A stretch of 64,000 bases of DNA from Telluria aromaticivorans (GTDB lineage Bacteria; Pseudomonadota; Gammaproteobacteria; Burkholderiales; Burkholderiaceae_D): NCBI RefSeq assembly GCF_013003915.1, contig NZ_JABAIV010000004.1:186001-250000 (forward strand), written 5' to 3'. The first letter of the stretch is position 1, and each line of letters begins with the position of its first letter. Positions 1-64,000 of the stretch are shown here, piece after piece. The notes under the pieces were generated by a model. It saw nothing but the letters and a program-made list of their open reading frames with translations. It was not told where the DNA came from and ran no database searches. The translations under genes and the position numbers were made by a program.

Positions 1-823
1 CGCCAGCTTGACCCTGGTCCAGCAGCTTGCGGAACATTTCCACGCCGGTGCAGATGGTCTTGACGGTGTCGACGATACCGACGATTTCGATTTCTTCGCC
101 GACCTTGATGATACCGCGCTCGACGCGACCGGTAACGACGGTGCCGCGACCCGAGATCGAGAACACGTCTTCCACTGGCATCAGGAAGGCGCCGTCAACA
201 GCGCGCTCTGGCGTTGGGATGTAGGTGTCCAGTGCATGCGCCAGGGCGATGATGCAGTCTTCGCCCATTTCGCCCGGCTTGCCTTCGAGGGCCATACGTG
301 CCGAACCCTTGATGATTGGCAGGTCGTCGCCTGGGAACTCGTACTTCGACAGGAGCTCACGGACTTCCATTTCGACCAGTTCCAGCAGCTCTGCGTCGTC
401 GACCAGGTCGCACTTGTTCAGGAACACGATGATGTACGGAACGCCAACCTGACGCGCCAGCAGGATGTGCTCGCGGGTCTGTGGCATTGGGCCGTCAGCG
501 GCCGAGCACACCAGGATCGCGCCGTCCATCTGCGCAGCACCGGTAATCATGTTCTTGATGTAGTCGGCGTGGCCTGGGCAGTCAACGTGCGCGTAGTGAC
601 GGTTTTCGGTCTCGTACTCGACGTGCGCGGTGTTGATGGTGATGCCGCGTGCTTTTTCTTCTGGAGCCGCATCGATCTGGTCGTATGCTTTAGCTTCGCC
701 GCCGAATTTCTTCGACAGGACGGTTGCGATAGCTGCGGTCAGGGTGGTCTTGCCGTGGTCGACGTGGCCGATGGTGCCGACGTTGACGTGCGGCTTGTTC
801 CGTTCGAATTTACCTTTTGCCAT
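1..823 (-). CDS. tuf: Elongation factor Tu (partial, C-terminus outside window)
   Basis: EF-Tu is the cytosolic GTPase that delivers aminoacyl-tRNA to the ribosome. The minus strand encodes about 274 of the usual ~396 residues, beginning [20 protein letters not shown]. The G1 loop GHVDHGKT, the DCPGH switch II motif and the NKCD guanine-specificity motif are all present, and the frame runs open off the left edge inside domain 2. The ATG at 821-823 is the family start and follows a purine-rich site. It is the last visible gene of the rpsL-rpsG-fusA-tuf operon, 74 bp after fusA. A second tuf copy elsewhere is usual in betaproteobacteria but cannot be seen here. Confidence 0.97.
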
Positions 824-866
824 TTTTCGATCTTCCTTTAAATGAACTGTCTTACTTTATTTTAAC

Positions 867-890
867 GGGGCAGGACACGCGTCCTGCCCC
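867..890 (-). terminator. Perfect hairpin between fusA and tuf (attenuator or processing site)
   Basis: GGGGCAGGAC and GTCCTGCCCC form a perfect 10-bp stem around the loop ACGC. In the direction of transcription it is followed by GTTAAAATAAAG and not by a true T-run. It therefore looks more like a partial terminator, an RNA-processing hairpin or an mRNA 3'-end stabiliser than a strong intrinsic terminator. It could set the fusA to tuf ratio. Confidence 0.6.
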
Positions 891-897
891 CGCGGTA

Positions 898-3003
898 TTA
901 CTTGGACTTTGCGGTGACGATGGCGTCAATCACGTGCTTCGGAGCTTCCGAATAGTGCTTGAATTCCATCGTGTAGGTTGCACGGCCCTGGGTCGCCGAA
1001 CGCAGCGAGGTCGAGTAACCGAACATTTCCGACAGCGGGACTTCGGCCTTGATGATCTTGCCGCCGCCGCCCGGGATTTCGTCCATGCCCTGGACCATAC
1101 CGCGACGCGACGACAGGTCACCCATCACCGAACCAGCGTAGTCTTCCGGCGTTTCCACTTCCACGGCCATCATTGGCTCGAGGATGACTGGCGATGCTTT
1201 ACGGCAGCCGTCCTTGAATGCCATCGAACCAGCCATACGGAACGCGTTCTCGTTCGAGTCGACGTCGTGGTACGAACCGAAGGTCACGGTGACTTTGACG
1301 TCAACGACCGGGTAACCAGCCAGCACGCCGGTGGTCAGGGTCTCGCGCACACCTTTTTCGACTGCAGGGATGTATTCGCGAGGAATCACACCGCCCTTGA
1401 TGGCGTCGACGAACTCGAAGCCCTTGCCTGGCTCTTGCGGTTCGATGGTCAGGACTGCGTGGCCGTACTGGCCGCGACCGCCCGACTGCTTGACGAACTT
1501 GCCTTCGACGTCGGTGACCGTCTTGCGGATGGTTTCGCGGTAGGCAACCTGTGGCTTGCCGACGGTCGCTTCGACGCTGAATTCGCGCTTCATGCGGTCG
1601 ACGATAATTTCCAGGTGCAGCTCGCCCATACCACCGATGATGGTCTGGCCCGATTCTTCATCGGTACGCACGCGGAACGACGGATCTTCCTGTGCCAGGC
1701 GGTTCAGCGCCAGGCCCATTTTTTCCTGGTCAGCCTTGGTCTTCGGCTCGACAGCCTGCTGGATGACCGGCTCAGGGAAGACCATCTTTTCCAGGGTGAT
1801 GACCGACGAAGGATCGCACAGGGTTTCGCCCGTGGTCGCTTCTTTCAGGCCGACCGCTGCGGCGATGTCGCCTGCGTGGACTTCCTTGATCTCTTCGCGC
1901 TGGTTAGCGTGCATCTGCAGAATACGACCCAGGCGTTCTTTCTTGCCCTTGATTGGGTTGTAGACGGTGTCGCCCGACTTGATCATGCCCGAGTAGACGC
2001 GGAAGAAGATCAGCTGGCCGACGAACGGGTCGGTCATGATCTTGAATGCCAGCGCCGAGAACTTCTCGTCGTCGGCTGCGCGGCGGGTGACCGGCTGGTC
2101 GTCCTCGTCGGTACCGCCGACTGGCGGGATGTCGACTGGCGATGGCAGGTATTCGATCACGCCGTCGAGCATGGCTTGCACGCCCTTGTTCTTGAACGCG
2201 GTGCCGCACATCATCGGGACGATTTCCGACGCGATGGTACGCTGGCGCAGGGCTGCCTTGATCTCTTCTTCCGAGAGGTCGCCTTCGTCCAGGTACTTGT
2301 TCATCAGCTCTTCCGACGCTTCAGCGGCGGTTTCGACCAGCTTCTCGCGCCATTCGGCAGCCTGGTCAGCCAGTTCGGCCGGGATGTCGCGGTAGTCGAA
2401 CTTCATGCCCTGCGAAGCGTCGTCCCAGAAGATGGCCTTCATCTTGACGAGGTCGACCACGCCCAGGAAGTTCTCTTCCGCGCCGATCGGGATCTGCAGA
2501 GGAATCGGGTTTGCCTTCAGGCGAGCGCGCATCTGGTCGTAGACCTTGAAGAAGTTCGCACCGGTACGGTCCATCTTGTTGACGAAGGCCAGACGTGGAA
2601 CTTTGTACTTGTTAGCCTGGCGCCACACGGTTTCCGACTGTGGCTGCACGCCGCCGACTGCACAGTAAACCATGCAGGCGCCGTCGAGCACGCGCATCGA
2701 GCGTTCGACTTCAATGGTGAAGTCGACGTGGCCCGGGGTGTCGATGATGTTGATGTGGTGCGGCTCGAAATTGTTGGCCATACCCTTCCAGAAGCAGGTC
2801 GTCGCTGCCGAGGTAATGGTAATGCCGCGTTCCTGCTCCTGCTCCATCCAGTCCATGGTCGCGGCGCCATCGTGCACTTCGCCGATCTTGTGGTTCACGC
2901 CGGTGTAGAACAGGACGCGTTCGGTGGTGGTGGTTTTACCAGCATCGATGTGAGCGGAAATACCGATGTTGCGGTAGCGCTCAATGGGGGTCTTGCGTGC
3001 CAT
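898..3003 (-). CDS. fusA: Elongation factor G
   Basis: EF-G is the cytosolic GTPase that drives ribosomal translocation and, with RRF, ribosome recycling. The 701-residue length is normal. It begins [20 protein letters not shown]; the G1 loop [16 protein letters not shown] (G3) and NKMD (G4) are visible, and the C-terminal part reads through the EF-G domain IV/V sequence ([29 protein letters not shown]). It sits 116 bp downstream of rpsG and 74 bp upstream of tuf in the str operon. A long open frame on the opposite strand (817-3015) is a GC-rich shadow. Product assignment is certain; nothing is unusual in the sequence. Confidence 0.98.
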
Positions 3004-3119
3004 AATTTTTCCTAAATCTTTGAATGGACAAAACCGGGCGGCATCTTGGAGTCAAAATGTGCCCGGCCTGAACAACAGATACTGCACGGCCGCGCCCCCT
3101 GGAGGGTCTGGCCATTTGC

Positions 3120-3590
3120 TTAGAAGCGGAAGTGCGAGAACGCCTTGTTCGCTTCAGCCATACGGTGCACTTCATCGCGACGCTTCATGGCGCCACCGCG
3201 CATTTCGGCCGCTTCCATCAGTTCACCGCCGAGACGTTGTGGCATGGATTTTTCGCTGCGCTTGTTTGCGGCTTCGCGCAACCAACGCATGGACAGCGCC
3301 ATACGACGAACCGGACGAACTTCCACTGGCACCTGGTAGTTGGCACCGCCGACACGGCGGGATTTGACTTCCACCAGCGGCTTGGCGTTGTTGATCGCGG
3401 TCACGAACACTTCCAGCGGGTCCTTGCCCGATTTGGTCTGGATGTATTCAAACGCACCGTAGATGATGTTTTCAGCGACCGACTTCTTGCCGGACAACAT
3501 CAGAACGTTCACGAACTTGGCGACATCGGTGTTGCCGAATTTTGGATCTGGCAGGATCTCGCGCTTGGGTACTTCACGACGACGTGGCAT
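3120..3590 (-). CDS. rpsG: 30S ribosomal protein S7
   Basis: S7 is the primary assembly protein of the 30S head and contacts E-site tRNA and 16S rRNA. The 156-residue protein starts [20 protein letters not shown] and ends FSHFRF, as usual for betaproteobacteria. An in-frame ATG 39 bp upstream would add the unconserved residues [13 protein letters not shown], so I choose the ATG at 3588-3590, which has an AGGAAT-like ribosome-binding site just upstream. It is the second gene of the str operon, 147 bp after rpsL. In E. coli S7 represses its own operon translationally through the rpsL-rpsG spacer; the spacer here is long enough for a similar structure, but I did not fold it. Confidence 0.98.
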
Positions 3591-3737
3591 TTCAATTCCT
3601 TTATCTTCAGTTGAGTGCTTTAAGGGCACTCGCGAGGGCCATCATGACCACTCACTTACTCGGCCTTACGGCCGGCTCAACTTAACTTTTAAATATGACC
3701 CCGGTATGACCGAGACCCGCGTATTACAGCTCCGCTA

Positions 3738-4121
3738 TTACTTCTTCGCAGCCTTGGCACGCTTGGCGCCGTACTTCGAGCGAGCCTGCTTACGGTCTTT
3801 GACGCCCTGGGTATCCAGTGCACCGCGAACCATGTGGTAACGCACACCTGGCAAGTCTTTTACACGACCGCCGCGCAGCAGGACAACGCTGTGCTCTTGC
3901 AGGTTGTGGCCTTCACCGCCGATGTACGAAATGACTTCGAAACCGTTGGTCAGGCGAACTTTGGCGACTTTACGCAGAGCCGAGTTCGGCTTCTTTGGGG
4001 TCGTGGTGTACACACGGGTGCAGACACCGCGCTTTTGCGGGCAGTTTTCCAGTGCCGGCGACTTGCTCTTCACAACCGCGGCAACGCGCGGCTTGCGAAT
4101 CAGTTGATTGATGGTTGGCAT
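3738..4121 (-). CDS. rpsL: 30S ribosomal protein S12
   Basis: S12 lies at the decoding centre and takes part in tRNA selection; it is the classic streptomycin-resistance target. The 127-residue protein starts [12 protein letters not shown] and contains the conserved segments [12 protein letters not shown] and [13 protein letters not shown]. The PKKPNS and VKDLPG loops are where streptomycin-resistance changes occur in other species; both look wild type, with lysine at both usual positions. It is the first gene of the str operon, downstream of the sigma70 promoter at 4285-4313, with a leader of about 155 nt. Confidence 0.98.
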
Positions 4122-4155
4122 CGTTCCTAATCCAACAAAGTACTACAGTTGATAA

Positions 4156-4174
4156 CCCGGACCGCTTGTCCGGG
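4156..4174 (-). promoter_or_regulatory. Hairpin in the rpsL leader
   Basis: CCCGGAC and GTCCGGG form a 7-bp perfect stem with a 5-nt loop in the transcribed leader of rpsL, about 35-50 nt before its start codon. It may affect leader RNA stability or translation; no known riboswitch is recognised. Confidence 0.4.
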
Positions 4175-4284
4175 GACTGAAACCTAGTCCCGCTCAGCCC
4201 CACAACGCAGGCGACGAAAGCCACTCACCGAAGGAGCGGCTGCGAATGCGTATACGATGTGCAGAATAAAAACGAGAACTCGCG

Positions 4285-4313
4285 AGTATAGGCTTGATAT
4301 GGCAAGGGGTCAA
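4285..4313 (-). promoter_or_regulatory. Sigma70 promoter of the str operon
   Basis: Read on the minus strand, TTGACC (-35, 4308-4313) is separated by exactly 17 bp from TATACT (-10, 4285-4290). This is a near-consensus housekeeping promoter pointing at rpsL. Transcription should start near 4278, giving a leader of about 155 nt. Confidence 0.85.
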
Positions 4314-4452
4314 CCGCTTTGGTGAGCAGCGAACCCGGCAGCGGCGCCTGAAGCCGGTTTACCGTGGAGGATGTGGCAAGCTTGCTACAAGTTATTGCCG
4401 TCGCGGTTCTACCGTAGGCCCGAGGGTCAGTGCCGGTCAATTATTGAGAACT

Positions 4453-4558
4453 GTAGGGTGGGCGGCTACGCCGCCCGCGCGTTCAACCGGGCTACGAACA
4501 ACCGCGAAACTACTCATCCACTGATTGAACGCGTGGGCAAGAAACTTGCCCACCCTAC
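4453..4558. repeat. REPIN-like palindromic repeat, copy 1
   Basis: Two inverted REP-like halves lie back to back. The left half starts GTAGGGTGGGCGG and reaches CGCGTTCAA; the right half starts TTGAACGCGTGGGC and ends CCCACCCTAC. Each half can fold into its own hairpin (GGGCGGC/GCCGCCC on the left, GTGGGCAAG/CTTGCCCAC on the right), and the two halves can also pair with each other. Located in the divergent gap upstream of the gene at 4673. Confidence 0.85.
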
Positions 4559-4672
4559 GAGTCAGTGGCGACGCTTAAGTGATCGGCTTTAGCCCGGTGG
4601 TGGCATTTCTGCGAATAAAGACGGCTGCCGCCAAAGTGAGCATAATAGCCGCTTTTCCCCTCCGCCGAGCCA

Positions 4673-6472
4673 ATGTCCCGCCTGTTGCGCCACTTGCCGC
4701 CTCCCCTGCTGCGCCCCGCCAACCTGTACCTGCTGCTGAGCTATGCAGTGCTGTCGGCGATGCCCTTTGCCGGGCAATTGCTGGGCACGCCCCTGGAAGA
4801 TCCATGGCAGCTGCTGGGCGCCGGCCTGTTTGCCTGGATGGCGGCCTGGGCCCTGTTCAAGCGGCCCGCCTGGTTCCACTGGGCGCTGCTGCCGGCCTTC
4901 CTGGCGCTGCCGACCGAGCTCTACCTGCTTACTTATTATGGCCAGGGCATCTCGACCCACCACCTCGGCGTCATCGCGGAGACCAGCCCCAGCGAAGCGC
5001 TCGAATTCCTGGGCGGGAAAGCCTGGCTGCTGGGCGTCGTCATTATGACCGTGCTGCTGTGGTTCGGCTCGACCTGGGTGGTGGCCTGCCGCACCCGCGA
5101 CTTCGACTGGACCGACCGCTCGCGCTGGGTGGTGCTGGCGGCGCTGGGCAGTTGCGCGGCGGTGCTGGCCTATGGCCACAAGTACGGCATCGCGCAGCCA
5201 GTGAAAGCCTCGGCTGCCACGGCGTCGGCGTCCGCTGCCCACCCGCCGGCGCTGCCGCACTGGGCGAAGCTGCCCTTCGACCTCGGCATCTTTTCGCGCT
5301 CCTGGCCCTACGGCCTGACCGCACGCGGCATCGACTTCTATAAAGAGCGCATCTACCTGGCGGAACTGAACCGGCGCAGCGCGGCCTTCCGCTTCGGCGC
5401 ACACCAGGCTGGCGACACGCATGCGCCGCAGGTGGTCGTGCTGGTGCTGGGCGAATCCTCGCGCTTCGACCGCTGGAGCCTGAACGGCTACGGACGCCCC
5501 ACCAATCCGCTGCTGGCAAAAGAAGACAACCTGGTGATGCTGCAGGACGTGATCACCCCGGTGTCGGCGACCCGCCTGTCGGTCCCGGTGATCATTTCGC
5601 GCAAACCGGCGATGCAAAGCCTGAAAGACGGCTTCTCGGAAAAATCGATGCTGTCGGCCTTCCGGGAAGCCGGCTTCAAGACCTTCTGGATCTCGAACCA
5701 GGTCTCGTTCGGCAAGTTCGACACGCCGGTGTCGGTGTTCGCCAAGGAGGCCGACGACGTCCAGTTCCTGAACCTGGGCGGCTTTTCCGGCGCCTCGAAC
5801 CACGACGACGTGCTGCTCGCACCGCTGCGGCGGGCCATCGCCGACCCCGCGCAAAAGGTGCTGGTGGTGCTGCATACCCTGGGCAGCCACTGGAACTACG
5901 GGCACCGCTACCCGAAGGAATTCGACCGCTGGCACCCTTCGCTTACCGCGATCGCGAAGCCCGACTACACCGATACCCGCATCGAGCCGCAGATTAATAA
6001 CAGCTATGACAGCGCGATCCTGTACACCGACTGGTTCCTGTCGAACGTGATCGGGGTGCTCAAGGAATCCAGCCTGCCATCCTCGCTGCTGTACGTGGCC
6101 GACCATGGCCAGACGCTGTACGACAAGTCGTGCAAGATCGCTTTCCACGGGCATAACACGCAGTACGAATTCCACATCCCGGCCTTCGTCTGGTATTCGA
6201 GCAGCTATGCCGAGCGCTTCCCCGCCAAGATCGAACAGCTGCAGCGCCACCGCAAGGCCAGGCTCTCGACCGAGAACATGTTCCACACCGCGCTCGACAT
6301 GGCCGACATCCGCTATCCCGGCGAACGGCTCGAGTGGAGTTTCCTGAGCCCGGAATTCAAGCGCCACAAGCGCTATGTCGACAGCTATGGCTGGACCGAC
6401 TACGACGATTCCACCATGCGCGGCGACTGCCGCGAGGTGATCGCGAAGGGCAAGCCGCTCAAGCGCTATTGA
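4673..6472 (+). CDS. Phosphoethanolamine-transferase-like sulfatase-fold membrane protein
   Basis: This is probably an inner-membrane enzyme of the EptA/CptA (alkaline phosphatase superfamily) type, which moves phosphoethanolamine from phosphatidylethanolamine to lipid A, LPS core or a similar periplasmic acceptor. Residues 1 to about 180 hold four or five hydrophobic helices. A periplasmic catalytic domain follows, with GESSRFDRWSLNGYGRPTNP near residue 259 (metal-binding Glu), Thr300 in TPVSATRLSVP as the likely nucleophile, and ADHGQ near 477 followed by FHGHNTQ. The usual DHGE motif reads DHGQ here, a modest departure. The length (599 aa) is slightly above the usual ~550. The acceptor cannot be deduced; no pmrAB-like regulator adjoins it. 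Confidence 0.8.
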   Translation: MSRLLRHLPPPLLRPANLYLLLSYAVLSAMPFAGQLLGTPLEDPWQLLGAGLFAWMAAWALFKRPAWFHWALLPAFLALPTELYLLTYYGQGISTHHLGVIAETSPSEALEFLGGKAWLLGVVIMTVLLWFGSTWVVACRTRDFDWTDRSRWVVLAALGSCAAVLAYGHKYGIAQPVKASAATASASAAHPPALPHWAKLPFDLGIFSRSWPYGLTARGIDFYKERIYLAELNRRSAAFRFGAHQAGDTHAPQVVVLVLGESSRFDRWSLNGYGRPTNPLLAKEDNLVMLQDVITPVSATRLSVPVIISRKPAMQSLKDGFSEKSMLSAFREAGFKTFWISNQVSFGKFDTPVSVFAKEADDVQFLNLGGFSGASNHDDVLLAPLRRAIADPAQKVLVVLHTLGSHWNYGHRYPKEFDRWHPSLTAIAKPDYTDTRIEPQINNSYDSAILYTDWFLSNVIGVLKESSLPSSLLYVADHGQTLYDKSCKIAFHGHNTQYEFHIPAFVWYSSSYAERFPAKIEQLQRHRKARLSTENMFHTALDMADIRYPGERLEWSFLSPEFKRHKRYVDSYGWTDYDDSTMRGDCREVIAKGKPLKRY

Positions 6473-6505
6473 TTATGCCGGTCAATGAAGAGCCGCCGCT
6501 GACTC

Positions 6506-6665
6506 GTAGGGTGGACGCAAGACAGTCCACTGGACTGTCTTGCCTGCCCACGCGTTCAAACCGTCTCCGCTCCGTCGTACGACGACGACGATATTCACGC
6601 ACTGGTTGAACGCGTGGGCAAGGTAACTCAGGCCAATGGCCTGAGTTACGAATTGCCCACCCTAC
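6506..6665. repeat. REPIN-like palindromic repeat, copy 2, with two nested palindromes
   Basis: This 160-bp copy, between two convergent genes, is the longest. The halves begin GTAGGGTGGAC and end CCCACCCTAC around the usual CGCGTTCAA / TTGAACGCG core. The left hairpin carries an extra 25-bp palindrome at 6518-6542 (core CAGTCCA-C-TGGACTG) and the right hairpin a 27-bp palindrome at 6623-6649 (core CAGGCCA-A-TGGCCTG). Confidence 0.88.
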
Positions 6666-6681
6666 GATTGATGAGCGACTC

Positions 6682-8283
6682 TTACGTGACCGGCGCCAGG
6701 GCCTTGGGCGCCTCTTGCTGCTCCGGCTCCACCAGGTGCGCGCTGAGCCAGCGCGCCACCTCGGCTGCCCTGTCCTCGATCTGCGTTCCAAAGCCCTGCG
6801 TGGCCAGCAGCGCGATGCCGTTCGGGTTGCGCAGCACGCCCGGCTTCAGCACCGGGCTGCCGCTCGATGTATCGATGCGCAGCGGTTCGAGCCGGCCGTG
6901 CAGCAGGCGCGCCAGCACCAGGTTGTGCGACGACACCAGCACCAGGTCGCGGTCGCACAGCGTTTCCAGCACCGCGGCGGCGGCCGACACCGACTCCAGG
7001 TGGTTGGTGCCGCGGAAGACCTCGTCCACCAGGCAGACGCCGGGTGGCGCGCCGCTGGCGTCCAATAATTCGCGCGCGCGGCGCAGTTCCGACATATATA
7101 AACTCTCGCCGCCGAGCAGCGAATCCTCGTTCTGCATGCTGGCCCGCACCGGCACCGCCGGCAGGCGCGCCCCCTCGGCGTAGCAGAAGCCGAAGGCGCG
7201 CGCCACCACCAGGTTCAGGCCCACCATGCGCAGGAAGGTGCTCTTGCCCGAGGCGTTCTGGCCGGAGATGAAGGCGCCGCGTCCATCGAGCGCCACCGAC
7301 AACGCAGTCGGCCCTTCCATCAGCGGGTGCACGCCGCCCTCCAACTCGAGCGTGCGCGCCGGCGTGCGCTCGACCCAGCACCAGTGGTCCAGGCCGCGCA
7401 GGTGGCGCGCCAGGGCCACGTCGGCTTCCAGTTCGGCAGTGCGCAGGCAGGCGTCGCGCAGGAAGTCGCGCGCCTGGTAGACGGCGCGCATGGTCTTCCA
7501 GTAGCGGCGCACGTTATAGGCGGCGAACCAGTTGAGGTAGGCTTCCCCGCCCGGGATCATGCGCATCAGGAGCGAGCGCCCTACCCGCTTGTGCAGGCGC
7601 GCGGCCTGTCCGCGCGCGTCGACGAAGGGCGCCAAGAGCGGGCCGCCGAATTCCGCCAGCTTGTGGCTGCCGGCCAGCAGCGCGTTCAGGCTGTTCAGGG
7701 TCGCCGTCCACAGCTCGATACGGCGGTGGTAGCTGATCTGCAGCGCCATCAAGGGTACCAGGGCGGCGATCGTCGCCATCCAGCCGAGCGGCTGCGTCGC
7801 CAGCAAGGCCAGGGACCCGAGCAGGAGCACCGGCAGCGTCCACAGCAAGCGCGCCCAGGACGGCGCCTGCGGCGGCTCGCCGCCGAATAGCAGGCCGGCG
7901 AGTTCGGTGTCGGCATAGCGCAGCGGACGCAAGGCCGTGTCCAGCGCATCAAGGCGGGCGGGATCGGCCAGCAGGCCGCGCAGGCGCGCGCCGAGCGACG
8001 CGCATTCCGCATCGCCGATGCCGGCGCGCAGGCGGCGGTGCAGCATCTGGCGCCCGAAAATGCTGCTGCCCAGCGCCAGCTTGTCTTCACAGGATTCGAG
8101 CAGCAGGTCTTGCCAGGTCTGGTCGTCGAGCGAGGTGCATGGATCCGCATCGGCACGATGCAGGCGCCCGATCTCTTCCGGCGTAAAGAAATGCGATGGC
8201 AGTTCGCTCCGGGCTGCCGGCTGGAAATCGTCGGGCAGCAAGCTCAACAGGGAGCCAAACAGGGATGCAAACTTGGGAGGCAT
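6682..8283 (-). CDS. MutS-related ATPase with membrane segment
   Basis: The C-terminal third is a MutS domain V ATPase: Walker A GQNASGKST at about 341-349, Walker B VCLVDEVFRGTNHLE at about 416-430, and the STH-like SSHNLVLA loop after it. The N-terminal mismatch-recognition and connector domains of true MutS are absent; residues 147-185 are instead hydrophobic and likely form two membrane helices. At 533 aa it is much shorter than MutS (~850). Short membrane-associated MutS homologues exist in several phyla with no established role in mismatch repair, so I would not call this mutS. It is convergent with the gene at 4673, with a REPIN-like repeat between them. Confidence 0.75.
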   Translation of the reverse strand: MPPKFASLFGSLLSLLPDDFQPAARSELPSHFFTPEEIGRLHRADADPCTSLDDQTWQDLLLESCEDKLALGSSIFGRQMLHRRLRAGIGDAECASLGARLRGLLADPARLDALDTALRPLRYADTELAGLLFGGEPPQAPSWARLLWTLPVLLLGSLALLATQPLGWMATIAALVPLMALQISYHRRIELWTATLNSLNALLAGSHKLAEFGGPLLAPFVDARGQAARLHKRVGRSLLMRMIPGGEAYLNWFAAYNVRRYWKTMRAVYQARDFLRDACLRTAELEADVALARHLRGLDHWCWVERTPARTLELEGGVHPLMEGPTALSVALDGRGAFISGQNASGKSTFLRMVGLNLVVARAFGFCYAEGARLPAVPVRASMQNEDSLLGGESLYMSELRRARELLDASGAPPGVCLVDEVFRGTNHLESVSAAAAVLETLCDRDLVLVSSHNLVLARLLHGRLEPLRIDTSSGSPVLKPGVLRNPNGIALLATQGFGTQIEDRAAEVARWLSAHLVEPEQQEAPKALAPVT

Positions 8284-8468
8284 GGGCAGGGGACGGTGGA
8301 AAGCGGTGTCGACGCGGGATCTTAGCAGCCCGTCAATACCGAATGTTCAAGCTTTGTCACGGATCGAGAATCAACTGCGTACGTCTCCCAACATACTGAT
8401 ATGACAACACATGGCAGGATGAGCCACCGCACGTATTCACACAACGACCAACAAAAAGGATGGCTTCC

Positions 8469-10244
8469 ATGAAACGCGCTCTTACCGCAAGCTTGCTCAC
8501 CCTCGCCATCGGCGCGGCCTACGCCCAGCAGGGCGACGGCACCCGGGCCTCCAACCCGGCCAATACCTTCAAACCCGCCAAGGTGGAAGCCACGCCGGAT
8601 CGCATGCGCGGCATCAAGGCGCCGCAGGGCTTCGTCGTGACGCCTTTCGCCACCGGCCTGAAGAACGTCCGCATCATCGCGGTGGCGCCGAGCGGCGACA
8701 TCTATGTGAGCCGGCGCGACCAGGGCGACGTGCTGATGCTGCGCGATGCCGATGGCGACGGCAAGGCCGACGGCGCGCCTGTCGAGGTGGCGAACCGCGC
8801 CGGCGCGCACGGCATCGCGATCAAGGACAACAAGTTCTATCTCGTCACGGTCAAGGAATTGTTCGTGGCCGACATGAAGCCGGACGGCCGCCTGGGCGAC
8901 CTGAAACTGCTGATCGGCGACCTGCCGGACTCCGGCCAGCACCCGAACCGCACCATGGCCTTCGGCCCGGACGGCATGCTCTACCTGAGCGTGGGCAGCA
9001 CCTGCAATACCTGCAACGAGAGCAACCCGGAGAACGCGACCATCCTGCGCATTTCGCCGGACGGCCAGCAGCGCAGCATCTTTGCCTCCGGCCTGCGCAA
9101 CACCATCGGTTTCGCCTGGCATCCGCAGACAGGCGAGCTGTGGAGCTTTGACCACGGCATCGACTTCCTGGGCGACGACCAGCAGCAGGAAGAAATCAAC
9201 AAGATCGAGCTGGGCAAGATGTACGGCTGGCCGCACGTCTTCGGCAAGGGCGACATCCATCCACAGACAACCCCGGTCGGCGACATCACCAAGGAACAGT
9301 GGAAGGCGCGCAGCACGCCGATGGTGCTGGGCTATACCGCGCACGCGGCGCCGATGCAGCTGGTGTTTGGCGCAACAGGCGGCTTCCCGCCCGATTACGC
9401 CGGCGACGCGTTCGTCACCATGCGCGGCTCGTGGAACCGCGCCCAGGCCTCGGGTTACGAGATCGTGCGGGTGCGCTTCGCCAACGGCCAGCCGAAATCG
9501 GTCGAGCCCTTCGTCACCGGGTTCCTCACCGACGGCGGCAACACCCATATCGCACGTCCGGTCGGCCTGGCCTTCGCCAAGGACGGCTCGCTGCTGATGG
9601 CGGACGACGCCAACGGCGTGATCTACCGCATCGCCCACAATGCCGGCAAGCCGGGCAACCTGGCGGCGATGCCGCCCGCGGGGCCGATGCGCGAGCAGGC
9701 CAACAAGGGCAATGGCGGGCCGCTCGCGAACAAGCGCACCGAGACCGCCGCCAAGGGCACGCTGGCGGTCAGCTCGCCGAGCTTCAAGGCCGGCGGCATG
9801 ATGGACCAGAAGTTCAGCGAATACGCCGACGGCGTGTCGCCGGCGCTGTCGTGGGCTGCGGTGCCGAACGCGAAGTCCTATGCCATCGTGATGGAAGATC
9901 CGGATTCGAAGCCGGTCACGCCCTTCGTCCATTGGCTGGCCTGGAACATTCCGGCGAACGTCACCAGCCTGCCGGAAGGCCTGCAGGAGCAGCCGCGCCT
10001 GACCGATCCCGAGGGCGTGCTGCAGGGCCGTAACACGCGCGGCTCGATGGGCTATTTCGGGCCGAAGCCGCCGGTGGGTGACAAGCCGCACCGTTACCAC
10101 TTCCAGGTGTATGCGCTCGATGCGATGCTCGATGTGCCGTTCGGGGCGGATCGCGATACGCTGCTGCAGGCAATGCAGGGGCATGTGATTTCCAAGGGCG
10201 AGGTGATGGGGACGTACGGGCAGAAGCAGAAGCCGCAGAAGTAG
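8469..10244 (+). CDS. Sorbosone-dehydrogenase-like beta-propeller fused to PEBP (YbhB/YbcL) domain
   Basis: A signal peptide (MKRALTASLLTLAIGAAYAQ) is followed at about residues 40-400 by a beta-propeller resembling PQQ-dependent L-sorbosone/aldose sugar dehydrogenases, with the family-like segment STCNTCNESNPENATI. Residues about 425-590 form a phosphatidylethanolamine-binding protein domain of the YbhB/YbcL type (SPALSWAAVP, VMEDPDS, HWLAWNIP, HRYHFQVYALD). The protein should be periplasmic. I chose ATG 8469 over the in-frame ATG 8460 because the AAAAAGGA ribosome-binding site ends only one base before 8460 but stands about nine bases before 8469. The substrate is unknown. The domain pair suggests a propeller enzyme with a small-molecule or lipid-binding module. 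Confidence 0.82.
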   Translation: MKRALTASLLTLAIGAAYAQQGDGTRASNPANTFKPAKVEATPDRMRGIKAPQGFVVTPFATGLKNVRIIAVAPSGDIYVSRRDQGDVLMLRDADGDGKADGAPVEVANRAGAHGIAIKDNKFYLVTVKELFVADMKPDGRLGDLKLLIGDLPDSGQHPNRTMAFGPDGMLYLSVGSTCNTCNESNPENATILRISPDGQQRSIFASGLRNTIGFAWHPQTGELWSFDHGIDFLGDDQQQEEINKIELGKMYGWPHVFGKGDIHPQTTPVGDITKEQWKARSTPMVLGYTAHAAPMQLVFGATGGFPPDYAGDAFVTMRGSWNRAQASGYEIVRVRFANGQPKSVEPFVTGFLTDGGNTHIARPVGLAFAKDGSLLMADDANGVIYRIAHNAGKPGNLAAMPPAGPMREQANKGNGGPLANKRTETAAKGTLAVSSPSFKAGGMMDQKFSEYADGVSPALSWAAVPNAKSYAIVMEDPDSKPVTPFVHWLAWNIPANVTSLPEGLQEQPRLTDPEGVLQGRNTRGSMGYFGPKPPVGDKPHRYHFQVYALDAMLDVPFGADRDTLLQAMQGHVISKGEVMGTYGQKQKPQK

Positions 10245-10259
10245 ACGAAGACGCGGCCC

Positions 10260-10364
10260 GTAGGGTGGGAAAGTTCCTTGCCCACGCGTTCAACCGGCTC
10301 CCGAATGAACGATACGTCAGCTCATGCACGGTTTGAACGCGTGGGCAGAATCTGCCCACCCTAC
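10260..10364. repeat. REPIN-like palindromic repeat, copy 3
   Basis: Starts GTAGGGTGGG, has the core CGCGTTCAA ... TTGAACGCG and ends CCCACCCTAC. The right hairpin is GTGGGCAGA/TCTGCCCAC; the left hairpin is imperfect. It lies just upstream of the palindromic operator region of the exporter operon and may insulate the two transcription units. Confidence 0.85.
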
Positions 10365-10389
10365 GATGTACGGCTGAGCCCACACAGCC

Positions 10390-10451
10390 GTGTCCGCGTA
10401 CGTACGGACACCCCTCGCGGACACTCCGGACAACTTTGTCCGGCGTGTCCG
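10390..10451 (+). promoter_or_regulatory. Palindromic upstream activating sites (TGTCCG half-sites)
   Basis: Six copies of TGTCCG/CGGACA lie in 62 bp. The first pair forms GTGTCCG-N8-CGGACAC (10390-10411). The second is a 34-bp palindrome at 10418-10451 centred on 10434/10435, made of CGGACAC, CCGGACAA, CT, TTGTCCGG and GTGTCCG with single-base joints. The sites are centred about 83 and 116 bp upstream of the predicted sigma54 start, the usual distance for enhancers bound by NtrC-type activators. The obvious candidate protein is the activator encoded at 15166-16497 in the same operon. Binding is inferred. Confidence 0.75.
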
Positions 10452-10490
10452 TTTCCTTTTCAATCAATGACTTAACAACTCCCGCGCTGC

Positions 10491-10506
10491 TGGCACGGAT
10501 CGTGCA
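10491..10506 (+). promoter_or_regulatory. Sigma54 (RpoN) promoter of the MacAB-like exporter operon
   Basis: TGGCACGGATCGTGCA has the invariant GG (10492-10493) and GC (10504-10505) separated by 10 bp and differs from the consensus TGGCACG-N4-TTGC at one core position. Transcription should begin near 10517, 24 nt before the first gene. Confidence 0.8.
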
Positions 10507-10540
10507 CTAACGACCACAACCCGTCGTTACTGGAAACACC

Positions 10541-11809
10541 ATGATCCGCGATACATCAGAACAAGATGCCGTCCTTGCCCCGGCCCCGGTCCACAAGCTC
10601 AAGCGCCGCGCGCTGTGGGTGGGCGGCGCCGTCGCCATCGTCGCCGTCACGGCCGCCGTCTTCGGCGCCTGGAGCAGCAGCGAGCACTCCGTCAGTGAAG
10701 CCCGCCTGCGCATTGCCGAAGTCACCCGAGGCACCCTGGTGCGCGACGCCTCGGTGAATGGCCGCGTGGTCGCTGCGGTCAGCCCGACCCTGTATTCCAC
10801 CTCCCCCGCCACCGTCAACCTGAAAGTCGCCGCCGGCGACACCGTGAAACGCGGCGACGTGCTGGCCGTACTGGAATCGCCCGATTTGTCCGATGAACTC
10901 AAGCGTGAAGTGTCGAGCTACGAACAGTTGAAGGCCGAAGTGGCGCGCCAGCAGATCCTGGCACGCAAACAGAAGCTGCTGGCCAAGCGCGAAGCCGACA
11001 CTGCCGAAATCGACCGCCTGTCGGCCCAGCGCACGCTGGAGCGCTACGAAAGCGTGGCGCAGGTCGGCATCATCGCCAAGATCGACTACCAGAAAGCCAA
11101 GGATGCGCTGAACTCGGCCGAGATCAAGGCGCGCCACGCCACCCAGGCCGCCGGCCTGGAAAGCGACGACGTGCAGCTGGCCCTGAAGACCAAGGTCAAC
11201 GAACTGGAACGCCAGCGCCTGTCGATGGCCAATGCCCAGCGCCGCGTCGACGAATTGACAGTGCGTGCGCCGGTGGATGGCTTCATCGGCACCCTGAACG
11301 TCCAGAACCGCATGGTGGTCGCCGCCAACGCGCCCCTGATGACCCTGGTCGACCTGTCCAAGCTCGAAGTCGAACTCGAAGTGCCGGAGTCGTACATGAC
11401 CGACATCGGCCTGGGCATGAACGCCGAGATCACCCTGCCGGGCGGCACCGCCACCGGCAAGCTCTCCGCGCTGTCGCCCGAAGTCGTCAAGAACCAGGTG
11501 CTGGCACGCGTGCGCTTCGATGGCGCGCAGCCGAAGGGCCTGCGCCAGAGCCAGCGCGTGACCGCGCGGCTGCTGATCGAAGAACGCCCGAACGTGACCA
11601 TGCTGCCGCGCGGACCTTTTGTGGAAAACGATGGCGGGCGCTTCGCCTACCGGGTGGAAGACGGGGTGGCCGTGCGTACCCCGGTCCAGCTGGGCGCCAC
11701 CAGCATTTCCGCCGTGGAGATCCTGTCGGGCCTGAAGGTGGGCGACAAGGTCGTCATTTCCGGCACCGATACCTTCAAGAACGCACAACGCATCTCGATC
11801 AACCGCTGA
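10541..11809 (+). CDS. MacA-like periplasmic adaptor (HlyD/RND-type membrane fusion protein)
   Basis: This is the periplasmic adaptor of a tripartite ABC efflux system. Residues about 25-45 form one membrane anchor, followed by a lipoyl/barrel-sandwich half (VNLKVAAGDTVKRGDVLAVLES), a long coiled-coil hairpin at about 115-235, the second lipoyl half (VRAPVDGFIGTLNVQNRMVV) and a beta-barrel and membrane-proximal C-terminus. The 422-residue length fits the family. It is first in a six-gene operon with the ABC ATPase (31 bp on), two permeases and a sigma54 two-component pair. No outer-membrane TolC-type partner is present in the window. The exported substrate is unknown; peptides, lipopeptides or antibiotics are typical for MacAB relatives. 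Confidence 0.88.
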   Translation: MIRDTSEQDAVLAPAPVHKLKRRALWVGGAVAIVAVTAAVFGAWSSSEHSVSEARLRIAEVTRGTLVRDASVNGRVVAAVSPTLYSTSPATVNLKVAAGDTVKRGDVLAVLESPDLSDELKREVSSYEQLKAEVARQQILARKQKLLAKREADTAEIDRLSAQRTLERYESVAQVGIIAKIDYQKAKDALNSAEIKARHATQAAGLESDDVQLALKTKVNELERQRLSMANAQRRVDELTVRAPVDGFIGTLNVQNRMVVAANAPLMTLVDLSKLEVELEVPESYMTDIGLGMNAEITLPGGTATGKLSALSPEVVKNQVLARVRFDGAQPKGLRQSQRVTARLLIEERPNVTMLPRGPFVENDGGRFAYRVEDGVAVRTPVQLGATSISAVEILSGLKVGDKVVISGTDTFKNAQRISINR

Positions 11810-11840
11810 ACGCTTAACAAGACAAACAAAGGAGAAACCC

Positions 11841-12551
11841 ATGCTGCGCATGACCAACCTGAGCAAGGTGTACCGCACCCACATGATCGAGACCCACGCG
11901 CTGCGCGGCTTCGAGATCGACGTCAAGCAGGGCGAGTTCGTCACCGTGACCGGTCCTTCCGGCTCCGGCAAGACCAGCTTCCTGAACATCGCCGGCCTGC
12001 TGGAAGAATTCAGCTCGGGCGAGTACATCCTCGACGGCGTCAACGTGAAGGGCCTGGACGACACCGCCCGCTCGCGCCTGCGCAACGAGAAGCTGGGCTT
12101 CATCTTCCAGGGCTTCAACCTGATTCCCGACCTGAACCTGTTCGACAACGTCGACGTGCCACTGCGCTACCGCGGCTTCAACAAGACCGAGCGCAAGGAA
12201 CGCATCGAGGATGCGCTGTCCAAGGTCGGCCTGGCCTCGCGCATGAAGCACTACCCGGCCGAACTGTCCGGCGGCCAGCAGCAGCGCGTGGCGATCGCGC
12301 GCGCACTGGCCGGCTCGCCCAAGCTGCTACTGGCCGATGAACCGACCGGTAACCTCGACACGCAAATGGCGCGCGGCGTGATGGAGCTGCTGGAAGAGAT
12401 CAACGCGGCCGGCACCACCATCCTGATGGTCACCCACGACCCGGAACTGGCCGTGCGCACCCACCGCAACGTGCACATCATCGACGGCCAGGTCTCGGAC
12501 CTGGTGCGCAAGGGCCCGACCCTGGTCGACAAGGCCCCGGTCTCGGCTTAA
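11841..12551 (+). CDS. ABC transporter ATPase (MacB/LolD-type)
   Basis: This 236-residue cytosolic ATPase powers the two FtsX-type permeases that follow. Walker A GPSGSGKT lies at about 38-45, the Q-loop at FIFQGFNLIP, the signature LSGGQQQR near 141, Walker B LLLADEPTGNLD near 161, and the switch histidine at VTHDPELA. It resembles the stand-alone ATPases of the LolD/MacB (type VII ABC, mechanotransmission) family, not the fused MacB of E. coli. A strong AAAGGAG ribosome-binding site precedes the ATG. The stop is 10 bp before the next gene, so translation is probably coupled. Confidence 0.93.
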   Translation: MLRMTNLSKVYRTHMIETHALRGFEIDVKQGEFVTVTGPSGSGKTSFLNIAGLLEEFSSGEYILDGVNVKGLDDTARSRLRNEKLGFIFQGFNLIPDLNLFDNVDVPLRYRGFNKTERKERIEDALSKVGLASRMKHYPAELSGGQQQRVAIARALAGSPKLLLADEPTGNLDTQMARGVMELLEEINAAGTTILMVTHDPELAVRTHRNVHIIDGQVSDLVRKGPTLVDKAPVSA

Positions 12552-12561
12552 GGAAAGCGCC

Positions 12562-13872
12562 ATGTTCTCCTATTACTTCAAGCTTGGCGTGCGCAGCCTG
12601 CGCCGCAACCCTGCCCTGACCGCGCTGATGGTGCTGACCCTGGCCATCGGCGTGGCCGCCAGCGTATCGACGCTGACCATCCTGCACATGATGTCGGGCG
12701 ACCCGATCCCCGAGAAGAGCGACCGCCTGTTCGTGCCGCAGCTCGACAACGGCCAGGTGGAAGGCTGGGTCCCGAGCGATGGCCCCAACGACATGCAGAT
12801 GAGCTATCCGGACGCGTCCAACCTGCTCAAGAGCGGCCAGGGCGAGCGCCGCACGGCGATGTACGGCGTCGAGCTGCCGGTCGAACCGCCGCGCAGCGAC
12901 ATCCCGGCCTTCAATGCGCGCGGACTGGCGCCGAGCGTCGACTTCTTCGCCATGTTCAAGGTGCCCTTCCTGCACGGCCAGCCCTGGACCGCGCTTGATG
13001 ATGCACGCGGCGCCGATGTCGTGGTGCTGGGCCGCGAGACCGCCGAGAAGCTGTTCGGCGACGCCAACCCGGTCGGCAAGCAGCTCATGATGAAAGGCTT
13101 CCCCTTCACCGTGACCGGCGTGATCGACACCTGGTCGCCGCTGCCGCGCTACTACAAGCTGATCGGCGGCAGCCGCTTCGGCAAGGGCGAGGAATTCTTC
13201 ATCCCCTTCGCCACCGCGATCCGCCATGAACAGGGCCACAGCGGCAGCATGAACTGCAGCGCCAACCGCGACCCCGGCTTCGCCAACCTGCTCACCTCCG
13301 AATGCACCTGGATCCAGTTCTGGTTCGAGACCAGGTCAAGCAGCGACCGCGCCGAGCTGCAATCCTTCCTCGACAACTATGCCAGCGACCAGCGCAAGCT
13401 GGGGCGCCTCAAGCGCAATGCGCCGAACAAGCTGTACAACGTGATGGAGTGGATGGAAGAACTGAAAGTGGTGGGCAACGACAGCAAGCTGTCGGCCTGG
13501 CTCGCCTTCGGCTTCCTGGTGCTGTGCCTGGTGAACACCATCGGCCTGCTGCTGGCGAAGTTCTCGGTGCGCGCCGCCGAAGTCGGCATCCGCCGCGCGC
13601 TGGGCGCTTCGCGCCGCGACATCTTCCGCCAGTTCCTGATCGAGACCGGCGTGGTCGGCCTGGCCGGCGGTGTGCTGGGACTGGTGCTGGCCTTCGGCGC
13701 GCTGGCGCTGATCGGCATGCAGAGCAAGGGCATGGCCGCGATCGCGCGCATGGACTGGCAGATGCTGATCGTGACTTTCATCATGTCCGTGGCCGCCGCG
13801 CTCGTCGCAGGCCTGCTGCCGACCTGGCGCGCCTGCCAGGTGACGCCGGCGATCCAGCTGAAATCCCAATAA
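12562..13872 (+). CDS. MacB/FtsX-family ABC permease, subunit 1
   Basis: The 436-residue inner-membrane protein has an N-terminal helix (about 20-45), a large MacB-type periplasmic domain (about 50-310) and three C-terminal helices in an FtsX domain (AWLAFGFLVLCLVNTIGLLL, then the conserved cytoplasmic stretch EVGIRRALGASRRDIFRQFL, and two further helices). This is the type VII ABC topology, in which ATP hydrolysis drives movement in the periplasm and not transport through the membrane. It lies 18 bp upstream of a second permease, so a heterodimer is likely. Confidence 0.9.
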   Translation: MFSYYFKLGVRSLRRNPALTALMVLTLAIGVAASVSTLTILHMMSGDPIPEKSDRLFVPQLDNGQVEGWVPSDGPNDMQMSYPDASNLLKSGQGERRTAMYGVELPVEPPRSDIPAFNARGLAPSVDFFAMFKVPFLHGQPWTALDDARGADVVVLGRETAEKLFGDANPVGKQLMMKGFPFTVTGVIDTWSPLPRYYKLIGGSRFGKGEEFFIPFATAIRHEQGHSGSMNCSANRDPGFANLLTSECTWIQFWFETRSSSDRAELQSFLDNYASDQRKLGRLKRNAPNKLYNVMEWMEELKVVGNDSKLSAWLAFGFLVLCLVNTIGLLLAKFSVRAAEVGIRRALGASRRDIFRQFLIETGVVGLAGGVLGLVLAFGALALIGMQSKGMAAIARMDWQMLIVTFIMSVAAALVAGLLPTWRACQVTPAIQLKSQ

Positions 13873-13890
13873 GAGCGAGAGAGAACCATC

Positions 13891-15123
13891 ATGGAAATCC
13901 GTCCCATCCTGTCTGCGCTGATGCGCAATAAAACCGGCCCGATCCTGGTCGCCCTGCAGGTTGCCCTGAGCCTGGCGATCCTTGCCAACGCCCTGCACAT
14001 CGTCAATGAGCGGCGCGAGATGGCCGCCCGTCCGTCGGGCCTGAGTGACGAAGCCGCGACCTTCTACTTCACGGTGCGTAACCTGAACAAGGACGGCCCC
14101 GAGCAGCAGCTGGCCACCATGAAGCGCGAAGCCGAGGTGCTGCGCGCGGTGCCGGGTGTGGTCTCGGTCGCCAACGTGACGCAGATGCCGATGTCGCGCG
14201 ACGGCAGCACCAGCAGCGTCGCCATCGACAAGCGCCAGGACCGCGAGAGCGCGCTGGCCGGCATGTATATCTCCGGCGACTCGCTGGTCAAGACCTTCGG
14301 CCTGAAGCTGGTCGAGGGCCGCGACTTCCTGCCGCAGGATTTCGTCGAGATCAACGAGAACGAAAACCGCGAACTGCCCAAGACCATCATCATCACCAAG
14401 CCGCTGGCCGACAAGCTGTGGCCGGGCCAGCCGGCTGTCGGCAAGACGCTGTACTTCGGCACCGGCGAAGACGCACTAAGCACCCAGGTCGTCGGCGTGA
14501 TCGAGCGCCTGCAGACCGCGCACACCGAAGTGGGCGAGCGCGGCGACTTCTCGGTGCACGTCCCGGCGCGCCTGTATGGCAACCCGGGCGCACTGTATGC
14601 GATCCGCACCGAAGCGGGCCAGCGCGACCGCGTCATCAAGGACGCCGAAGAGGCGCTGCGCAAGTCGTCCGCCACCCCGATGATCCTGCAGACCAAGACC
14701 ACCGAAGAAGACCGCAAGGACCGCTACCGCGCCGACGTGGCGCTGTCGTGGATGCTGATCACGGTGAGCGTGCTGCTGCTCTTGATTACCTGCTCGGGCA
14801 TCGTCGGCATGGCCAGCCTGTGGGTCACCCAGCGCCGCAAGCAGATCGGCGTGCGGCGCGCACTCGGTGCGCGCAAGCTCGACATCCTGCGCTATTTCAT
14901 CACCGAGAACTTCATGATCACCAGCGCCGGCGTGTTCGGCGGCGTGCTGCTGGGCCTGAGCCTCAACCACCTCCTGGTGACGCGGCTCGAGATGGCGCGC
15001 CTGCCGGTGCATTACCTGGTCGGCGGCGCGGTGGTGTTCTGGGCGCTCGGCATCCTGGCAGCCTACGGTCCGGCATGGAGGGCGGCGAGCATTTCGCCGG
15101 CCACGGCCACCCGCAGTGCCTGA
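13891..15123 (+). CDS. MacB/FtsX-family ABC permease, subunit 2
   Basis: A 410-residue second permease with the same plan: N-terminal helix (ILVALQVALSLAILANALHI), periplasmic MacB-type domain, then three helices of the FtsX domain with KQIGVRRALGARKLDILRYF between the first two. It begins with a GAGAGAGAA-type ribosome-binding site 18 bp after subunit 1 and is followed 42 bp later by the sigma54 activator. Sequence similarity to subunit 1 is clear only in the C-terminal domain, which suggests an old duplication. Confidence 0.9.
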   Translation: MEIRPILSALMRNKTGPILVALQVALSLAILANALHIVNERREMAARPSGLSDEAATFYFTVRNLNKDGPEQQLATMKREAEVLRAVPGVVSVANVTQMPMSRDGSTSSVAIDKRQDRESALAGMYISGDSLVKTFGLKLVEGRDFLPQDFVEINENENRELPKTIIITKPLADKLWPGQPAVGKTLYFGTGEDALSTQVVGVIERLQTAHTEVGERGDFSVHVPARLYGNPGALYAIRTEAGQRDRVIKDAEEALRKSSATPMILQTKTTEEDRKDRYRADVALSWMLITVSVLLLLITCSGIVGMASLWVTQRRKQIGVRRALGARKLDILRYFITENFMITSAGVFGGVLLGLSLNHLLVTRLEMARLPVHYLVGGAVVFWALGILAAYGPAWRAASISPATATRSA

Positions 15124-15165
15124 TGCAAAGGATGATGTGATTCCACCAATGGTATCCTTGCGCCC

Positions 15166-16497
15166 ATGCCCACTGTACTGATCATTGACGACAACGCCGC
15201 GGTCGCGATCGCGCTCGACGTCCTGTTCTCGCTCCACGACATCGCCGCCCTGCGCGCGGGGTCGCCGGAGGAAGGACTGGACATCCTCGGGCGCGAGGCC
15301 GTGGACCTGGTGATCCAGGACATGAACTTCAGCGCCGACACCACCTCCGGCGAGGAAGGCGTAGCGCTGTTCCGCGAGATCCGCAAGCGCCACCCGGACC
15401 TGCCGGTGATCCTGCTCACCGCCTGGACCCATTTGGACGCCGCGGTGGAGCTGATCAAGGCCGGCGCGGCCGATTACCTGTCCAAGCCCTGGAACGACGA
15501 GCGCCTGATCACCACGGTGACCAACCTGATCGAACTGGGCCAGGCCAACCGCGCCCTTGGCCAGCGCCTGCAGCGCGAACGCCGCGCCAAGCGCGAACTG
15601 GAACAAGGTTTCGATTTGCGCGGGCTGGTCTGGCAAGACCCGGCCACCGAACGCGTGCTGCACCTGGCCTGCCAGGTCGCGCGCTCCGACATCCCCGTCC
15701 TGATCACCGGCCCGAACGGCACCGGCAAGGAACGCATCGCCGAGATCATCCAGGCCAATTCGCAGGTGGCCGACGGCCCCTTCGTCGTGCTCAACTGCGG
15801 CGCCCTGCCCTCGGAACTGATCGAGGCCGAGCTGTTCGGGGCGGACGCCGGAGCCTATACCGGCGCTTCGAAAGCGCGCGAAGGCAAGTTCGAGGCGGCC
15901 GACGGCGGCACCCTCTTCCTCGATGAGATCGGCAACCTCCCGCTGGCCGGCCAGATGAAACTGCTGCGCGTGCTGGAAACCGGGCGCTTCGAGCGCCTCG
16001 GCTCCAACCGCGAGCGCCAGGTCAAGGTGCGCGTGATCAGCGCCACCAACGCCGACCTGGGCGCGATGATCCGCGCAGGGACCTTCCGCGAAGACCTGTT
16101 CTACCGCCTGAATGTGATCGAGCTGCGCCTGCCGCCGCTCGCCGCGCGCCCGGGCGACATCCTGCCGCTGGCCTTGTCGTTCCTGCGCGGGAAGACCCTG
16201 CACCCGCTGGCCGAGGCAGCGCTGCTGGCCCATGCCTGGCCCGGCAACGTGCGCGAACTGAAAAACGTGATGGCGCGGGCCAGCCTGCTGGCACAGGACG
16301 CGGTGATCATGGCTGCCGACCTTGGACTGCCGGTGTCGGTGGCGGCCAGCCAGGACGTGGAGCCCGACCGCGAGGCCATCGTCCAGGCACTGGCGCGCGC
16401 CGGCGGCGTGGTGGCGCAGGCATCGAGCGAACTGGGACTCTCGCGCCAGGCCCTGTACCGGCGCATGGAGCGGCTCGGCATCGCCCGGCCAACATGA
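15166..16497 (+). CDS. NtrC-type sigma54-dependent response regulator
   Basis: This 443-residue transcription activator has three domains. The receiver (about 1-120) has Asp52 in VIQDMNF as the phosphoacceptor, with LLTAW and LSKPW completing the active site. The AAA+ domain (about 150-375) has Walker A GPNGTGKE near 182, GAYTGA at about 229 (the sigma54-contacting loop, with Y in place of the usual F) and GGTLFLDEIG. A Fis-type helix-turn-helix follows (SSELGLSRQALYRRMERLGI). It should act at the TGTCCG palindromes before the operon and, by the same logic, at the similar sites at 37686-37805. It overlaps its kinase gene by four bases. Confidence 0.93.
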   Translation: MPTVLIIDDNAAVAIALDVLFSLHDIAALRAGSPEEGLDILGREAVDLVIQDMNFSADTTSGEEGVALFREIRKRHPDLPVILLTAWTHLDAAVELIKAGAADYLSKPWNDERLITTVTNLIELGQANRALGQRLQRERRAKRELEQGFDLRGLVWQDPATERVLHLACQVARSDIPVLITGPNGTGKERIAEIIQANSQVADGPFVVLNCGALPSELIEAELFGADAGAYTGASKAREGKFEAADGGTLFLDEIGNLPLAGQMKLLRVLETGRFERLGSNRERQVKVRVISATNADLGAMIRAGTFREDLFYRLNVIELRLPPLAARPGDILPLALSFLRGKTLHPLAEAALLAHAWPGNVRELKNVMARASLLAQDAVIMAADLGLPVSVAASQDVEPDREAIVQALARAGGVVAQASSELGLSRQALYRRMERLGIARPT

Positions 16498-17846
16498 AGG
16501 GCAAGGGTGTGCGGCTCTCGCTGGTCACGCGCTGGTCGGCGCTGGTCGGCACCCTGCTGGCGCTCGGCATCCTGGTCGCGCTCGGGCTCGATCACTTTTT
16601 CCCTGGCCACCCGGTCCTGGTCTTTTTCGCCTGCCTGCTGGCGATCGTCCCGATCGCCATCATCACCATCCGCTCGCAGATCCAGCCGATCCTGTCGCTG
16701 TTCCGCGCGCTGGAGGGCACGGTGGCGAGCTACCGCGACGGCGATTTTTCGTTCAGCCTGCACTGGCCGCAGAACGACGAGCTGGCCGACCTGATCGCCG
16801 CCCACAATGAGCTCGGCCACGTGCTGCGCGAGCAACGCCTCGGGCTGGTGCAGCGCGAACTGCTGCTCGACACCATGGTGCAGAACACCCCCGTCGCCAT
16901 GCTGCTGGTGACGGATTTTTCCGTGAGCGCCGGCGCCATCGTCTACGCCAACCTGGCTGCGCGCAAGCTCCTGTCCGAGGGGCGCAAGCTCGAAGGCCAC
17001 CAGCTCAGCGAGGTATTGGACAGTGCCGCCCCGGCCCTGAAGGAAGCGCTGGCGCGCGGCGGCGATGGCCTGTTCACCGCCGGCGAAGGCGAGAACGAAG
17101 AGGTCTATCACCTGGCGCGCAGCAGCTTCACCCTCAATGGCCGGCGCCACGAACTGCTGCTGCTGCGCCACCTGACTACGGAATTGCGGCGCCAGGAAGT
17201 GCAGACCTGGAAAAAGGTCATCCGCGTGATCAGCCATGAATTGAACAATTCGCTGGCGCCGCTCGCCTCGCTCGCGCACTCCGGCGCGGAACTGGTGCGG
17301 CGCGGCCAGACCGAGCGGCTGCCGCAAATCCTGCAGACCATCGGCGAGCGCACACGCCACCTGGAGACCTTTATCCTCGGCTATGCGCGCTTCGCCAAGC
17401 TGCCCACGCCGCGTCTGGAAGCCCGGGACTGGAACGTGTTCATCGACCGGCTGGCCGACCAGGTGCAGTTCCGCTTAGTGGGCGAGCTGCCGCTGGAGCC
17501 GGCCTGGATCGACGCCGCCCAGATGGAGCAGGCGCTGCTCAACCTGCTGAAGAACGCGCACGAATCGGGCTCGCCGCCGGAAGACGTCGAACTGCAAGTG
17601 CGCCGGGTGCAGGATGCCCTGCGCATCGACGTGTTTGACCGCGGCACCGGGATGAGCGAGGCCGTGCTGACCAATGCGCTGGTGCCCTTTTACTCGACCA
17701 AGCGCAGCGGCACCGGCCTCGGGCTGGCGCTGGCGCGCGAAATCGCCGAGGCGCATGGGGGCCGCATCACGCTGGCCAACCGCGAGGGCGGCGGCCTGGC
17801 CGTCACCCTGATCCTGCCGGCGCTGCCGGGAACGCAATCACCATGA
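16494..17846 (+). CDS. NtrB/NtrY-like sensor histidine kinase
   Basis: The 450-residue inner-membrane kinase is paired with the sigma54 activator; the ATG overlaps the previous stop (ATGA). Two helices (about 10-60) with a very short periplasmic loop suggest sensing within or at the membrane. A HAMP/PAS-like linker follows, then the H-box ISHELNNSLAP with His248, the N-box LLNLLKNAHE and G-boxes FDRGTGMS and SGTGLGLALAREI. The signal is unknown; the absence of a large periplasmic domain fits detection of membrane stress or of the transporter itself. It ends the operon, 13 bp before a glutathione transferase gene that may be read through. Confidence 0.92.
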   Translation: MKGKGVRLSLVTRWSALVGTLLALGILVALGLDHFFPGHPVLVFFACLLAIVPIAIITIRSQIQPILSLFRALEGTVASYRDGDFSFSLHWPQNDELADLIAAHNELGHVLREQRLGLVQRELLLDTMVQNTPVAMLLVTDFSVSAGAIVYANLAARKLLSEGRKLEGHQLSEVLDSAAPALKEALARGGDGLFTAGEGENEEVYHLARSSFTLNGRRHELLLLRHLTTELRRQEVQTWKKVIRVISHELNNSLAPLASLAHSGAELVRRGQTERLPQILQTIGERTRHLETFILGYARFAKLPTPRLEARDWNVFIDRLADQVQFRLVGELPLEPAWIDAAQMEQALLNLLKNAHESGSPPEDVELQVRRVQDALRIDVFDRGTGMSEAVLTNALVPFYSTKRSGTGLGLALAREIAEAHGGRITLANREGGGLAVTLILPALPGTQSP

Positions 17847-17859
17847 AAGCTACCGCCCT

Positions 17860-18459
17860 ATGTTGAAGATCATCGGCAAAGACAGCTCGATCAACGTGCG
17901 CAAGGTATTGTGGACCTGCGCGGAACTCGGCTTGCCCTTCGAGCGCGAAGACTGGCAGGCCGGCCATGCGGCGCTCAATCCGAACGCGCTGGTGCCGGTG
18001 CTGGTCGATGATGGTGTCGTGCTGTGGGAATCGAACACGATCTGCCGCTACCTGTGCACCCAATATGGGGACGGCGCCCTGCTGCCAAACGATGCCAAGA
18101 GCCGCGCCCGCGTTGAGCAGTGGATGGACTGGCAGGCGACCGACCTGAATACGGCCTGGCGCTACGCCTTCATGGCGCTGGTACGCAACAGCCCTGCTTA
18201 CCAAGAGCCAGCGCAAATCGCGGCCAGCATCGCGGCGTGGAACCGCCACCTTGGCATCCTCGACGATCAGCTGGGTGCGACCGGCGTCTATGCGCTTGGG
18301 GGCAGCTTCACCCTGGCCGACGTGGTGCTCGGGCTGTCGGTGAACCGCTGGATGATGACGCCGATCGACAAGCCGGGTTACCGTTACGTGGCCGCCTATT
18401 ACGACCGCCTGGCCGAACGCCCTGGCTTTCGCGAATACGGGCGAAACGGCGTCGCGTAG
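17860..18459 (+). CDS. Glutathione S-transferase family protein
   Basis: A 199-residue cytosolic protein with an N-terminal thioredoxin-like domain (MLKIIGKDSSINVRKVLW, the cis-proline motif LVPVL at about 45-49, and the glutathione gamma-glutamyl-binding ESNTICRYL at about 61) and an all-helical C-terminal domain. Ser10 or Ser/Asn residues in the first loop may activate the thiol; the reaction is unknown. It is only 13 bp from the kinase gene, so it may belong to the exporter operon. Its TAG stop (18457-18459) lies inside the first bases of a REPIN-like repeat. Confidence 0.88.
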   Translation: MLKIIGKDSSINVRKVLWTCAELGLPFEREDWQAGHAALNPNALVPVLVDDGVVLWESNTICRYLCTQYGDGALLPNDAKSRARVEQWMDWQATDLNTAWRYAFMALVRNSPAYQEPAQIAASIAAWNRHLGILDDQLGATGVYALGGSFTLADVVLGLSVNRWMMTPIDKPGYRYVAAYYDRLAERPGFREYGRNGVA

Positions 18460-18560
18460 GGTGGTCGGCTTGCCGACCGCGCGTTCAACAGGATTCTGGT
18501 CAGCCGCGCGTCAAATCATGCCGGATTCGAACGCGCGGTCGGCGAAGCCGACCACCCTAC
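18456..18560. repeat. REPIN-like palindromic repeat, copy 4 (GGTCGGC variant)
   Basis: Starts GTAGGGTGGTCGGC and ends GCCGACCACCCTAC with the CGCGTTCAA-type core. Where other copies have GGGC/GCCC, both arms of both hairpins here read GGTC/GACC, a compensated change that keeps pairing. It supplies the stop codon of the upstream gene and ends 17 bp before the next start codon. Confidence 0.87.
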
Positions 18561-18577
18561 GGTATCATCCCATCGCC

Positions 18578-19354
18578 ATGCCACCTTCTTACGCCCGCAT
18601 CGATCCCCGCTTCGCCCAGCCGGGCCACCCGCCCGCCACCATCGACGAGTTCGACGGCGTGCGCTTCCTGCATCTCGGCACCTCGTGGGTGCAGGGCGCC
18701 ATGCGGCTGGCCAAACCGGATGCGATTGAGCTCGAATACATCCAGCTGATGATGATGTGGACGCTGTTCAAGGACGCGCCCCGGCAAATCGTGCAGCTGG
18801 GCCTGGGCAGCGCCGCGCTGACCAAGTTCTGCTACACGCGCTTTCCCGATGCGCGCGTGACTGCGGCCGAGCTCAATCCAAACGTGATCGCGATCTGCCG
18901 CGCCCTGTTCGGGCTGCCCGCCAACGACGCACGCCTGGACGTACGCGAGACGAATGCCCTCGATTTCGTGCTCGACCCGGCCAACCACGGCCGCGCCGAC
19001 GTGCTGCAGGTGGATTTATATGACCAGGAAGCGCGTGGGCCGGTGCTCGACTCGCTCGAGTTCTACCAGGGCTGCCATGACTGTTTAACGGGCGACGGCA
19101 TCATGACCGCCAATGTCTTCGGTGACGTCCACCGCTACGACACCAACCTGGCCACCATGCAGCAGGTGTTCGACGCGGTGGTCTGGCTGCCCGAGGTGCA
19201 CGACGCGAACATCGTCGTCCTTGCCTTCAAGAACGCGCCCCAGCTCGACTTCTCGCTGCTGTACGAGCGCGCCGCCGAACTGAAACGGCGCCTCAACCTG
19301 CCGGCGCGGAACTGGGTCGACGGCCTGAAGGAATGGATGCACGACCACGCCTGA
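18578..19354 (+). CDS. Spermidine-synthase-like methyltransferase-fold protein
   Basis: A 258-residue Rossmann-fold protein of the SpeE type: QLMMMWTLFKD, the nucleotide-binding loop QLGLGSAALTKFCY near residue 70, the acidic AAELNPNVI that would hold the ribose or methylthioadenosine, and DVLQVDLYDQEARGP in the position of the catalytic Asp region. The strict polyamine-synthase motifs are only partly matched, so the product may not be spermidine. The open frame extends upstream to 18461, but that extension is translated repeat DNA; the ATG at 18578 gives the natural N-terminus MPPSYARIDPRFAQ. Confidence 0.8.
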   Translation: MPPSYARIDPRFAQPGHPPATIDEFDGVRFLHLGTSWVQGAMRLAKPDAIELEYIQLMMMWTLFKDAPRQIVQLGLGSAALTKFCYTRFPDARVTAAELNPNVIAICRALFGLPANDARLDVRETNALDFVLDPANHGRADVLQVDLYDQEARGPVLDSLEFYQGCHDCLTGDGIMTANVFGDVHRYDTNLATMQQVFDAVVWLPEVHDANIVVLAFKNAPQLDFSLLYERAAELKRRLNLPARNWVDGLKEWMHDHA

Positions 19355-19381
19355 GGCGCGGCCGGCATACCCGGTTCGATT

Positions 19382-20617
19382 TCAGTGCGCGCCCAGTGCC
19401 TGGTCTGCCTTGGCCAGGTTGGCGCGGTAGCCCGCCACCACCTTGTCACCCTTGCCCAGTGCTTCAGCCAGCGCAATCGCCTTCATGAACTGGGCCTTGG
19501 CTTTGGCCGGGTGTCCCGTTGCCAGCAGCACTTCGCCATAGCTGTCCTGCACGTTGTCGGACAGGCTGTACTTGCCGGCGTTCGCCTTCATCAGGCGCGC
19601 GGCGAGCAGCGGCTGCTTGCGCGGCCCGAGCAGTTCGTAGCCGAGGCGATTCGCATCAAGCTCGCCGAAACCGCTCGTCTCCAGCGCCTTTGCCATCTCC
19701 GCATCGGAACCGCCCTGCTCCAGGCGGCGCATCAGTTCCGCCCTCGCTGCCTCGCGCACGCGCTTGACGCGGGCACTTTCGGCCGCTGCGATCACGCCTT
19801 CGACTGCGCTGACCACGAGCTGCGGCTGCTCCTGGTGGATGTTATGCCCGCTCTCGGCCGTCACGATGTGGCTGCCGTTGCTGAAACTGCGGAAGAAGCG
19901 CTCGTGCAGGCCGCGCCACACCTGCACCGCGGCCGGGGTCTCGAGGAAAAGCTGCGGCTGCTCGCGCTTCTGCACCGAGGTCAGCACCGCCACCGGCACG
20001 TCCGGCAGCGCGCCGGCGAAGGGCAGCTTGCCGCTATCGAGCACCGCCTGCACGCTGCGCAGCTCGGCGTGGAGTTTCGGCGGCATGAATTGCTCGGTCA
20101 GTTTCGTGTCCTTGTCGACGCCCGCAGCATCGAGCTTGCGCAGTTCGACATTGAAGGCTTCGTCGCTCGGGTCGACGAAGACCATGCCGGCCACCTGCTC
20201 CGGATGGCGCGTGGCGAAGCTGCGGACCAGGAAGCCGCCATACGAATGCCCGACCAGCACGAAGGGTGGCTTCAGGCCGGCCGTGGCGATCAGCTGTTCG
20301 AGTTCGTTGGTGCGCGCTGCGATAGTCGGCGGGTCAAGGCGCGGGTCGGACTTGCCATGGCCGGCGCGCGAATAGGCCATCACCCTGGCCGACTTGGCCA
20401 GGGCCGGGGCGACGTTGCGCCACACACCCAGGTCACGCCCGAAGCCCGATTCCAGGATCACCGTGTAGTTGCCCGCACCGAAGGTGGCCACCTGCACCTG
20501 GTAATCACCGACCTTGAGCGTGTCGGGTGCGGGCGATGCCGCCTGGAGCGTGCCGGACAGCGCAAGCGCCAGCAGGGCGGTGGCGATGCGGCCACGGAGG
20601 GGAAGTTGGTGGTTCAT
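19382..20617 (-). CDS. Secreted alpha/beta hydrolase with C-terminal TPR-like tail
   Basis: A signal peptide (residues 1 to about 26, ending SGTLQAA) precedes an alpha/beta-hydrolase domain with the nucleophile elbow VGHSYGG, an oxyanion-region VILESGFGRDLGVW, and ESGHNIHQEQP carrying the catalytic histidine. Residues about 300-411 look helical and repeat-like (YGEVLLATGHPAKAKAQFMK), resembling a TPR pair. The 411-residue length is longer than a plain hydrolase because of this tail. The substrate is unknown. It is transcribed towards the spermidine-synthase-like gene. Confidence 0.85.
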   Translation of the reverse strand: MNHQLPLRGRIATALLALALSGTLQAASPAPDTLKVGDYQVQVATFGAGNYTVILESGFGRDLGVWRNVAPALAKSARVMAYSRAGHGKSDPRLDPPTIAARTNELEQLIATAGLKPPFVLVGHSYGGFLVRSFATRHPEQVAGMVFVDPSDEAFNVELRKLDAAGVDKDTKLTEQFMPPKLHAELRSVQAVLDSGKLPFAGALPDVPVAVLTSVQKREQPQLFLETPAAVQVWRGLHERFFRSFSNGSHIVTAESGHNIHQEQPQLVVSAVEGVIAAAESARVKRVREAARAELMRRLEQGGSDAEMAKALETSGFGELDANRLGYELLGPRKQPLLAARLMKANAGKYSLSDNVQDSYGEVLLATGHPAKAKAQFMKAIALAEALGKGDKVVAGYRANLAKADQALGAH

Positions 20618-20742
20618 GGGCGGCTCCTGGAAGTAGTTGTTATTCCAGTCACATAAAGAGAGAATGGCTGGTGGCCATCATTCTACGAAAGACCATGGCG
20701 GCATCGGAACTGTAAGAACTGACAGCAGGCGGATGGAGGGAC

Positions 20743-21471
20743 ATGAAGGACGAACGGGTGGGAGGGCAAGCGATGGGCTGGCGCGAGGACTGCCTCGCAG
20801 GCATGGCGCAGGCGCCGGACGCGGCCAGCCTGCACGCCATCGTCGCCGGCGCCGCGCGCGATCTCGGCTTCGATTACTGCGCCTATGGGCTGCGCATGCC
20901 GCTGCCGCTGTCGGCTCCGCGTACCGTCATGGTCAACAACTATCCAACTGCCTGGCAGGCGCGCTACGCGGACGAAGGCTACCTGGCGGCCGATCCCACC
21001 GTGGCCCATGGCGCCACCTCGCTGCTGCCGGTGCTGTGGAGCGAAGCGCTGTTCGCACCGGCGCGGCCGCTGTGGGAAGACGCGCGTGGCCACCACCTGC
21101 GGGTGGGCTGGGCCCAGTCCTCGCGCACCGCCGACGGCGCCACGGGCATGCTGACCCTGGCGCGCTCGGACGACGACATCCTGGATACCGAGTTACGCCA
21201 TAGCGAAGGCAGCATGTCGTGGCTGGCCCATGCCACCCACGAGGCGATGGTGCGGCTGCACCGGCCGGCGGCGCCGCCGGTGGTCTTGACCGCGCGCGAA
21301 GCCGAAGTGCTGCGCTGGATGGCCGACGGGAAGACCTCCAGCGAGGCGGCGCAGATCCTCGGCCTGTCCGAGCGCACCGTCAACTTCCACGTCAGTAATG
21401 CGATGGCCAAGCTGGGCGCGGCGAACAAGACCGCCGGCGTCGTGAAAGCGGCGCTGCTCGGCTTGCTCTAG
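20743..21471 (+). CDS. LuxR-family quorum-sensing-type regulator (solo)
   Basis: The 242-residue cytosolic regulator has an N-terminal autoinducer-binding-like domain (about 20-165) with FDYCAYGLRM, NNYPTAWQARYADEGYL, ADPTV and VLW in the positions of the conserved LuxR pocket residues. A C-terminal LuxR helix-turn-helix follows (LTAREAEVLRWMADGKTSSE ... SERTVNFHVSNAMAKLGA). GGAGGG six bases before the ATG at 20743 supports the start. No luxI-type synthase is present in the window, so it may respond to signals made elsewhere in the genome or by neighbours. The TonB-dependent receptor gene 289 bp downstream is a possible target. Confidence 0.9.
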   Translation: MKDERVGGQAMGWREDCLAGMAQAPDAASLHAIVAGAARDLGFDYCAYGLRMPLPLSAPRTVMVNNYPTAWQARYADEGYLAADPTVAHGATSLLPVLWSEALFAPARPLWEDARGHHLRVGWAQSSRTADGATGMLTLARSDDDILDTELRHSEGSMSWLAHATHEAMVRLHRPAAPPVVLTAREAEVLRWMADGKTSSEAAQILGLSERTVNFHVSNAMAKLGAANKTAGVVKAALLGLL

Positions 21472-21759
21472 GCGCTCCGCCTCGCCAGCTGTTCCCCAGC
21501 TCCCGGCAGCAGCCCCTTCACTTTGCGGAAGTCGAGCTGTACGCGTGCGCCACCTTGGTGCAGCGCCGCACATCCTTCTAGCACACCCGCCCCGCCCGAT
21601 CCATTCGTTCTCCATAAATCAGGTAAATCGCCAAAAGTGTTGCGTATTGCACAGCTGACACTTGTACTTACAGAAATATTTGTAGAGAATCAAGAAGCAG
21701 CAGTTATAGGAGACATGGTTTTCGTGATGGCGTGATTTAACTCTACAAAAGGGAACAAG
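21472..21759 (+). other. Leader region of TonB-dependent receptor
   Basis: This 288-bp gap is AT-rich in its right half, unlike its surroundings, and should contain the promoter of the receptor gene; I could not choose one -35/-10 pair. A six-codon reading frame (MVFVMA, stop at 21733-21735) with a TAGGAGAC ribosome-binding site lies 24 bp before the receptor ATG and could be a leader peptide. Confidence 0.4.
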
Positions 21760-24192
21760 ATGGTGAATCAACCGAAGAAACGGGTATTGCTGGCAACCGC
21801 GCTGGTTTCGGCGATGGCATCGGCGTTCGCACAGGAAGCGGCGACCACGGTCGAAAAGGACATATCCACGGTGGTCGTGCTGGGTTCGCGTACCCAGGCC
21901 AAGACCGCACTGGACACCGCGGTGCCGGTAGGCCTGATCAGCGCGAAAGACCTGCAATCGGCAGGCTCGCTCGAACTCGGCAAGGTGCTGCAGGACCTCG
22001 ACCCGTCGTTCAACTTCACGACTACTTTCATCAGCGACGGCACCGACATCATCCGCCCGGCAACGCTGCGCGGCCTCGGGCCTGACCAGCTGCTGGTGCT
22101 CGTGAACGGCAAGCGCCGCCACCAGCAGGCCCTGGTCAACGTGCAGCAGACCATCGGCCGCGGTTCGGCCGGCACCGACATCAACGCGATTCCCCTGTCC
22201 GCCATCCAGTCGATCGAGGTGCTGCGCGACGGCGCCGCCGCCCAATACGGTTCGGACGCGATCGCCGGCGTGATCAACATCGTCCTCAAGAAGGGCGCCA
22301 CCGACACGCTGATCAGCGCCAGTGCCGGCACCACCAGCGAAGGCGACGGCGACACCTATACCGCCAGCGCCCACAAGGGCATGGCCCTCGGCCTTGATGG
22401 CGGCTACCTGAACCTGTCGCTCGAAGGCCGCCGCCGCAACGAAACCAACCGCGCCGGCGTCGACTCGCTGCGCGTGAACCCGCCGCGCGTCACCCAGCGC
22501 ATCGGCGACTCGCTGGCCAAGGACGGCTACCTGTGGATGAACGCCGGACTGCCGGTCGGCGGCGGCGAGCTGTACGCCTTCGGCGGCGCCTCCAAGCGCA
22601 CCGGCGATTCGTCAGGCTTCTTCCGCTCGGCGGGCGACGCGCGCAACGTGCCCTCGATCTACCCGAACGGCTTCCTGCCGAACATCATCACCACCGTCAA
22701 GGATGCCTCGCTCGGCGTCGGCTACAAGCACGACCTGGCGAATGACTGGAGCGTGGACCTGAGCGTCAACCACGGCCGCAGCGAACTCGGTTTCCACGAG
22801 CGTAACTCGATCAACGTCAGCTATTTCTACGAGACCGGCAGCTCGCCGTTAGAGGCCGACACCGGCAAGCTGAAGTTCGACCAGACCACCCTGAACCTCG
22901 ACTTCAAGGGCTCGGTCGACTTCGCCGGCGGTCCGCTGTTCATCGGCACCGGCTTCGAATGGCGCCGGGATAACTACCAGATCGTCGCGGGCGATCCGGT
23001 GTCCTACCAGTACGGCCGCACCAACAACCCGGCCATCGTCATCCGCGACCAGACGGGCGGCATCGCCGCATCCGGCATCCAGGGCTTCCCGGGCTATACG
23101 CCGGGCACCGAAGTGGACGACGGCCGCCACAATACCGCCTACTACCTCGACCTCGAGCGCAAGTTCGGCGACTTCCTCTCGGCCGGCGCTGCAATCCGCC
23201 ACGAGCGCTATTCGGACTTCGGCAACACCACCATCGGCAAGCTGAGCCTGCGCTACGACCCGTCGCGCACCTTCGGCCTGCGCGCCAGCGGCTCGACCGG
23301 CTTCCGCGCGCCGGGCGTGCAGCAGAAGTTCTACAGCTCGGTGTCGACCAACCTGAACTCGGCCGGCGTGCTGACCGAGACGCTGACCGCGCGCGAGAAC
23401 AGCGCCGTGACCCGCGCCTTCGGCATCGCACCGCTGCAGGAAGAAACCTCGAAGAGCGCCAGCGTCGGCATGATCCTGCGACCGACCCCGAACTTCTCGG
23501 TGACGGCCGACTTGTATCGCACCAACATCGACGACCGCATCGTCTTCTCGAGCAATATCGCACCGGAGTCGGGCGCCTGCCTGACCGCAGCGGCCTGCCC
23601 GATCAAGGCGATCCTCGATCCGCTGCGCGTAGGCCAGGCGCAGTTCTTCACCAATGCGATCGATACCTCGACCACCGGCTTCGACCTGGTGGCGCAGCAC
23701 ACGACGCGCTGGACCGGCTCGACCCTGGTGCTGTCCGGCCAGCTCGGCTTCAACCGCACCGAGGTGAAGGACCGTAAATCGCAATCGGCGGTGCTGACCG
23801 GCACCCAGCTGTTCGACGACACGCAAGTCACGCTGATCGAGAAAGGCCAGCCGCGCCAGCACCACGTGGTGGCAGCCGACTACACGACCGGCCCGTGGAA
23901 CGCGACCGTGCGCGCCAACTACTTCGGCGAAGTCGAAGGCCAGGGCTTCACGCCGGGCTTCATCCAGACCTGGGAAGCGAAGTGGATCGTCGACCTGACC
24001 GCCCGCTACAACTTCAGCAAGAAGTTCAGCCTGTCGGCCGGTATCAACAACCTGTTCGACACCTACCCGACCAAGTGGGATCCGGTCAAGGCATCGCCGT
24101 TCCCGCAACTGGGCTTCACTTACTGCTGGGAGACCTGCCCGTTCGGGATCAATGGCCGGTCGATGTACGCGAAGGTGGACTACGCGTTCTGA
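21760..24192 (+). CDS. TonB-dependent outer-membrane receptor
   Basis: An 810-residue outer-membrane transporter for energy-dependent uptake. A signal peptide ending at about residue 24 (SAMASAFAQ) is followed by a TonB box-like stretch (STVVVLGSR), a plug domain at about 45-170 (IRPATLRGLGPDQLLVLVNG, VLRDGAAAQYGSDAIAGVIN) and a 22-strand-type barrel ending in the aromatic YAKVDYAF. It is closer to the large vitamin/sugar-uptake group than to a classic siderophore receptor, but the ligand cannot be told from the sequence. No FecIR-type sigma/anti-sigma pair or uptake ABC system adjoins it. A REPIN-like repeat lies 30 bp after the stop. Confidence 0.92.
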   Translation: MVNQPKKRVLLATALVSAMASAFAQEAATTVEKDISTVVVLGSRTQAKTALDTAVPVGLISAKDLQSAGSLELGKVLQDLDPSFNFTTTFISDGTDIIRPATLRGLGPDQLLVLVNGKRRHQQALVNVQQTIGRGSAGTDINAIPLSAIQSIEVLRDGAAAQYGSDAIAGVINIVLKKGATDTLISASAGTTSEGDGDTYTASAHKGMALGLDGGYLNLSLEGRRRNETNRAGVDSLRVNPPRVTQRIGDSLAKDGYLWMNAGLPVGGGELYAFGGASKRTGDSSGFFRSAGDARNVPSIYPNGFLPNIITTVKDASLGVGYKHDLANDWSVDLSVNHGRSELGFHERNSINVSYFYETGSSPLEADTGKLKFDQTTLNLDFKGSVDFAGGPLFIGTGFEWRRDNYQIVAGDPVSYQYGRTNNPAIVIRDQTGGIAASGIQGFPGYTPGTEVDDGRHNTAYYLDLERKFGDFLSAGAAIRHERYSDFGNTTIGKLSLRYDPSRTFGLRASGSTGFRAPGVQQKFYSSVSTNLNSAGVLTETLTARENSAVTRAFGIAPLQEETSKSASVGMILRPTPNFSVTADLYRTNIDDRIVFSSNIAPESGACLTAAACPIKAILDPLRVGQAQFFTNAIDTSTTGFDLVAQHTTRWTGSTLVLSGQLGFNRTEVKDRKSQSAVLTGTQLFDDTQVTLIEKGQPRQHHVVAADYTTGPWNATVRANYFGEVEGQGFTPGFIQTWEAKWIVDLTARYNFSKKFSLSAGINNLFDTYPTKWDPVKASPFPQLGFTYCWETCPFGINGRSMYAKVDYAF

Positions 24193-24222
24193 TGGGATGA
24201 TCCGGCCGATCAGCCGGACATC

Positions 24223-24330
24223 GTAGGGTGGGCAGGTCTTCCTGCCCACGCGTTCAACCAGTGATCGAGCAGCCCAAGCGGCCGATCCATCGTTAGCTAT
24301 CACCGCGTGGGCGGAATCCGCCCACCCTAC
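24223..24330. repeat. REPIN-like palindromic repeat, copy 5
   Basis: Begins GTAGGGTGGGCAGG and ends CCCACCCTAC. The left core is CGCGTTCAA, while the right half uses the alternative core TATCACCGCGTGGGC, the same core as the left half of copy 8. It lies between two convergent genes. Confidence 0.85.
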
Positions 24331-24361
24331 AAGTTCAAGATCGTTCGCAACGCCGTTGAAT

Positions 24362-25900
24362 CTAACGGCGCTCGCGCCACCACAGCAGCAGCAGCGCCAG
24401 CGCAAACACCAGCGCAAACGGCCAGGCCGGAAATGCGGGTGCAGTGCCCTCCAAGGCTTTATTGGGAGTCCGGGCCGCATAGCGCGCAGTAGCATCGCGC
24501 CGCTGCGCCGCCTGCCACTGCGGCCAGTCACCCGGCGCGTACACATATTCCGCGTGCGCGCCTGCCTTCGCATCCTTCACCTCCAGCCAGCCCGACTTCT
24601 CCGGCCAGACCGCCACGCAGGCCTCATCCGTACGCTGCGACCATGTCCTGGTCAACTTCAGCTCCGGGAACGCCACGTCGCCCTTGACGCCCCGTGCACA
24701 CAGTTCCATGCGCTGCCCCGGCAGCGGCAGTTCTTCCGGTTCCAGCCATTCGACTTCTTGCGGCCTCTCCACGCCGACCCGGTCGAGCACACCCTGCCAC
24801 CACAGCGCCAGCGCCTGCGGCTCCGCGATCGCGTGGCGATGCCAGTCGCTGGCGCCGAGCCAGGCGATGCGGCCCTTCTGCCAGTTGCGGGTCCAGACCA
24901 GGTTGTCCGAACCGGTCCATTCGCCTGCTTCGCGCGACGCAGGATTGAGCGGCGCCGCCAAGAGCTCGAGCGGCGCATCGATCTTCTTGCCCGCCGCCTG
25001 CGCCTGCAGCGGCAAGCCCACCGTGCGTGACCAGACGCCGGGATCGTTGGCGTTCGCGCCCAGTACCAGCAGCGGCAGGCCGCCGGCGACGCGTCCCAAC
25101 AATGCCGAACGCTCTCCGGCGCCGAGGCGCTCGAACCAGGCCGCATCGATCACCAGCAGGTTCGGCTCCTTCATCTCTTCGAGCGGGAATTCGGTACGGG
25201 TGATGGCGCGTCCCAGCACCACCTGCCAGTCGAGCAGCGCGCCGCTGCCGGCCAGCAGTTCGTTGAGCGTGCGCAGGTCGAAGGACGGCGCACCGAAGCG
25301 GCCTTGCACCTGCAGCATCGCCGGCGCATTGATCGTGAGCGGCACCGGACCTTCGGCGATGGTTATCCCGGCCGCGTCCAGCAGGCGTGCCTTGAGCACG
25401 ACGCGCTCGGCCAGCGGCGGCAGCCAGTTCACGGCCAGCTGGCCCGTACCGCGTGCTTCGCCGATCACCTGGCCATTTTCGGCCAGCAGCTGCAGGCGCG
25501 CATCCTTCTTGTCTTCACGCTGCACGCGCAGGGTAAACGTGCGGCCCAGCGCCAACTGGCGCGGATAAATCAGGCGCAGCGTGCCGCCTTCCGGGCGCTG
25601 CCATTCCAACGGCAGCGCCGGCAAATCGTTCCACTGCGCCGCGCGCAGGCCGTCGCCCTTGACGGCAAGCGCGCGCACGCCTTCCAGCGTCGGAGCCGGC
25701 GCCGCCGGGTCGAGCGTGAGCGTCCTGCCGGCGTCGCCCGGCAAGCGGATGCCGGCCGCGAACAGGCCGAGGGCGGCCGCCGCCACCAGCACCAGCAGCG
25801 TATCGATCCATTGGCGGCGCCACGCGTACAGGCCCGCGCTGGCAAGGCCCGCGGCGCCGACCAGCGCCAGCATCAGGTTCGTGCTCATCACGAAGTTCAT
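24362..25900 (-). CDS. Membrane-anchored protein of the MoxR/BatA cluster, unknown function
   Basis: The 512-residue protein has two helices at the N-terminus (about 8-25 and 30-50), a long periplasmic domain rich in beta structure, and a C-terminal helix (AWPFALVFALALLLLWWRERR region, about 490-508). A stretch at about 200-360 (LLVIDAAWFERLGAGERSAL, LPLLVLGANANDPG, IAWLGASDWH) resembles the glutamine-amidotransferase-like fold often seen in BatA-cluster proteins, without an evident catalytic Cys. The start overlaps the stop of the preceding DUF4175-like gene by four bases, and this is the last gene of the ten-gene operon. No precise family is recognised. Confidence 0.8.
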   Translation of the reverse strand: MNFVMSTNLMLALVGAAGLASAGLYAWRRQWIDTLLVLVAAAALGLFAAGIRLPGDAGRTLTLDPAAPAPTLEGVRALAVKGDGLRAAQWNDLPALPLEWQRPEGGTLRLIYPRQLALGRTFTLRVQREDKKDARLQLLAENGQVIGEARGTGQLAVNWLPPLAERVVLKARLLDAAGITIAEGPVPLTINAPAMLQVQGRFGAPSFDLRTLNELLAGSGALLDWQVVLGRAITRTEFPLEEMKEPNLLVIDAAWFERLGAGERSALLGRVAGGLPLLVLGANANDPGVWSRTVGLPLQAQAAGKKIDAPLELLAAPLNPASREAGEWTGSDNLVWTRNWQKGRIAWLGASDWHRHAIAEPQALALWWQGVLDRVGVERPQEVEWLEPEELPLPGQRMELCARGVKGDVAFPELKLTRTWSQRTDEACVAVWPEKSGWLEVKDAKAGAHAEYVYAPGDWPQWQAAQRRDATARYAARTPNKALEGTAPAFPAWPFALVFALALLLLWWRERR

Positions 25901-27873
25901 GGCCTGGCTCCATCACGCCAGGCGCGCACGAAGGGCGTTTCCACCGTTGGCCGCGCCTGCAGCAGCACCTGTCCCTGGCCCGCGGCATTGCGCAGCCAGG
26001 CGCGCAGCACCGGGCGGCAGGCGACGCAACCGTCCGCCACGTCCTGGATCGCAGTCTGGGCCGACAGGCGCTGGTCGTCGTCCGTGAGGCGGGCACGCAC
26101 CCAGTCGTGGGCGGCGCGGGACCACAGCGCCGGCAGCGGGCCATTGCCCGACAAGGCCTGCACCAGCAGCTGCACGTCATCCGGCACACGCTTTTCGGCG
26201 CTTGCCTGCTCGCGCCGGTAGCTTGCCGTGCCATCCATCTCGCCGGTCATGCGTTTCTCTTCCTTGATCGGCGGCGGCACGAAGGCGGTCTTGTGCAGGT
26301 AGATGCGCTCGGCCTGCTGCAATTCCTTGATCGCTTCCAGGGCCTTGTGCTCGGGCGGGAGCGCCACTTTGGGCGTAATCGCGCGCAGCGCCTTCTCGGC
26401 ATCCCACATCGCCATCAGCGCGCGGCGCAGCACTTTCTTGGTGTCTTCGTCGTACAGCGTGGCGTTCTCCGCCTCGTCGTGGGCATGGCCGTACTGGTGC
26501 AGGATGTCTGGCGTGCTGCCTTCTTCTGCCCCGTGGTCGTCATCACCATCGCCATCCGTGAACAGCGAGGATTCCTCGCCCAGGAACTGGCCGTAGCGGC
26601 GGCGCAGCGCGCCCTGGTCGGCGGCGATCTGCTGGCTGCGCTCGAGCACCGCATCCTTGCCCATCTTCGTGCTGCGCATGTCGGCCACCAGCTGTTCGGT
26701 ATCGATGATGATCTGGCGCTGGCTGCGCAGGCTCTGCGGCTTGACCAGCATCGGCATTGCGGCGCTCTCCTCTTCCGCGGGTGCCAAAGGCGCCGGCAGG
26801 CGCAGTGTGTAGGTCGGCGACTGCACGGTATGCGGGCGCCCAGCGTTATCCGTGGCGCGCACGAAGAAATACAGCTCGTCGCCCGGCTCCATGCCCAGCT
26901 CCGCCAGCGACCAGGCTTTCGACCAGTTGCGCTGTTTCGGATCAGGCGAACCTGGGATGGGCATCTCGCGGTCGGTGAAACGGATGTTCTCGCCGCTGCC
27001 GCGCGCCAGCGTCATGTGCAGCGTGGCGCGCCGCACCAGGTAGTCGTCGTACACCTTGACGCCCATTGCAGCGCTGGTGGCGGTCTCCGATAGTTCCTGC
27101 ACCATTTGCGTTGGCGCGGTGATCGTGATTTCAGGCGGCGCATCCGGCGTGACCTTGACCGTGTAGCGGTTGCCGCGCCAGCGCCAGAACACCGATTCGG
27201 TCGCGGTCCAGCGCGCGCAGTCCTTGCCGGGCTTGAGCACCTGGCCGTTGCTGACTTCGATCGTCTCCTGCGGGGTCGCGCCGTCCTTCAGGCACCAGGT
27301 GATGACGGTCTGCTCGGGCACGTGCAGGTCGCGCGGAGCTGATTCAATCGCTTTCACGCCGGTATAGGACGGTGGCGCGGTGCGCACCACCAGCTGGCCG
27401 GCGACTGGCGCGGCAATCGCTGCCTGCGCCTTGCCGGGCGCAGCGACGGGGGCTTGCGGCGCGGCGCCGGAGAACCAGACGGCGGCGGCCAGCGCGACGC
27501 TGGCCAAAAGCCAAAGCCAGCCGGCCTTCACGCGTGTGCGCACGATGCGGCGCAATTGCGGGCCGCTGACGCTGGCGTCCAGCCGGTCGAGCAGGCGGCG
27601 GCGCTGCAGCTGGGCGACCGGCGTGGCCGCGTACTCGAGCAGCGCGCTGCTGTCTTCCATTTCGGGGACGGCGCCATCGAGCCAGCCGGTCCATGCATAG
27701 CCGACCTGGCGGCGCAGGATGGCCCAATCCCAGGAGCACCACGCAATCCAGGCGATCAGGCCCGGGGCCGAGCGGATGAACAGCCAGGGCAGCGCGCCCG
27801 CGATCCAGAGCGGCAAGCGGCGCAGCTGGGCGGCACGCCAGACGCGCCGGACAATCTCAGCGCTTTCTTGCAT
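25897..27873 (-). CDS. DUF4175-like membrane protein
   Basis: A 658-residue protein with two hydrophobic segments near 20-60 and one at about 118-138, then a long periplasmic or peripheral region. It contains Ig-like stretches (PPEITITAPTQMVQELSETA, DELYFFVRATDNAGRP), a coiled-coil region (LRSQRQIIIDTEQLVADM), a very acidic patch (FTDGDGDDDHGAEE) and a CxxC (DGCVACRP) near the C-terminus. This arrangement fits DUF4175 proteins encoded beside MoxR and DUF58 genes. The acidic patch and CxxC could bind metal. It overlaps the BatA-like gene before it by 17 bp and the following gene by 4 bp, indicating coupled translation. Confidence 0.75.
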   Translation of the reverse strand: MQESAEIVRRVWRAAQLRRLPLWIAGALPWLFIRSAPGLIAWIAWCSWDWAILRRQVGYAWTGWLDGAVPEMEDSSALLEYAATPVAQLQRRRLLDRLDASVSGPQLRRIVRTRVKAGWLWLLASVALAAAVWFSGAAPQAPVAAPGKAQAAIAAPVAGQLVVRTAPPSYTGVKAIESAPRDLHVPEQTVITWCLKDGATPQETIEVSNGQVLKPGKDCARWTATESVFWRWRGNRYTVKVTPDAPPEITITAPTQMVQELSETATSAAMGVKVYDDYLVRRATLHMTLARGSGENIRFTDREMPIPGSPDPKQRNWSKAWSLAELGMEPGDELYFFVRATDNAGRPHTVQSPTYTLRLPAPLAPAEEESAAMPMLVKPQSLRSQRQIIIDTEQLVADMRSTKMGKDAVLERSQQIAADQGALRRRYGQFLGEESSLFTDGDGDDDHGAEEGSTPDILHQYGHAHDEAENATLYDEDTKKVLRRALMAMWDAEKALRAITPKVALPPEHKALEAIKELQQAERIYLHKTAFVPPPIKEEKRMTGEMDGTASYRREQASAEKRVPDDVQLLVQALSGNGPLPALWSRAAHDWVRARLTDDDQRLSAQTAIQDVADGCVACRPVLRAWLRNAAGQGQVLLQARPTVETPFVRAWRDGARP

Positions 27874-28828
27874 GCGTCAGGATCCTTTCGAGTACGAACA
27901 AGGCCACCAGCGCAGCCATCAGCATATCGCGCAATGCGCCGCTCGCTTCGAGTACACGGGCCGATGGCGATGCCGCAAACACGCGCGAGGGCATCGTGTA
28001 GGCGGGCGGCCCGGCATGCAGGCGCTGCCAGTGTTCCAGCAGCGTGCGTGCAGCGTCGGCGCTCTTCGGCGGCCAGGCGGCCGAATGCCAGAGGCGGCCG
28101 CGCGGGCTGTCCGCGTAGCGCAGGCCGTCCACCTGCGGGGCATTACGCAGCTCCGGGAAAGCGGCCGTATTGGCAACAAGCCACAGCGGCGCGCGCAGCG
28201 ATGGCGGCGGCGCCTCGGGGCGGTCCCAGACGATCAACGCGGTCTTCGCGCCCGGCGCCTCGTCGACGATCTCGCCGCCGGCAGCGAAGACGCGGCGCCA
28301 CTGCTCCAGGCGCTCGCTGGCGACGTACACGTGGCGCTCGGCAGCCTCCGCCGGACGCGCCAGCGTGCGCAATTCGATCTTGCGCCTGAATTCCGGGGTC
28401 AAGGCCGGCATGGGAATATCGCCCAGCACCAGCAGACGGGCTTCGGGACGCCACTCGCGCTCGTGCGCGCGCAGCCAGCCGATGGCCTGCGCCGCAGGCA
28501 TGGCGACGCGGTCGGCCTCAAGCAGCCCGGCCTGCCCCACCTGGCGGTCGACCCAGCCGGCGTCGGTGCCGCTGGCAACGATGACCGTATCGCCGCGCCA
28601 TGGCATGACCGGGTCCGCCAGCCAGGCGATGGCGCAGGCCAGCAGCAGGCAGCGCACAAAGAGCAGAATCAAGTCGTTCCAGCGCCAGGCCCGCGTCTGG
28701 CGCGGCTCGGCGCGCGGCAGGAAGCGCGCGGTGGCCAGCGGCTCCGCCTTGTGCTGCTCGCGCTTGCGCCGGTGCCACCAGACCGGCAGCAGCAGGATTG
28801 GCAAAGCGAACCACCAGAGCGCATTCAT
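27857..28828 (-). CDS. BatA-like membrane protein (aerotolerance N-terminal domain)
   Basis: A 323-residue membrane protein starting MNALWWFALPILLLPVWWHR, the typical N-terminal helix pair of the BatA family (second helix at about 50-70, LILLFVRCLLLACAIAWLAD), with a further helix at the C-terminus (ALRDMLMAALVALFVLERIL). The middle lacks a recognisable VWA MIDAS motif. The frame is open 96 bp further upstream, but ATG 28826-28828 overlaps the DUF58 stop as ATGA and fits the family. Likely a membrane partner of the MoxR ATPase and DUF58 protein. Confidence 0.82.
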   Translation of the reverse strand: MNALWWFALPILLLPVWWHRRKREQHKAEPLATARFLPRAEPRQTRAWRWNDLILLFVRCLLLACAIAWLADPVMPWRGDTVIVASGTDAGWVDRQVGQAGLLEADRVAMPAAQAIGWLRAHEREWRPEARLLVLGDIPMPALTPEFRRKIELRTLARPAEAAERHVYVASERLEQWRRVFAAGGEIVDEAPGAKTALIVWDRPEAPPPSLRAPLWLVANTAAFPELRNAPQVDGLRYADSPRGRLWHSAAWPPKSADAARTLLEHWQRLHAGPPAYTMPSRVFAASPSARVLEASGALRDMLMAALVALFVLERILTHARKR

Positions 28829-29715
28829 GGACGGCTCCCCGGGCGCCGCAGCCACAGGCGCAATACCTCGCCCGGCGGCTGTTCGATGCGCGCCGCCACC
28901 AGCGGGATATCGCTCTTGCGGCATTGCGCCGTGACTTGCGTGAAGTGTTCTTCGCGGTTGCGGCGATAGCCTTCCTGCAGGTCGGCGCCGAAGCGGAACA
29001 CGCCGCTGCCCTGCTCCGGGTCACGGTAGGCGGGCGTCGACGAAAAACTGGCATCCACTTCCGCCTGGGTCTGCAGGCAGAGCACGCGCACGTCGTGGCG
29101 CTTGCCGCGCAGGCGCAGCAAGGCTTGCGACAGCGGCGACGGCCAGTCGAGCAGGTCGCTGGTCGCGAAGATGACGCTGGGGGATTGCGCAAAATGCAGG
29201 CTGGCGCGCAGCGTATCGGCATCGGGCAGCGCGCCGGCCGGCTCCACGCGGCTGAGCTGGAGCAGCACCCGCTGCAGGTGGCGCGGTCCGCGCAGGGCCG
29301 GAGTGAACTGCACCTTGCCCTCATTCAGGATGACTAATCCGAACGCATCGCCCTGGCGCTGGGCAATGGCGGCCACGCAGCCGAGCAACGTGCGCGCATA
29401 CGCCAGCTTGTCGACGCCCTCGACGCTGCGGCTCGGTTCCGACATGGACGCGCTGGCGTCCAGCACCAGCCACACGGCCACGTGGCTGTCGCGCTCCGCC
29501 TCGCGCACATAGTAGCGGTCGGCGCGCGCCAGCAGTTTCCAGTCGACGCGGCGCCACTCGTCCCCGGGCGCATAGGCCCGGTATTCCGAGAATTCGACAC
29601 CGGCCCCGCGCTCGCGCCCGGCATGGATGCCGTGGCCGAGCCCCGCCAGCACATGGCGGATCACGAGGTCGAGGTTCTGCGTGTGCGCGATCAGCGCGGT
29701 CTTCGCCAGCGACAA
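28825..29715 (-). CDS. DUF58 (VWA-like) protein, MoxR partner
   Basis: A 296-residue protein with the DUF58 signature EYRAYAPGDEWRRVDWK at about 44-60 and a VWA-type DASAS (DxSxS) at about 86-90, which could bind metal. DUF58 proteins usually act with MoxR AAA+ ATPases as adaptor or chaperone partners. The frame has no ATG upstream of the conserved region and stays open far into moxR. The likely start is the TTG at 29713-29715, two bases after the moxR stop, implying translational coupling; the exact start is uncertain. The stop overlaps the BatA-like ATG. Confidence 0.85.
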   Translation of the reverse strand: MSLAKTALIAHTQNLDLVIRHVLAGLGHGIHAGRERGAGVEFSEYRAYAPGDEWRRVDWKLLARADRYYVREAERDSHVAVWLVLDASASMSEPSRSVEGVDKLAYARTLLGCVAAIAQRQGDAFGLVILNEGKVQFTPALRGPRHLQRVLLQLSRVEPAGALPDADTLRASLHFAQSPSVIFATSDLLDWPSPLSQALLRLRGKRHDVRVLCLQTQAEVDASFSSTPAYRDPEQGSGVFRFGADLQEGYRRNREEHFTQVTAQCRKSDIPLVAARIEQPPGEVLRLWLRRPGSRP

Positions 29716-29717
29716 GG

Positions 29718-30722
29718 TTAATCGATCCGGATCTCGTTGCGCAGCGCGTGCAGGATGTCGGCGATGGCGACGCCGTCGGCTTCCGCCTCGAAGTTGCGCA
29801 GCACGCGGTGCGCCAGCACCGGCAGCAGCATCGCCCCGATGTCTTCGCGCGTGACTGCCAGGCGCCCCTGCATCAGGGCGCGCGCCTTTGAGGCCAGCAC
29901 CAGCGCCTGGCCGGCGCGCGGACCGGCGCCCCAGCCCACGTGCTGCTTGACTGCCGATACGGTGGTCTCGGACGGGCGAGTCGCACGCACCAGGCGCGTC
30001 GCATAGCGCAGCAGGTGCTCGCCGATCTCGATGTCGCGCACCAGCTGCTGCAGGCGCAGCAGGGTTTCGACCGTCATCGCCGGCTCGGCATCGTCCAGGC
30101 CCGCGTGGGTGGTGCGCGAGACCATCAGCACTTCTTCGTCTTCGGTCGGGTAGACCACATCGATGCGCAGCAGGAAGCGATCGAGCTGTGCTTCCGGCAG
30201 CGGATAGGTGCCGGCCTGTTCGATCGGGTTTTGCGTGGCCAGCACGAAGAACGGGCGTGGCAGCTTGTGCGTGGTGCCGGCAAAGGTCACCGCGCGCTCC
30301 TGCATGGCTTCGAGCAAGGCCGACTGGGTCTTCGGCGGCGCGCGGTTGATCTCGTCCGCCAGCAGCACCTGGGTGAACACGGGACCCTGTTGGAAGCGGA
30401 ACACGCGCTGGCGGGTGCTGGTGTCTTCTTCCAGGATCTCGGTGCCGACGATATCGGACGGCATCAGGTCCGGCGTGAACTGCACGCGGCGGAACTGCAT
30501 GTCGGTAGCCTGCGCCAGCGATTTTACGAGCAGCGTCTTGCCCAGGCCCGGCACGCCTTCGACCAGGGCGTGGCCGCCGGCCAGCAGGCAAGTCACCAAC
30601 AAGTCGACCACGTTTTCCTGGCCGATGATCACGCGCGCCATGCTCTCTTTCAGCGCGCCGACTGCCGCGCTCAGGCTGGCGATTTCCTCCTCGTCCCACT
30701 CCACTGCATTACGTTCCGCCAC
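29718..30722 (-). CDS. MoxR-family AAA+ ATPase
   Basis: A 334-residue cytosolic AAA+ ATPase: Walker A GVPGLGKT at 56-63, Walker B VLLADEIN near 119-126, sensor 1 ATQNPIEQAGTYPLPEAQLD and arginine-finger region LDRFLLRID. MoxR ATPases act as chaperones in assembling or activating partner proteins, usually with VWA-domain proteins; here the DUF58 gene follows immediately. It begins three bases after the DUF4159 gene ends. In this operon it could remodel or activate the peptidase or membrane subunits, which is an inference from position. Confidence 0.93.
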   Translation of the reverse strand: MAERNAVEWDEEEIASLSAAVGALKESMARVIIGQENVVDLLVTCLLAGGHALVEGVPGLGKTLLVKSLAQATDMQFRRVQFTPDLMPSDIVGTEILEEDTSTRQRVFRFQQGPVFTQVLLADEINRAPPKTQSALLEAMQERAVTFAGTTHKLPRPFFVLATQNPIEQAGTYPLPEAQLDRFLLRIDVVYPTEDEEVLMVSRTTHAGLDDAEPAMTVETLLRLQQLVRDIEIGEHLLRYATRLVRATRPSETTVSAVKQHVGWGAGPRAGQALVLASKARALMQGRLAVTREDIGAMLLPVLAHRVLRNFEAEADGVAIADILHALRNEIRID

Positions 30723-30725
30723 TGC

Positions 30726-31346
30726 TCATGCTCCCAACGCGTATTGAATGATATTGACCGCGAAGCGGGTGTTGTCGACCGCGAGGAACCGCTTGTTGCG
30801 GAAATCGTAGTCCCACTCGCATCCGTAGTCCTTGTTCGAGTACAGCAGGCGCACGCGCCCGCCGAATTCGATCGCCTTCAGGTATTCGTGCACCAGGTCG
30901 TCGCCCCAGCCATTGAGCTCGCCCGAGGTGGTCGGCGGCCCGTCGAACTTGAAGAAGCACGAATACAGCGGATGCGTATTCGGGATCTTCTTCAGCGCCG
31001 AGGCGCCGAAAATCCTGGTCATCTCGGCCTCGAACGACTTGGCGAACAGGCCGTCGATGTCGTGGTTGCAGTCATCCACGAAGATGAAACCGCCGCCGCG
31101 CACATAACGCTCGAGGTTGCGCCGCTCGGCTGGCGTGAACTGCACCAGCTTGTGCCCGGCGAAATAGCAGAACGGCGCCTGCAGCATTTTCGGATCCGAC
31201 AGCGCGACCATGCGCTCTGCCGGATCCAACCGCAAGGTGGTGTACTCGACCAGCGAGTTCAGCACGTTGCTGGGCGTACGGATATCCACGTCCCAGTCGC
31301 CCGATTCGTACATGAGGCGCGTGAAGTAGAAGTCGTAGGTTGCCAT
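30726..31346 (-). CDS. DUF4159 domain protein
   Basis: A 206-residue protein made almost entirely of a DUF4159 domain: YDFYFTRLMYESGDWDVD, LEYTTLRLDP-like region, GGGFIFVDDCNHD near 100, and a C-terminal DYGCEWDYDF. The fold is related to class I glutamine amidotransferase-like proteins, but I see no intact Cys-His-Glu triad. In other genomes DUF4159 proteins occur beside MoxR/DUF58/BatA genes, as here. It sits 16 bp after the second TldE gene and has no signal peptide, in contrast to many exported DUF4159 proteins. Confidence 0.85.
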   Translation of the reverse strand: MATYDFYFTRLMYESGDWDVDIRTPSNVLNSLVEYTTLRLDPAERMVALSDPKMLQAPFCYFAGHKLVQFTPAERRNLERYVRGGGFIFVDDCNHDIDGLFAKSFEAEMTRIFGASALKKIPNTHPLYSCFFKFDGPPTTSGELNGWGDDLVHEYLKAIEFGGRVRLLYSNKDYGCEWDYDFRNKRFLAVDNTRFAVNIIQYALGA

Positions 31347-31362
31347 CAGCGCGCCATCGAAC

Positions 31363-32700
31363 TTAAACCGCGTCGGACAGCGAGGTGAAGTTGAAGTCGC
31401 GGACTTTCATCGGCGGCAGCACCATCTGGAACGGCGCCTCGTCGCCACCGATGACTTCCGGCTTGCCCAGTTCGTCGATGTTGTTCAGGATGGTGACCGG
31501 GCTCTCGTTGAAGCGGAAGTTCTTCACCGGGTGCTTGATCTTGCCGTTCTCGACGTAGAAAGTACCGTCGCGGGTCAGGCCCGTAATCAAGAGCGACTGC
31601 GGATCGACCATGCGGATATACCAGGTGCGGGTAACCACGATGCCCTTCTTGGTGCCGGCGACCAGCTCTTCCAGCGACTTGGTGCCGCCGGCCATGATCA
31701 TGTTGCCGTGGCTGGCCGTGGCCTGGTTGCCGGTCTTCTGCGCCCAATATGGCGAATAGCCGAGCGAGGCGATGCGGCCGTTCTTGACGATGTCGGTGCG
31801 CTTGCGGGCGATCATGGTGTTGTTGTCCCACGGCGCCACCGGCACGTCCGGGTTCCATGGGTCGGCCCAGATGTTGACCTGTTCGTCGAACAGCTTCTCG
31901 CCCAGGCGGTTGCCGCCGCCCTTCTTGGCCAGGAAGCTGCGGCCTTCGTCCGCGGCGCGGGCGCCGAGGGAGCTGAACATGTTACCCAGGATTTCCGAGG
32001 TCGCCGCCGGTTCCAGGATGACGGTGTAGCGGCCCGGTTCCAGTGCCTTGGCGTCGACCGAGCGCAGTGCCTTGTCGATCGCGATGTCGGCCGCTTCGCG
32101 CGCGTTGAAGCGGCGCGCATCGACCGCCGAGCGGGTCACCCATCCCGAACCGCGGCCGTCTTCGGTGCGCGCGGTGCAGGTAAAGGAGAGGTCGGTGAAT
32201 TCCTGGAAGCCGAACACGCCCTTCGAGTTGGCGATGCAGGCGAAGCTGCTGTTATCGGTGAAGAAACCGGCGGTCACCAGCTTCTTGGCGCGCGCGGCGC
32301 CGATGGCGGCAGCGGCCACTTCGGCGCGGTAGTCCGGGTCGATGCCGGCGGTGGACGACATGAAGGTCTTGGTGGTGAGGTAGTCCTGCTTGCTCACGCT
32401 CGGGACGAATTCCGGATTTTCCGGGGCCAGGCGCGCCAGCTCCTCGGCGCGGCGCACCGCTTTTTCCAGCGACTTGTCGTCGAATTCGTTGATCACGGCG
32501 GTACCCACGCGCTTGCCGAAAGCGACGCGCACGGCCAGTTGCATGTCTTCGGTCAGGCCAGCGGTCGACACGCTGTTGCGCGCGAAGCGGATGTTACCGG
32601 TGCGGTTGCCCTGGATCGACACGTTGCACTCGTCGGCCTTCGAGAAAGCGATCACGCGGTCGGTGATGCGTTTTGCTTGTTCCTGGTTTAGCTGTTTCAT
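31363..32700 (-). CDS. TldE/PmbA-like metalloprotease subunit (copy B)
   Basis: A 445-residue TldE/PmbA homologue. In E. coli TldD and TldE form a heterodimeric zinc protease that degrades unfolded peptides and matures microcin B17 and CcdA; TldE has no zinc motif. The same holds here: no HExxxH, with family segments RTWYIRMVDPQSLLITGLTR and GKIKHPVKNFRFNESPVT. There is no signal peptide, although its partner 12 bp upstream (34350-32713) has a Tat signal. It is about two-thirds or more identical by eye to copy A, so the pair arose by tandem duplication. Confidence 0.92.
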   Translation of the reverse strand: MKQLNQEQAKRITDRVIAFSKADECNVSIQGNRTGNIRFARNSVSTAGLTEDMQLAVRVAFGKRVGTAVINEFDDKSLEKAVRRAEELARLAPENPEFVPSVSKQDYLTTKTFMSSTAGIDPDYRAEVAAAAIGAARAKKLVTAGFFTDNSSFACIANSKGVFGFQEFTDLSFTCTARTEDGRGSGWVTRSAVDARRFNAREAADIAIDKALRSVDAKALEPGRYTVILEPAATSEILGNMFSSLGARAADEGRSFLAKKGGGNRLGEKLFDEQVNIWADPWNPDVPVAPWDNNTMIARKRTDIVKNGRIASLGYSPYWAQKTGNQATASHGNMIMAGGTKSLEELVAGTKKGIVVTRTWYIRMVDPQSLLITGLTRDGTFYVENGKIKHPVKNFRFNESPVTILNNIDELGKPEVIGGDEAPFQMVLPPMKVRDFNFTSLSDAV

Positions 32701-32712
32701 TTTGTCTCCTCC

Positions 32713-34350
32713 TCAACCGATCTTGCGTGCGGTGTTGATGACGTTGATGCCGTTAAAGCGGGCGGTAGCAGAGCCGTGCGACACCGCGCTGACCTGGCTC
32801 GGCTGGCCTTTGCCGTCGAAGAACGAGCCGCCCATGCGCCAATCGCGCTCGTCGCAGATGGCGCTGCAGGCGTTCCAGAATTCCTGGGTGTTGGTCTGGT
32901 AGGCGACATCTTCGAGCGGGCCGGCGATCTTGCCGTTCTTGATCTCGTAGAACAGCGTGCCGCCGAACTGGGAGTTGTAGCGCTGCTGGTCGATCGAGTA
33001 GGAGCCGCGGCCCAGGATGTAGATGCCCTTCTTGACGTCCTTGACCATCTCATCTGGTGTGAGCCTTGCTTTGCCCGGTTCCAGCGACACGTTCGGCATG
33101 CGCTGGAACTGGATCGTGCTCCAGCTGTCGGCATAGGAACAACCGTGCGATTCCTTTTCGCCGATGATGTGGGCCTGGTCGCGCGTGGCCTGGTAGTTCA
33201 CCAGGATGCCGTTGCGGATGATGTCCCACTTCTTGGCGCGCACGCCTTCGTCGTCGTAGCCGATCAGCCCCAGCGAACCCGGGGTGGTGCGGTCCGCCAC
33301 GAAATTGACGCGCTCGGAGCCGTACTTGAATTTCTTCGATTCCCACTTGTCCAGGCCGACGAAGCTGGTGCCGGCGTAGTTGGCTTCGTAGCCGAGCACG
33401 CGGTCCAGTTCCGTCGGGTGGCCGACGTTTTCGTGGATGGTCAGGAACAGGTGTTCAGGGCTCAGCACCAGGTCGTACTTGCCCGGCTCGACCGACTTGG
33501 CCGACAGCTTTTCGCGTGCCTGCTTGCCGGCCAGGCGTGCATCCTCGACGATGTCGTAGGAGTTCGTGTACAGCGTGGTCACGCCGCCCGCAGCCTGCAC
33601 CTTGTCGCTGGCTTTCGCATCAAAATACTCGTAGCCCATCGACACCGGCGAACTCAGGCCCGCGCGCGAGCGGAACTTCCCGCTGGCCTTGTCGACGGCG
33701 GTCGCATTGATCGGGGCCCACAGGCGGTGGATGTCCTGGTCGATGTAGGAGCCGTCGGTCGAGGCGAAGTATTTCTGCTGGTTGATCTGGAACAGCGAGG
33801 CGGTCATGAAGCTCGCGCCCGCATCCATGCCGGCCTTGTTGGCGGCGATCAGCATGTCGGCCTTCTGCTTGACCGGGATGCTGCGCCAGTCTTTCTTGAC
33901 GGGCGTGGCCCAGGCCACGTCGCCGACGCCCTCTACCTTCGCCAGGCGCACCGGCTCCGACTGCAGCTTGGCGTTGGCCCTGGCGATGGCCACGGCCTGG
34001 CGCGCCGCGTTGGCGATGCCGTCCGGCGTCATGTCGTTGGTCGAGGCAAAACCGTAGGCGCCGTTGGCGATCACGCGCACACCGACGCCGCTCGATTCGG
34101 TGTTGCTGATGTTCTCGACGTTCAGGTCGCGCGTGATGATGAACTGGTTCAGGTAACGCCCGATGCGCACGTCGCAGTAGGACGCGCCGGCCTTGGTGGC
34201 GGCGTTCAGCGCGGTGTCGGCCAGGATTTTCTTGGCGCTGGCCGCCATCGGGTTCATGAGCTCATCGGCGGCGATGGCATTGCCAAAGACCGGGACGAGC
34301 ATGGCGCCGGCAGTGCCGGCGCCGATGTGGAGGAATTTGCGGCGTTCCAT
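32713..34350 (-). CDS. TldD-like metalloprotease with Tat signal peptide (copy B)
   Basis: The 545-residue catalytic subunit of a TldD/TldE protease. HENVGH (306-311) is the zinc-binding HExxxH; a cysteine in NACSAICDERDW near 500 sits where TldD has its third zinc ligand. The N-terminus (ERRKFLHIG, then a hydrophobic stretch and GNAIA) is a twin-arginine signal peptide, so the protein should be exported folded to the periplasm. Canonical TldD is cytosolic and has none. A REPIN-like repeat lies just upstream, separating this pair from copy A. The substrate is unknown. Confidence 0.9.
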   Translation of the reverse strand: MERRKFLHIGAGTAGAMLVPVFGNAIAADELMNPMAASAKKILADTALNAATKAGASYCDVRIGRYLNQFIITRDLNVENISNTESSGVGVRVIANGAYGFASTNDMTPDGIANAARQAVAIARANAKLQSEPVRLAKVEGVGDVAWATPVKKDWRSIPVKQKADMLIAANKAGMDAGASFMTASLFQINQQKYFASTDGSYIDQDIHRLWAPINATAVDKASGKFRSRAGLSSPVSMGYEYFDAKASDKVQAAGGVTTLYTNSYDIVEDARLAGKQAREKLSAKSVEPGKYDLVLSPEHLFLTIHENVGHPTELDRVLGYEANYAGTSFVGLDKWESKKFKYGSERVNFVADRTTPGSLGLIGYDDEGVRAKKWDIIRNGILVNYQATRDQAHIIGEKESHGCSYADSWSTIQFQRMPNVSLEPGKARLTPDEMVKDVKKGIYILGRGSYSIDQQRYNSQFGGTLFYEIKNGKIAGPLEDVAYQTNTQEFWNACSAICDERDWRMGGSFFDGKGQPSQVSAVSHGSATARFNGINVINTARKIG

Positions 34351-34369
34351 TTGAGTTTCCGTTTGTTTC

Positions 34370-34476
34370 GTAGGGTGGGCGGCTTCGCCGCCCGCGCGTT
34401 CAAATCAGGCATGAACAGACGGTTCGTCGATTCATAGGTGAGTTGAACGCGCGGGCGGGAGACCCGCCCACCCTAC
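34370..34476. repeat. REPIN-like palindromic repeat, copy 6
   Basis: GTAGGGTGGGCGGC ... CGCGTTCAA and TTGAACGCGCGGGCGGG ... CCCACCCTAC. Both halves have CGCGCGG where other copies often have CGCGTGG. It sits between the two tandem TldD/TldE pairs, inside the presumed operon. Confidence 0.86.
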
Positions 34477-34482
34477 GGGTGC

Positions 34483-35817
34483 TTAGACTGCGTCCGACAG
34501 CGACGTAAAGTTAAAATCGCGGATCTTCATCGACGGGATCAGCATCGAGTAATTCGCCTCGTCGCCACCGATCACGACCGGCTTGCCGATTTCCTCGATA
34601 TTGTTCAGCATCGTCACCGGGCTCTCGTTGAAGCGGAAGTTCTTGATCGGGTGCTTGATCTTGCCGTTTTCGATGTAGAAGGTGCCGTCGCGGGTCAGGC
34701 CGGTCAGCAGCACCGACTGCGGGTCCACCATGCGGATATACCAGGTACGCGTCACCAGCACGCCCTTCTTGGTGCTGGCGATCAGGTCTGCGGTGGTCTT
34801 GTCGGTACCGGCCATGATGATGTTGCCGGCGGTGCCGATCGCGCGCTGGTTTTTCTTCTGGCCCCAGAAGCGCGAATAGTTGAGCGCATTGATGCGGCCA
34901 TCCTTCACCAGCTGCATCCGCTCGCGCGGCATCATGCCGTTGTCCCATGGGAGCACCGGCACGTCCTTGTCCCACGGGTCGGTCCAGATATTCACCTGCT
35001 GGTCGAACAGCTTGTCGCCCAGGCGGTTGGCGCCGCCCTTCTTCGACAGGAAGCTGCGGCCCTCGTCGGCCAGGCGCGCATTGAAGCCGCCCAGCATGGC
35101 GCCAATCAGGTCGCTGGTGGCGGCCGGTTCCATCACCACGGTGTAGCGGCCCGGCTCGAGCGCCCGTGCATCCACCGAACGCAAGGCCTTTTCGATGGCG
35201 ACATCGGCTGCTTCGCGCGGATCGAAACGGGCGACGTCGCGTGCCGAGCGCTTCACCCAGCCCGAACCGCGGCCGTCTTCGGTGCGCACGGTGCAGGTGA
35301 AGTCGAGCGAGGTCGCGGCCTGGTGGCCGAACACGCCGTTAGAGTTGGCGATGCTTTCAAACGACGAGCGGTCGGTGAAGAAGCCGGAGGCGACCAGGCC
35401 CTTCTTGCGGCAGGCCTCCATCGCATAGGCGGCAGCCTGCGCGCGGTATTCCGGGTCGATGTCGGCGGTACGCTGCACGAAGGTGTCGGAAGTCTTGTAG
35501 CCGGTCCTGGCGATCGCCGGCATGAATTCCGGGTTCTCCGGCGCCAGGCGCGCCAGGTCTTCGGCGCGGCGCACGGCCCGCTCCAGCGACTTGTCGTCGA
35601 ACTCGTTGATGGTGGCGGTGCCCTGGCGCTTGCCGAAGGCGACCTGCACCTGCAGCTGCGTGTCGTCGGCCAGGCCGGCGGTGGAGACGGCATTGCGCGC
35701 GAAGCGGATATTGCCGATGCGGCTGCCCTCGACACTGACGATGCACTCGTCCGCCTTCGAGAGCGACATCACGCGATCCGAAATGCGCTTGGTTTGTTCC
35801 TGGGTCAGGATGCTCAT
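34483..35817 (-). CDS. TldE/PmbA-like metalloprotease subunit (copy A)
   Basis: A 444-residue paralogue of the gene at 31363-32700 with the same segments (RTWYIRMVDPQSVLLTGLTR, GKIKHPIKNFRFNESPVTML, RDFNFTSLSDAV at the C-terminus) and no zinc motif or signal peptide. It begins 14 bp after the copy A TldD gene. If the TldD partner is exported by Tat, this subunit must either be carried along as a folded complex or act in the cytosol; the sequence cannot decide. The stop is 7 bp from a REPIN-like repeat. Confidence 0.92.
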   Translation of the reverse strand: MSILTQEQTKRISDRVMSLSKADECIVSVEGSRIGNIRFARNAVSTAGLADDTQLQVQVAFGKRQGTATINEFDDKSLERAVRRAEDLARLAPENPEFMPAIARTGYKTSDTFVQRTADIDPEYRAQAAAYAMEACRKKGLVASGFFTDRSSFESIANSNGVFGHQAATSLDFTCTVRTEDGRGSGWVKRSARDVARFDPREAADVAIEKALRSVDARALEPGRYTVVMEPAATSDLIGAMLGGFNARLADEGRSFLSKKGGANRLGDKLFDQQVNIWTDPWDKDVPVLPWDNGMMPRERMQLVKDGRINALNYSRFWGQKKNQRAIGTAGNIIMAGTDKTTADLIASTKKGVLVTRTWYIRMVDPQSVLLTGLTRDGTFYIENGKIKHPIKNFRFNESPVTMLNNIEEIGKPVVIGGDEANYSMLIPSMKIRDFNFTSLSDAV

Positions 35818-35831
35818 GAAGTGTCCTCGCC

Positions 35832-37466
35832 TCAGCCGATCTTGCGGGCGGTGTTGATCACGTTGATCCCGTTGAAGCGGGCCGTGCTCGAACCGTGGGA
35901 GACGATGCTGATCTGCGGCGGCTGTCCTTTGCCGTCGAAGAAGGAACCGCCCATGCGCCAGTCACGCTCGTCGCAGATCGCGCTGCAGGCGGTCCAGAAT
36001 TCCTGGGTATTGGCCTGGTAGGCGACGTCCTCCAGCATCGGGCCGATCTTGCCGTCCTTGATTTCATAGAACAGCTGGCCGCCGAACTGGAAGTTGTAGC
36101 GCTGCTGGTCGATCGAGAACGAGCCGTCGCCGACGATGTAGATGCCCTTCTTGATGTCCTTGACCATCTCGTCCGGGGTCAGCTTCTTCTTGCCGGCGGC
36201 CAGCGAGACGTTCGGCATGCGCTGGAACTGCACCGAGTTCCAGCTGTCGGCGTACGAGCAGCCGTGCGATTCTTTTTCGCCGATGATGTGGGCCTGGTCG
36301 CGCGTGGCCTGGTAGTTGACCAGGATACCGTCCTTGATGATGTCCCACTTCTTGGTCTTCACGCCTTCGTCGTCGTAACCGACGGCGCCGAGCGAGCCCG
36401 GGGTGACCTTGTCCGCATACAGGTTGACCATCGGATTACCGTACTTGAATTTCTTGGTTTCCCACTTGTCGAGCGTGGCGAAGCTGGTGCCGGCGTAGTT
36501 GGCTTCGTAGCCGAGCACGCGGTCCAGTTCCGTCGGGTGTCCAACGTTCTCGTGGATGGTCAGCCACAAATGTTCGGGCGACAGCATCAGGTCGTATTTG
36601 CCAGGCGTGACCGACTTGGCGGTCAGCTTCATCTTGGCGTCGCGGCCGGCGGCCTTCGCGTCTTCGATCAGGTCGTACGATCCGGTGTACAGGGTAGCGA
36701 CGCCGCCCGCGGCCTTGAGCTTGTGCTCCGGACGCGCATCCAGGTATTCATAGCCCATGCCGACCGGCGCGCCGAGACCCGAGCGCGAACGGAACTTGCC
36801 GGTGGTTTTATCCACGGCGGTGGCCTGGAACGGCGCCCACAGGCGGTGGACGTCCTGCTCGATGTAGGAGCCGTCGGTGGAAGCGAAGTACTTCTGCTGG
36901 TTCACCTGGAACAGCATCGAATTCATGAAGGTCGCGCCGCCGTCCATGCCGGCCTTGTTGGCGGCGATCAGCAGGTCGGCCTTTTCCTTGATCGGCACCG
37001 TGCGCCAGTCCTTCTTGATCGGCGTGGCCCAGGACACGTCGCCGACGCCCTTGACCGGTGCGAGGCGCACCGGTTCGGACTGCAGCTTGGCATTGGCCTT
37101 GGCGATGGCAACCGCCTGGCGCGCCGCGTTGGCGATGCCGTCGCTGCTCATGTCGGAAGTGGCGGCGAAGCCGTAGGCGCCGTTGGCGATCACGCGCACG
37201 CCGATGCCGGCCGACTCGGTGTTGGCCACGTTCTCGACGTTCAGGTCGCGGGTGGTGATGAACTGGTTCAGGTAGCGGCCGATGCGGATGTCGGCGTAGC
37301 TGGCGCCGGCCTTCGTGGCGGCGTTCAGCGCAACGTCGGCGAGCGCCTTCTTGGCGGCGGTCGGCATGCTGGTCAATAGCTCTTCAGCGGCGATCGCGCG
37401 GCTGAACGGGACCATGGTCGTGGCCAGGGCCAGGCTGCTGAAGTTTAGAAAGGTACGGCGTTCCAT
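35832..37466 (-). CDS. TldD-like metalloprotease with Tat signal peptide (copy A)
   Basis: A 544-residue catalytic subunit, first gene of the ten-gene operon. ERRTFLNFSSLALATTMVP followed by SRAIAA is a twin-arginine signal peptide, as in copy B. The zinc motif HENVGH is at 305-310, and the C-terminal region TACSAICDERDWRMGG keeps the presumed cysteine ligand. Alignment by eye with copy B is collinear from end to end, with the greatest difference in the signal peptide. The operon appears to be driven from the sigma54-type promoter at 37627-37642, giving a leader of about 150 nt. Confidence 0.9.
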   Translation of the reverse strand: MERRTFLNFSSLALATTMVPFSRAIAAEELLTSMPTAAKKALADVALNAATKAGASYADIRIGRYLNQFITTRDLNVENVANTESAGIGVRVIANGAYGFAATSDMSSDGIANAARQAVAIAKANAKLQSEPVRLAPVKGVGDVSWATPIKKDWRTVPIKEKADLLIAANKAGMDGGATFMNSMLFQVNQQKYFASTDGSYIEQDVHRLWAPFQATAVDKTTGKFRSRSGLGAPVGMGYEYLDARPEHKLKAAGGVATLYTGSYDLIEDAKAAGRDAKMKLTAKSVTPGKYDLMLSPEHLWLTIHENVGHPTELDRVLGYEANYAGTSFATLDKWETKKFKYGNPMVNLYADKVTPGSLGAVGYDDEGVKTKKWDIIKDGILVNYQATRDQAHIIGEKESHGCSYADSWNSVQFQRMPNVSLAAGKKKLTPDEMVKDIKKGIYIVGDGSFSIDQQRYNFQFGGQLFYEIKDGKIGPMLEDVAYQANTQEFWTACSAICDERDWRMGGSFFDGKGQPPQISIVSHGSSTARFNGINVINTARKIG

Positions 37467-37626
37467 CGTGTCTCCTGAAATCTACCTGTTTCTGGACAGC
37501 GGTCCCGCCGGCTTCACGGTCCGCTCTTGTATGTACGGCGCTGGCGAAAGCTGGGTGCTTATTCGGCCAGGCAATGATTGCGACGAAAAACTTGGCAACA
37601 TTAGCAGCAACATGAGGATTTGAATA

Positions 37627-37642
37627 GGCAATTGTTGTGCCA
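37627..37642 (-). promoter_or_regulatory. Sigma54-type promoter of the TldD/TldE-MoxR operon
   Basis: Read on the minus strand the sequence is TGGCACAACAATTGCC. The GG (37641-37640) and GC (37629-37628) are exactly 10 bp apart, and TGGCAC and TTGC match the RpoN consensus; only the seventh base and the last base differ. Transcription should start near 37616, about 150 nt before the copy A TldD start. Confidence 0.75.
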
Positions 37643-37685
37643 TATCAAAGCGTGGCTTAAGTGCCTGATTCTGGCAGGCATTTAC

Positions 37686-37805
37686 TGTCCGGCCCGGTGT
37701 CCGGGCGACCGTCCGCTGTGTCCGCTGCGGACAAGTTCCGGACAACAACGGGACAAGCTCAAGAGCCAGATATGCATATACAGGGAACGCTTGACTGTCT
37801 GTCCG
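37686..37805 (-). promoter_or_regulatory. TGTCCG half-site cluster upstream of TldD operon
   Basis: TGTCCG or CGGACA occurs at 37686, 37698, 37719, 37728, 37739 and 37800. The pair at 37719-37733 forms the palindrome TGTCCG-CTG-CGGACA, centred about 110 bp upstream of the predicted sigma54 start. The same hexamer forms the activator sites before the exporter operon at 10390-10451, so the NtrC-type protein encoded at 15166 is the best candidate to bind both. Inference from motif and spacing. Confidence 0.65.
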
Positions 37806-37878
37806 GGCTGCCGGATCATCAGCGCGGCGGCGGCGTCCTGCCCGGCCGCGACCAACAACTTCTGGAGACCCCAAACCG

Positions 37879-38673
37879 ATGAAACGACTGATCCTGGCTG
37901 CGATGCTGGCCACCGGCCTGGCCGCCGGCGCGGCACATGCGGACGACGCACTGAAGGCTGCCGTTGCGGGCGAACACCGCAGCGCCGCCAACAAGGCACG
38001 CGATAGCGCCCGCCACCCTTACGAGACCCTCACCTTCTTCGGCATCAAGCCAAACATGACGGTGGTGGAGTTGACGCCGTCGGGCGGCTGGTACACCGAG
38101 ATCCTCGCGCCCTACCTGCGCGACAAGGGCAAGCTGATTGGTGCGGGCGAAGAGATCGCACCGGAGAAGCGCTACGGCATGGCCTTCAAGAAGAAGCTCG
38201 ACTCGAACCCGGCTATCTACGACAAGGTCGCTCCGTCGATCTTCGAACCGCCGGCACGCTATCAGATCGCGGCGCCGAACAGCGTCGACATGGTGCTCAC
38301 CTTCCGCAACCTGCACAACTGGGTGGGCCACGGCGAAGAAGGGCTGAAGACCACCTTCAAGGAAATCCACAAGGTCCTGAAACCGGGCGGCGTGCTGGGC
38401 ATCGTCGACCACCGCCTCCCTAGCTCGATGCCGCAGGATGCCAAGGCCTCGAGCGGTTACGTGCATGAAGCCTGGGTGATCAAGACGGTGGAGAGCGCGG
38501 GCTTCAAGCTGGCCGGCAAATCGGAAGTCAACGCCAATCCGAAGGACACCGCCAACCACGAGAAAGGCGTCTGGACCCTGCCGCCGGTGCTGGCCAACAA
38601 GGACAAGGACCGCGAGAAGTACATGGCGATCGGCGAGAGCGACCGCATGACGCTCAAGTTCGTCAAGCAGTGA
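37879..38673 (+). CDS. Secreted class I SAM-dependent methyltransferase-like protein
   Basis: A 264-residue protein with a cleavable signal peptide (MKRLILAAMLATGLAAGAAH, cut near AHA-DD). A methyltransferase fold follows: MTVVELTPSGGWYTEILAPY is the SAM-binding loop, SVDMVLTFRNLHNW motif II and EIHKVLKPGGVLGIVDHR motif III. It is close to the predicted methyltransferases of COG4798 type, which often carry signal peptides although SAM is not expected in the periplasm, so its true role is unclear. GGAG lies nine bases before the ATG. A strong hairpin follows the gene. Confidence 0.85.
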   Translation: MKRLILAAMLATGLAAGAAHADDALKAAVAGEHRSAANKARDSARHPYETLTFFGIKPNMTVVELTPSGGWYTEILAPYLRDKGKLIGAGEEIAPEKRYGMAFKKKLDSNPAIYDKVAPSIFEPPARYQIAAPNSVDMVLTFRNLHNWVGHGEEGLKTTFKEIHKVLKPGGVLGIVDHRLPSSMPQDAKASSGYVHEAWVIKTVESAGFKLAGKSEVNANPKDTANHEKGVWTLPPVLANKDKDREKYMAIGESDRMTLKFVKQ

Positions 38674-38697
38674 TCCATCTGCAGTAAGCCGGATCAT

Positions 38698-38733
38698 GTT
38701 CACGGCCGGGAAGGCCCGCCTTCCTGGCCGTGA
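38698..38733 (+). terminator. Strong hairpin after methyltransferase gene
   Basis: TTCACGGCC and GGAAGG pair with CCTTCC and GGCCGTGAA around a CCCG loop, with one unpaired base in each arm: about 15 bp of stem. It is followed by a weak T-containing tract and lies between two rightward genes, so it is probably a terminator for the first. Confidence 0.6.
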
Positions 38734-38821
38734 AGATTCGTGTGTTTCCTTCGGCGGCGAGCGTGTATTCTGGCGGTTTGTACCCATCCAGATCGACCCG
38801 ATTGAGCCACCGAAGGAATTT

Positions 38822-40393
38822 ATGAAGATCGTCCGCCTCGCCGCCGCCGTGGCATTCGCCATGGCAGGCCTCGTCCACGCACAGGACACCACCCCACCGC
38901 CGGCACCGACGCCTGCGACGCCACCGTCACCGGCCACCGCGACCCCGTCCGCCACCACCCCGCCTGCCCTGCCGGCCGTCGAGAACTCGGTCGTCAAGAT
39001 CTTCGCCACCGTGCGCCGCCCGGACCCGTACAAGCCGTGGGCGAAGCAGTCCCCGGTCGACGTGACCGGCTCGGGCGTCATCATCGAGGGCAAGCGCATC
39101 CTGACCAATGCCCACGTGGTCGGCTATGCCAGCCAGGTCGAGGTGCAGGCCAGCCAGTCGGGCGACAAGGTGTCGGCCAAGGTGATCGCGCTCGCGCGCG
39201 GCCTCGACCTGGCGGTGCTGGAACTGGACGACGCATCCTTCTTCGACAAGCGCCCGGCGGTCCAGCGCGCGGCCGTGCTGCCGGACGTGCGTGAAGCGGT
39301 GTTCGCCTATGGCTATCCGGTCGGCGGCAATTCGCTCTCGACCACCCGCGGCATCGTCTCGCGCGTGGAATTCGTCGGCTACGGCTCGTTCAGCTCGGGC
39401 CTGCGCATCCAGATCGACGCGCCGATCAACCCCGGCAACAGCGGCGGCCCGGTGATCGCCGGCGACAAGATGATCGGCCTGGCCTTCTCGATGGCGGCCG
39501 GAGCGCAGAACATCGGCTACGTGATCCCGAACGAGGAGATCGAGCTGTTCCTGAAAGACGTCGCGGATGGCCGCTACGACGGCAAGCCGCTGCTGCACGA
39601 CAGCATCCAGACGCTGGAAAACCCGGCGCTGCGCCAGTACCTGAAACTCGACAAATCGGTGGAAGGCGCGGTGGTGCATCGCCCGTACAAGACGGATGCG
39701 AGCTGGCCGCTCAAGGAATGGGACATCGTGACCCATATCGGCGAGCATCCGATCGACAACCAGGGCATGGTGAAGCTGGGCTCGAACCTGCGGGTGCGCT
39801 TCCAGTACCGCATCCAGCAGGTGGCCAAGAACGGCAAGGTGCCGATGACCATCGTACGGGGCGGTAAACCGATGCGGGTTGAGGTACCAAGCAGCGGCCC
39901 GCGCCCGCTGCTGATCCCGGACCTGAACGGCGGCTACCCGTCCTACTTCGTGTATGGCCCGGCGGTGTTCACGCGCGCCACCAATGAATTCCTGTCTTTC
40001 CTGGTCTCGAGCGCTCCGGCGATGAACGCCTACAGCTTCAACGACAGCCCGCTGGTGACCCAGCGCGGCGATTCGCCGGATGCGGCGCGCGAAGAGCTGG
40101 TGGTGATCAGCAGCCCCTTCTTCCCGCACAAGCTGGTGAGCGGCTACAGCAACCGGTTTGGTTCGGTGGTCGATACGGTCAACGGCGTCAAGATCCGCAG
40201 CCTGGCGCACCTGGTGGCTACCTTGCGCGACCTGAAGGACGAGCATGTGGTGTTCAAGTTCGACCAGCGCTATGGCGAAACCATGATCCTGCCGCGCAAG
40301 GCGACGCTGGATGCGACCGATGCGATCCTGTCGGATAACGGGATTCGTACGCAGGGGTCGGAGGATATGATGAAGGTGTGGGGCGGGAAATAA
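38822..40393 (+). CDS. Secreted trypsin-like serine protease (DegP/DEG9-like) with PDZ domain
   Basis: A 523-residue periplasmic protease. After the signal peptide (MKIVRLAAAVAFAMAGLVHA) and a Pro/Thr-rich linker (about 22-50) comes the S1C protease domain with the triad His98 (TNAHVV), Asp129 (DLAVLEL) and Ser207 (NPGNSGGPV), then one or two PDZ-like regions. The layout resembles plant DEG9-type proteins more than DegP. The open frame begins at 38696, but only the ATG at 38822 gives a signal peptide. It probably degrades damaged envelope proteins. A REPIN-like repeat lies just after the stop. Confidence 0.9.
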   Translation: MKIVRLAAAVAFAMAGLVHAQDTTPPPAPTPATPPSPATATPSATTPPALPAVENSVVKIFATVRRPDPYKPWAKQSPVDVTGSGVIIEGKRILTNAHVVGYASQVEVQASQSGDKVSAKVIALARGLDLAVLELDDASFFDKRPAVQRAAVLPDVREAVFAYGYPVGGNSLSTTRGIVSRVEFVGYGSFSSGLRIQIDAPINPGNSGGPVIAGDKMIGLAFSMAAGAQNIGYVIPNEEIELFLKDVADGRYDGKPLLHDSIQTLENPALRQYLKLDKSVEGAVVHRPYKTDASWPLKEWDIVTHIGEHPIDNQGMVKLGSNLRVRFQYRIQQVAKNGKVPMTIVRGGKPMRVEVPSSGPRPLLIPDLNGGYPSYFVYGPAVFTRATNEFLSFLVSSAPAMNAYSFNDSPLVTQRGDSPDAAREELVVISSPFFPHKLVSGYSNRFGSVVDTVNGVKIRSLAHLVATLRDLKDEHVVFKFDQRYGETMILPRKATLDATDAILSDNGIRTQGSEDMMKVWGGK

Positions 40394-40420
40394 GGCGCTT
40401 CGCCTGGGTGCCAAGTGTAG

Positions 40421-40520
40421 TTGACCGCGTGGTCGTAATCCAGGCCACTGGCCTGAATTACCCTGCCCACCCTACAAAACCCTCCCGTAGGGTGGGCGGG
40501 TCTCCCGCCCACGCGGTCAA
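40421..40520. repeat. REPIN-like repeat, copy 7, with halves in the opposite order
   Basis: Here the half ending CCCACCCTAC (40421-40475) comes first and the half starting GTAGGGTGGGC (40487-40520) second, so the conserved CCTAC/GTAGG ends face each other across about 11 bp. The cores read TTGACCGCG / CGCGGTCAA. The first half carries the nested palindrome at 40436-40460 (core CAGGCCA-C-TGGCCTG). It lies between two convergent genes. Confidence 0.85.
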
Positions 40521-40531
40521 CCAGCCTAAGA

Positions 40532-42142
40532 TCAGCCCTTCTTCTCTTTCTTCACCGGCATGAACAACAAATCCTGGAAGTCATAACTGAAGTCCGTCTC
40601 CGTCGAAATCGGCTTCATCCGCATCCGTTCGATGCTGCCGTCGTGGTCCAGCGAGAACGTCACGTAGGCATCCGCATTGAAGTTCCGCTCCTTCCAGCGC
40701 ACGATGAAGGTATCGTGCTGGAAGTGCTCGAGCTCTCCGGTCAAATCAGGCGTCTTCGCGAACGACAGCACCTGCTTGTTCCCCACCCGCTTGATGGTCG
40801 CCAGGCCGTACCACGCGTCCTGGTAGTCGCCTTCGTAGCTAGCTAACGCCAGCGATGGCTTCGACGCGGCCGCGCGGGTCGCGGTTTCCTTCTTCAGGCG
40901 GGCAGCTTCCTTCTCGGTCATCTCGCGCTCGACATCGGCCACGCGGCCGATCCAGTCGGTCGGCGCCACCTTCAGGTATTGATCGAGCAGGCGGTACTGC
41001 AGGGCCGACAGCGAGGAGCCGCTTTCGGCGTTCGTGAAGATCGCGATGCCCAGCTTCGATTCCGGCACCAGCAGCACGCGTGAATAGAAGCCCTGCAGCG
41101 CGCCGCCGTGCATCGCCACCATCTTGCCCTGGTAGTCGCGCAGCTGGAAGCCCAGGCCGTAGGCGTAGAAGTTCGGCTTGGTGGCAGCCAGCGGAGGACG
41201 CGGCTGGCTGATCTTCATCGGCGTCTGCGGCGTCCACATTTCGCGCGACTGCTTCTCGGAGAACAGGCGTACATCCTTGCCGTCCGCACCCTTGGCGACG
41301 CGGCCGTTATCGAGCAGCACGTTCATCCAGCGCGCGATGTCCTCGGCGCTGGTGTTGATGCCCACCGCGCCGACCGCGTTATCGACCGGCATCGGCTTGA
41401 CCGCGGCGATCTTGCCGTTGATCTTGCTGTGCGGCGCCGAGACGTTGGCGAACTTCGCGTTCTCCGCCAGGCTGGTGGTGGTGGTCGCCATGCCGGCGGG
41501 CTTGAGAATCCACTCGTGCATGGTCTCGCCCCAGGTCTTGCCCGACTTGGCGGCGATGATCTTGCCGGCGACGATGTAGAGCAGGTTGTCGTAGGCGTAG
41601 CTGTTGCGGAAGCTGGTGGCCGGCTTGATGTAGCGGAGGTTGTGGATGATCTCGTCGGTGCTGAAGGTGGTGGTCGGCCACCACATCAGGTCACCCGCGC
41701 CCAGGCCAAGCCCGCTGCGGTGGGTCAGCAGGTCGCGCACGGTCATCTCGGCGGTGACGTAGGCGTCGTACATGCGGAAGTCCGGCAGGTGCTTGATCAC
41801 CGGATCATCCCAATCGAGCTTGCCCTGGTCGACCAGCATGCCCAGTGCGGCGGCCGTAAAAGCCTTGGAATTCGAGGCGATCTCGAAGATGGTCTGGCCA
41901 TCGACCTTGGCCGGCTCGCCGAGTCTGCGCACACCGAAGCCCTGGGCGACGACGACCTTGCCGTCCTTGACGACGGCGATGGCGATACCCGGCACCTGGA
42001 AGGCCTTCATCACGCGCGTGACGTCGGCTTCGAGGTTGTAGGCGGGCGCCTGGTCTGCGACGACCGGCGCGGCGCTGGTCTGCGCGACGGCGAAGCCGGA
42101 GGTGGAAAATGCGATCAGGATCGCGGCTGCAATGCGGTTCAT
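40532..42142 (-). CDS. Secreted serine beta-lactamase-like hydrolase
   Basis: A 536-residue serine hydrolase of the class C beta-lactamase/PBP4*/EstB family. The signal peptide is residues 1-20 (ends GFAVA). The nucleophile motif SNSK is at Ser90-Lys93 and YDN at Tyr184-Asn186; the third KTG-like motif is in HGG (about 335). The C-terminal ~130 residues form a DUF3471-type beta domain (YEGDYQDAWYGLATIKR) common in this group. Members cleave D-amino-acid peptides or small esters; real beta-lactam resistance is unlikely. It is 13 bp downstream of the M1 aminopeptidase gene, on the same strand, so the two are probably cotranscribed. Confidence 0.88.
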   Translation of the reverse strand: MNRIAAAILIAFSTSGFAVAQTSAAPVVADQAPAYNLEADVTRVMKAFQVPGIAIAVVKDGKVVVAQGFGVRRLGEPAKVDGQTIFEIASNSKAFTAAALGMLVDQGKLDWDDPVIKHLPDFRMYDAYVTAEMTVRDLLTHRSGLGLGAGDLMWWPTTTFSTDEIIHNLRYIKPATSFRNSYAYDNLLYIVAGKIIAAKSGKTWGETMHEWILKPAGMATTTTSLAENAKFANVSAPHSKINGKIAAVKPMPVDNAVGAVGINTSAEDIARWMNVLLDNGRVAKGADGKDVRLFSEKQSREMWTPQTPMKISQPRPPLAATKPNFYAYGLGFQLRDYQGKMVAMHGGALQGFYSRVLLVPESKLGIAIFTNAESGSSLSALQYRLLDQYLKVAPTDWIGRVADVEREMTEKEAARLKKETATRAAASKPSLALASYEGDYQDAWYGLATIKRVGNKQVLSFAKTPDLTGELEHFQHDTFIVRWKERNFNADAYVTFSLDHDGSIERMRMKPISTETDFSYDFQDLLFMPVKKEKKG

Positions 42143-42155
42143 GGCTGGTCGGTCC

Positions 42156-44012
42156 TTATTGCTTGTTCATTTGTTTGTCGACGCTGCCCTGCGTCTCCGG
42201 GTGATAGCGCTCACGCGCCGCCTTATAAATACGCTCGGCCCAGGCCCGGTCTTCGGCGTTGGCACGCAGCGCGCCGTACAGCGGCACCACGAATTTCTGG
42301 CGGCCCACGCTCATCAGGAAGGCTTCGAGGTTCGGGCGGATGCCGCGGTAACCGGCATGCACCGAGGCGCGGTAGAAGCGGAAGGCAACTTCGTTATTGC
42401 CGGTTTTCGCCAGGCCGAAAGCCTTGTCCAGCTCCTGCAACTGCGCGGCCGTGGCCTTGTTGTCGATATCGTTCAGGAACTTCATCCACTCGGCGGCGGT
42501 CCAGCCCTTGGTATCGAGCTGCGCGGTCTTCAGGTCGCCCTTGAGCCAGCGTGCGGTGGTGTCGTTCAGCTTCGTCAGGCGCTTTGATTCGGCGTGCTTG
42601 GCGCTGGCCGGAATGCCCGGGCCGTACAGCCACTCGTCGAGCTCTGCGTCGCTCATGATCTTCGGATTCTTCGCCATCAGGTTGGCGCGCAGGTAGTCCA
42701 CGAACTGCTCCGTCGTCACGCTCTGGAAGGCGTGCTGGTCGAACCAGCCGCGCAGGAAGGGGTCAAAAGCGGCGCGGCCAGCGCGCTGCTCGAGGGTGCG
42801 CAGGAACCAGGCGCCCTTCGGATAGGCCAGGCCTTCGTCGGTGTAATGTTCGTTCGACGTATCCGGATTCCGGGTGAGCAGTGCCTGCTTGGCCGCGGGA
42901 ATCGTCTTGAGCGACTCGATCGCTTCTTCCTGCTCGAGCTGCAGGTTCATGGTCGCGACTTCTTCGCCATACATCTTCTCGAGGATGCGGGTGGTCACAT
43001 AAGTCGTGAAGCCTTCGTTGAGCCACCAGTGCTTCCAAGAGGCGTTGGTCACCAGGTTGCCCGACCAGCTGTGCGCCAGCTCGTGCGCGATCAGGTCGAC
43101 CAGGCTGCGGTCGCCCGCGATCATGGTCGGGGTCAGGAAGGTCAGGCGCGGGTTTTCCATGCCGCCGATCGGGAACGACGGCGGCAGCACCAGCATGTCG
43201 TAGCGCCCCCAGCGATAAGGGCCGTACAGCGATTCGGCCGCTTCGACCATCTTCTCGGTATCGGCCAGCTCGTATTCGGCCGCCTTGATGCGCTGCGGCT
43301 CGGCATAGACGCCGGTGCGGCCGCCCAGCGTGCGCGCTTCGAGTTCGCCGATGCCGATCGCCAGCAGGTAGGAAGGAATCGGCTGCGGCATCGTGAACTT
43401 CCAGCCGCCCTTGCCGGTGGCCTTCGGGTCGTTATCGGCGCTCATCACGACGCGCATGCCTTGCGGGGCTTCGATGCGGGCAGTGTAGGTGAAGCGCACG
43501 GCCGGCGTGTCCTGGATCGGCACGAAGGAGCGTGCATTGATCGGCTGCGACTGGCTGAACATGAACGGGTACTTGCCCGACATGGTCTGCTTCGGCGTGA
43601 GCCACTGCAGCGCGGTAGCGGTGGGCGCGGTCTTGTAGTGGATGCGGATGGTCGAGGGCTGGCCAGGGAGCGCGATGTGCAGGGCCTGGCCCTTTTCGGC
43701 GTCGAGCTTGTCGAGCGTGTACTTGACCGGCTTCCATGCGCCCTTCGCATCGCGCGCCTCGATCTTCGAGATCGCCAGCTCGCGGGTGTCCAGGTCGAGG
43801 GTGGTGGCCGCCTTGTCGAGCCAGTTCAGGGTCAGGTCGGCATGGCCGCTAAGTGTCTTGCGCGCGAAGTCGGCCTTCAGGTCGAGGTGCAGGGCTGTGG
43901 TTTTCACCTGGTCGTAGCGGGCGTAGCTGAGCGGATCGAGTGCAAACGCGTAGGCGCTCCACTGGCTGAGGAAGGCGCAGGCCGTAGCGCGCAGCAGGGT
44001 GCTTGTCTTCAT
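42156..44012 (-). CDS. Secreted M1 metallopeptidase (leukotriene-A4-hydrolase-like)
   Basis: A 618-residue zinc aminopeptidase. A signal peptide (to about residue 24) precedes the M1 fold: GGMEN (283-287) binds the substrate N-terminus, HELAH (310-314) and Glu333 in WWLNEGFTTY complete the zinc site, and a C-terminal helical domain (about 480-610) matches the LTA4-hydrolase type. The family removes N-terminal residues from peptides. It is followed by the serine hydrolase gene 13 bp on and preceded by a REPIN-like repeat and the PHP-domain gene. The protein should be periplasmic or secreted and supports a peptide-scavenging role for this region. Confidence 0.92.
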   Translation of the reverse strand: MKTSTLLRATACAFLSQWSAYAFALDPLSYARYDQVKTTALHLDLKADFARKTLSGHADLTLNWLDKAATTLDLDTRELAISKIEARDAKGAWKPVKYTLDKLDAEKGQALHIALPGQPSTIRIHYKTAPTATALQWLTPKQTMSGKYPFMFSQSQPINARSFVPIQDTPAVRFTYTARIEAPQGMRVVMSADNDPKATGKGGWKFTMPQPIPSYLLAIGIGELEARTLGGRTGVYAEPQRIKAAEYELADTEKMVEAAESLYGPYRWGRYDMLVLPPSFPIGGMENPRLTFLTPTMIAGDRSLVDLIAHELAHSWSGNLVTNASWKHWWLNEGFTTYVTTRILEKMYGEEVATMNLQLEQEEAIESLKTIPAAKQALLTRNPDTSNEHYTDEGLAYPKGAWFLRTLEQRAGRAAFDPFLRGWFDQHAFQSVTTEQFVDYLRANLMAKNPKIMSDAELDEWLYGPGIPASAKHAESKRLTKLNDTTARWLKGDLKTAQLDTKGWTAAEWMKFLNDIDNKATAAQLQELDKAFGLAKTGNNEVAFRFYRASVHAGYRGIRPNLEAFLMSVGRQKFVVPLYGALRANAEDRAWAERIYKAARERYHPETQGSVDKQMNKQ

Positions 44013-44134
44013 GGTCTCTCGCAGAAGGTAGGTCAGGCAGCCCAGGCAGGGCTGTGGGGCGCGAGCAGGATAGCATCTTCGTTAAGGGCGCGAAAGCGTG
44101 GGTCGGGACGCAGTCACGCTGTATTGACGGGCTT

Positions 44135-44243
44135 GTAGGGTGGGCGGGTTTCCCGCCCACGCGGTGATAGTTAGGCGTGGAATAGCCGCACGGGCAGCAT
44201 CACCGTAATTTGAACGCGTGGGCAGGAGACCTGCCCACCCTAC
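44135..44243. repeat. REPIN-like palindromic repeat, copy 8
   Basis: Starts GTAGGGTGGGCGGG; the left core reads GCCCACGCGGTGATAG (shared with copy 5, right half), the right core TTTGAACGCGTGGGC, and it ends CCCACCCTAC. Two core types within one element suggest recombination or assortment between half-elements. It ends 9 bp before the stop codon of the gene at 44253. Confidence 0.85.
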
Positions 44244-44252
44244 GATTCTCGA

Positions 44253-45899
44253 CTACTCTTGGGTTACCCATACCGGCGCGGACCACAGCACGTTGCCATC
44301 GTCCTGCGTGACCTTCGCATAATAAAAATGCTGGCCGGACGCCGGGGTGAACTTGGTGATGGCAGTCGACGACAGTTGCGTCACCGTCCCGCCGCGCATC
44401 GGCACACCCTCCATGATCGCGACCGCAGCCGCCTTCTTGCCCGAGGTAGAAGCGAAGTTCACTTTCAGCGTGAGGGGACCGCGGTTGGTGAAGCGTTCTC
44501 CCATCAGCTTGCCGTTGGCGGTAAAGACCAGCTGCGAGGTCTTGTCCATGGTCGCGAACACGCGCCGGGCCTTGAGCGCCGCCATGAAGCTCTCGCGCGT
44601 CAAGGCGGCCCCGTTGGGCAGCAGCACGCCGGTGCGGTTGGTGTAGGACGCGCCCCAATTGGCGCAGTGGTTGTCCTGGTTGGTGCTGAAGGCAAGGTGG
44701 TAACCGGCTTCCAGCAGGCGGTTGCAGGAATGCTCAAAATTGCTGCGGCGGGTTTCTGTTTCGGTATCGTTGGTCGAGAATGCGGTGCTGTTCATCACCT
44801 CGCACAGGGCCATCGCCTCGTCGCCGTCGGGCGTGTACCCGAGCGCTACGCCGTTCACGGCGAACTGTCCCTGCTGCGCGGGATGATTGAATTGCCCGAC
44901 CCAGCCCCGCTCGCGCATCCGCGTGTACAGCGCCGCGTAGTCATTACGTGGGCTCAGGGTGTCGGCCATCAGCTCGCCCTTGGCATTCTTTTCCCAGCCC
45001 AGCAGCTCGTCGCTGTTGAAGATATTGATGTGGCCACCATTGTTGATGACACCCCACTCCATGCCGTAGAGCGCGAGGAAGCCGGGCTTGGTGGCATTGA
45101 AAGCGGCGGCGCTGGCCAGGCCGGCCTTGTAGAGCGCCCTGGCGGCGGCCGGATCGCCATCGGCCGCGGTGCCGTCCGAGCCGTCGTACATGTGGTTGTG
45201 TTCCGACACCGCCAGCACGTCGAGGCCGCGTCCACGCGCATAGGCGAAGGCCGCCTCCGGGCCGTACTTCGACTTGAGCGGATCCTGCGCGCCCTTGCAC
45301 TCCGTGAGCGCGGCGCCGCCGTCGCTGTGGTTGCTCTGGCTGTGCAGGTTGGCCAGGTACACGGTGTAGGGCAGCGAACCGGTGGCCGGCGCCATGGCGG
45401 CCGGGTTGGCGGGATTTACCAGGTCGCGCACGCCGGGAAGCGGCGCAAACGCCGGCATCGATGGCGCATCGCGCGAGGCCCGGCTGCCGACGGCAATCTG
45501 CCATTCCTGCTCCACCAGCGACTCGTGGTCGCCGCGCAGGCCGGCGTGCAGGCGCAGCCGGTATAGCCCCGCAGGTGCGGGCGCCGTGCCGATACGGCCG
45601 TTCCAGGTGACCGACGCCGGCACCGCGGCCCCGGAAAACGCACGGCTGCCGCGCCAGCGTTGGGAGACGCGTCCTTGCGGAGTCACCAGTTCCAGCGTCC
45701 AGTCGACTGTCCCTGGCCGTTCCAGGCCGGGGTAGTGGAAGGACAGGCTGAAGGTCCGGCGCGCACTTGCGTCGGCCTGGAAAGGCGCGTGCAGGGTGGC
45801 TTCGAATTCCTTGTGCTCGACAGGCGCCGCGATAGCACTGCCGCAGCACAGGGCCAGCAGCAACGCACGGAGGGTGGGGGGCAGGAGTGTGGTTTTCAT
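44253..45899 (-). CDS. Secreted PHP-domain metallohydrolase (CehA/McbA-like)
   Basis: A 548-residue protein with a signal peptide (to about residue 25), a beta-sandwich N-terminal domain (about 30-140), then a PHP domain. The PHP domain has HSQSNHSDGG (His186, His191, Asp193), VLAVSEHNHMYDG and LEAGYHLAFSTNQDNH as metal-binding stretches. PHP proteins cleave phosphoesters; the related CehA/McbA enzymes hydrolyse carbaryl, though most relatives have unknown substrates. A C-terminal beta region (about 440-548) follows. No metal ligand appears lost. It lies 106 bp after the Tsx-like gene, same strand, and may be cotranscribed. Confidence 0.83.
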   Translation of the reverse strand: MKTTLLPPTLRALLLALCCGSAIAAPVEHKEFEATLHAPFQADASARRTFSLSFHYPGLERPGTVDWTLELVTPQGRVSQRWRGSRAFSGAAVPASVTWNGRIGTAPAPAGLYRLRLHAGLRGDHESLVEQEWQIAVGSRASRDAPSMPAFAPLPGVRDLVNPANPAAMAPATGSLPYTVYLANLHSQSNHSDGGAALTECKGAQDPLKSKYGPEAAFAYARGRGLDVLAVSEHNHMYDGSDGTAADGDPAAARALYKAGLASAAAFNATKPGFLALYGMEWGVINNGGHINIFNSDELLGWEKNAKGELMADTLSPRNDYAALYTRMRERGWVGQFNHPAQQGQFAVNGVALGYTPDGDEAMALCEVMNSTAFSTNDTETETRRSNFEHSCNRLLEAGYHLAFSTNQDNHCANWGASYTNRTGVLLPNGAALTRESFMAALKARRVFATMDKTSQLVFTANGKLMGERFTNRGPLTLKVNFASTSGKKAAAVAIMEGVPMRGGTVTQLSSTAITKFTPASGQHFYYAKVTQDDGNVLWSAPVWVTQE

Positions 45900-46004
45900 G
45901 ATGCAATTTTTACAATTGCACCGAACTCCACCTTGCGCCGATCCGCCTCCCTAGTTGCAAATTTATCTACATCTACTGAGCGGTTTCAACAAATAACCGG
46001 TCTC

Positions 46005-46862
46005 TCAGAAATGGACGTCTGCGCGCAGCATCGGCGTGCTGGCACGTTGCCCTGCCCCGCCCGTTGTCGCCCGCGAATTGCCGAACTTGTTGTTCCAGAA
46101 CTGGTAGCCGACGCCGACCCGGATGCGCTTTTTCGGGTAACCGAGGCGCGGCCCGATGTCATGCATCAGCGCCAGGTCGAGATTCGTCTCGGCGCTGGTC
46201 GGGGCGCCGGTTTCGTCGAGTCCCTTGGCGGCGATGACATTCAGGAAGCCTTCGAAGGACCACCCATCAAGCACCGGGATACCCCAGCTGGCGCCGAACA
46301 TCGGGTGGGTGTCATAGGTGTAGCGGCCACGGACATTGGCGATTGGCGGGAAGGGCCCGCTCGGCGCATTGCTCTCGCGCAGCCACAGGATGCTGGTGTT
46401 CAGGAAGCCCGGTACGTCCCACATCAGGGTCGGCCCTAGAACCAGCATGCGCTTGCGCGAGTTGTAGCCGACATCAATCTTGTGGTTGACATCGAAACCG
46501 GCCGTCAGGCCCACGCCCTTGACCTTGCCGAAGCGGATCTCGGAGCCGCGCAGCGCACCGAAGTCGAGCGTGTGGCGGTACAGCAGGTAGGCCTCGCGCG
46601 CGCCGCTGCTGCTGCCCAGCGAACGCGGGTCGGTGCGGTCGGATTTCAGCAGGTCGAGGTTGAGGTAATTGCTGCCGTACTTGTAGCCGCTGGCGTGGGT
46701 GAATGCGACCACGTGCTTCTTGATGTGCCCCGGGTTGAAGGGCTCGGCGAAGCGGGTGCCGTAGCGGTAGCTGACCGCATTGTCGCTCCAGTCCTGCGCG
46801 CCGGCCGGCACGCTGCAGCACAGCAGGGCAGCGCACGCCGCCGTCGTCAGTCTCTTGGTCAT
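46005..46862 (-). CDS. Tsx-like outer-membrane channel
   Basis: A 285-residue outer-membrane protein with signal peptide (MTKRLTTAACAALLCCSVPAGAQ) and a 12-strand-type barrel similar to the nucleoside channel Tsx family (DWSDNAVSYRYGTRFAEPF, GLGY-type periodic aromatics), ending with the aromatic VHF. It probably forms a specific small-solute pore. Its ATG overlaps the stop of the giant NdvB-like gene by four bases, so the two are translationally coupled and may be functionally linked, for example export or uptake of a glycan made or handled by the large protein. That link is an inference. Confidence 0.82.
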   Translation of the reverse strand: MTKRLTTAACAALLCCSVPAGAQDWSDNAVSYRYGTRFAEPFNPGHIKKHVVAFTHASGYKYGSNYLNLDLLKSDRTDPRSLGSSSGAREAYLLYRHTLDFGALRGSEIRFGKVKGVGLTAGFDVNHKIDVGYNSRKRMLVLGPTLMWDVPGFLNTSILWLRESNAPSGPFPPIANVRGRYTYDTHPMFGASWGIPVLDGWSFEGFLNVIAAKGLDETGAPTSAETNLDLALMHDIGPRLGYPKKRIRVGVGYQFWNNKFGNSRATTGGAGQRASTPMLRADVHF

Positions 46863-49800
46863 GTTCTCGATCCTGGCTGGTTGTCGTGATGGCCGGCCAT
46901 GGCATCGGCCGGCTTGCGTTCCACATACAGCTCGACCTGGTGTTCGCGCCCATCGTCGGCGAGCTCCAAGGTCGTCCCTCCCTGCGGCTCGCCGTCGAGC
47001 ACGAGCTGCTCGCCGACGCCGGCACGCCGCACCGTGACGAGATAATCCGTCCGGCCCGTGCGGTAGCGGAACCGGAAGCTGTCCCAGCTAGAGGGCAGCA
47101 GCGGCGCCAGTGTGACGCGGTCGACCGCGCGGCCAATGCCGAGCAGCGCGTCGGTCAGCAGCATGTAGGTCCAGCCGGCGCTTGCGGCATCCATCATGAA
47201 GTAAGGCGTGCCGGCGTAGCGCACGCATGCATCCGGGGCCGGGCCGATCGGGTTCAGGCTGCGCGCCAGTTCCCAGGCGCGCGTCGCCGCACCTTCGCCG
47301 GCCAGTGCCAGTGCGGTCCATGCGGCCATACGTCCGTCCTGCGTCCCGGCACCTGGGATGGTGCCCAGGGCTGTCCTGACGCGCTCAGGTTCTGCCCCGG
47401 CAATGGCCGCCCAGGCTTGCGTCCCGGTGGCGTCATCGCCGTCCGTGCCATAGGCGGCGCCATCCCAGCCGTGTTCTTCGGCCTGCGCCATCAAGGCCAG
47501 CGCGGCGCCGCGGCAGGTGGTGGCAAAACCGAAATCGGCGCGGCGGTCGGCCACCTCGGCGAAGCGTTGCAGCACGGTGGCGAGCAAGAAGGCCAGCCGC
47601 ACGCTCTCGGGCCGGCTTGCCGGATCCTGGTCGTCCTCGTGCATGCGGGCGTCCCGCAGTGGCAAGCCTTGGGCGCCGAAGCGCAGGCAGCCGCGCAGGC
47701 CATGCACGCAATACTGGTACAGGTCATCGCGCGCCAGGCGCGTGCCGCTCGACGGATCGCCGCCGGCCGGTTCGCGCAGCACGCCGTAGTCGCCGGTCAC
47801 ATTGACATAGCGGTGCAGCGCAAAGGGCAGCCACAGGAAGTCCTCGACCTGGGCGAGGGTAGCGCCGATGTCCTCGCGCGCCGTCCGCAGCAGTGCCTCG
47901 CGCAGCGGCGCCGGGTTGCCATGCACCGCGGCCATGGCGCCCTGCAGCTGCTGCGCGGGCGTGCCGCCCATGGCGCCGGCCAACGCTCCATAGGGCAGCC
48001 AGCCATTGGCGAAGATGTCGAAGGCAGCATCTGGCGTCTCGACGCGCACGCTGCCGAGCAGGCCGTCCCAGAATCCGTGCAGCTGGCGCAGCGCCAGTGC
48101 CGCTCCCTTGGCGCCGCCATGCTGCTGCACCACCCGGCTGGCCGCCAGGCTGTCGGGACTGGCCACGCCGAGCAGGAAGACCAGTTCGGTTTCGGCGCCC
48201 GGCTGCAGCTCGACCATCACCTGCAGTGCGGCACACGGATCGAGCGCAGCGCCGAGCGTTCCCGCAAGTCCGCTGCGCTCCAGCGCGGCCGGCCGCGCCA
48301 GGCTGCGGTGGCGCCCGACGAATTCGCGCCGGTCGGCGGTATACGCCACCTGCCCTGCCTCGACATGGAAGAAGCCGACCCGGTCGCCAAAGCCGCTACC
48401 GAAAGCATTGCGGGCGAACAGCGCGCCACTGGCGACGTCGATGCCGGTGACGACCTGCAGCCCGGGCGGCAGGCCGGCGTCATCCATCAGCCACTGCACA
48501 TAGCCGGTGACCGACAGGCGCCGCGCCGCACTGGAGGCGTTGCGCAGGGTGAGTACGGAATACTTGAGGGCTTCCCCGGCCGCCACGAAACAGCGCAGGC
48601 TCGAGCCGATGCCGTGGGCCTGGTGGTCGAACAGCGTGTAGCCGAAGCCGTGCCGCGTGAGGTAAGGCTGGCCGGATGGCATCGGCCACGGGGTCGGCGA
48701 CCATGCCGCGCCGCTGTCCTCGTCGCGCAAATAGAAGGCTTCGCCGCCGTCCGTCGTCAGGCGCAGCGTGCGGCGGCCGCACCAGGTGCCGCCCCTGCCG
48801 CTGGCTGCCAGCGCGGTACCGAAGCCGGCGTTGGACAGTTCGTTTTCCCACGACGCCGGCGCGGGCTCGCTGCTGCGGATGAGATATTCGCGTCCATCTG
48901 CCGAAAAGCCGCCCATGCCGTTGTCGTATTGGAGCGGTTCATCCATAGCAGGCGCCGGGTCGACGGTCCAGGGGTCGATTTCTTCGCGCGCCGCGAACGG
49001 CGCCGGCAGGGCCGGCAGGGCGGGCGCCGCGCGGCGCAGCTGGTCGGCCAGCGCGCCGCGTTCACCCAGCAGCAGCACCTGCGCGGCCGAGCGCAGCAGG
49101 ATGCGGTCTTCCTGCGGAACGTCTTCGAGCAAGAACACGTGGATGCCTTCCTGTGCGCCTGGCGCCAGGCCGGCGACCTCGTCGCGCATCGCGCGGCTGT
49201 CGCACAAGACCAGCAGATCGGCGCCGAGACCGCGGGCATCCCAGTAGGCATGCGCCTGCAAAGTGTCCCGTACCAGGCCGCTCTCCTGGCCCGGCACCAG
49301 CACCACCAGCGGGCGGCCGGCGCCGACGCCATAAGGCAGCAGGCCGGCGCGACTGCGCACGTTGCGCTCGATCACGCCGCCATCGGCGCGCAGGCCGGGC
49401 ACCGGATCGAGCAGGCAGCCGGCCAGGCGGTTGTAGATCTGGGCCTGGGCTTCACCCAGGCCTGCGCGGCGCAGGAAGGCCTGGCCGTGGGTCCATGCAG
49501 CATCGATTGCTCCCGCCACCACCTGCGGATCGAGGTGGCGCAGCGCCAGTTCGCGCGCCGCGGCGGGCGTGGCGGCCGCACCCAGCACCAGGTCGATGCT
49601 CACCTCCTGCCCGGGCGCCAGGGTGATCGTGCGGCGGATCGCCAGCGCCGGCGCAGGTGGCGCCGGCTCCAGCGGCGGCAGCGCGCCAAGCGGGTCGAGG
49701 CAGGTGCTGCTGTAGGCCGGCGCGCCGGCTTCCCCGCGCACTGCCAGCATGTGCAGTACGGCCGGTGCACCCAGGCCGAAAGAGCACAGCATTGCTTGCG

Positions 49801-52800
49801 ACACGCCGTCGATCCGGACCGGCGGCACCGGATCGTCCTGCGCAGCGCCAGGGGACAGCCCGGGGAACGCCAGCACGACGTGGCTCGTCACTTCCAGCGT
49901 GCGCGGCGCAGCGAGCGTATTGCGGATATGGACCCGGCGCAGTTCGACGTCCTCGGTTGGGGCGACGACCACGTCGCTCAGGATGGACAGGCCGCGTTCT
50001 TCGCGCCGGAAAGCTGCGCGCCCTTCGGCAAAGACGGCTTCATAGCGTTCCGGCTCGCCGACGGCGGGCGCCAGGGTGGCCGACCAGGTGTCGCCGGAAT
50101 CGGTATCGCGCAGCACGCAGGCCAGGCCTCCGCTCCCGCCGAGCGGGTCGGGCTGCCAACGCGTGAGCGGCACCCCACCCCAGGCGCTATAGCCGGTACC
50201 ATCGCTCGTCACCATCACGTGATAACGGCCGTTCGACAGCAGCTGCAGCTCCGGCATGGCGCTGCCCGACGCGGGACTGTCGACGACCCGGCCGCTGGCC
50301 GGTCCGGCCTGGCGCGCGGCGGCGGCGTACGGCGCGGGACGCGAGGCGCCGCTGGACGGCAGCGCTTCCTGCAGCAGCGGCAGGGCGGCGCGCAGTTCTG
50401 GATCGGCAGCGAAGCGGCGCTGCATCGGGGCGTCCTGCAGCAACTGCAGCAACGCGAGCAGGCCCATGCCCTGGTGACGCGCGGCCACCGTGCGCACCAC
50501 GTGGCGCTGCTCGCCGTGCGGCAGGCGGCCCGGCGTATGGTCGACGGCGTCGACGAAGCCGTATTCGCCGCTCAATCCTTCGTGCGCCATGCGTTCGAGG
50601 TTGCTGAGTGCCACGCCGGGCGCCACCGGCAGCGCCAGCATGGCCGCGTATGGCGCGGCGACCGGTTCGGATTCAAGACCGCGCCGCAGGGCCGCCGCCG
50701 GCACGCCAAAGCGGCGGAACTGGAAGCGCAGCATGGCATCGACCGCATTACAGGCCGATTCCGAAAAGCCCCAGGGCATGTTGTGGAGGCGCCCATGGGC
50801 GACCTGGGCCCGAACGGCGGCGCGCCCGGCATGGTCGAGCAGCGACTCGCGCCAGGATGGCATCAGCAAGGGTGGGCCAAGGTAATCCGACAAGGCGCCC
50901 GAGCGCGACAGCAGCAACTGCTCGGCGTCGGCAACGCGCATCGGGCGCCCGAGCTTCCACCAATGCTGTTGCGGCAGCTGGCCCTGGGCTACCGCGATGA
51001 AGCTGGCCATGCAGGCTTCGGAGGCCAGCAGGTCGCAGCTGTCGGCATCCAGCCGGTTTTCGCGGATGTGGCAACCGGCGGACAGTAATCCGGTGTCATG
51101 GTCGAGCAGTGCCGCGAAATCCATCGTGCCCAGCGTACGCGCCTGCCCGGCCAGCCGTGCAGCATGTGCCAGCAGCGCCCCTGCCCGGTCGCGCCCTTCG
51201 CGCACCAGGCGCGCCAGCCCGGGCTGGGTGGCGGCCGCCGGGTCGATGGCGGCGAGTTCTCGCAGGCTCGGGATGCGCGTCAGGCTGGCATCGAACACGT
51301 ATTCCTGCACCGCGCGCATCCACGGCGCCAGTGCCAGGAGGTCGTCCTGCACTGCGTGGCATTGGGCCGCGAGGCGCGCCGACCAGTTGCGCAAGGCCTC
51401 GTCGCCGGACTGTACAAGCGCGGTGTCGAGCGCATCGGCCGCGTCGGCCACGTGGCGCAGGCATTCGCTCAGGCCGGGCAAGGTATCGGCTGCGCGGCAG
51501 CGTTTCGGATCGAGTGCCCCCCACACGGCGGCCACCCGCTCGCGCACCTTCGACGGCTGCCCGGCCGCCAGTTCGTCCACTACATGCAGGGCGGCGCGGA
51601 TCCCGTCCAGCGCCTGCGGTCCGCAAACCGGCGTGTCCGGCAGTTCGTCCAGGCCCACTGCCAGCGTGCGCAGGGCCAGCGCCAGCCAGCCGCTGTCCGC
51701 CGTCGACACGAAGGCCGGTTCGCAGGGTGCGAGCGTGGCATTGTCGTAGGACGCAAGGTAATGGCCGTTCCAGCGTTCCAGCAGGGCCATCGACGCCAGC
51801 GAGGCGTCGAGCCGCCCGAGCAACTCGCCTGGCGGCAGGAAACCGAAGTCGCGCGCCGCCAGCGTGGCTAGCTGCCCGAGCGCCATGCCGCCCAGGGTGG
51901 TGCGTCCGTCCACCAGTGGATGCGGGTGCTCCTGCACGCTTTCCGGCGGGAGCCAGTTATTGGCCGGGCCGGCGTGGTCTTCGAAGAAGCTCCAGCTGCG
52001 GCGCGCCAGCCGCTGCACAAACGCTTGCCGCGCGGCCGGCAGCCGCGGCGGGCGCTGGCGCACCGGCAGGCTGGTCCACCATGCCAGCGCCGGCGACAGG
52101 AACCACACCAGCAACACCGGCGCCGCAGTGAACAGCGAATAGGGATTGGCAAAGGTCAGCAGCAGGGCCACCGACACCGCCAGCACCGGGGAGATCCACA
52201 TCGTGATCCAGTTGTTGGCGATCTCGCGGGCGGGGCGCGACAGCGCCGGCAGGCGCCACTCGAGCTGGCGCCGGCGCGACACGTGGCGGCGCCATACCGC
52301 GCGCGCTACCCCGTCGGCCTGGCACCAGGCCGCATGCGGCAGGAAACTGGCCGCCAGCGCACCGCGCACCAGCGCCGCGCGGGCGCCGCGCGCCCAGGCA
52401 TCGAGATGCTGGCGCCATGGCGCGTCGTGCGGGCGGTCGGCCAGCGCCACCAGGCTGCCGGCCAGCGCGGGCAGGAAGAACACCGACAGCACGGCGCCCA
52501 TCCAGAACGCGGGCGCCGCGAGCGCAGTCCAGCACAGCACCAGCAGGAGCACCAGCGCCGGGGCCACCAGGCTGTCGCGCAGCGCGTCGAACAGCCGCCA
52601 GCGGTAGGCCGCCGTCATCGGGTTGGCTTCGGGCTTTCCGCCGGCCTTGCCGACCACACGGCGCACCCAGCCCGCCGACTGCCAGGCCGCACGCACCGTG
52701 CGGTGGCGCCGTACGGCGTGCTCGCCGTAGTTGTCGGGGAAGGCTTCCTCCAGCCGTACGTCGCAGTCGAACGCCGCGTGCAGGCAGCCCTCGTCGACCG

Positions 52801-55090
52801 CTCCCGGCTTGAGCAGCGCATCGTCCGGCAGGCGCTCGCGCAGCACCCGTTCGTAGATGTCGACGTCATAGATTGCAGCCCAGCCGAACATGCCCTGGGT
52901 GTCGCATTCGTGCCCGGCCAGCGCCGCTGCCCAGGTGCCCCGGGCCCCGGTCCACAGCCGCTGGTAGCGGCAGGCCTGCCTGCCCGGCAGCGCTCCGCCG
53001 ATGGCCGGGCGCAGCATGCCGTGGCCCTTGAGGATACGGCTGCCGTCGGCGCCAAGCGCCGGCTGGTTGAGCGGGTGGGCCATGGCGCCGACCAGCGCCC
53101 TGCCCGCGTCGCGCGGCAGGTCGATGGCGGCATCGAGGGTGATCACATAGCGCACTTCCGCCAGGCCGGCGGTGTTTCCGGCGCTGCAGGCGAAACGCTC
53201 GCGTCCCGTGCCCGCCAGATAGGCATTCAGGTCGGCGAGCTGGCCGCGGCGGCGCGCCCGGCCGATCCACGCATGCTCGCCGCTGTTCCACATGCGCGGG
53301 CGCTGCAGCAGCAGGAAGGGTTCAATGCGCTGCGTGCTGGCCGCCGGCTGGCCGTCTTCGTCCAGGGTGGTAAAGGTGTGGCGCTGCGCATGCTTGCGGT
53401 TGAGGGCGTCGATCGCCTCGACCGCGCGTGCGACCAGCCCAGCATCACCGCGCAGCGCCTCGGCTTCGGCGTCGTGCAGGTCGGCCAGCAGGCAGAAACG
53501 CAGGCGCGGGTCGCGGTTCGCGAGATAGCGCACTTCAAGGTCGCGGCACAGCGCATCGACTTGCGCGCTGGTTCTCAGGCGCGCGGAGACCGCCACCAGC
53601 GCTTGGGCATGGTCCGGGATGCCGGTGCTGAAATCCATGCGCGGCGTGGCGGGAGGCCGCGCAAGCCAGGTGGCCATCATGTCGACCAGGGCATCGGCCA
53701 GCTGGCTGGCCCCCAGCAGCGCCAGCAGCCCGACGGCCGCCTGCAGCACCAGCCCGGCGCCGCCCTGGCGCGCGCACACGACGGCGGCGATCGCAAACAG
53801 CAGCGTCAGCACGCCGGTGGCGCCGATGCGCAGCGCGAGCGGCATCTGGGTGACACGCCGGCGCAAGCCTGCAGCCAGGCCGGGGCGCGGTTGCAGGCGC
53901 GCCTCCAGCGCAGCGGTACCCGGGCCGCACAGGTAGTAACCGATATGGCGGTGGCGCGCATCCAGGCCGCCCTCGGCAGGCGCACGGTGCACACCGGCCA
54001 GCGCCAGCGCTTCATTCGCCACCTCTGGTTCCAGCCGCTTCGTGCGGCGCGCCAGCTCTTCGATGCTGCGGCGGTACAGGTCGCGCGTCGGGCCGTCCAT
54101 GTGCGGGTAGCTGCCATCGGGGTCGGTGCGCAGCCTTGCCTCGATGGGGCTGAGCTCTTCGAGCACCGCGCGCCAGTCGATCCCGCCGAGCAGGCGCAGG
54201 CTGGCCAGGCAGTGGGCGGCGCGGATGCCGTCGGCGGCCAGCGCGCCGCGTTCGTCCTGTACCTGCTGGGCGATGCTGGAATTGTCGTCTGCCAGTCTCG
54301 CATCGATCCAGGCCAGCGCCTGCGCCAGCGCGCCGCCCTGTCCTTGCAGCCGGCGCGCGAGTTCCGCAACGAAGCTGCTGCCCATCGGCTGTATGGCGCG
54401 CGCCATGTCGGCCACCAGCAGGATCAGGTCACCCGAGCGCTGCTCGGCGGTTTCGACCATGCGCGTGGCCCAGCCGCCGGCCAGTGCGCGCTCGCGGCAG
54501 GCGCGCTCGCTGCGCACGGCGATGCCGCGCAGGCTGCCCAGCAGCGCCAGGCGCAAGGCGGCAGGCAGCAGGCGCAGCTCGGCCAGCAGCAGGGGGGCTT
54601 CTTCCTGATAGGCCGCGAGGAAGCGCACCAGGCTGTCTCGTTCGATGCGGCCGGCGCCCTGCGCCACTGCCTCATGCGCCAGGGCCTGCAGGCGTGCGAC
54701 GGCGGGCTGTCCCAGGCAGGGCAGCACGCTGTCGTCATGCAGCAGCTGGCCGCGGGCCAGCCGTAGCTGGGCGTCGATCAGTGGGGTGTGGTCGAGGATC
54801 GCAGAGGCGGCGGCCGGCAGCTCGCTGCCACCCTGGCGCGCACGGTCGAGCGCCGTGCAGGCAGCGTCGAAGGCATCGCCTTGCTCGGCCAGCAGGACGC
54901 GCAGGCCGGGCGCGCCATTGCCGCCGGCCAGCCGGTGGCGGGACGCGAGCACGCGTCCGTGCGCGGCCAGCTGCGCGGCACTCATCGGCGCATTGATCGG
55001 CACATCTAGCGGCACGTCAGCGTCGGCGCGCCCGGTACCAGCTTGCTGCGCGGACGCGGATTCGGCCATCGGGTTCTTCTCCAGGTTCAA
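46859..55090 (-). CDS. Giant NdvB-like protein (GT84/glycoamylase/GH94 architecture) with altered catalytic motifs
   Basis: A 2743-residue membrane protein collinear with cyclic beta-1,2-glucan synthase: N-terminal region (1-410), helices at about 417-470, a GT84-like domain (RYLANRDPRLRF, RPRMWNSGEHAWIG, HPLNQPALG), helices at about 830-880 and 965-1003, a glycoamylase-like domain (SWSFFEDHAGPANNWLPP, ASFIAVAQG, MPWGFSES) and two GH94-like modules. Catalytic motifs are changed. The GT84 motif LDADTQLPRD reads LDAAIDLPRD (653-655), RHRWxRGDWQ reads RHRTVRAAWQ, and the GH94 GDWNDG motif is missing where GLPLRDARMHEDDQDP stands (about 2475-2490). The frame is unbroken and codon use matches its neighbours. 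It may be a pseudoenzyme or an enzyme with a new activity. Confidence 0.8.
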   Translation of the reverse strand: MNLEKNPMAESASAQQAGTGRADADVPLDVPINAPMSAAQLAAHGRVLASRHRLAGGNGAPGLRVLLAEQGDAFDAACTALDRARQGGSELPAAASAILDHTPLIDAQLRLARGQLLHDDSVLPCLGQPAVARLQALAHEAVAQGAGRIERDSLVRFLAAYQEEAPLLLAELRLLPAALRLALLGSLRGIAVRSERACRERALAGGWATRMVETAEQRSGDLILLVADMARAIQPMGSSFVAELARRLQGQGGALAQALAWIDARLADDNSSIAQQVQDERGALAADGIRAAHCLASLRLLGGIDWRAVLEELSPIEARLRTDPDGSYPHMDGPTRDLYRRSIEELARRTKRLEPEVANEALALAGVHRAPAEGGLDARHRHIGYYLCGPGTAALEARLQPRPGLAAGLRRRVTQMPLALRIGATGVLTLLFAIAAVVCARQGGAGLVLQAAVGLLALLGASQLADALVDMMATWLARPPATPRMDFSTGIPDHAQALVAVSARLRTSAQVDALCRDLEVRYLANRDPRLRFCLLADLHDAEAEALRGDAGLVARAVEAIDALNRKHAQRHTFTTLDEDGQPAASTQRIEPFLLLQRPRMWNSGEHAWIGRARRRGQLADLNAYLAGTGRERFACSAGNTAGLAEVRYVITLDAAIDLPRDAGRALVGAMAHPLNQPALGADGSRILKGHGMLRPAIGGALPGRQACRYQRLWTGARGTWAAALAGHECDTQGMFGWAAIYDVDIYERVLRERLPDDALLKPGAVDEGCLHAAFDCDVRLEEAFPDNYGEHAVRRHRTVRAAWQSAGWVRRVVGKAGGKPEANPMTAAYRWRLFDALRDSLVAPALVLLLVLCWTALAAPAFWMGAVLSVFFLPALAGSLVALADRPHDAPWRQHLDAWARGARAALVRGALAASFLPHAAWCQADGVARAVWRRHVSRRRQLEWRLPALSRPAREIANNWITMWISPVLAVSVALLLTFANPYSLFTAAPVLLVWFLSPALAWWTSLPVRQRPPRLPAARQAFVQRLARRSWSFFEDHAGPANNWLPPESVQEHPHPLVDGRTTLGGMALGQLATLAARDFGFLPPGELLGRLDASLASMALLERWNGHYLASYDNATLAPCEPAFVSTADSGWLALALRTLAVGLDELPDTPVCGPQALDGIRAALHVVDELAAGQPSKVRERVAAVWGALDPKRCRAADTLPGLSECLRHVADAADALDTALVQSGDEALRNWSARLAAQCHAVQDDLLALAPWMRAVQEYVFDASLTRIPSLRELAAIDPAAATQPGLARLVREGRDRAGALLAHAARLAGQARTLGTMDFAALLDHDTGLLSAGCHIRENRLDADSCDLLASEACMASFIAVAQGQLPQQHWWKLGRPMRVADAEQLLLSRSGALSDYLGPPLLMPSWRESLLDHAGRAAVRAQVAHGRLHNMPWGFSESACNAVDAMLRFQFRRFGVPAAALRRGLESEPVAAPYAAMLALPVAPGVALSNLERMAHEGLSGEYGFVDAVDHTPGRLPHGEQRHVVRTVAARHQGMGLLALLQLLQDAPMQRRFAADPELRAALPLLQEALPSSGASRPAPYAAAARQAGPASGRVVDSPASGSAMPELQLLSNGRYHVMVTSDGTGYSAWGGVPLTRWQPDPLGGSGGLACVLRDTDSGDTWSATLAPAVGEPERYEAVFAEGRAAFRREERGLSILSDVVVAPTEDVELRRVHIRNTLAAPRTLEVTSHVVLAFPGLSPGAAQDDPVPPVRIDGVSQAMLCSFGLGAPAVLHMLAVRGEAGAPAYSSTCLDPLGALPPLEPAPPAPALAIRRTITLAPGQEVSIDLVLGAAATPAAARELALRHLDPQVVAGAIDAAWTHGQAFLRRAGLGEAQAQIYNRLAGCLLDPVPGLRADGGVIERNVRSRAGLLPYGVGAGRPLVVLVPGQESGLVRDTLQAHAYWDARGLGADLLVLCDSRAMRDEVAGLAPGAQEGIHVFLLEDVPQEDRILLRSAAQVLLLGERGALADQLRRAAPALPALPAPFAAREEIDPWTVDPAPAMDEPLQYDNGMGGFSADGREYLIRSSEPAPASWENELSNAGFGTALAASGRGGTWCGRRTLRLTTDGGEAFYLRDEDSGAAWSPTPWPMPSGQPYLTRHGFGYTLFDHQAHGIGSSLRCFVAAGEALKYSVLTLRNASSAARRLSVTGYVQWLMDDAGLPPGLQVVTGIDVASGALFARNAFGSGFGDRVGFFHVEAGQVAYTADRREFVGRHRSLARPAALERSGLAGTLGAALDPCAALQVMVELQPGAETELVFLLGVASPDSLAASRVVQQHGGAKGAALALRQLHGFWDGLLGSVRVETPDAAFDIFANGWLPYGALAGAMGGTPAQQLQGAMAAVHGNPAPLREALLRTAREDIGATLAQVEDFLWLPFALHRYVNVTGDYGVLREPAGGDPSSGTRLARDDLYQYCVHGLRGCLRFGAQGLPLRDARMHEDDQDPASRPESVRLAFLLATVLQRFAEVADRRADFGFATTCRGAALALMAQAEEHGWDGAAYGTDGDDATGTQAWAAIAGAEPERVRTALGTIPGAGTQDGRMAAWTALALAGEGAATRAWELARSLNPIGPAPDACVRYAGTPYFMMDAASAGWTYMLLTDALLGIGRAVDRVTLAPLLPSSWDSFRFRYRTGRTDYLVTVRRAGVGEQLVLDGEPQGGTTLELADDGREHQVELYVERKPADAMAGHHDNQPGSRT

Positions 55091-55304
55091 CAGGTTCCTC
55101 GGTACGGAGGCGTGCGCTGTCGACTGCTGGCGCGCCGGGCGCCCGGGGCGGATCAGTGGAGCGATTCAACAGACCAACATGGCAGGGCGCGCACGGCCTC
55201 CATCATGCTAGAAGAAGCGTGGGGTGGGCACCGTGCGGTGACGTACACAGGGGGCAGATGCGCCCCCCCTGTTGCGGGGATGTTGCGACCCCGGGGCCCC
55301 GTAT
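55091..55304 (-). terminator. GC-rich gap with hairpin after cysteine desulfurase fusion gene
   Basis: This 214-bp gap lies between two leftward genes. At 55247-55272, ACAGGGGGC can pair with GCCCCCCCTGT around AGATG-type loop bases, a plausible terminator for the fusion gene. No clear promoter for the giant NdvB-like gene was picked out. Confidence 0.35.
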
Positions 55305-57242
55305 TCAGCCGGCCAGCGCCAGGCCGCCCGCCACGTGCCAGGCCTGGGCATGGCCCAGCTGGCGCAACAGGCGTGCCGCCCGCGCGCTGCGGTTGCCGCT
55401 GCGGCACATGAAGACCAGCGGACGAGGTTCGCCGTCGCGCAGCCACGTCGCGGCCTGTCCGGCCAGCTGCGACAGCGGCACATGGTGGGCCGCACGGCCA
55501 TGCAGGTGAGCGGCGCCGGCGGCGTGCTCGGGCAACTCGCGCACGTCGACCAGCAGCGCATCTGGATGGGCATCCAGGTAGGCATGCGCGGCAGCGGGAT
55601 CGAGGTGCATGCCGTCGTCGGGCAGCGGCTCGGCGCCCGGGCGCGACACCGCCGGTTCGCCGATGCGGTGGCAGCGCAGGGCCAGGGTGGCCAGCGTGGC
55701 GTCATTGGGCATGGCGCCGAAGACGAAGCGCACGGCGTCCGGGGGCAGGCTCGCGCCTTCCGGACGGCCAAGCAGGAAGGCATCGCCGGCCTTGAGCAGC
55801 AGGTCCGGGCCGAGCGCCACGGCCTCGGGCGCGGCACCTGGCGCGACATCCATCAATTCGCACAGGGCGTCGGCGCCGCCGGCGCCATGGCTGGTGTCGA
55901 AACAGGCCAGCAGCCGGCAACCGCGCGCGCGCAGGTCGGCAGCGATGCGGGGCGCCAGCGCGGCCGGCGGATCGATGGCGATGCAGTCGCGGCCTTCGGC
56001 ATCGAACAGCAGCCAGCCGCTCGCGCCGCCCGACTCGAGCTGCTCCAGCCCGGCCGGCGGATTGGGGGCCGCCAGCGCCTGGCCGCAGCGCAGGATGCGC
56101 GTACAGGCGTCGTCGATGAAGGCATCGTCCACCAGCGGACCGAAGGACATCCGCACCGCCGAGGCGCTGCGCCCGGCCGGCACGCCCATCGCGTCGAGCA
56201 CATAGCTGGGCGCGGCCCGGGCGGCCGAACAGGCCGAGCCCGCGCTGACGCGCACGCCGGCGGCATCGAACAAATCGAGCAGCTCCTTGCTGCTGCGATT
56301 CGGCACCGAGAAATTCAGGGTAGTTGGCAGCGCATGTTCGAGCGGTGCGTTGAAGACGACGCCGGGGAAGGCGTCAACCAGCGCGCCGGCCAGCCGGTCG
56401 CGGCATGCCAGCAGTTCGGCGTGGGTGCGAAAGGTACCGCCCTCTTCCAGCGCGGACAGCACCGCGCCGAAGCCTGCGATGCCGGCCATGTTCTCGGTGC
56501 CGGAGCGCTGCCCGCTTTCCTGGCCGCCGCCGCACATCAGCGCCGTGTAAGGCGCGCCTTCGCGCACATAGAGCAGGCCGATGCCTTTCGGCGCATACAG
56601 CTTGTGGCCCGAAAATGGCGCGTAGTCGATGCGCGTGGTGTCGAGCGCCAGCGGCAGCTTGCCGAGCGCCTGCACGCAATCGACCATCCATAGCGCCGGA
56701 CTGGCCGTCTCACGCAATACGGCGGCGATGCCATCGAGGCTTGAGACGATCCCGGTCTCGTTGTTGGCCGCCATGGTGCACACGAAGGCCGCACGCGGCG
56801 CCATTTCGCGCAGCAGGTCCAGGCGATGGCGCCCGTCGGCATCGACCGGCAAGGCGCGCAGTTCCAGGCCGGTTCCCAGCAAGCGGTTCCAGTGCGCCAG
56901 GCTTTCCGGCACCGCCTTGTGCTCGGTGGCGCCATACACCAGCAGGTCGCCGCAAGTCTCGCCACGCAGCCGGCGCTCGCGCACCGCGCACAGCGCCGAC
57001 AGCACGGCGGTCTGGATGCCTTCGGTGGCCCCACTCGTAAACAGCACCCTGCCCTTTGCCGCACCCAGCACGCGGCGCGCCGATGCACGGGCCGCATCGA
57101 GCAAGGCCTTGGCGCGCAAGCCGCTGGCGTGGCTGCTGCTCGGGTTGCCGAAACAGGCCCCCATTGCAGCGTTGGCGGCTGCGGCAGCCGCCGGCAGCAC
57201 CGGCGAAGTGGCATTGGCGTCGAGGTAGAGTTCGCTGTTCAT
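55305..57242 (-). CDS. Cysteine desulfurase fused to MBL-like remnant and rhodanese domain
   Basis: A 645-residue cytosolic fusion. Residues 1 to about 385 are an IscS/NifS-type aminotransferase V domain: Lys214 in SGHKLYAPKG holds PLP, and Cys338 in SAGSACSAA would carry the persulfide. Residues about 400-530 look like a reduced metallo-beta-lactamase fold (ACFDTSHGAGGADALCEL where the THxHxDH zinc motif would be). Residues about 545-645 are a rhodanese with the active loop CRSGNRS. Such a protein could free sulfur from cysteine and pass it to a sulfurtransferase in one chain. I chose ATG 57240-57242; a TTG 12 bp upstream is the alternative. It diverges from an Lrp/AsnC gene. Confidence 0.85.
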   Translation of the reverse strand: MNSELYLDANATSPVLPAAAAAANAAMGACFGNPSSSHASGLRAKALLDAARASARRVLGAAKGRVLFTSGATEGIQTAVLSALCAVRERRLRGETCGDLLVYGATEHKAVPESLAHWNRLLGTGLELRALPVDADGRHRLDLLREMAPRAAFVCTMAANNETGIVSSLDGIAAVLRETASPALWMVDCVQALGKLPLALDTTRIDYAPFSGHKLYAPKGIGLLYVREGAPYTALMCGGGQESGQRSGTENMAGIAGFGAVLSALEEGGTFRTHAELLACRDRLAGALVDAFPGVVFNAPLEHALPTTLNFSVPNRSSKELLDLFDAAGVRVSAGSACSAARAAPSYVLDAMGVPAGRSASAVRMSFGPLVDDAFIDDACTRILRCGQALAAPNPPAGLEQLESGGASGWLLFDAEGRDCIAIDPPAALAPRIAADLRARGCRLLACFDTSHGAGGADALCELMDVAPGAAPEAVALGPDLLLKAGDAFLLGRPEGASLPPDAVRFVFGAMPNDATLATLALRCHRIGEPAVSRPGAEPLPDDGMHLDPAAAHAYLDAHPDALLVDVRELPEHAAGAAHLHGRAAHHVPLSQLAGQAATWLRDGEPRPLVFMCRSGNRSARAARLLRQLGHAQAWHVAGGLALAG

Positions 57243-57390
57243 AAAGAAATACAAAAAGGTAATTAGTTGCTTCGGATCGTGTTATTGTTAGTGAATATGT
57301 TACGGAGTTGACCCGGTAAAGATATACCAATTTTTCTGAAATATTGCGTACTATTGGCATATCTATTCTCCATATATCTTCATTTGGAAA
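57243..57390. promoter_or_regulatory. AT-rich divergent promoter region with likely Lrp/AsnC sites
   Basis: The 148 bp between the leftward fusion gene and the rightward Lrp/AsnC gene are much richer in A and T than the window average, as expected for a region holding two promoters and Lrp-type sites. I do not assign exact -35/-10 boxes. Confidence 0.5.
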
Positions 57391-57876
57391 ATGAATTCAC
57401 TCGACAAGTTTGATTGCGCCATTCTTGCCGCATTGCAGGCAGACGCTACCCTCTCGATTTCCGGCCTTAGCGAAAAGGTCGGTTTGTCCAGTACGCCGTG
57501 CTGGAAGCGCGTCAAGCGCCTCGAGGAAGACGGGTATATCGAAAGCCGTGTCAGCATCGTCAACCGCAACAAGGTCGGCCTGCCGGTGACCGTCTTCGTC
57601 AGCGTCCGCACGACCGAGCACGATGAAAAATGGCTGGCACGTTTCGCCGCGGCCGTGGTCGCGCTGCCGGAAGTGCTCGAATTCCACCGCATGAGCGGCG
57701 ACGTCGACTACCTGCTCAAGGTCGTCACCACCGACATCGCCGGCTACGACCGCTTCTACAAGAAGCTGATCAAGGCTGCGCGCCTGACCGGCGTGTCCTC
57801 CGCGTTCTCCATGGAGCAGATCAAGAACACCACGGCGCTGCCGCTGGAACTGATCTCGCACGGCCTGCCCGCCTGA
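57391..57876 (+). CDS. Lrp/AsnC-family transcriptional regulator
   Basis: A 161-residue DNA-binding regulator with an N-terminal helix-turn-helix (DKFDCAILAALQADATLSIS, SSTPCWKRVKRLEEDGYIES) and a C-terminal RAM effector domain (about 65-150; HRMSGDVDYLLKVVTTDIAG). The divergent position next to a cysteine desulfurase fusion recalls DecR/YbaO, an Lrp-type protein that controls cysteine degradation in enterobacteria. Cysteine or a related amino acid is thus a plausible ligand, but this is inference. It is followed by an inverted-repeat element. Confidence 0.93.
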   Translation: MNSLDKFDCAILAALQADATLSISGLSEKVGLSSTPCWKRVKRLEEDGYIESRVSIVNRNKVGLPVTVFVSVRTTEHDEKWLARFAAAVVALPEVLEFHRMSGDVDYLLKVVTTDIAGYDRFYKKLIKAARLTGVSSAFSMEQIKNTTALPLELISHGLPA

Positions 57877-57890
57877 TTTCCACTAACAAG

Positions 57891-57994
57891 CAGAGCGTCT
57901 TGCAAGGCCCCAGGGCAAGGCGCATTGTCGAAGACAGTACGCTAGTACGGCGAGACGAATGCAACGCAGCCATGGGGTTTTGTTAGGCGCTCTG
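57891..57994. repeat. Imperfect 104-bp inverted repeat (MITE-like)
   Basis: The ends CAGAGCG and CGCTCTG pair perfectly, and the arms continue as an imperfect inverted repeat (CAAGGCCCCA against TGGGGTTTTG; GCATT against AATGC) towards the centre near 57942. It is unrelated in sequence to the GTAGGGTGGGC elements and occurs once in this window. No transposase is associated with it. Confidence 0.6.
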
Positions 57995-58041
57995 AATCGT
58001 GCGATGATGGCGACCGTTAGATTCTTACGGAGACCAAGGGA

Positions 58042-59178
58042 ATGCCAACCAAGATGAACATGGCGCCGCTGGCGCTGGCCGCGCTGCTTGCCGCTCATGC
58101 TGTTCCGGCCACTGCCGCCGAACAGGTCGTGAAAATCGGTGTCAGCGGTCCGCTCTCGGGCGCCAACGCCTTCGCCGGCAAGGACAACGAGAACGGCGTG
58201 CGCCTCGCCGTCGAAGAACTCAACGCCCAGAAACTCCAGGTCGGCGGCAAGACCCTGCGCTTCGAATTGCAGTCCGAAGACGATGGCGGCGACCCGAAAC
58301 AGGGCGTGAGCGTGGCGCAGAAATTCGCCGACGCCGGCGTCAAGTTCGTGCTCGGCCCGTACAACTCGGGCGTGGCCATTCCCGCTTCGCGCGTGTACAA
58401 CGACAGCGGCATCCTGATGTCGACCGTCGGCACCAATCCCAAAATCACCCAGTCCGGCTACCCGACCGTATTCCGCATCGTCGCCAGCGACACCCAGGTC
58501 GGCGGCTCGGTCGCGGCCTACGCCGCCAAGGAACTGAAGGTCAAGAACGTGGGCGTCATCGACGACCGCACCGCCTTCGGCCAGGGCATCGCGATGGAAT
58601 TCAAGCGCCAGGCGCAGGCCAGCGGCATGAAGGTCGCCGGACACGAATACACCACCGACAAGGCCAGCGACTTCGCCGCCATCCTTACCGCCCTCAAGGC
58701 CAAGCGCGTGGACGCCGTGTTCTTCGGCGGCTATGCGCCGCAGGCCGCCCCGATGGCGCGCCAGATGAAGCAGCTTGGCCTGAACGTGCCGCTGCTGGGC
58801 GGCGACACCCTGTGCAGCCCCGAGATGGCAAAACTCGGCGGCCCCGCCGTCGGCGAGAACGTGCGCTGCGCCCAGGCCGGCGCGATCGTCGCCAGGCAGC
58901 CGGGCGGCCCGGCCTTCATCAACAGCTACAAGGCCCGGTTCAAGCGCGAGCCGGACGTGTACGCGCCCTCGTTCTACGACCAGACCAGGTTCATCGCGCA
59001 AGCCATGAAGACTGCGAACTCGCTGGACGCAGCCAAGGTCGGCGCGGCGATGCACACGATCAGCTACCAGGGCGTGGTCGGCACCTACGGCTATGACCCG
59101 AAGGGCAACCTGAAGAAGACTGCGGTCACCGTCTACACCTTCAAGAATGGCGCATTGACGCCGCTGGCCAGCTACTGA
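58042..59178 (+). CDS. Branched-chain amino-acid ABC transporter substrate-binding protein (LivJ-like)
   Basis: A 378-residue periplasmic type I binding protein. A signal peptide (cut near ATAA at about residue 28) is followed by VVKIGVSGPLSGANAFAGKD, the LivJ-type N-terminus, and the segments FRIVASDTQVGGSVAAYA and VDAVFFGGYAPQAAPMARQM. The family binds leucine, isoleucine, valine or related compounds. No permease or ATPase genes adjoin it, so it must work with components encoded elsewhere. The stop is 16 bp before the DUF885 gene, suggesting one transcript. Confidence 0.9.
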   Translation: MPTKMNMAPLALAALLAAHAVPATAAEQVVKIGVSGPLSGANAFAGKDNENGVRLAVEELNAQKLQVGGKTLRFELQSEDDGGDPKQGVSVAQKFADAGVKFVLGPYNSGVAIPASRVYNDSGILMSTVGTNPKITQSGYPTVFRIVASDTQVGGSVAAYAAKELKVKNVGVIDDRTAFGQGIAMEFKRQAQASGMKVAGHEYTTDKASDFAAILTALKAKRVDAVFFGGYAPQAAPMARQMKQLGLNVPLLGGDTLCSPEMAKLGGPAVGENVRCAQAGAIVARQPGGPAFINSYKARFKREPDVYAPSFYDQTRFIAQAMKTANSLDAAKVGAAMHTISYQGVVGTYGYDPKGNLKKTAVTVYTFKNGALTPLASY

Positions 59179-59194
59179 TCCGGGAAGAACCAAG

Positions 59195-61000
59195 ATGAAA
59201 GCATTGTTTACACTGGGCGCCGTCGCTGCGGCCGCGCTGCTGGCCTGCGCGCCCGTAACGGCTGCGCCCACGACGCCACCCAAGCCTGCCTCCGCTGCGG
59301 CTACTGTTGAAAGCCGCCAGATCAACGCCCTGGCCGACGAATACTACGAATCGCTGGCGCGTTTCGAGCCGGTATGGGCCACCGAAAACGGCGACAGCCG
59401 CTTCAACGACAAGCTGGGCCTGTCGATCTCGCCCAAGCTGCGCCAGCAGCAGTTCGCACTCTACCGCAGCTACCTGAAGCGGCTGTCCGCGATCCCGCGC
59501 GAGCGCCTCGGCAGCCGCGACCAGACCAGCCACGACATCCTGAAGTTCGAGCTCGATACCGCGCTGCGCCTGGCCCCCTTCCCCGAGCACCTGATCCCGA
59601 TCGACCAGATGGTCAGCATGCCGGTGATCCTGGCGAACTACGCCGGCGGCCAGGGCGCCCAGCCGCTCACCACGGCGCGCGACTACCGCGCCTACCTGAG
59701 CCGCCTGAACCAGCTGGTGCCGCATATCGACCAGTCGATCGTGAACATGCGCGAAGGGATCCGGCGCGGCGTGGTGCAGCCGCGCGAGCCGATGCTGTCA
59801 AGCCTGCCGCAGTTCAAGCAGCTGGTGGCCAGCAAGCCGGAAGACAGCATCTTCTACACGCCGATCAAGAACATGCCGGCCAGCTTCTCGGCAGCCGAGA
59901 AGCGCAGCCTGACCACGGCCTACCGCAAGGCGATCGCCAACAAGCTCAATCCAGCCTTGAAACGCCTGGCGACCTTCATCGAGAAGGACTACCTGCCGAA
60001 GACCCGCACGACGGCCGGCTGGAATGCGCTGCCGCAGGGCGCCGCCTGGTACGCGGCGCGCGCCGCGGCCATGACCACGACCAGCCTCACGCCCGACCAG
60101 ATCCACCAGATCGGCCTGAAGGAAGTGGCGCGCATCCAGGGCGAATACGGCGTGACTGGACCGAAGATGGGCTATACCGGCCCGGCCGCCGGCCTGCCGC
60201 GCTGGGTGTCGGAGCAGCCGAAGTTCAAGCCGTTTACGTCGGACCAGCAGGTGATCGACGTGTTCCGCGAGCTCGATGCGAAAGTGCGCACCAAGCTACC
60301 TAGCCTGTTCAACCTGATGCCGAAGTCGCCGCTCGACCTGCGCCTGGAACCGGAACTGTCGCGCGCGACTGCATCCGACCACTACACGCCGCCGGCGGTG
60401 GACGGTTCGCGTCCGGGCGTGTTCTGGTCGGTGGTGAACGACCCGAAACAGTACGGCAGCACCGGCATGGTCACGCTCTACCTGCACGAAGGCCAGCCGG
60501 GCCACCACTTCCACATCGCCCTGGTGCAGGAACTGGGCCTGCCGAACTTCCGCAAATTCGGCGGCAACAATGCCTTTACCGAGGGCTGGGCCCTCTACGC
60601 CGAGACCCTGGGCAAGGAGATGGGCCTGTTCGACAAGCCGGAAGATTATTTCGGCCACCTGAACGACGAGATGCTGCGCGCAGCGCGCCTGGTGGTGGAC
60701 ACGGGCCTGCATGCGAAGGGCTGGAGCCGTCAGCGCGCCATCAAATATTTCCAGGATACGCTGGGCTATTCGGAGCACGAGGCACGCGCCCAGATCGAGC
60801 GCTACATGGTGTGGCCGGCGCAGGCGCTGGGCTACAAGATCGGATCGCTGAAGATCATGGAGCTTCGCAAGCGCGCGCAAGATGCGTTGGGTAGCAAGTT
60901 CAGCCTTCCGGAGTTCCACAAGGTCGTGCTGGAGGAAGGCACGCTGCCGCTGGCGGTGCTGGAGGCGAAGGTGGATCGGTGGATTGCTGAGGCTAAATAG
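59195..61000 (+). CDS. DUF885 family protein (putative metallopeptidase)
   Basis: A 601-residue exported protein with a signal sequence that contains an LLAC lipobox-like stretch (Cys18), so it might be a lipoprotein. The DUF885 domain covers most of the chain; HEGQPGHH at 431-438 and Glu463 in FTEGWALYAE look like a gluzincin-type HExxH-related zinc site. The family is classed as putative peptidases. It follows the amino-acid-binding protein gene by 16 bp, so peptide cleavage and amino-acid uptake may be linked. A REPIN-like repeat begins 10 bp after its stop codon. Confidence 0.85.
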   Translation: MKALFTLGAVAAAALLACAPVTAAPTTPPKPASAAATVESRQINALADEYYESLARFEPVWATENGDSRFNDKLGLSISPKLRQQQFALYRSYLKRLSAIPRERLGSRDQTSHDILKFELDTALRLAPFPEHLIPIDQMVSMPVILANYAGGQGAQPLTTARDYRAYLSRLNQLVPHIDQSIVNMREGIRRGVVQPREPMLSSLPQFKQLVASKPEDSIFYTPIKNMPASFSAAEKRSLTTAYRKAIANKLNPALKRLATFIEKDYLPKTRTTAGWNALPQGAAWYAARAAAMTTTSLTPDQIHQIGLKEVARIQGEYGVTGPKMGYTGPAAGLPRWVSEQPKFKPFTSDQQVIDVFRELDAKVRTKLPSLFNLMPKSPLDLRLEPELSRATASDHYTPPAVDGSRPGVFWSVVNDPKQYGSTGMVTLYLHEGQPGHHFHIALVQELGLPNFRKFGGNNAFTEGWALYAETLGKEMGLFDKPEDYFGHLNDEMLRAARLVVDTGLHAKGWSRQRAIKYFQDTLGYSEHEARAQIERYMVWPAQALGYKIGSLKIMELRKRAQDALGSKFSLPEFHKVVLEEGTLPLAVLEAKVDRWIAEAK

Positions 61001-61009
61001 ACGCGGCTC

Positions 61010-61130
61010 GTAGGGTGGGCGGGTCTCCCGCCCGCGCGTTCAACTCACGGTGGCGTTGTGGCAATGCACGCCATGGTTGAACGCGTGGGCAGGTAAAACA
61101 GTCCAGTGGACTGTTTTACGCCCACCCTAC
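61010..61130. repeat. REPIN-like palindromic repeat, copy 9, with nested palindrome
   Basis: Left half GTAGGGTGGGCGGG ... CGCGTTCAA, right half TTGAACGCGTGGGCAGG ... CCCACCCTAC. The right hairpin contains the 27-bp palindrome 61093-61119 (core CAGTCCA-G-TGGACTG with AAAA/TTTT flanks). It lies between two convergent genes. Confidence 0.87.
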
Positions 61131-61162
61131 GAGTGCCGGCTGCATCGGCGTTCGATGCGAGA

Positions 61163-62851
61163 TCAGCCGATCATGAACACCGGATACCGCCTCCACTCCG
61201 GCTCGCGATAGCGCTCGCAGTTCGCAAAGATAAAGTCCAGCACCGCCTCCTGGTTGCCCAGCAGCGCCGGATTCGAACGCTTCCACTCCTCGAACTTCGC
61301 TGCCAGCGCCGGCTCGTCGTTCAGTAGTTCCGCCGCGTGGTCTTCGAACACGTAGTCCGAATACGCTTCTTTCTTCTCCAGCACGCTGTTGAAGAAGCCC
61401 CAGCGGAAGAAGCTGTCGTGGGCCTGCGGCTCGAGCGTCTCCACGGCGTAGCGCGCATTGTCCTGGTCGAGCGGCACGATGAAGTCGCCGGCGCGCAGCT
61501 GGACCTGGCCGCGGCGCCGTTCCAGCACCACGTCGTCGTGGAACATGTGGCCTTCGTAGGCGTTCGGGCGCGAGGTCACCGACACGATGTGGTAATAGTC
61601 GACGTCTTGCATGCGGTCGCTTTCCACGCGCTCCAGGCGCACGCCATTCCACTGCAGGCGTTCGATCGCTTCCCGCCACTGCTGCGGCACGATGTAGGCG
61701 CGCGGCGCCGGCACGGTGATGTCGGCCGGGAAGCTGTTGTAGTAGGCGATGTCGCGTTCCCACGGGCTCGAACGGTCGTAGGACAGGCGCGCATAGGTTC
61801 CCAGCACGCTTGGCTTGTACTTCGCTTCATAGCCCTTGAAGCGGAACGACGACGGATTCGTGTCGTCCATCGCCCAGTGGATCGGCCACTCGCTGCGGGT
61901 ACGCCCAAGCTGCTTGGCGGCGCGGCGCAGGGCCTGGATCTGGCCGGCGTGCTTCACAGTGAACTCCAGGGCGGTCTCGACCAGCGCACGCATCGACTCG
62001 TAGCGGTCCTTGAACGGCTTGAGCATGTGGGTCTCGGGCATGAAGCCGATCGTGTGGTGCAGGGCCGCGTAGCCGGTCGAGAAGCGCGCGGTTTCCAGGA
62101 ACTCGGCGATGCCGTGGTCCGGGCTGTCCTTGACCGGGTTCACGTACGGGCAGGTCGGCCAGCCGCGCGCTTCCATGCCCGCGTACATGGCCGGCAGCAT
62201 GGTCGAGCGCAGGAAGCCGCCCAGCTCTTCGCCCAGCTTGTCCGCCTGCGTGTGGATCAGCGTCATCGTGTAGCTGTAGTCGGCGCCGTTGGAGGTATGG
62301 GTGTCGACCATCACGTCCGGGTCCCAGGCGGTGAACAGCTGGTTGAACACGCGGGCGGTCAGGGTGTCGCACTTGACGAAGTCGCGGTTCAGGTCGAGGT
62401 GGCGGCTGTTGCCGCGGAAGCCGAACTGCTCGGGGCCGTCCTGGTTCACGCGCGAAGTGTCGGCGCGATTCAGGCTGCCGTCCACGTTGTACAGCGGGAC
62501 GAACAGGAAAACCGTGTCTTTCAGCGCGGCCAGGCGCTCGGGCTGGGTGCAGAAGTCGCGCACCAGCGCCATGCAGCTGTCCACACCTTCCGGCTCGCCC
62601 GGATGGATGCCGTTGTTGTTGAAGAAGACCGGACGGCCAGAGCGCTTGATGGTTTCGCGGTCGAACACGCCATCGCTCGTTACCACGCCCGCGTGGATCG
62701 GCACGCCCGCATCGGACACGCCCACTTGGGTAAAGTGCAGCACGCCGGGATAGCGGCGCGCGAGGTCTTCGTACCAGGCGATGCAGTCGCGCAGGGTGGT
62801 GGTTTGGTTCAGGTTGCCCTGTTCATAGGGCGTCAGCAGTTCGTTGGACAT
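61163..62851 (-). CDS. M14 family zinc carboxypeptidase
   Basis: A 562-residue metallopeptidase. The zinc ligands are His83 and Glu86 (HPGEPEG) and His185 (DTHTSNG); PETHMLKPF (about 300) is the expected neighbourhood of the catalytic Glu. The start MSNELLTPYEQGN at 62849-62851 fits; a longer frame from 62941 adds unconserved sequence. There is no signal peptide, so it is probably cytosolic. It begins 19 bp after the histidine-kinase gene on the same strand, so the two are likely cotranscribed. The C-terminal ~200 residues form an additional beta-rich domain. Confidence 0.9.
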   Translation of the reverse strand: MSNELLTPYEQGNLNQTTTLRDCIAWYEDLARRYPGVLHFTQVGVSDAGVPIHAGVVTSDGVFDRETIKRSGRPVFFNNNGIHPGEPEGVDSCMALVRDFCTQPERLAALKDTVFLFVPLYNVDGSLNRADTSRVNQDGPEQFGFRGNSRHLDLNRDFVKCDTLTARVFNQLFTAWDPDVMVDTHTSNGADYSYTMTLIHTQADKLGEELGGFLRSTMLPAMYAGMEARGWPTCPYVNPVKDSPDHGIAEFLETARFSTGYAALHHTIGFMPETHMLKPFKDRYESMRALVETALEFTVKHAGQIQALRRAAKQLGRTRSEWPIHWAMDDTNPSSFRFKGYEAKYKPSVLGTYARLSYDRSSPWERDIAYYNSFPADITVPAPRAYIVPQQWREAIERLQWNGVRLERVESDRMQDVDYYHIVSVTSRPNAYEGHMFHDDVVLERRRGQVQLRAGDFIVPLDQDNARYAVETLEPQAHDSFFRWGFFNSVLEKKEAYSDYVFEDHAAELLNDEPALAAKFEEWKRSNPALLGNQEAVLDFIFANCERYREPEWRRYPVFMIG

Positions 62852-62870
62852 GGTTTGCTTTGTGTTGGAG

Positions 62871-64000
62871 TTACTGAATGGTAGTCGGCACGGCAACCGG
62901 TGCGGTGAGCGGCAGCGTGATCGCCAGCACGGTCCCGCCACCCGGGCTGGAACGCACGTCCATCACGCCGTGCACCGCGTACACGCGCTCGCGCATGCCG
63001 ATGATGCCGATGCCTTCCGAGGCGCTGGCCGGATCGAAGCCGTTGCCGTCGTCGGCCACGACGATGCGCAGCGTCTGCGCGCCTTCGTCCAGCACCAGGC
63101 GCACCTGGGCCGATGTCGCCTGCGCGTGCTTCATGATGTTCGACAGCGCTTCCTGCACGATGCGGTAGGCCGAAATGGCCAGTTCGTTGGGCAGACGCGA
63201 GAAATCGCCCTCGCCGTGGAATTCGAAACCGCAGCCGGAGCCGCTGTCGTAGTGGCGCACCATCTCTTCCACTGCGCCGTGCAGTCCCAGCATGTCGAGC
63301 ACTTCGGGGCGCAGGCGCCGCACCAGGCGGCGGCCGTTGGCGTACAGGTCGAGCGCCAGCTTGGTGATGGCCTGCGACTTGCGTCCGATCTCGTCGATCT
63401 CTGGACAGGGCACGGCCTTGGCCGCAAGGGCGCCGATGGCCTGCGCTTCCAGGCGCGCGGCGATCAGGGAGGCATTGAGTTCGTCGTGGATCTCGACCGC
63501 GATGCTCTTGCGCTCGTCCTCGATGATCGAATTTACTTTCTGGATGAGTTTACGCTTGTCGGCGTCGGCGCGCAGCGCTTCGTTGCGCGAGGCGAGCAGG
63601 TCGCGGGTGCGCTCGGCCACTTTGTTCTCGAGGTCGCGCTTGGATTCGTCCAGCGCCAGCGCCATCTCGCCGATCGAGGCCTGCAGCTCGCCCATCTCGC
63701 CGCCGGTGGTGACCGGCAGGTGCACGCGGAAGTCGCTGTTGCGGATGCGGCTCAGCGCCCCGATGGCTTCGCGCAGCGGCACCGTGAGCGAGCGCGCCAG
63801 CACCCAGGCCAGGATGCCGCTGACCGCCAGCGCCAGCGCCGCGATGCCGAGCTCAAACTGGAAGCGGCGGGTCTGCTTGGCCATCATGTTCGAGGGCGAC
63901 ATCGTCACCCGCACCCAGCCGACGATCTCGGTGGTGAGCGTCGGCGGGCGCAGCAGGCTCGATGCGGACACGTGGGGCGTGCCGTTGTCGGTGAACAGGT
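62871..64000 (-). CDS. Sensor histidine kinase, HisKA_3/NarL-type (partial, N-terminus outside window)
   Basis: The open frame continues without a stop to the right edge, so the N-terminus is missing. Visible parts are the end of a periplasmic sensor (LFTDNGTPHVSASS), a membrane helix (FELGIAALALAVSGILAWVL), a HAMP domain, a coiled coil (LENKVAERTRDLLASRNEAL), the HisKA_3 dimerisation box DERKSIAVEIHDELNASLIA with the phosphoacceptor His, and an ATPase with VADDGNGFD and GIIGMRERV. Kinases of this type usually pair with LuxR/NarL-type response regulators; none is seen on this side, so it may be in the unseen neighbourhood. Confidence 0.9.
   Translation of the reverse strand, partial: LFTDNGTPHVSASSLLRPPTLTTEIVGWVRVTMSPSNMMAKQTRRFQFELGIAALALAVSGILAWVLARSLTVPLREAIGALSRIRNSDFRVHLPVTTGGEMGELQASIGEMALALDESKRDLENKVAERTRDLLASRNEALRADADKRKLIQKVNSIIEDERKSIAVEIHDELNASLIAARLEAQAIGALAAKAVPCPEIDEIGRKSQAITKLALDLYANGRRLVRRLRPEVLDMLGLHGAVEEMVRHYDSGSGCGFEFHGEGDFSRLPNELAISAYRIVQEALSNIMKHAQATSAQVRLVLDEGAQTLRIVVADDGNGFDPASASEGIGIIGMRERVYAVHGVMDVRSSPGGGTVLAITLPLTAPVAVPTTIQ

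Follow-up and report, generated by a model that had tools for sequence, protein, structure and literature searches.

The closest described counterpart of the protein studied here is the cyclic beta-1,2-glucan synthase (Cgs) of A. tumefaciens, with structures 8rf0, 8rf9 and 8rfe (PMC10901819). The accessible part of that paper reports that a D624A/D626A/D739A protein showed no glycosylation at Y694, the glucan-primer residue, and that Y694A abolished growth in an osmotic assay. The second described system is the GH189 domain of Thermoanaerobacter italicus (8wy1; PMC10834661), whose numbering is marked Ti below; in the accessible text of that source, D446, the general base of TfSGL, occupies the position of H1536 (Ti). 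A third precedent is E. coli OpgH, a membrane glucosyltransferase reported, in the accessible part of PMC3723540, as a nutrient-dependent cell-size regulator.

Our window, the whole 64,000-nucleotide stretch of DNA that was analysed, encodes a very large Cgs homologue, hereafter the giant. It shares with A. tumefaciens Cgs near-full-length collinearity, all domains, the membrane region and a predicted fold that superposes, but it lacks D626, D739, Y694, W774, D2393, GVRT and GDWNDG, and its cyclase helper residues are changed. With the T. italicus GH189 domain it has the fold and both catalytic Glu in common; it differs in a His replaced by Arg, a neighbouring Glu replaced by Asp and Tyr replaced by Cys, and its acid/base is variable in sister proteins. 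A literature search, with most subscription journals outside its coverage, found no description of a degenerate giant.

Domains and active sites of the giant

The gene starts at a TTG with GAGGA 5 bases to its 5' side, and its stop shares an ATGA overlap with the start of the next gene. Against A. tumefaciens Cgs (8rf9/8rf0) the product aligned in four collinear stretches covering residues 79–2695 (E ~1e-281). The sequence-only reading had taken the chain to be collinear with cyclic beta-1,2-glucan synthase and the frame to be intact; both hold, the whole being one open frame. Functional residues were taken from the accessible parts of PMC10901819 and PMC10834661 and placed by counting along PDB alignments. 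The gene and its parts are as follows.

46859-55090, minus strand: giant NdvB-like/Cgs open reading frame, 2743 aa, TTG start
53951..55090, minus strand: N-terminal scaffold domain, residues 1-380 (border approximate), collinear with 8rf9/8rf0
53024..53650, minus strand: GT84 nucleotide-binding half, residues 481-689; D537, R597 and D653 kept
53123..53134, minus strand: DAAI, residues 653-656, the DxD motif without its second Asp (D626 in A. tumefaciens)
52682..53023, minus strand: GT84 acceptor/catalytic half, residues 690-803; primer loop without Tyr, D739 replaced by G763
52679..52708, minus strand: RHRTVRAAWQ, residues 795-804; equivalents of R773 and R776 kept, W774, G777 and D778 lost
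50321..52060, minus strand: CY / GH189 cyclase domain, residues 1011-1590; E1358 and E1444 kept
46862..50320, minus strand: GP1-RFL-GP2-GP3 / GH94 half, residues 1591-2743; D2393 replaced by Q2380, GDWNDG replaced

Pfam recognised two GH94 supersandwich stretches and a glucoamylase-like cyclase; the GH94 catalytic match was weak, at 44 bits compared with 411 for an intact Massilia relative. The NTD-TM-GT84-CY-GH94 layout matches that of the canonical synthase, as modelled for residues 400–2740 and by sequence for the NTD.

Several residues of GT84 are kept, in A. tumefaciens numbering D527 (D537 in the giant), R586 (R597), D624 (D653), R773 and R776. Lost are D626 (now Ala), the catalytic base D739 (now Gly) and W774, the Trp of the RW motif (now Thr). 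The loop of the primer Y694 is shortened, and no Tyr occurs in residues 711–739, a lack found in 22 of 26 fully degenerate proteins. Three motif changes had been called from the letters alone, of DADT to DAAI, of RHRWxRGDWQ to RHRTVRAAWQ and of YNWYDT to LASYDN. The first appears identically in our alignment, the second was located at residues 795–804 and the third is correct; the absence of the base, with Gly at 763, and of the primer Tyr goes beyond that earlier list.

Losses were unevenly spread over GT84. At least 24 of the 26 degenerate proteins kept 34 of the 51 reference-invariant columns of the nucleotide-binding half, compared with 8 of 44 in the acceptor half, where 18 were lost in all 26 (Fisher p 3.3e-6 for 34/51 vs 8/44, a figure that takes the columns as independent, which they are not, and partly reflects a single loop deletion). 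Held-out relatives (n=62) retained the two halves about equally, at 0.960 and 0.978, respectively. Five other groups with a changed GT showed an asymmetry in the same direction. In the 60-tip tree described below, no loss was counted for D527 or R586, one each for D624 and R776, and two for R773. Retention within GT84 favours the nucleotide-binding half.

The earlier statement that the known catalytic motifs had been lost stands for GT84 and for most GH94 motifs; it was too broad for GH189, whose catalytic Glu pair, the acid/base E1358 and the nucleophile E1444, is present. The helper residues are altered, with D1402 in place of E1400 (Ti) and R1538 in place of H1536 (Ti), so that one of two active-site His is kept, and Tyr has become Cys at 1352 and 1447, beside the catalytic Glu. 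Among the 26 fully degenerate proteins the acid/base Glu was replaced in 10 (by D, S, N, A, G or R) and the nucleophile in five (by P or Q), and the position of H1536 (Ti) held Arg in 22, Pro in two and His in two. E1444 was kept in 12/12 members of the giant's subclade. We considered and rejected a GH162-like beta-1,2-glucanase: the position of H1536 (Ti), where its general-base Asp would lie, is Arg in the giant.

At columns 1352, 1432 and 1447, Tyr residues near the catalytic Glu have become Cys, His and Cys in 26/26 fully degenerate proteins. At columns 1402 and 1539, likewise in 26/26, an Asp is fixed and a His conserved. Together, the Cys1352, His1432, Cys1447, Asp1402 and His1539 columns might form a new site that binds a metal or another ligand.

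In the GH94 half, D2393 has become Q2380 and the GVRT/HWW region is lost. GDWNDG had been called absent; the motif is indeed replaced, though one Asp, D2486, falls at the general-acid position of GH94 within otherwise vanished surroundings. The HPPxGxGVRTxxSDD region had been described as shortened, and the alignment has the HWW..GVRT region shortened.

Two AlphaFold models of the giant had pLDDT 86.4 and 85.6, from 40 and 36 aligned sequences, intact relatives included. The models superposed on 8rf9 over 1078 residues at 2.5 A (Z 53.6), on the cyclase 8wy1_B over 548 residues at rmsd 2.1 (Z 61.0), and, for the GH94 half, on 8rfe_A over 1071 residues at rmsd 4.3 (Z 37.9). By alignment and predicted structure, the giant is a protein that keeps the homologous fold with the catalytic residues of GT84 and GH94 lost.

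Locus, relatives and order of change

Three neighbouring genes were used in comparing loci.

55305..57254, minus strand: cysteine desulfurase-like + rhodanese fusion, upstream neighbour; synteny marker, near 46/46 other genus giants
46005..46862, minus strand: beta-barrel outer-membrane-like protein, 285 aa, downstream; weak Pfam match below cut-off, ATGA overlap
44253..45899, minus strand: CehA/McbA family metallohydrolase, downstream; synteny marker, in 29/46 fetched stretches of other genus giants

Cysteine desulfurase-like, Lrp-like, periplasmic-binding-protein and DUF885 genes adjoin 46/46 other genus giants and 0/7 outgroup giants. These upstream neighbours are shared whether the giant is intact, partly lost or fully lost in its sites, and their presence at 46/46 loci indicates that intact and degenerate forms are orthologous. 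Intact Massilia CGS of ∼45–46% identity to the giant (G011, G012, G021, G027, G048) lie at the same syntenic locus; in these and in L101 and L103 all scored catalytic residues are intact, unlike in the giant. The outer-membrane gene was found near 31/46 other genus giants. We rejected it as an obligate partner, since it was missing near the other 15/46 and present at 9/10 sites that have no giant.

The GH94 supersandwich was found in 51/62 genus genomes. For the 11 without a GH94 domain the site was fetched, and in 10 of them no giant lay between the same neighbours (tblastn, 1e-6). The other, G017 (L173:5024-9817), has a CGS form of 1598 residues whose last domain is the cyclase, the GH94 half being absent; its D626, D739 and RW motif are intact, its Y694 loop is shortened with Y694 itself lost, and its H1536 is Arg.

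Other genes in the window include four consecutive TldD/PmbA-like metallopeptidase genes (31363-37466, minus strand), whose alternation of TldD-like and PmbA-like members resembles a duplicated two-gene unit, and an HtrA/DegP-like serine protease gene with a PDZ domain (38696-40393, plus strand), ∼6 kb past the giant's end.

We collected named relatives by searching with two short patterns drawn from the degenerate set and took the best 80 of 332. As had been proposed as a check, homologues with the same changes exist: these best 80 of 332 include 18 degenerate Massilia proteins. Named carriers of the degenerate form are M. yuzhufengensis and M. alkalitolerans (L090 and L091). The other 62 are 60 from outside Massilia and two named Massilia. 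All 18 scored sites were intact in 57/57 non-degenerate relatives that span them, 55 from outside Massilia, again among the best 80 of 332; five of the 62 held-out relatives are cut by contig ends and fall outside this count, their visible sites being intact. In the same best 80 of 332, intact relatives from outside Massilia range from Proteobacteria to Planctomycetota and Elusimicrobia. Relatives with up to 73% identity to the giant bear the name Massilia.

A second, canonical ndvB in the genome had been another proposed check. Profile searches with PF17167, PF06165 and PF10091, the last of which would also catch a GP-less form, returned the giant as the sole match to the three domain families. 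The opgG family (PF04349) was absent from 61/62 genus genomes, the giant's included, and OpgG was rejected as a replacement, the single match, in G023, being partial at 88 model positions. Genus genomes without a working CGS may therefore have no osmoregulated periplasmic glucans from either known route. The exporter profile TIGR01192 gave matches in 62/62 genomes and 14/14 controls, none above the cut-off.

For the order of change we aligned 54 proteins, 47 genus giants and seven outgroup giants, leaving out G044 and G054 (contig ends), G037 (broken) and G101 (a probable duplicate of L097, which was used). The FastTree tree had 60 tips, 51 of them Massilia. D626, Y694 or D739 of the GT was changed in 39/60 tips, all 39 within Massilia; for some of these the change at the base is just Asp to Glu. 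A count that allows no regain gives ∼7 independent GT losses on this one FastTree topology. Every one of the 39 GT-compromised tips was also changed in at least one of four cyclase-pocket residues. Five tips had a changed cyclase pocket and an intact GT, and none had the reverse. With no tip changed in the GT alone and five changed in the cyclase alone, the cyclase pocket probably changes first and the transferase after.

The five giants with a changed cyclase and an intact GT are L078, L068, L075, L065 and L069 (in G045, G035, G022, G052 and G043). Going by their residues, they might make linear beta-1,2-glucan.

Constraint on degenerate giants

Columns invariant in 12 references numbered 677, and 198 of these were fully kept in all 26 fully degenerate proteins; the N-terminal scaffold accounts for 20 kept of its 68. 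At 46 positions the 26 proteins have all become fixed for a residue that none of the 12 references has.

Rates of change were estimated as NG86 dN/dS, without correction for the high GC. Ten pairs changed in all three domains gave 0.085–0.326, a further pair changed in GT and CY gave 0.216, and three canonical pairs gave 0.194–0.378. In 10/10 degenerate pairs the giant's value was above that of every neighbour gene measured (neighbours, 0.02–0.26). Relative to the cysteine desulfurase gene, the ratio was 1.07–2.09 in the ten degenerate pairs compared with 0.67–0.90 in the three canonical pairs. Clade-wide medians were 0.373 and 0.452 in two degenerate groups, compared with 0.322 in the canonical one. 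Faster evolution than the neighbours, together with the higher clade medians, leads us to read the purifying constraint on degenerate giants, as these sequence comparisons estimate it, as real but partly relaxed.

These figures bear on an alternative that we think possible though somewhat unlikely, namely that the gene has become less important and is slowly eroding, its frame staying open because GC-rich genes rarely gain stops and toxic misfolding is avoided. The graded erosion of catalytic sites in all three domains fits such decay. So do the rates, with degenerate giants faster than all measured neighbours in 10/10 pairs and canonical ones below the cysteine desulfurase gene in 3/3, and so does the lack of a giant in 10/62 genus genomes, with a GP-less form in one more; the 10/62 also mark whatever role there is as dispensable. 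On the other side, groups that degenerated independently have dN/dS values far under 1, the lowest being 0.085, and the 198/677 columns persist even in the 26 most degenerate proteins. Only one broken copy was found in the 51 GH94-bearing genus genomes (G037, maybe an assembly effect), with two more cut by contig ends.

Stop codons were also counted. Each of nine compared pairs had none, compared with an expected average of 6.5–15.6 under drift, modelled by letting the first two codon positions change as the third does; this test is biased, the alignment having taken in long-open-frame giants only, and in two of the nine pairs the lowest of 200 simulations likewise had no stop. Open frames by themselves are weak evidence, because this GC-rich DNA also has antisense frames that stay open for thousands of bases.

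One such frame lies opposite the giant (46886-51088, plus strand, 1400 aa), with similar ones in L079 (3235 aa), L074, L077 and L059. The long antisense frames are probably not genes but a by-product of high GC content at third codon positions (0.85 here).

The broken giant of G037 (L045) is split by more than 10 frame changes, and two of its neighbour genes match in part. We rejected it as a control for decay, since with these features assembly indels are possible.

Possible roles and meaning

We think it slightly better than an even chance that the giant, embedded in the membrane, is a pseudo-synthase under selection, one that makes no glucan and has been retained for some role other than catalysis. 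This reading draws on the sequence, on orthology, on dN/dS below 1 and on the predicted fold; that no glucan is made we infer. The sequence-only reading had offered a selected pseudoenzyme as one of two options, and much of that survives: GT84 and GH94 residues are lost, the frame is open and dN/dS is well below 1. The word 'selected' is to be taken as likely, constraint being relaxed relative to the neighbours. The surviving GH189 Glu pair also counts against the reading, since the protein may have some cyclase or glucanase activity left. Its other option, a new enzyme class, found no positive support, the acid/base Glu being variable even in close sisters.

Under the pseudo-synthase reading, the protein would fold as the full membrane-embedded NTD-TM-GT84-CY-GH94 machine. 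As the base, the primer Tyr, the RW Trp and one of the metal-binding Asp residues, the second, are gone, it would neither start nor extend a glucan chain; this is expected from the A. tumefaciens mutants in the accessible part of PMC10901819. The acceptor side is gone but the UDP side (D527, R586, D624, R773 and R776) is still there, and for that reason the protein may still bind UDP or UDP-glucose.

An altered enzyme is a distinctly unlikely alternative. It would be a GH189-derived, membrane-anchored transglycosylase or glucanase, or would perform new chemistry through Cys1352, Cys1447, His1432, Asp1402 and His2484. E1358 and E1444 are both present in the giant, E1444 throughout its subclade (12/12), the cyclase fold is intact by prediction, and the 46 newly fixed positions in 26/26 proteins could be expected of such an enzyme. 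Those positions may, however, go back to a common ancestor, the stem branch being long (0.424), and the proposed active site varies, with the acid/base replaced in 10/26, the nucleophile in 5/26 and the first active-site His being Arg or Pro in 24/26. Nor is there a known source of beta-1,2-glucan for it to act on, opgG being absent from the genome and the GT compromised. Least probable is a working GT that still makes glucan, perhaps of another linkage, with metal site and primer relocated to other residues: D624, D527, R773 and R776 remain, an Asp lies two residues past the lost DxD Asp (DAAID) and D766 three residues from the lost base, but the DAAID Asp is variable in the clade (DAAVG, DAATG, DANAG), residues 711–739 contain no Tyr in 22/26 proteins, and, in the accessible part of PMC10901819, the A. 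tumefaciens D624A/D626A/D739A protein was unglycosylated at Y694 and growth in the osmotic assay was abolished by Y694A.

Returning to the pseudo-synthase, we would give about one chance in three to a more specific proposal from its residue pattern, in which UDP or UDP-glucose is bound and the protein serves, anchored in the membrane, as a scaffold or as a regulator responding to nutrients. E. coli OpgH, as a membrane glucosyltransferase, provides a precedent for a non-synthetic, nutrient-linked role. OpgH is nonetheless an active enzyme of another family, and the likeness drawn here is one of role. Nutrient regulation by OpgH is linked to UDP-glucose. A broader proposal, which we consider unlikely as it stands, is that Massilia CGS has repeatedly been converted, cyclase first and transferase afterwards, into a giant, membrane-embedded, UDP-sugar-responsive scaffold that produces no sugar, a convergent birth of one kind of pseudoenzyme.

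Catalytic sites that all examined full-length relatives from outside the genus have intact, very distant bacteria included, have been lost several times within this one genus, with the 2,700-codon frame kept. Glucan production should not be assumed for Massilia giants of the CGS family. The genus also offers a natural series, of intact, cyclase-only changed, transferase changed, all changed, GP-less and absent forms, with which roles of the synthase besides synthesis can be probed. If the role kept is nucleotide-sugar sensing or envelope scaffolding, the synthase would have a non-synthetic function worth keeping by itself.
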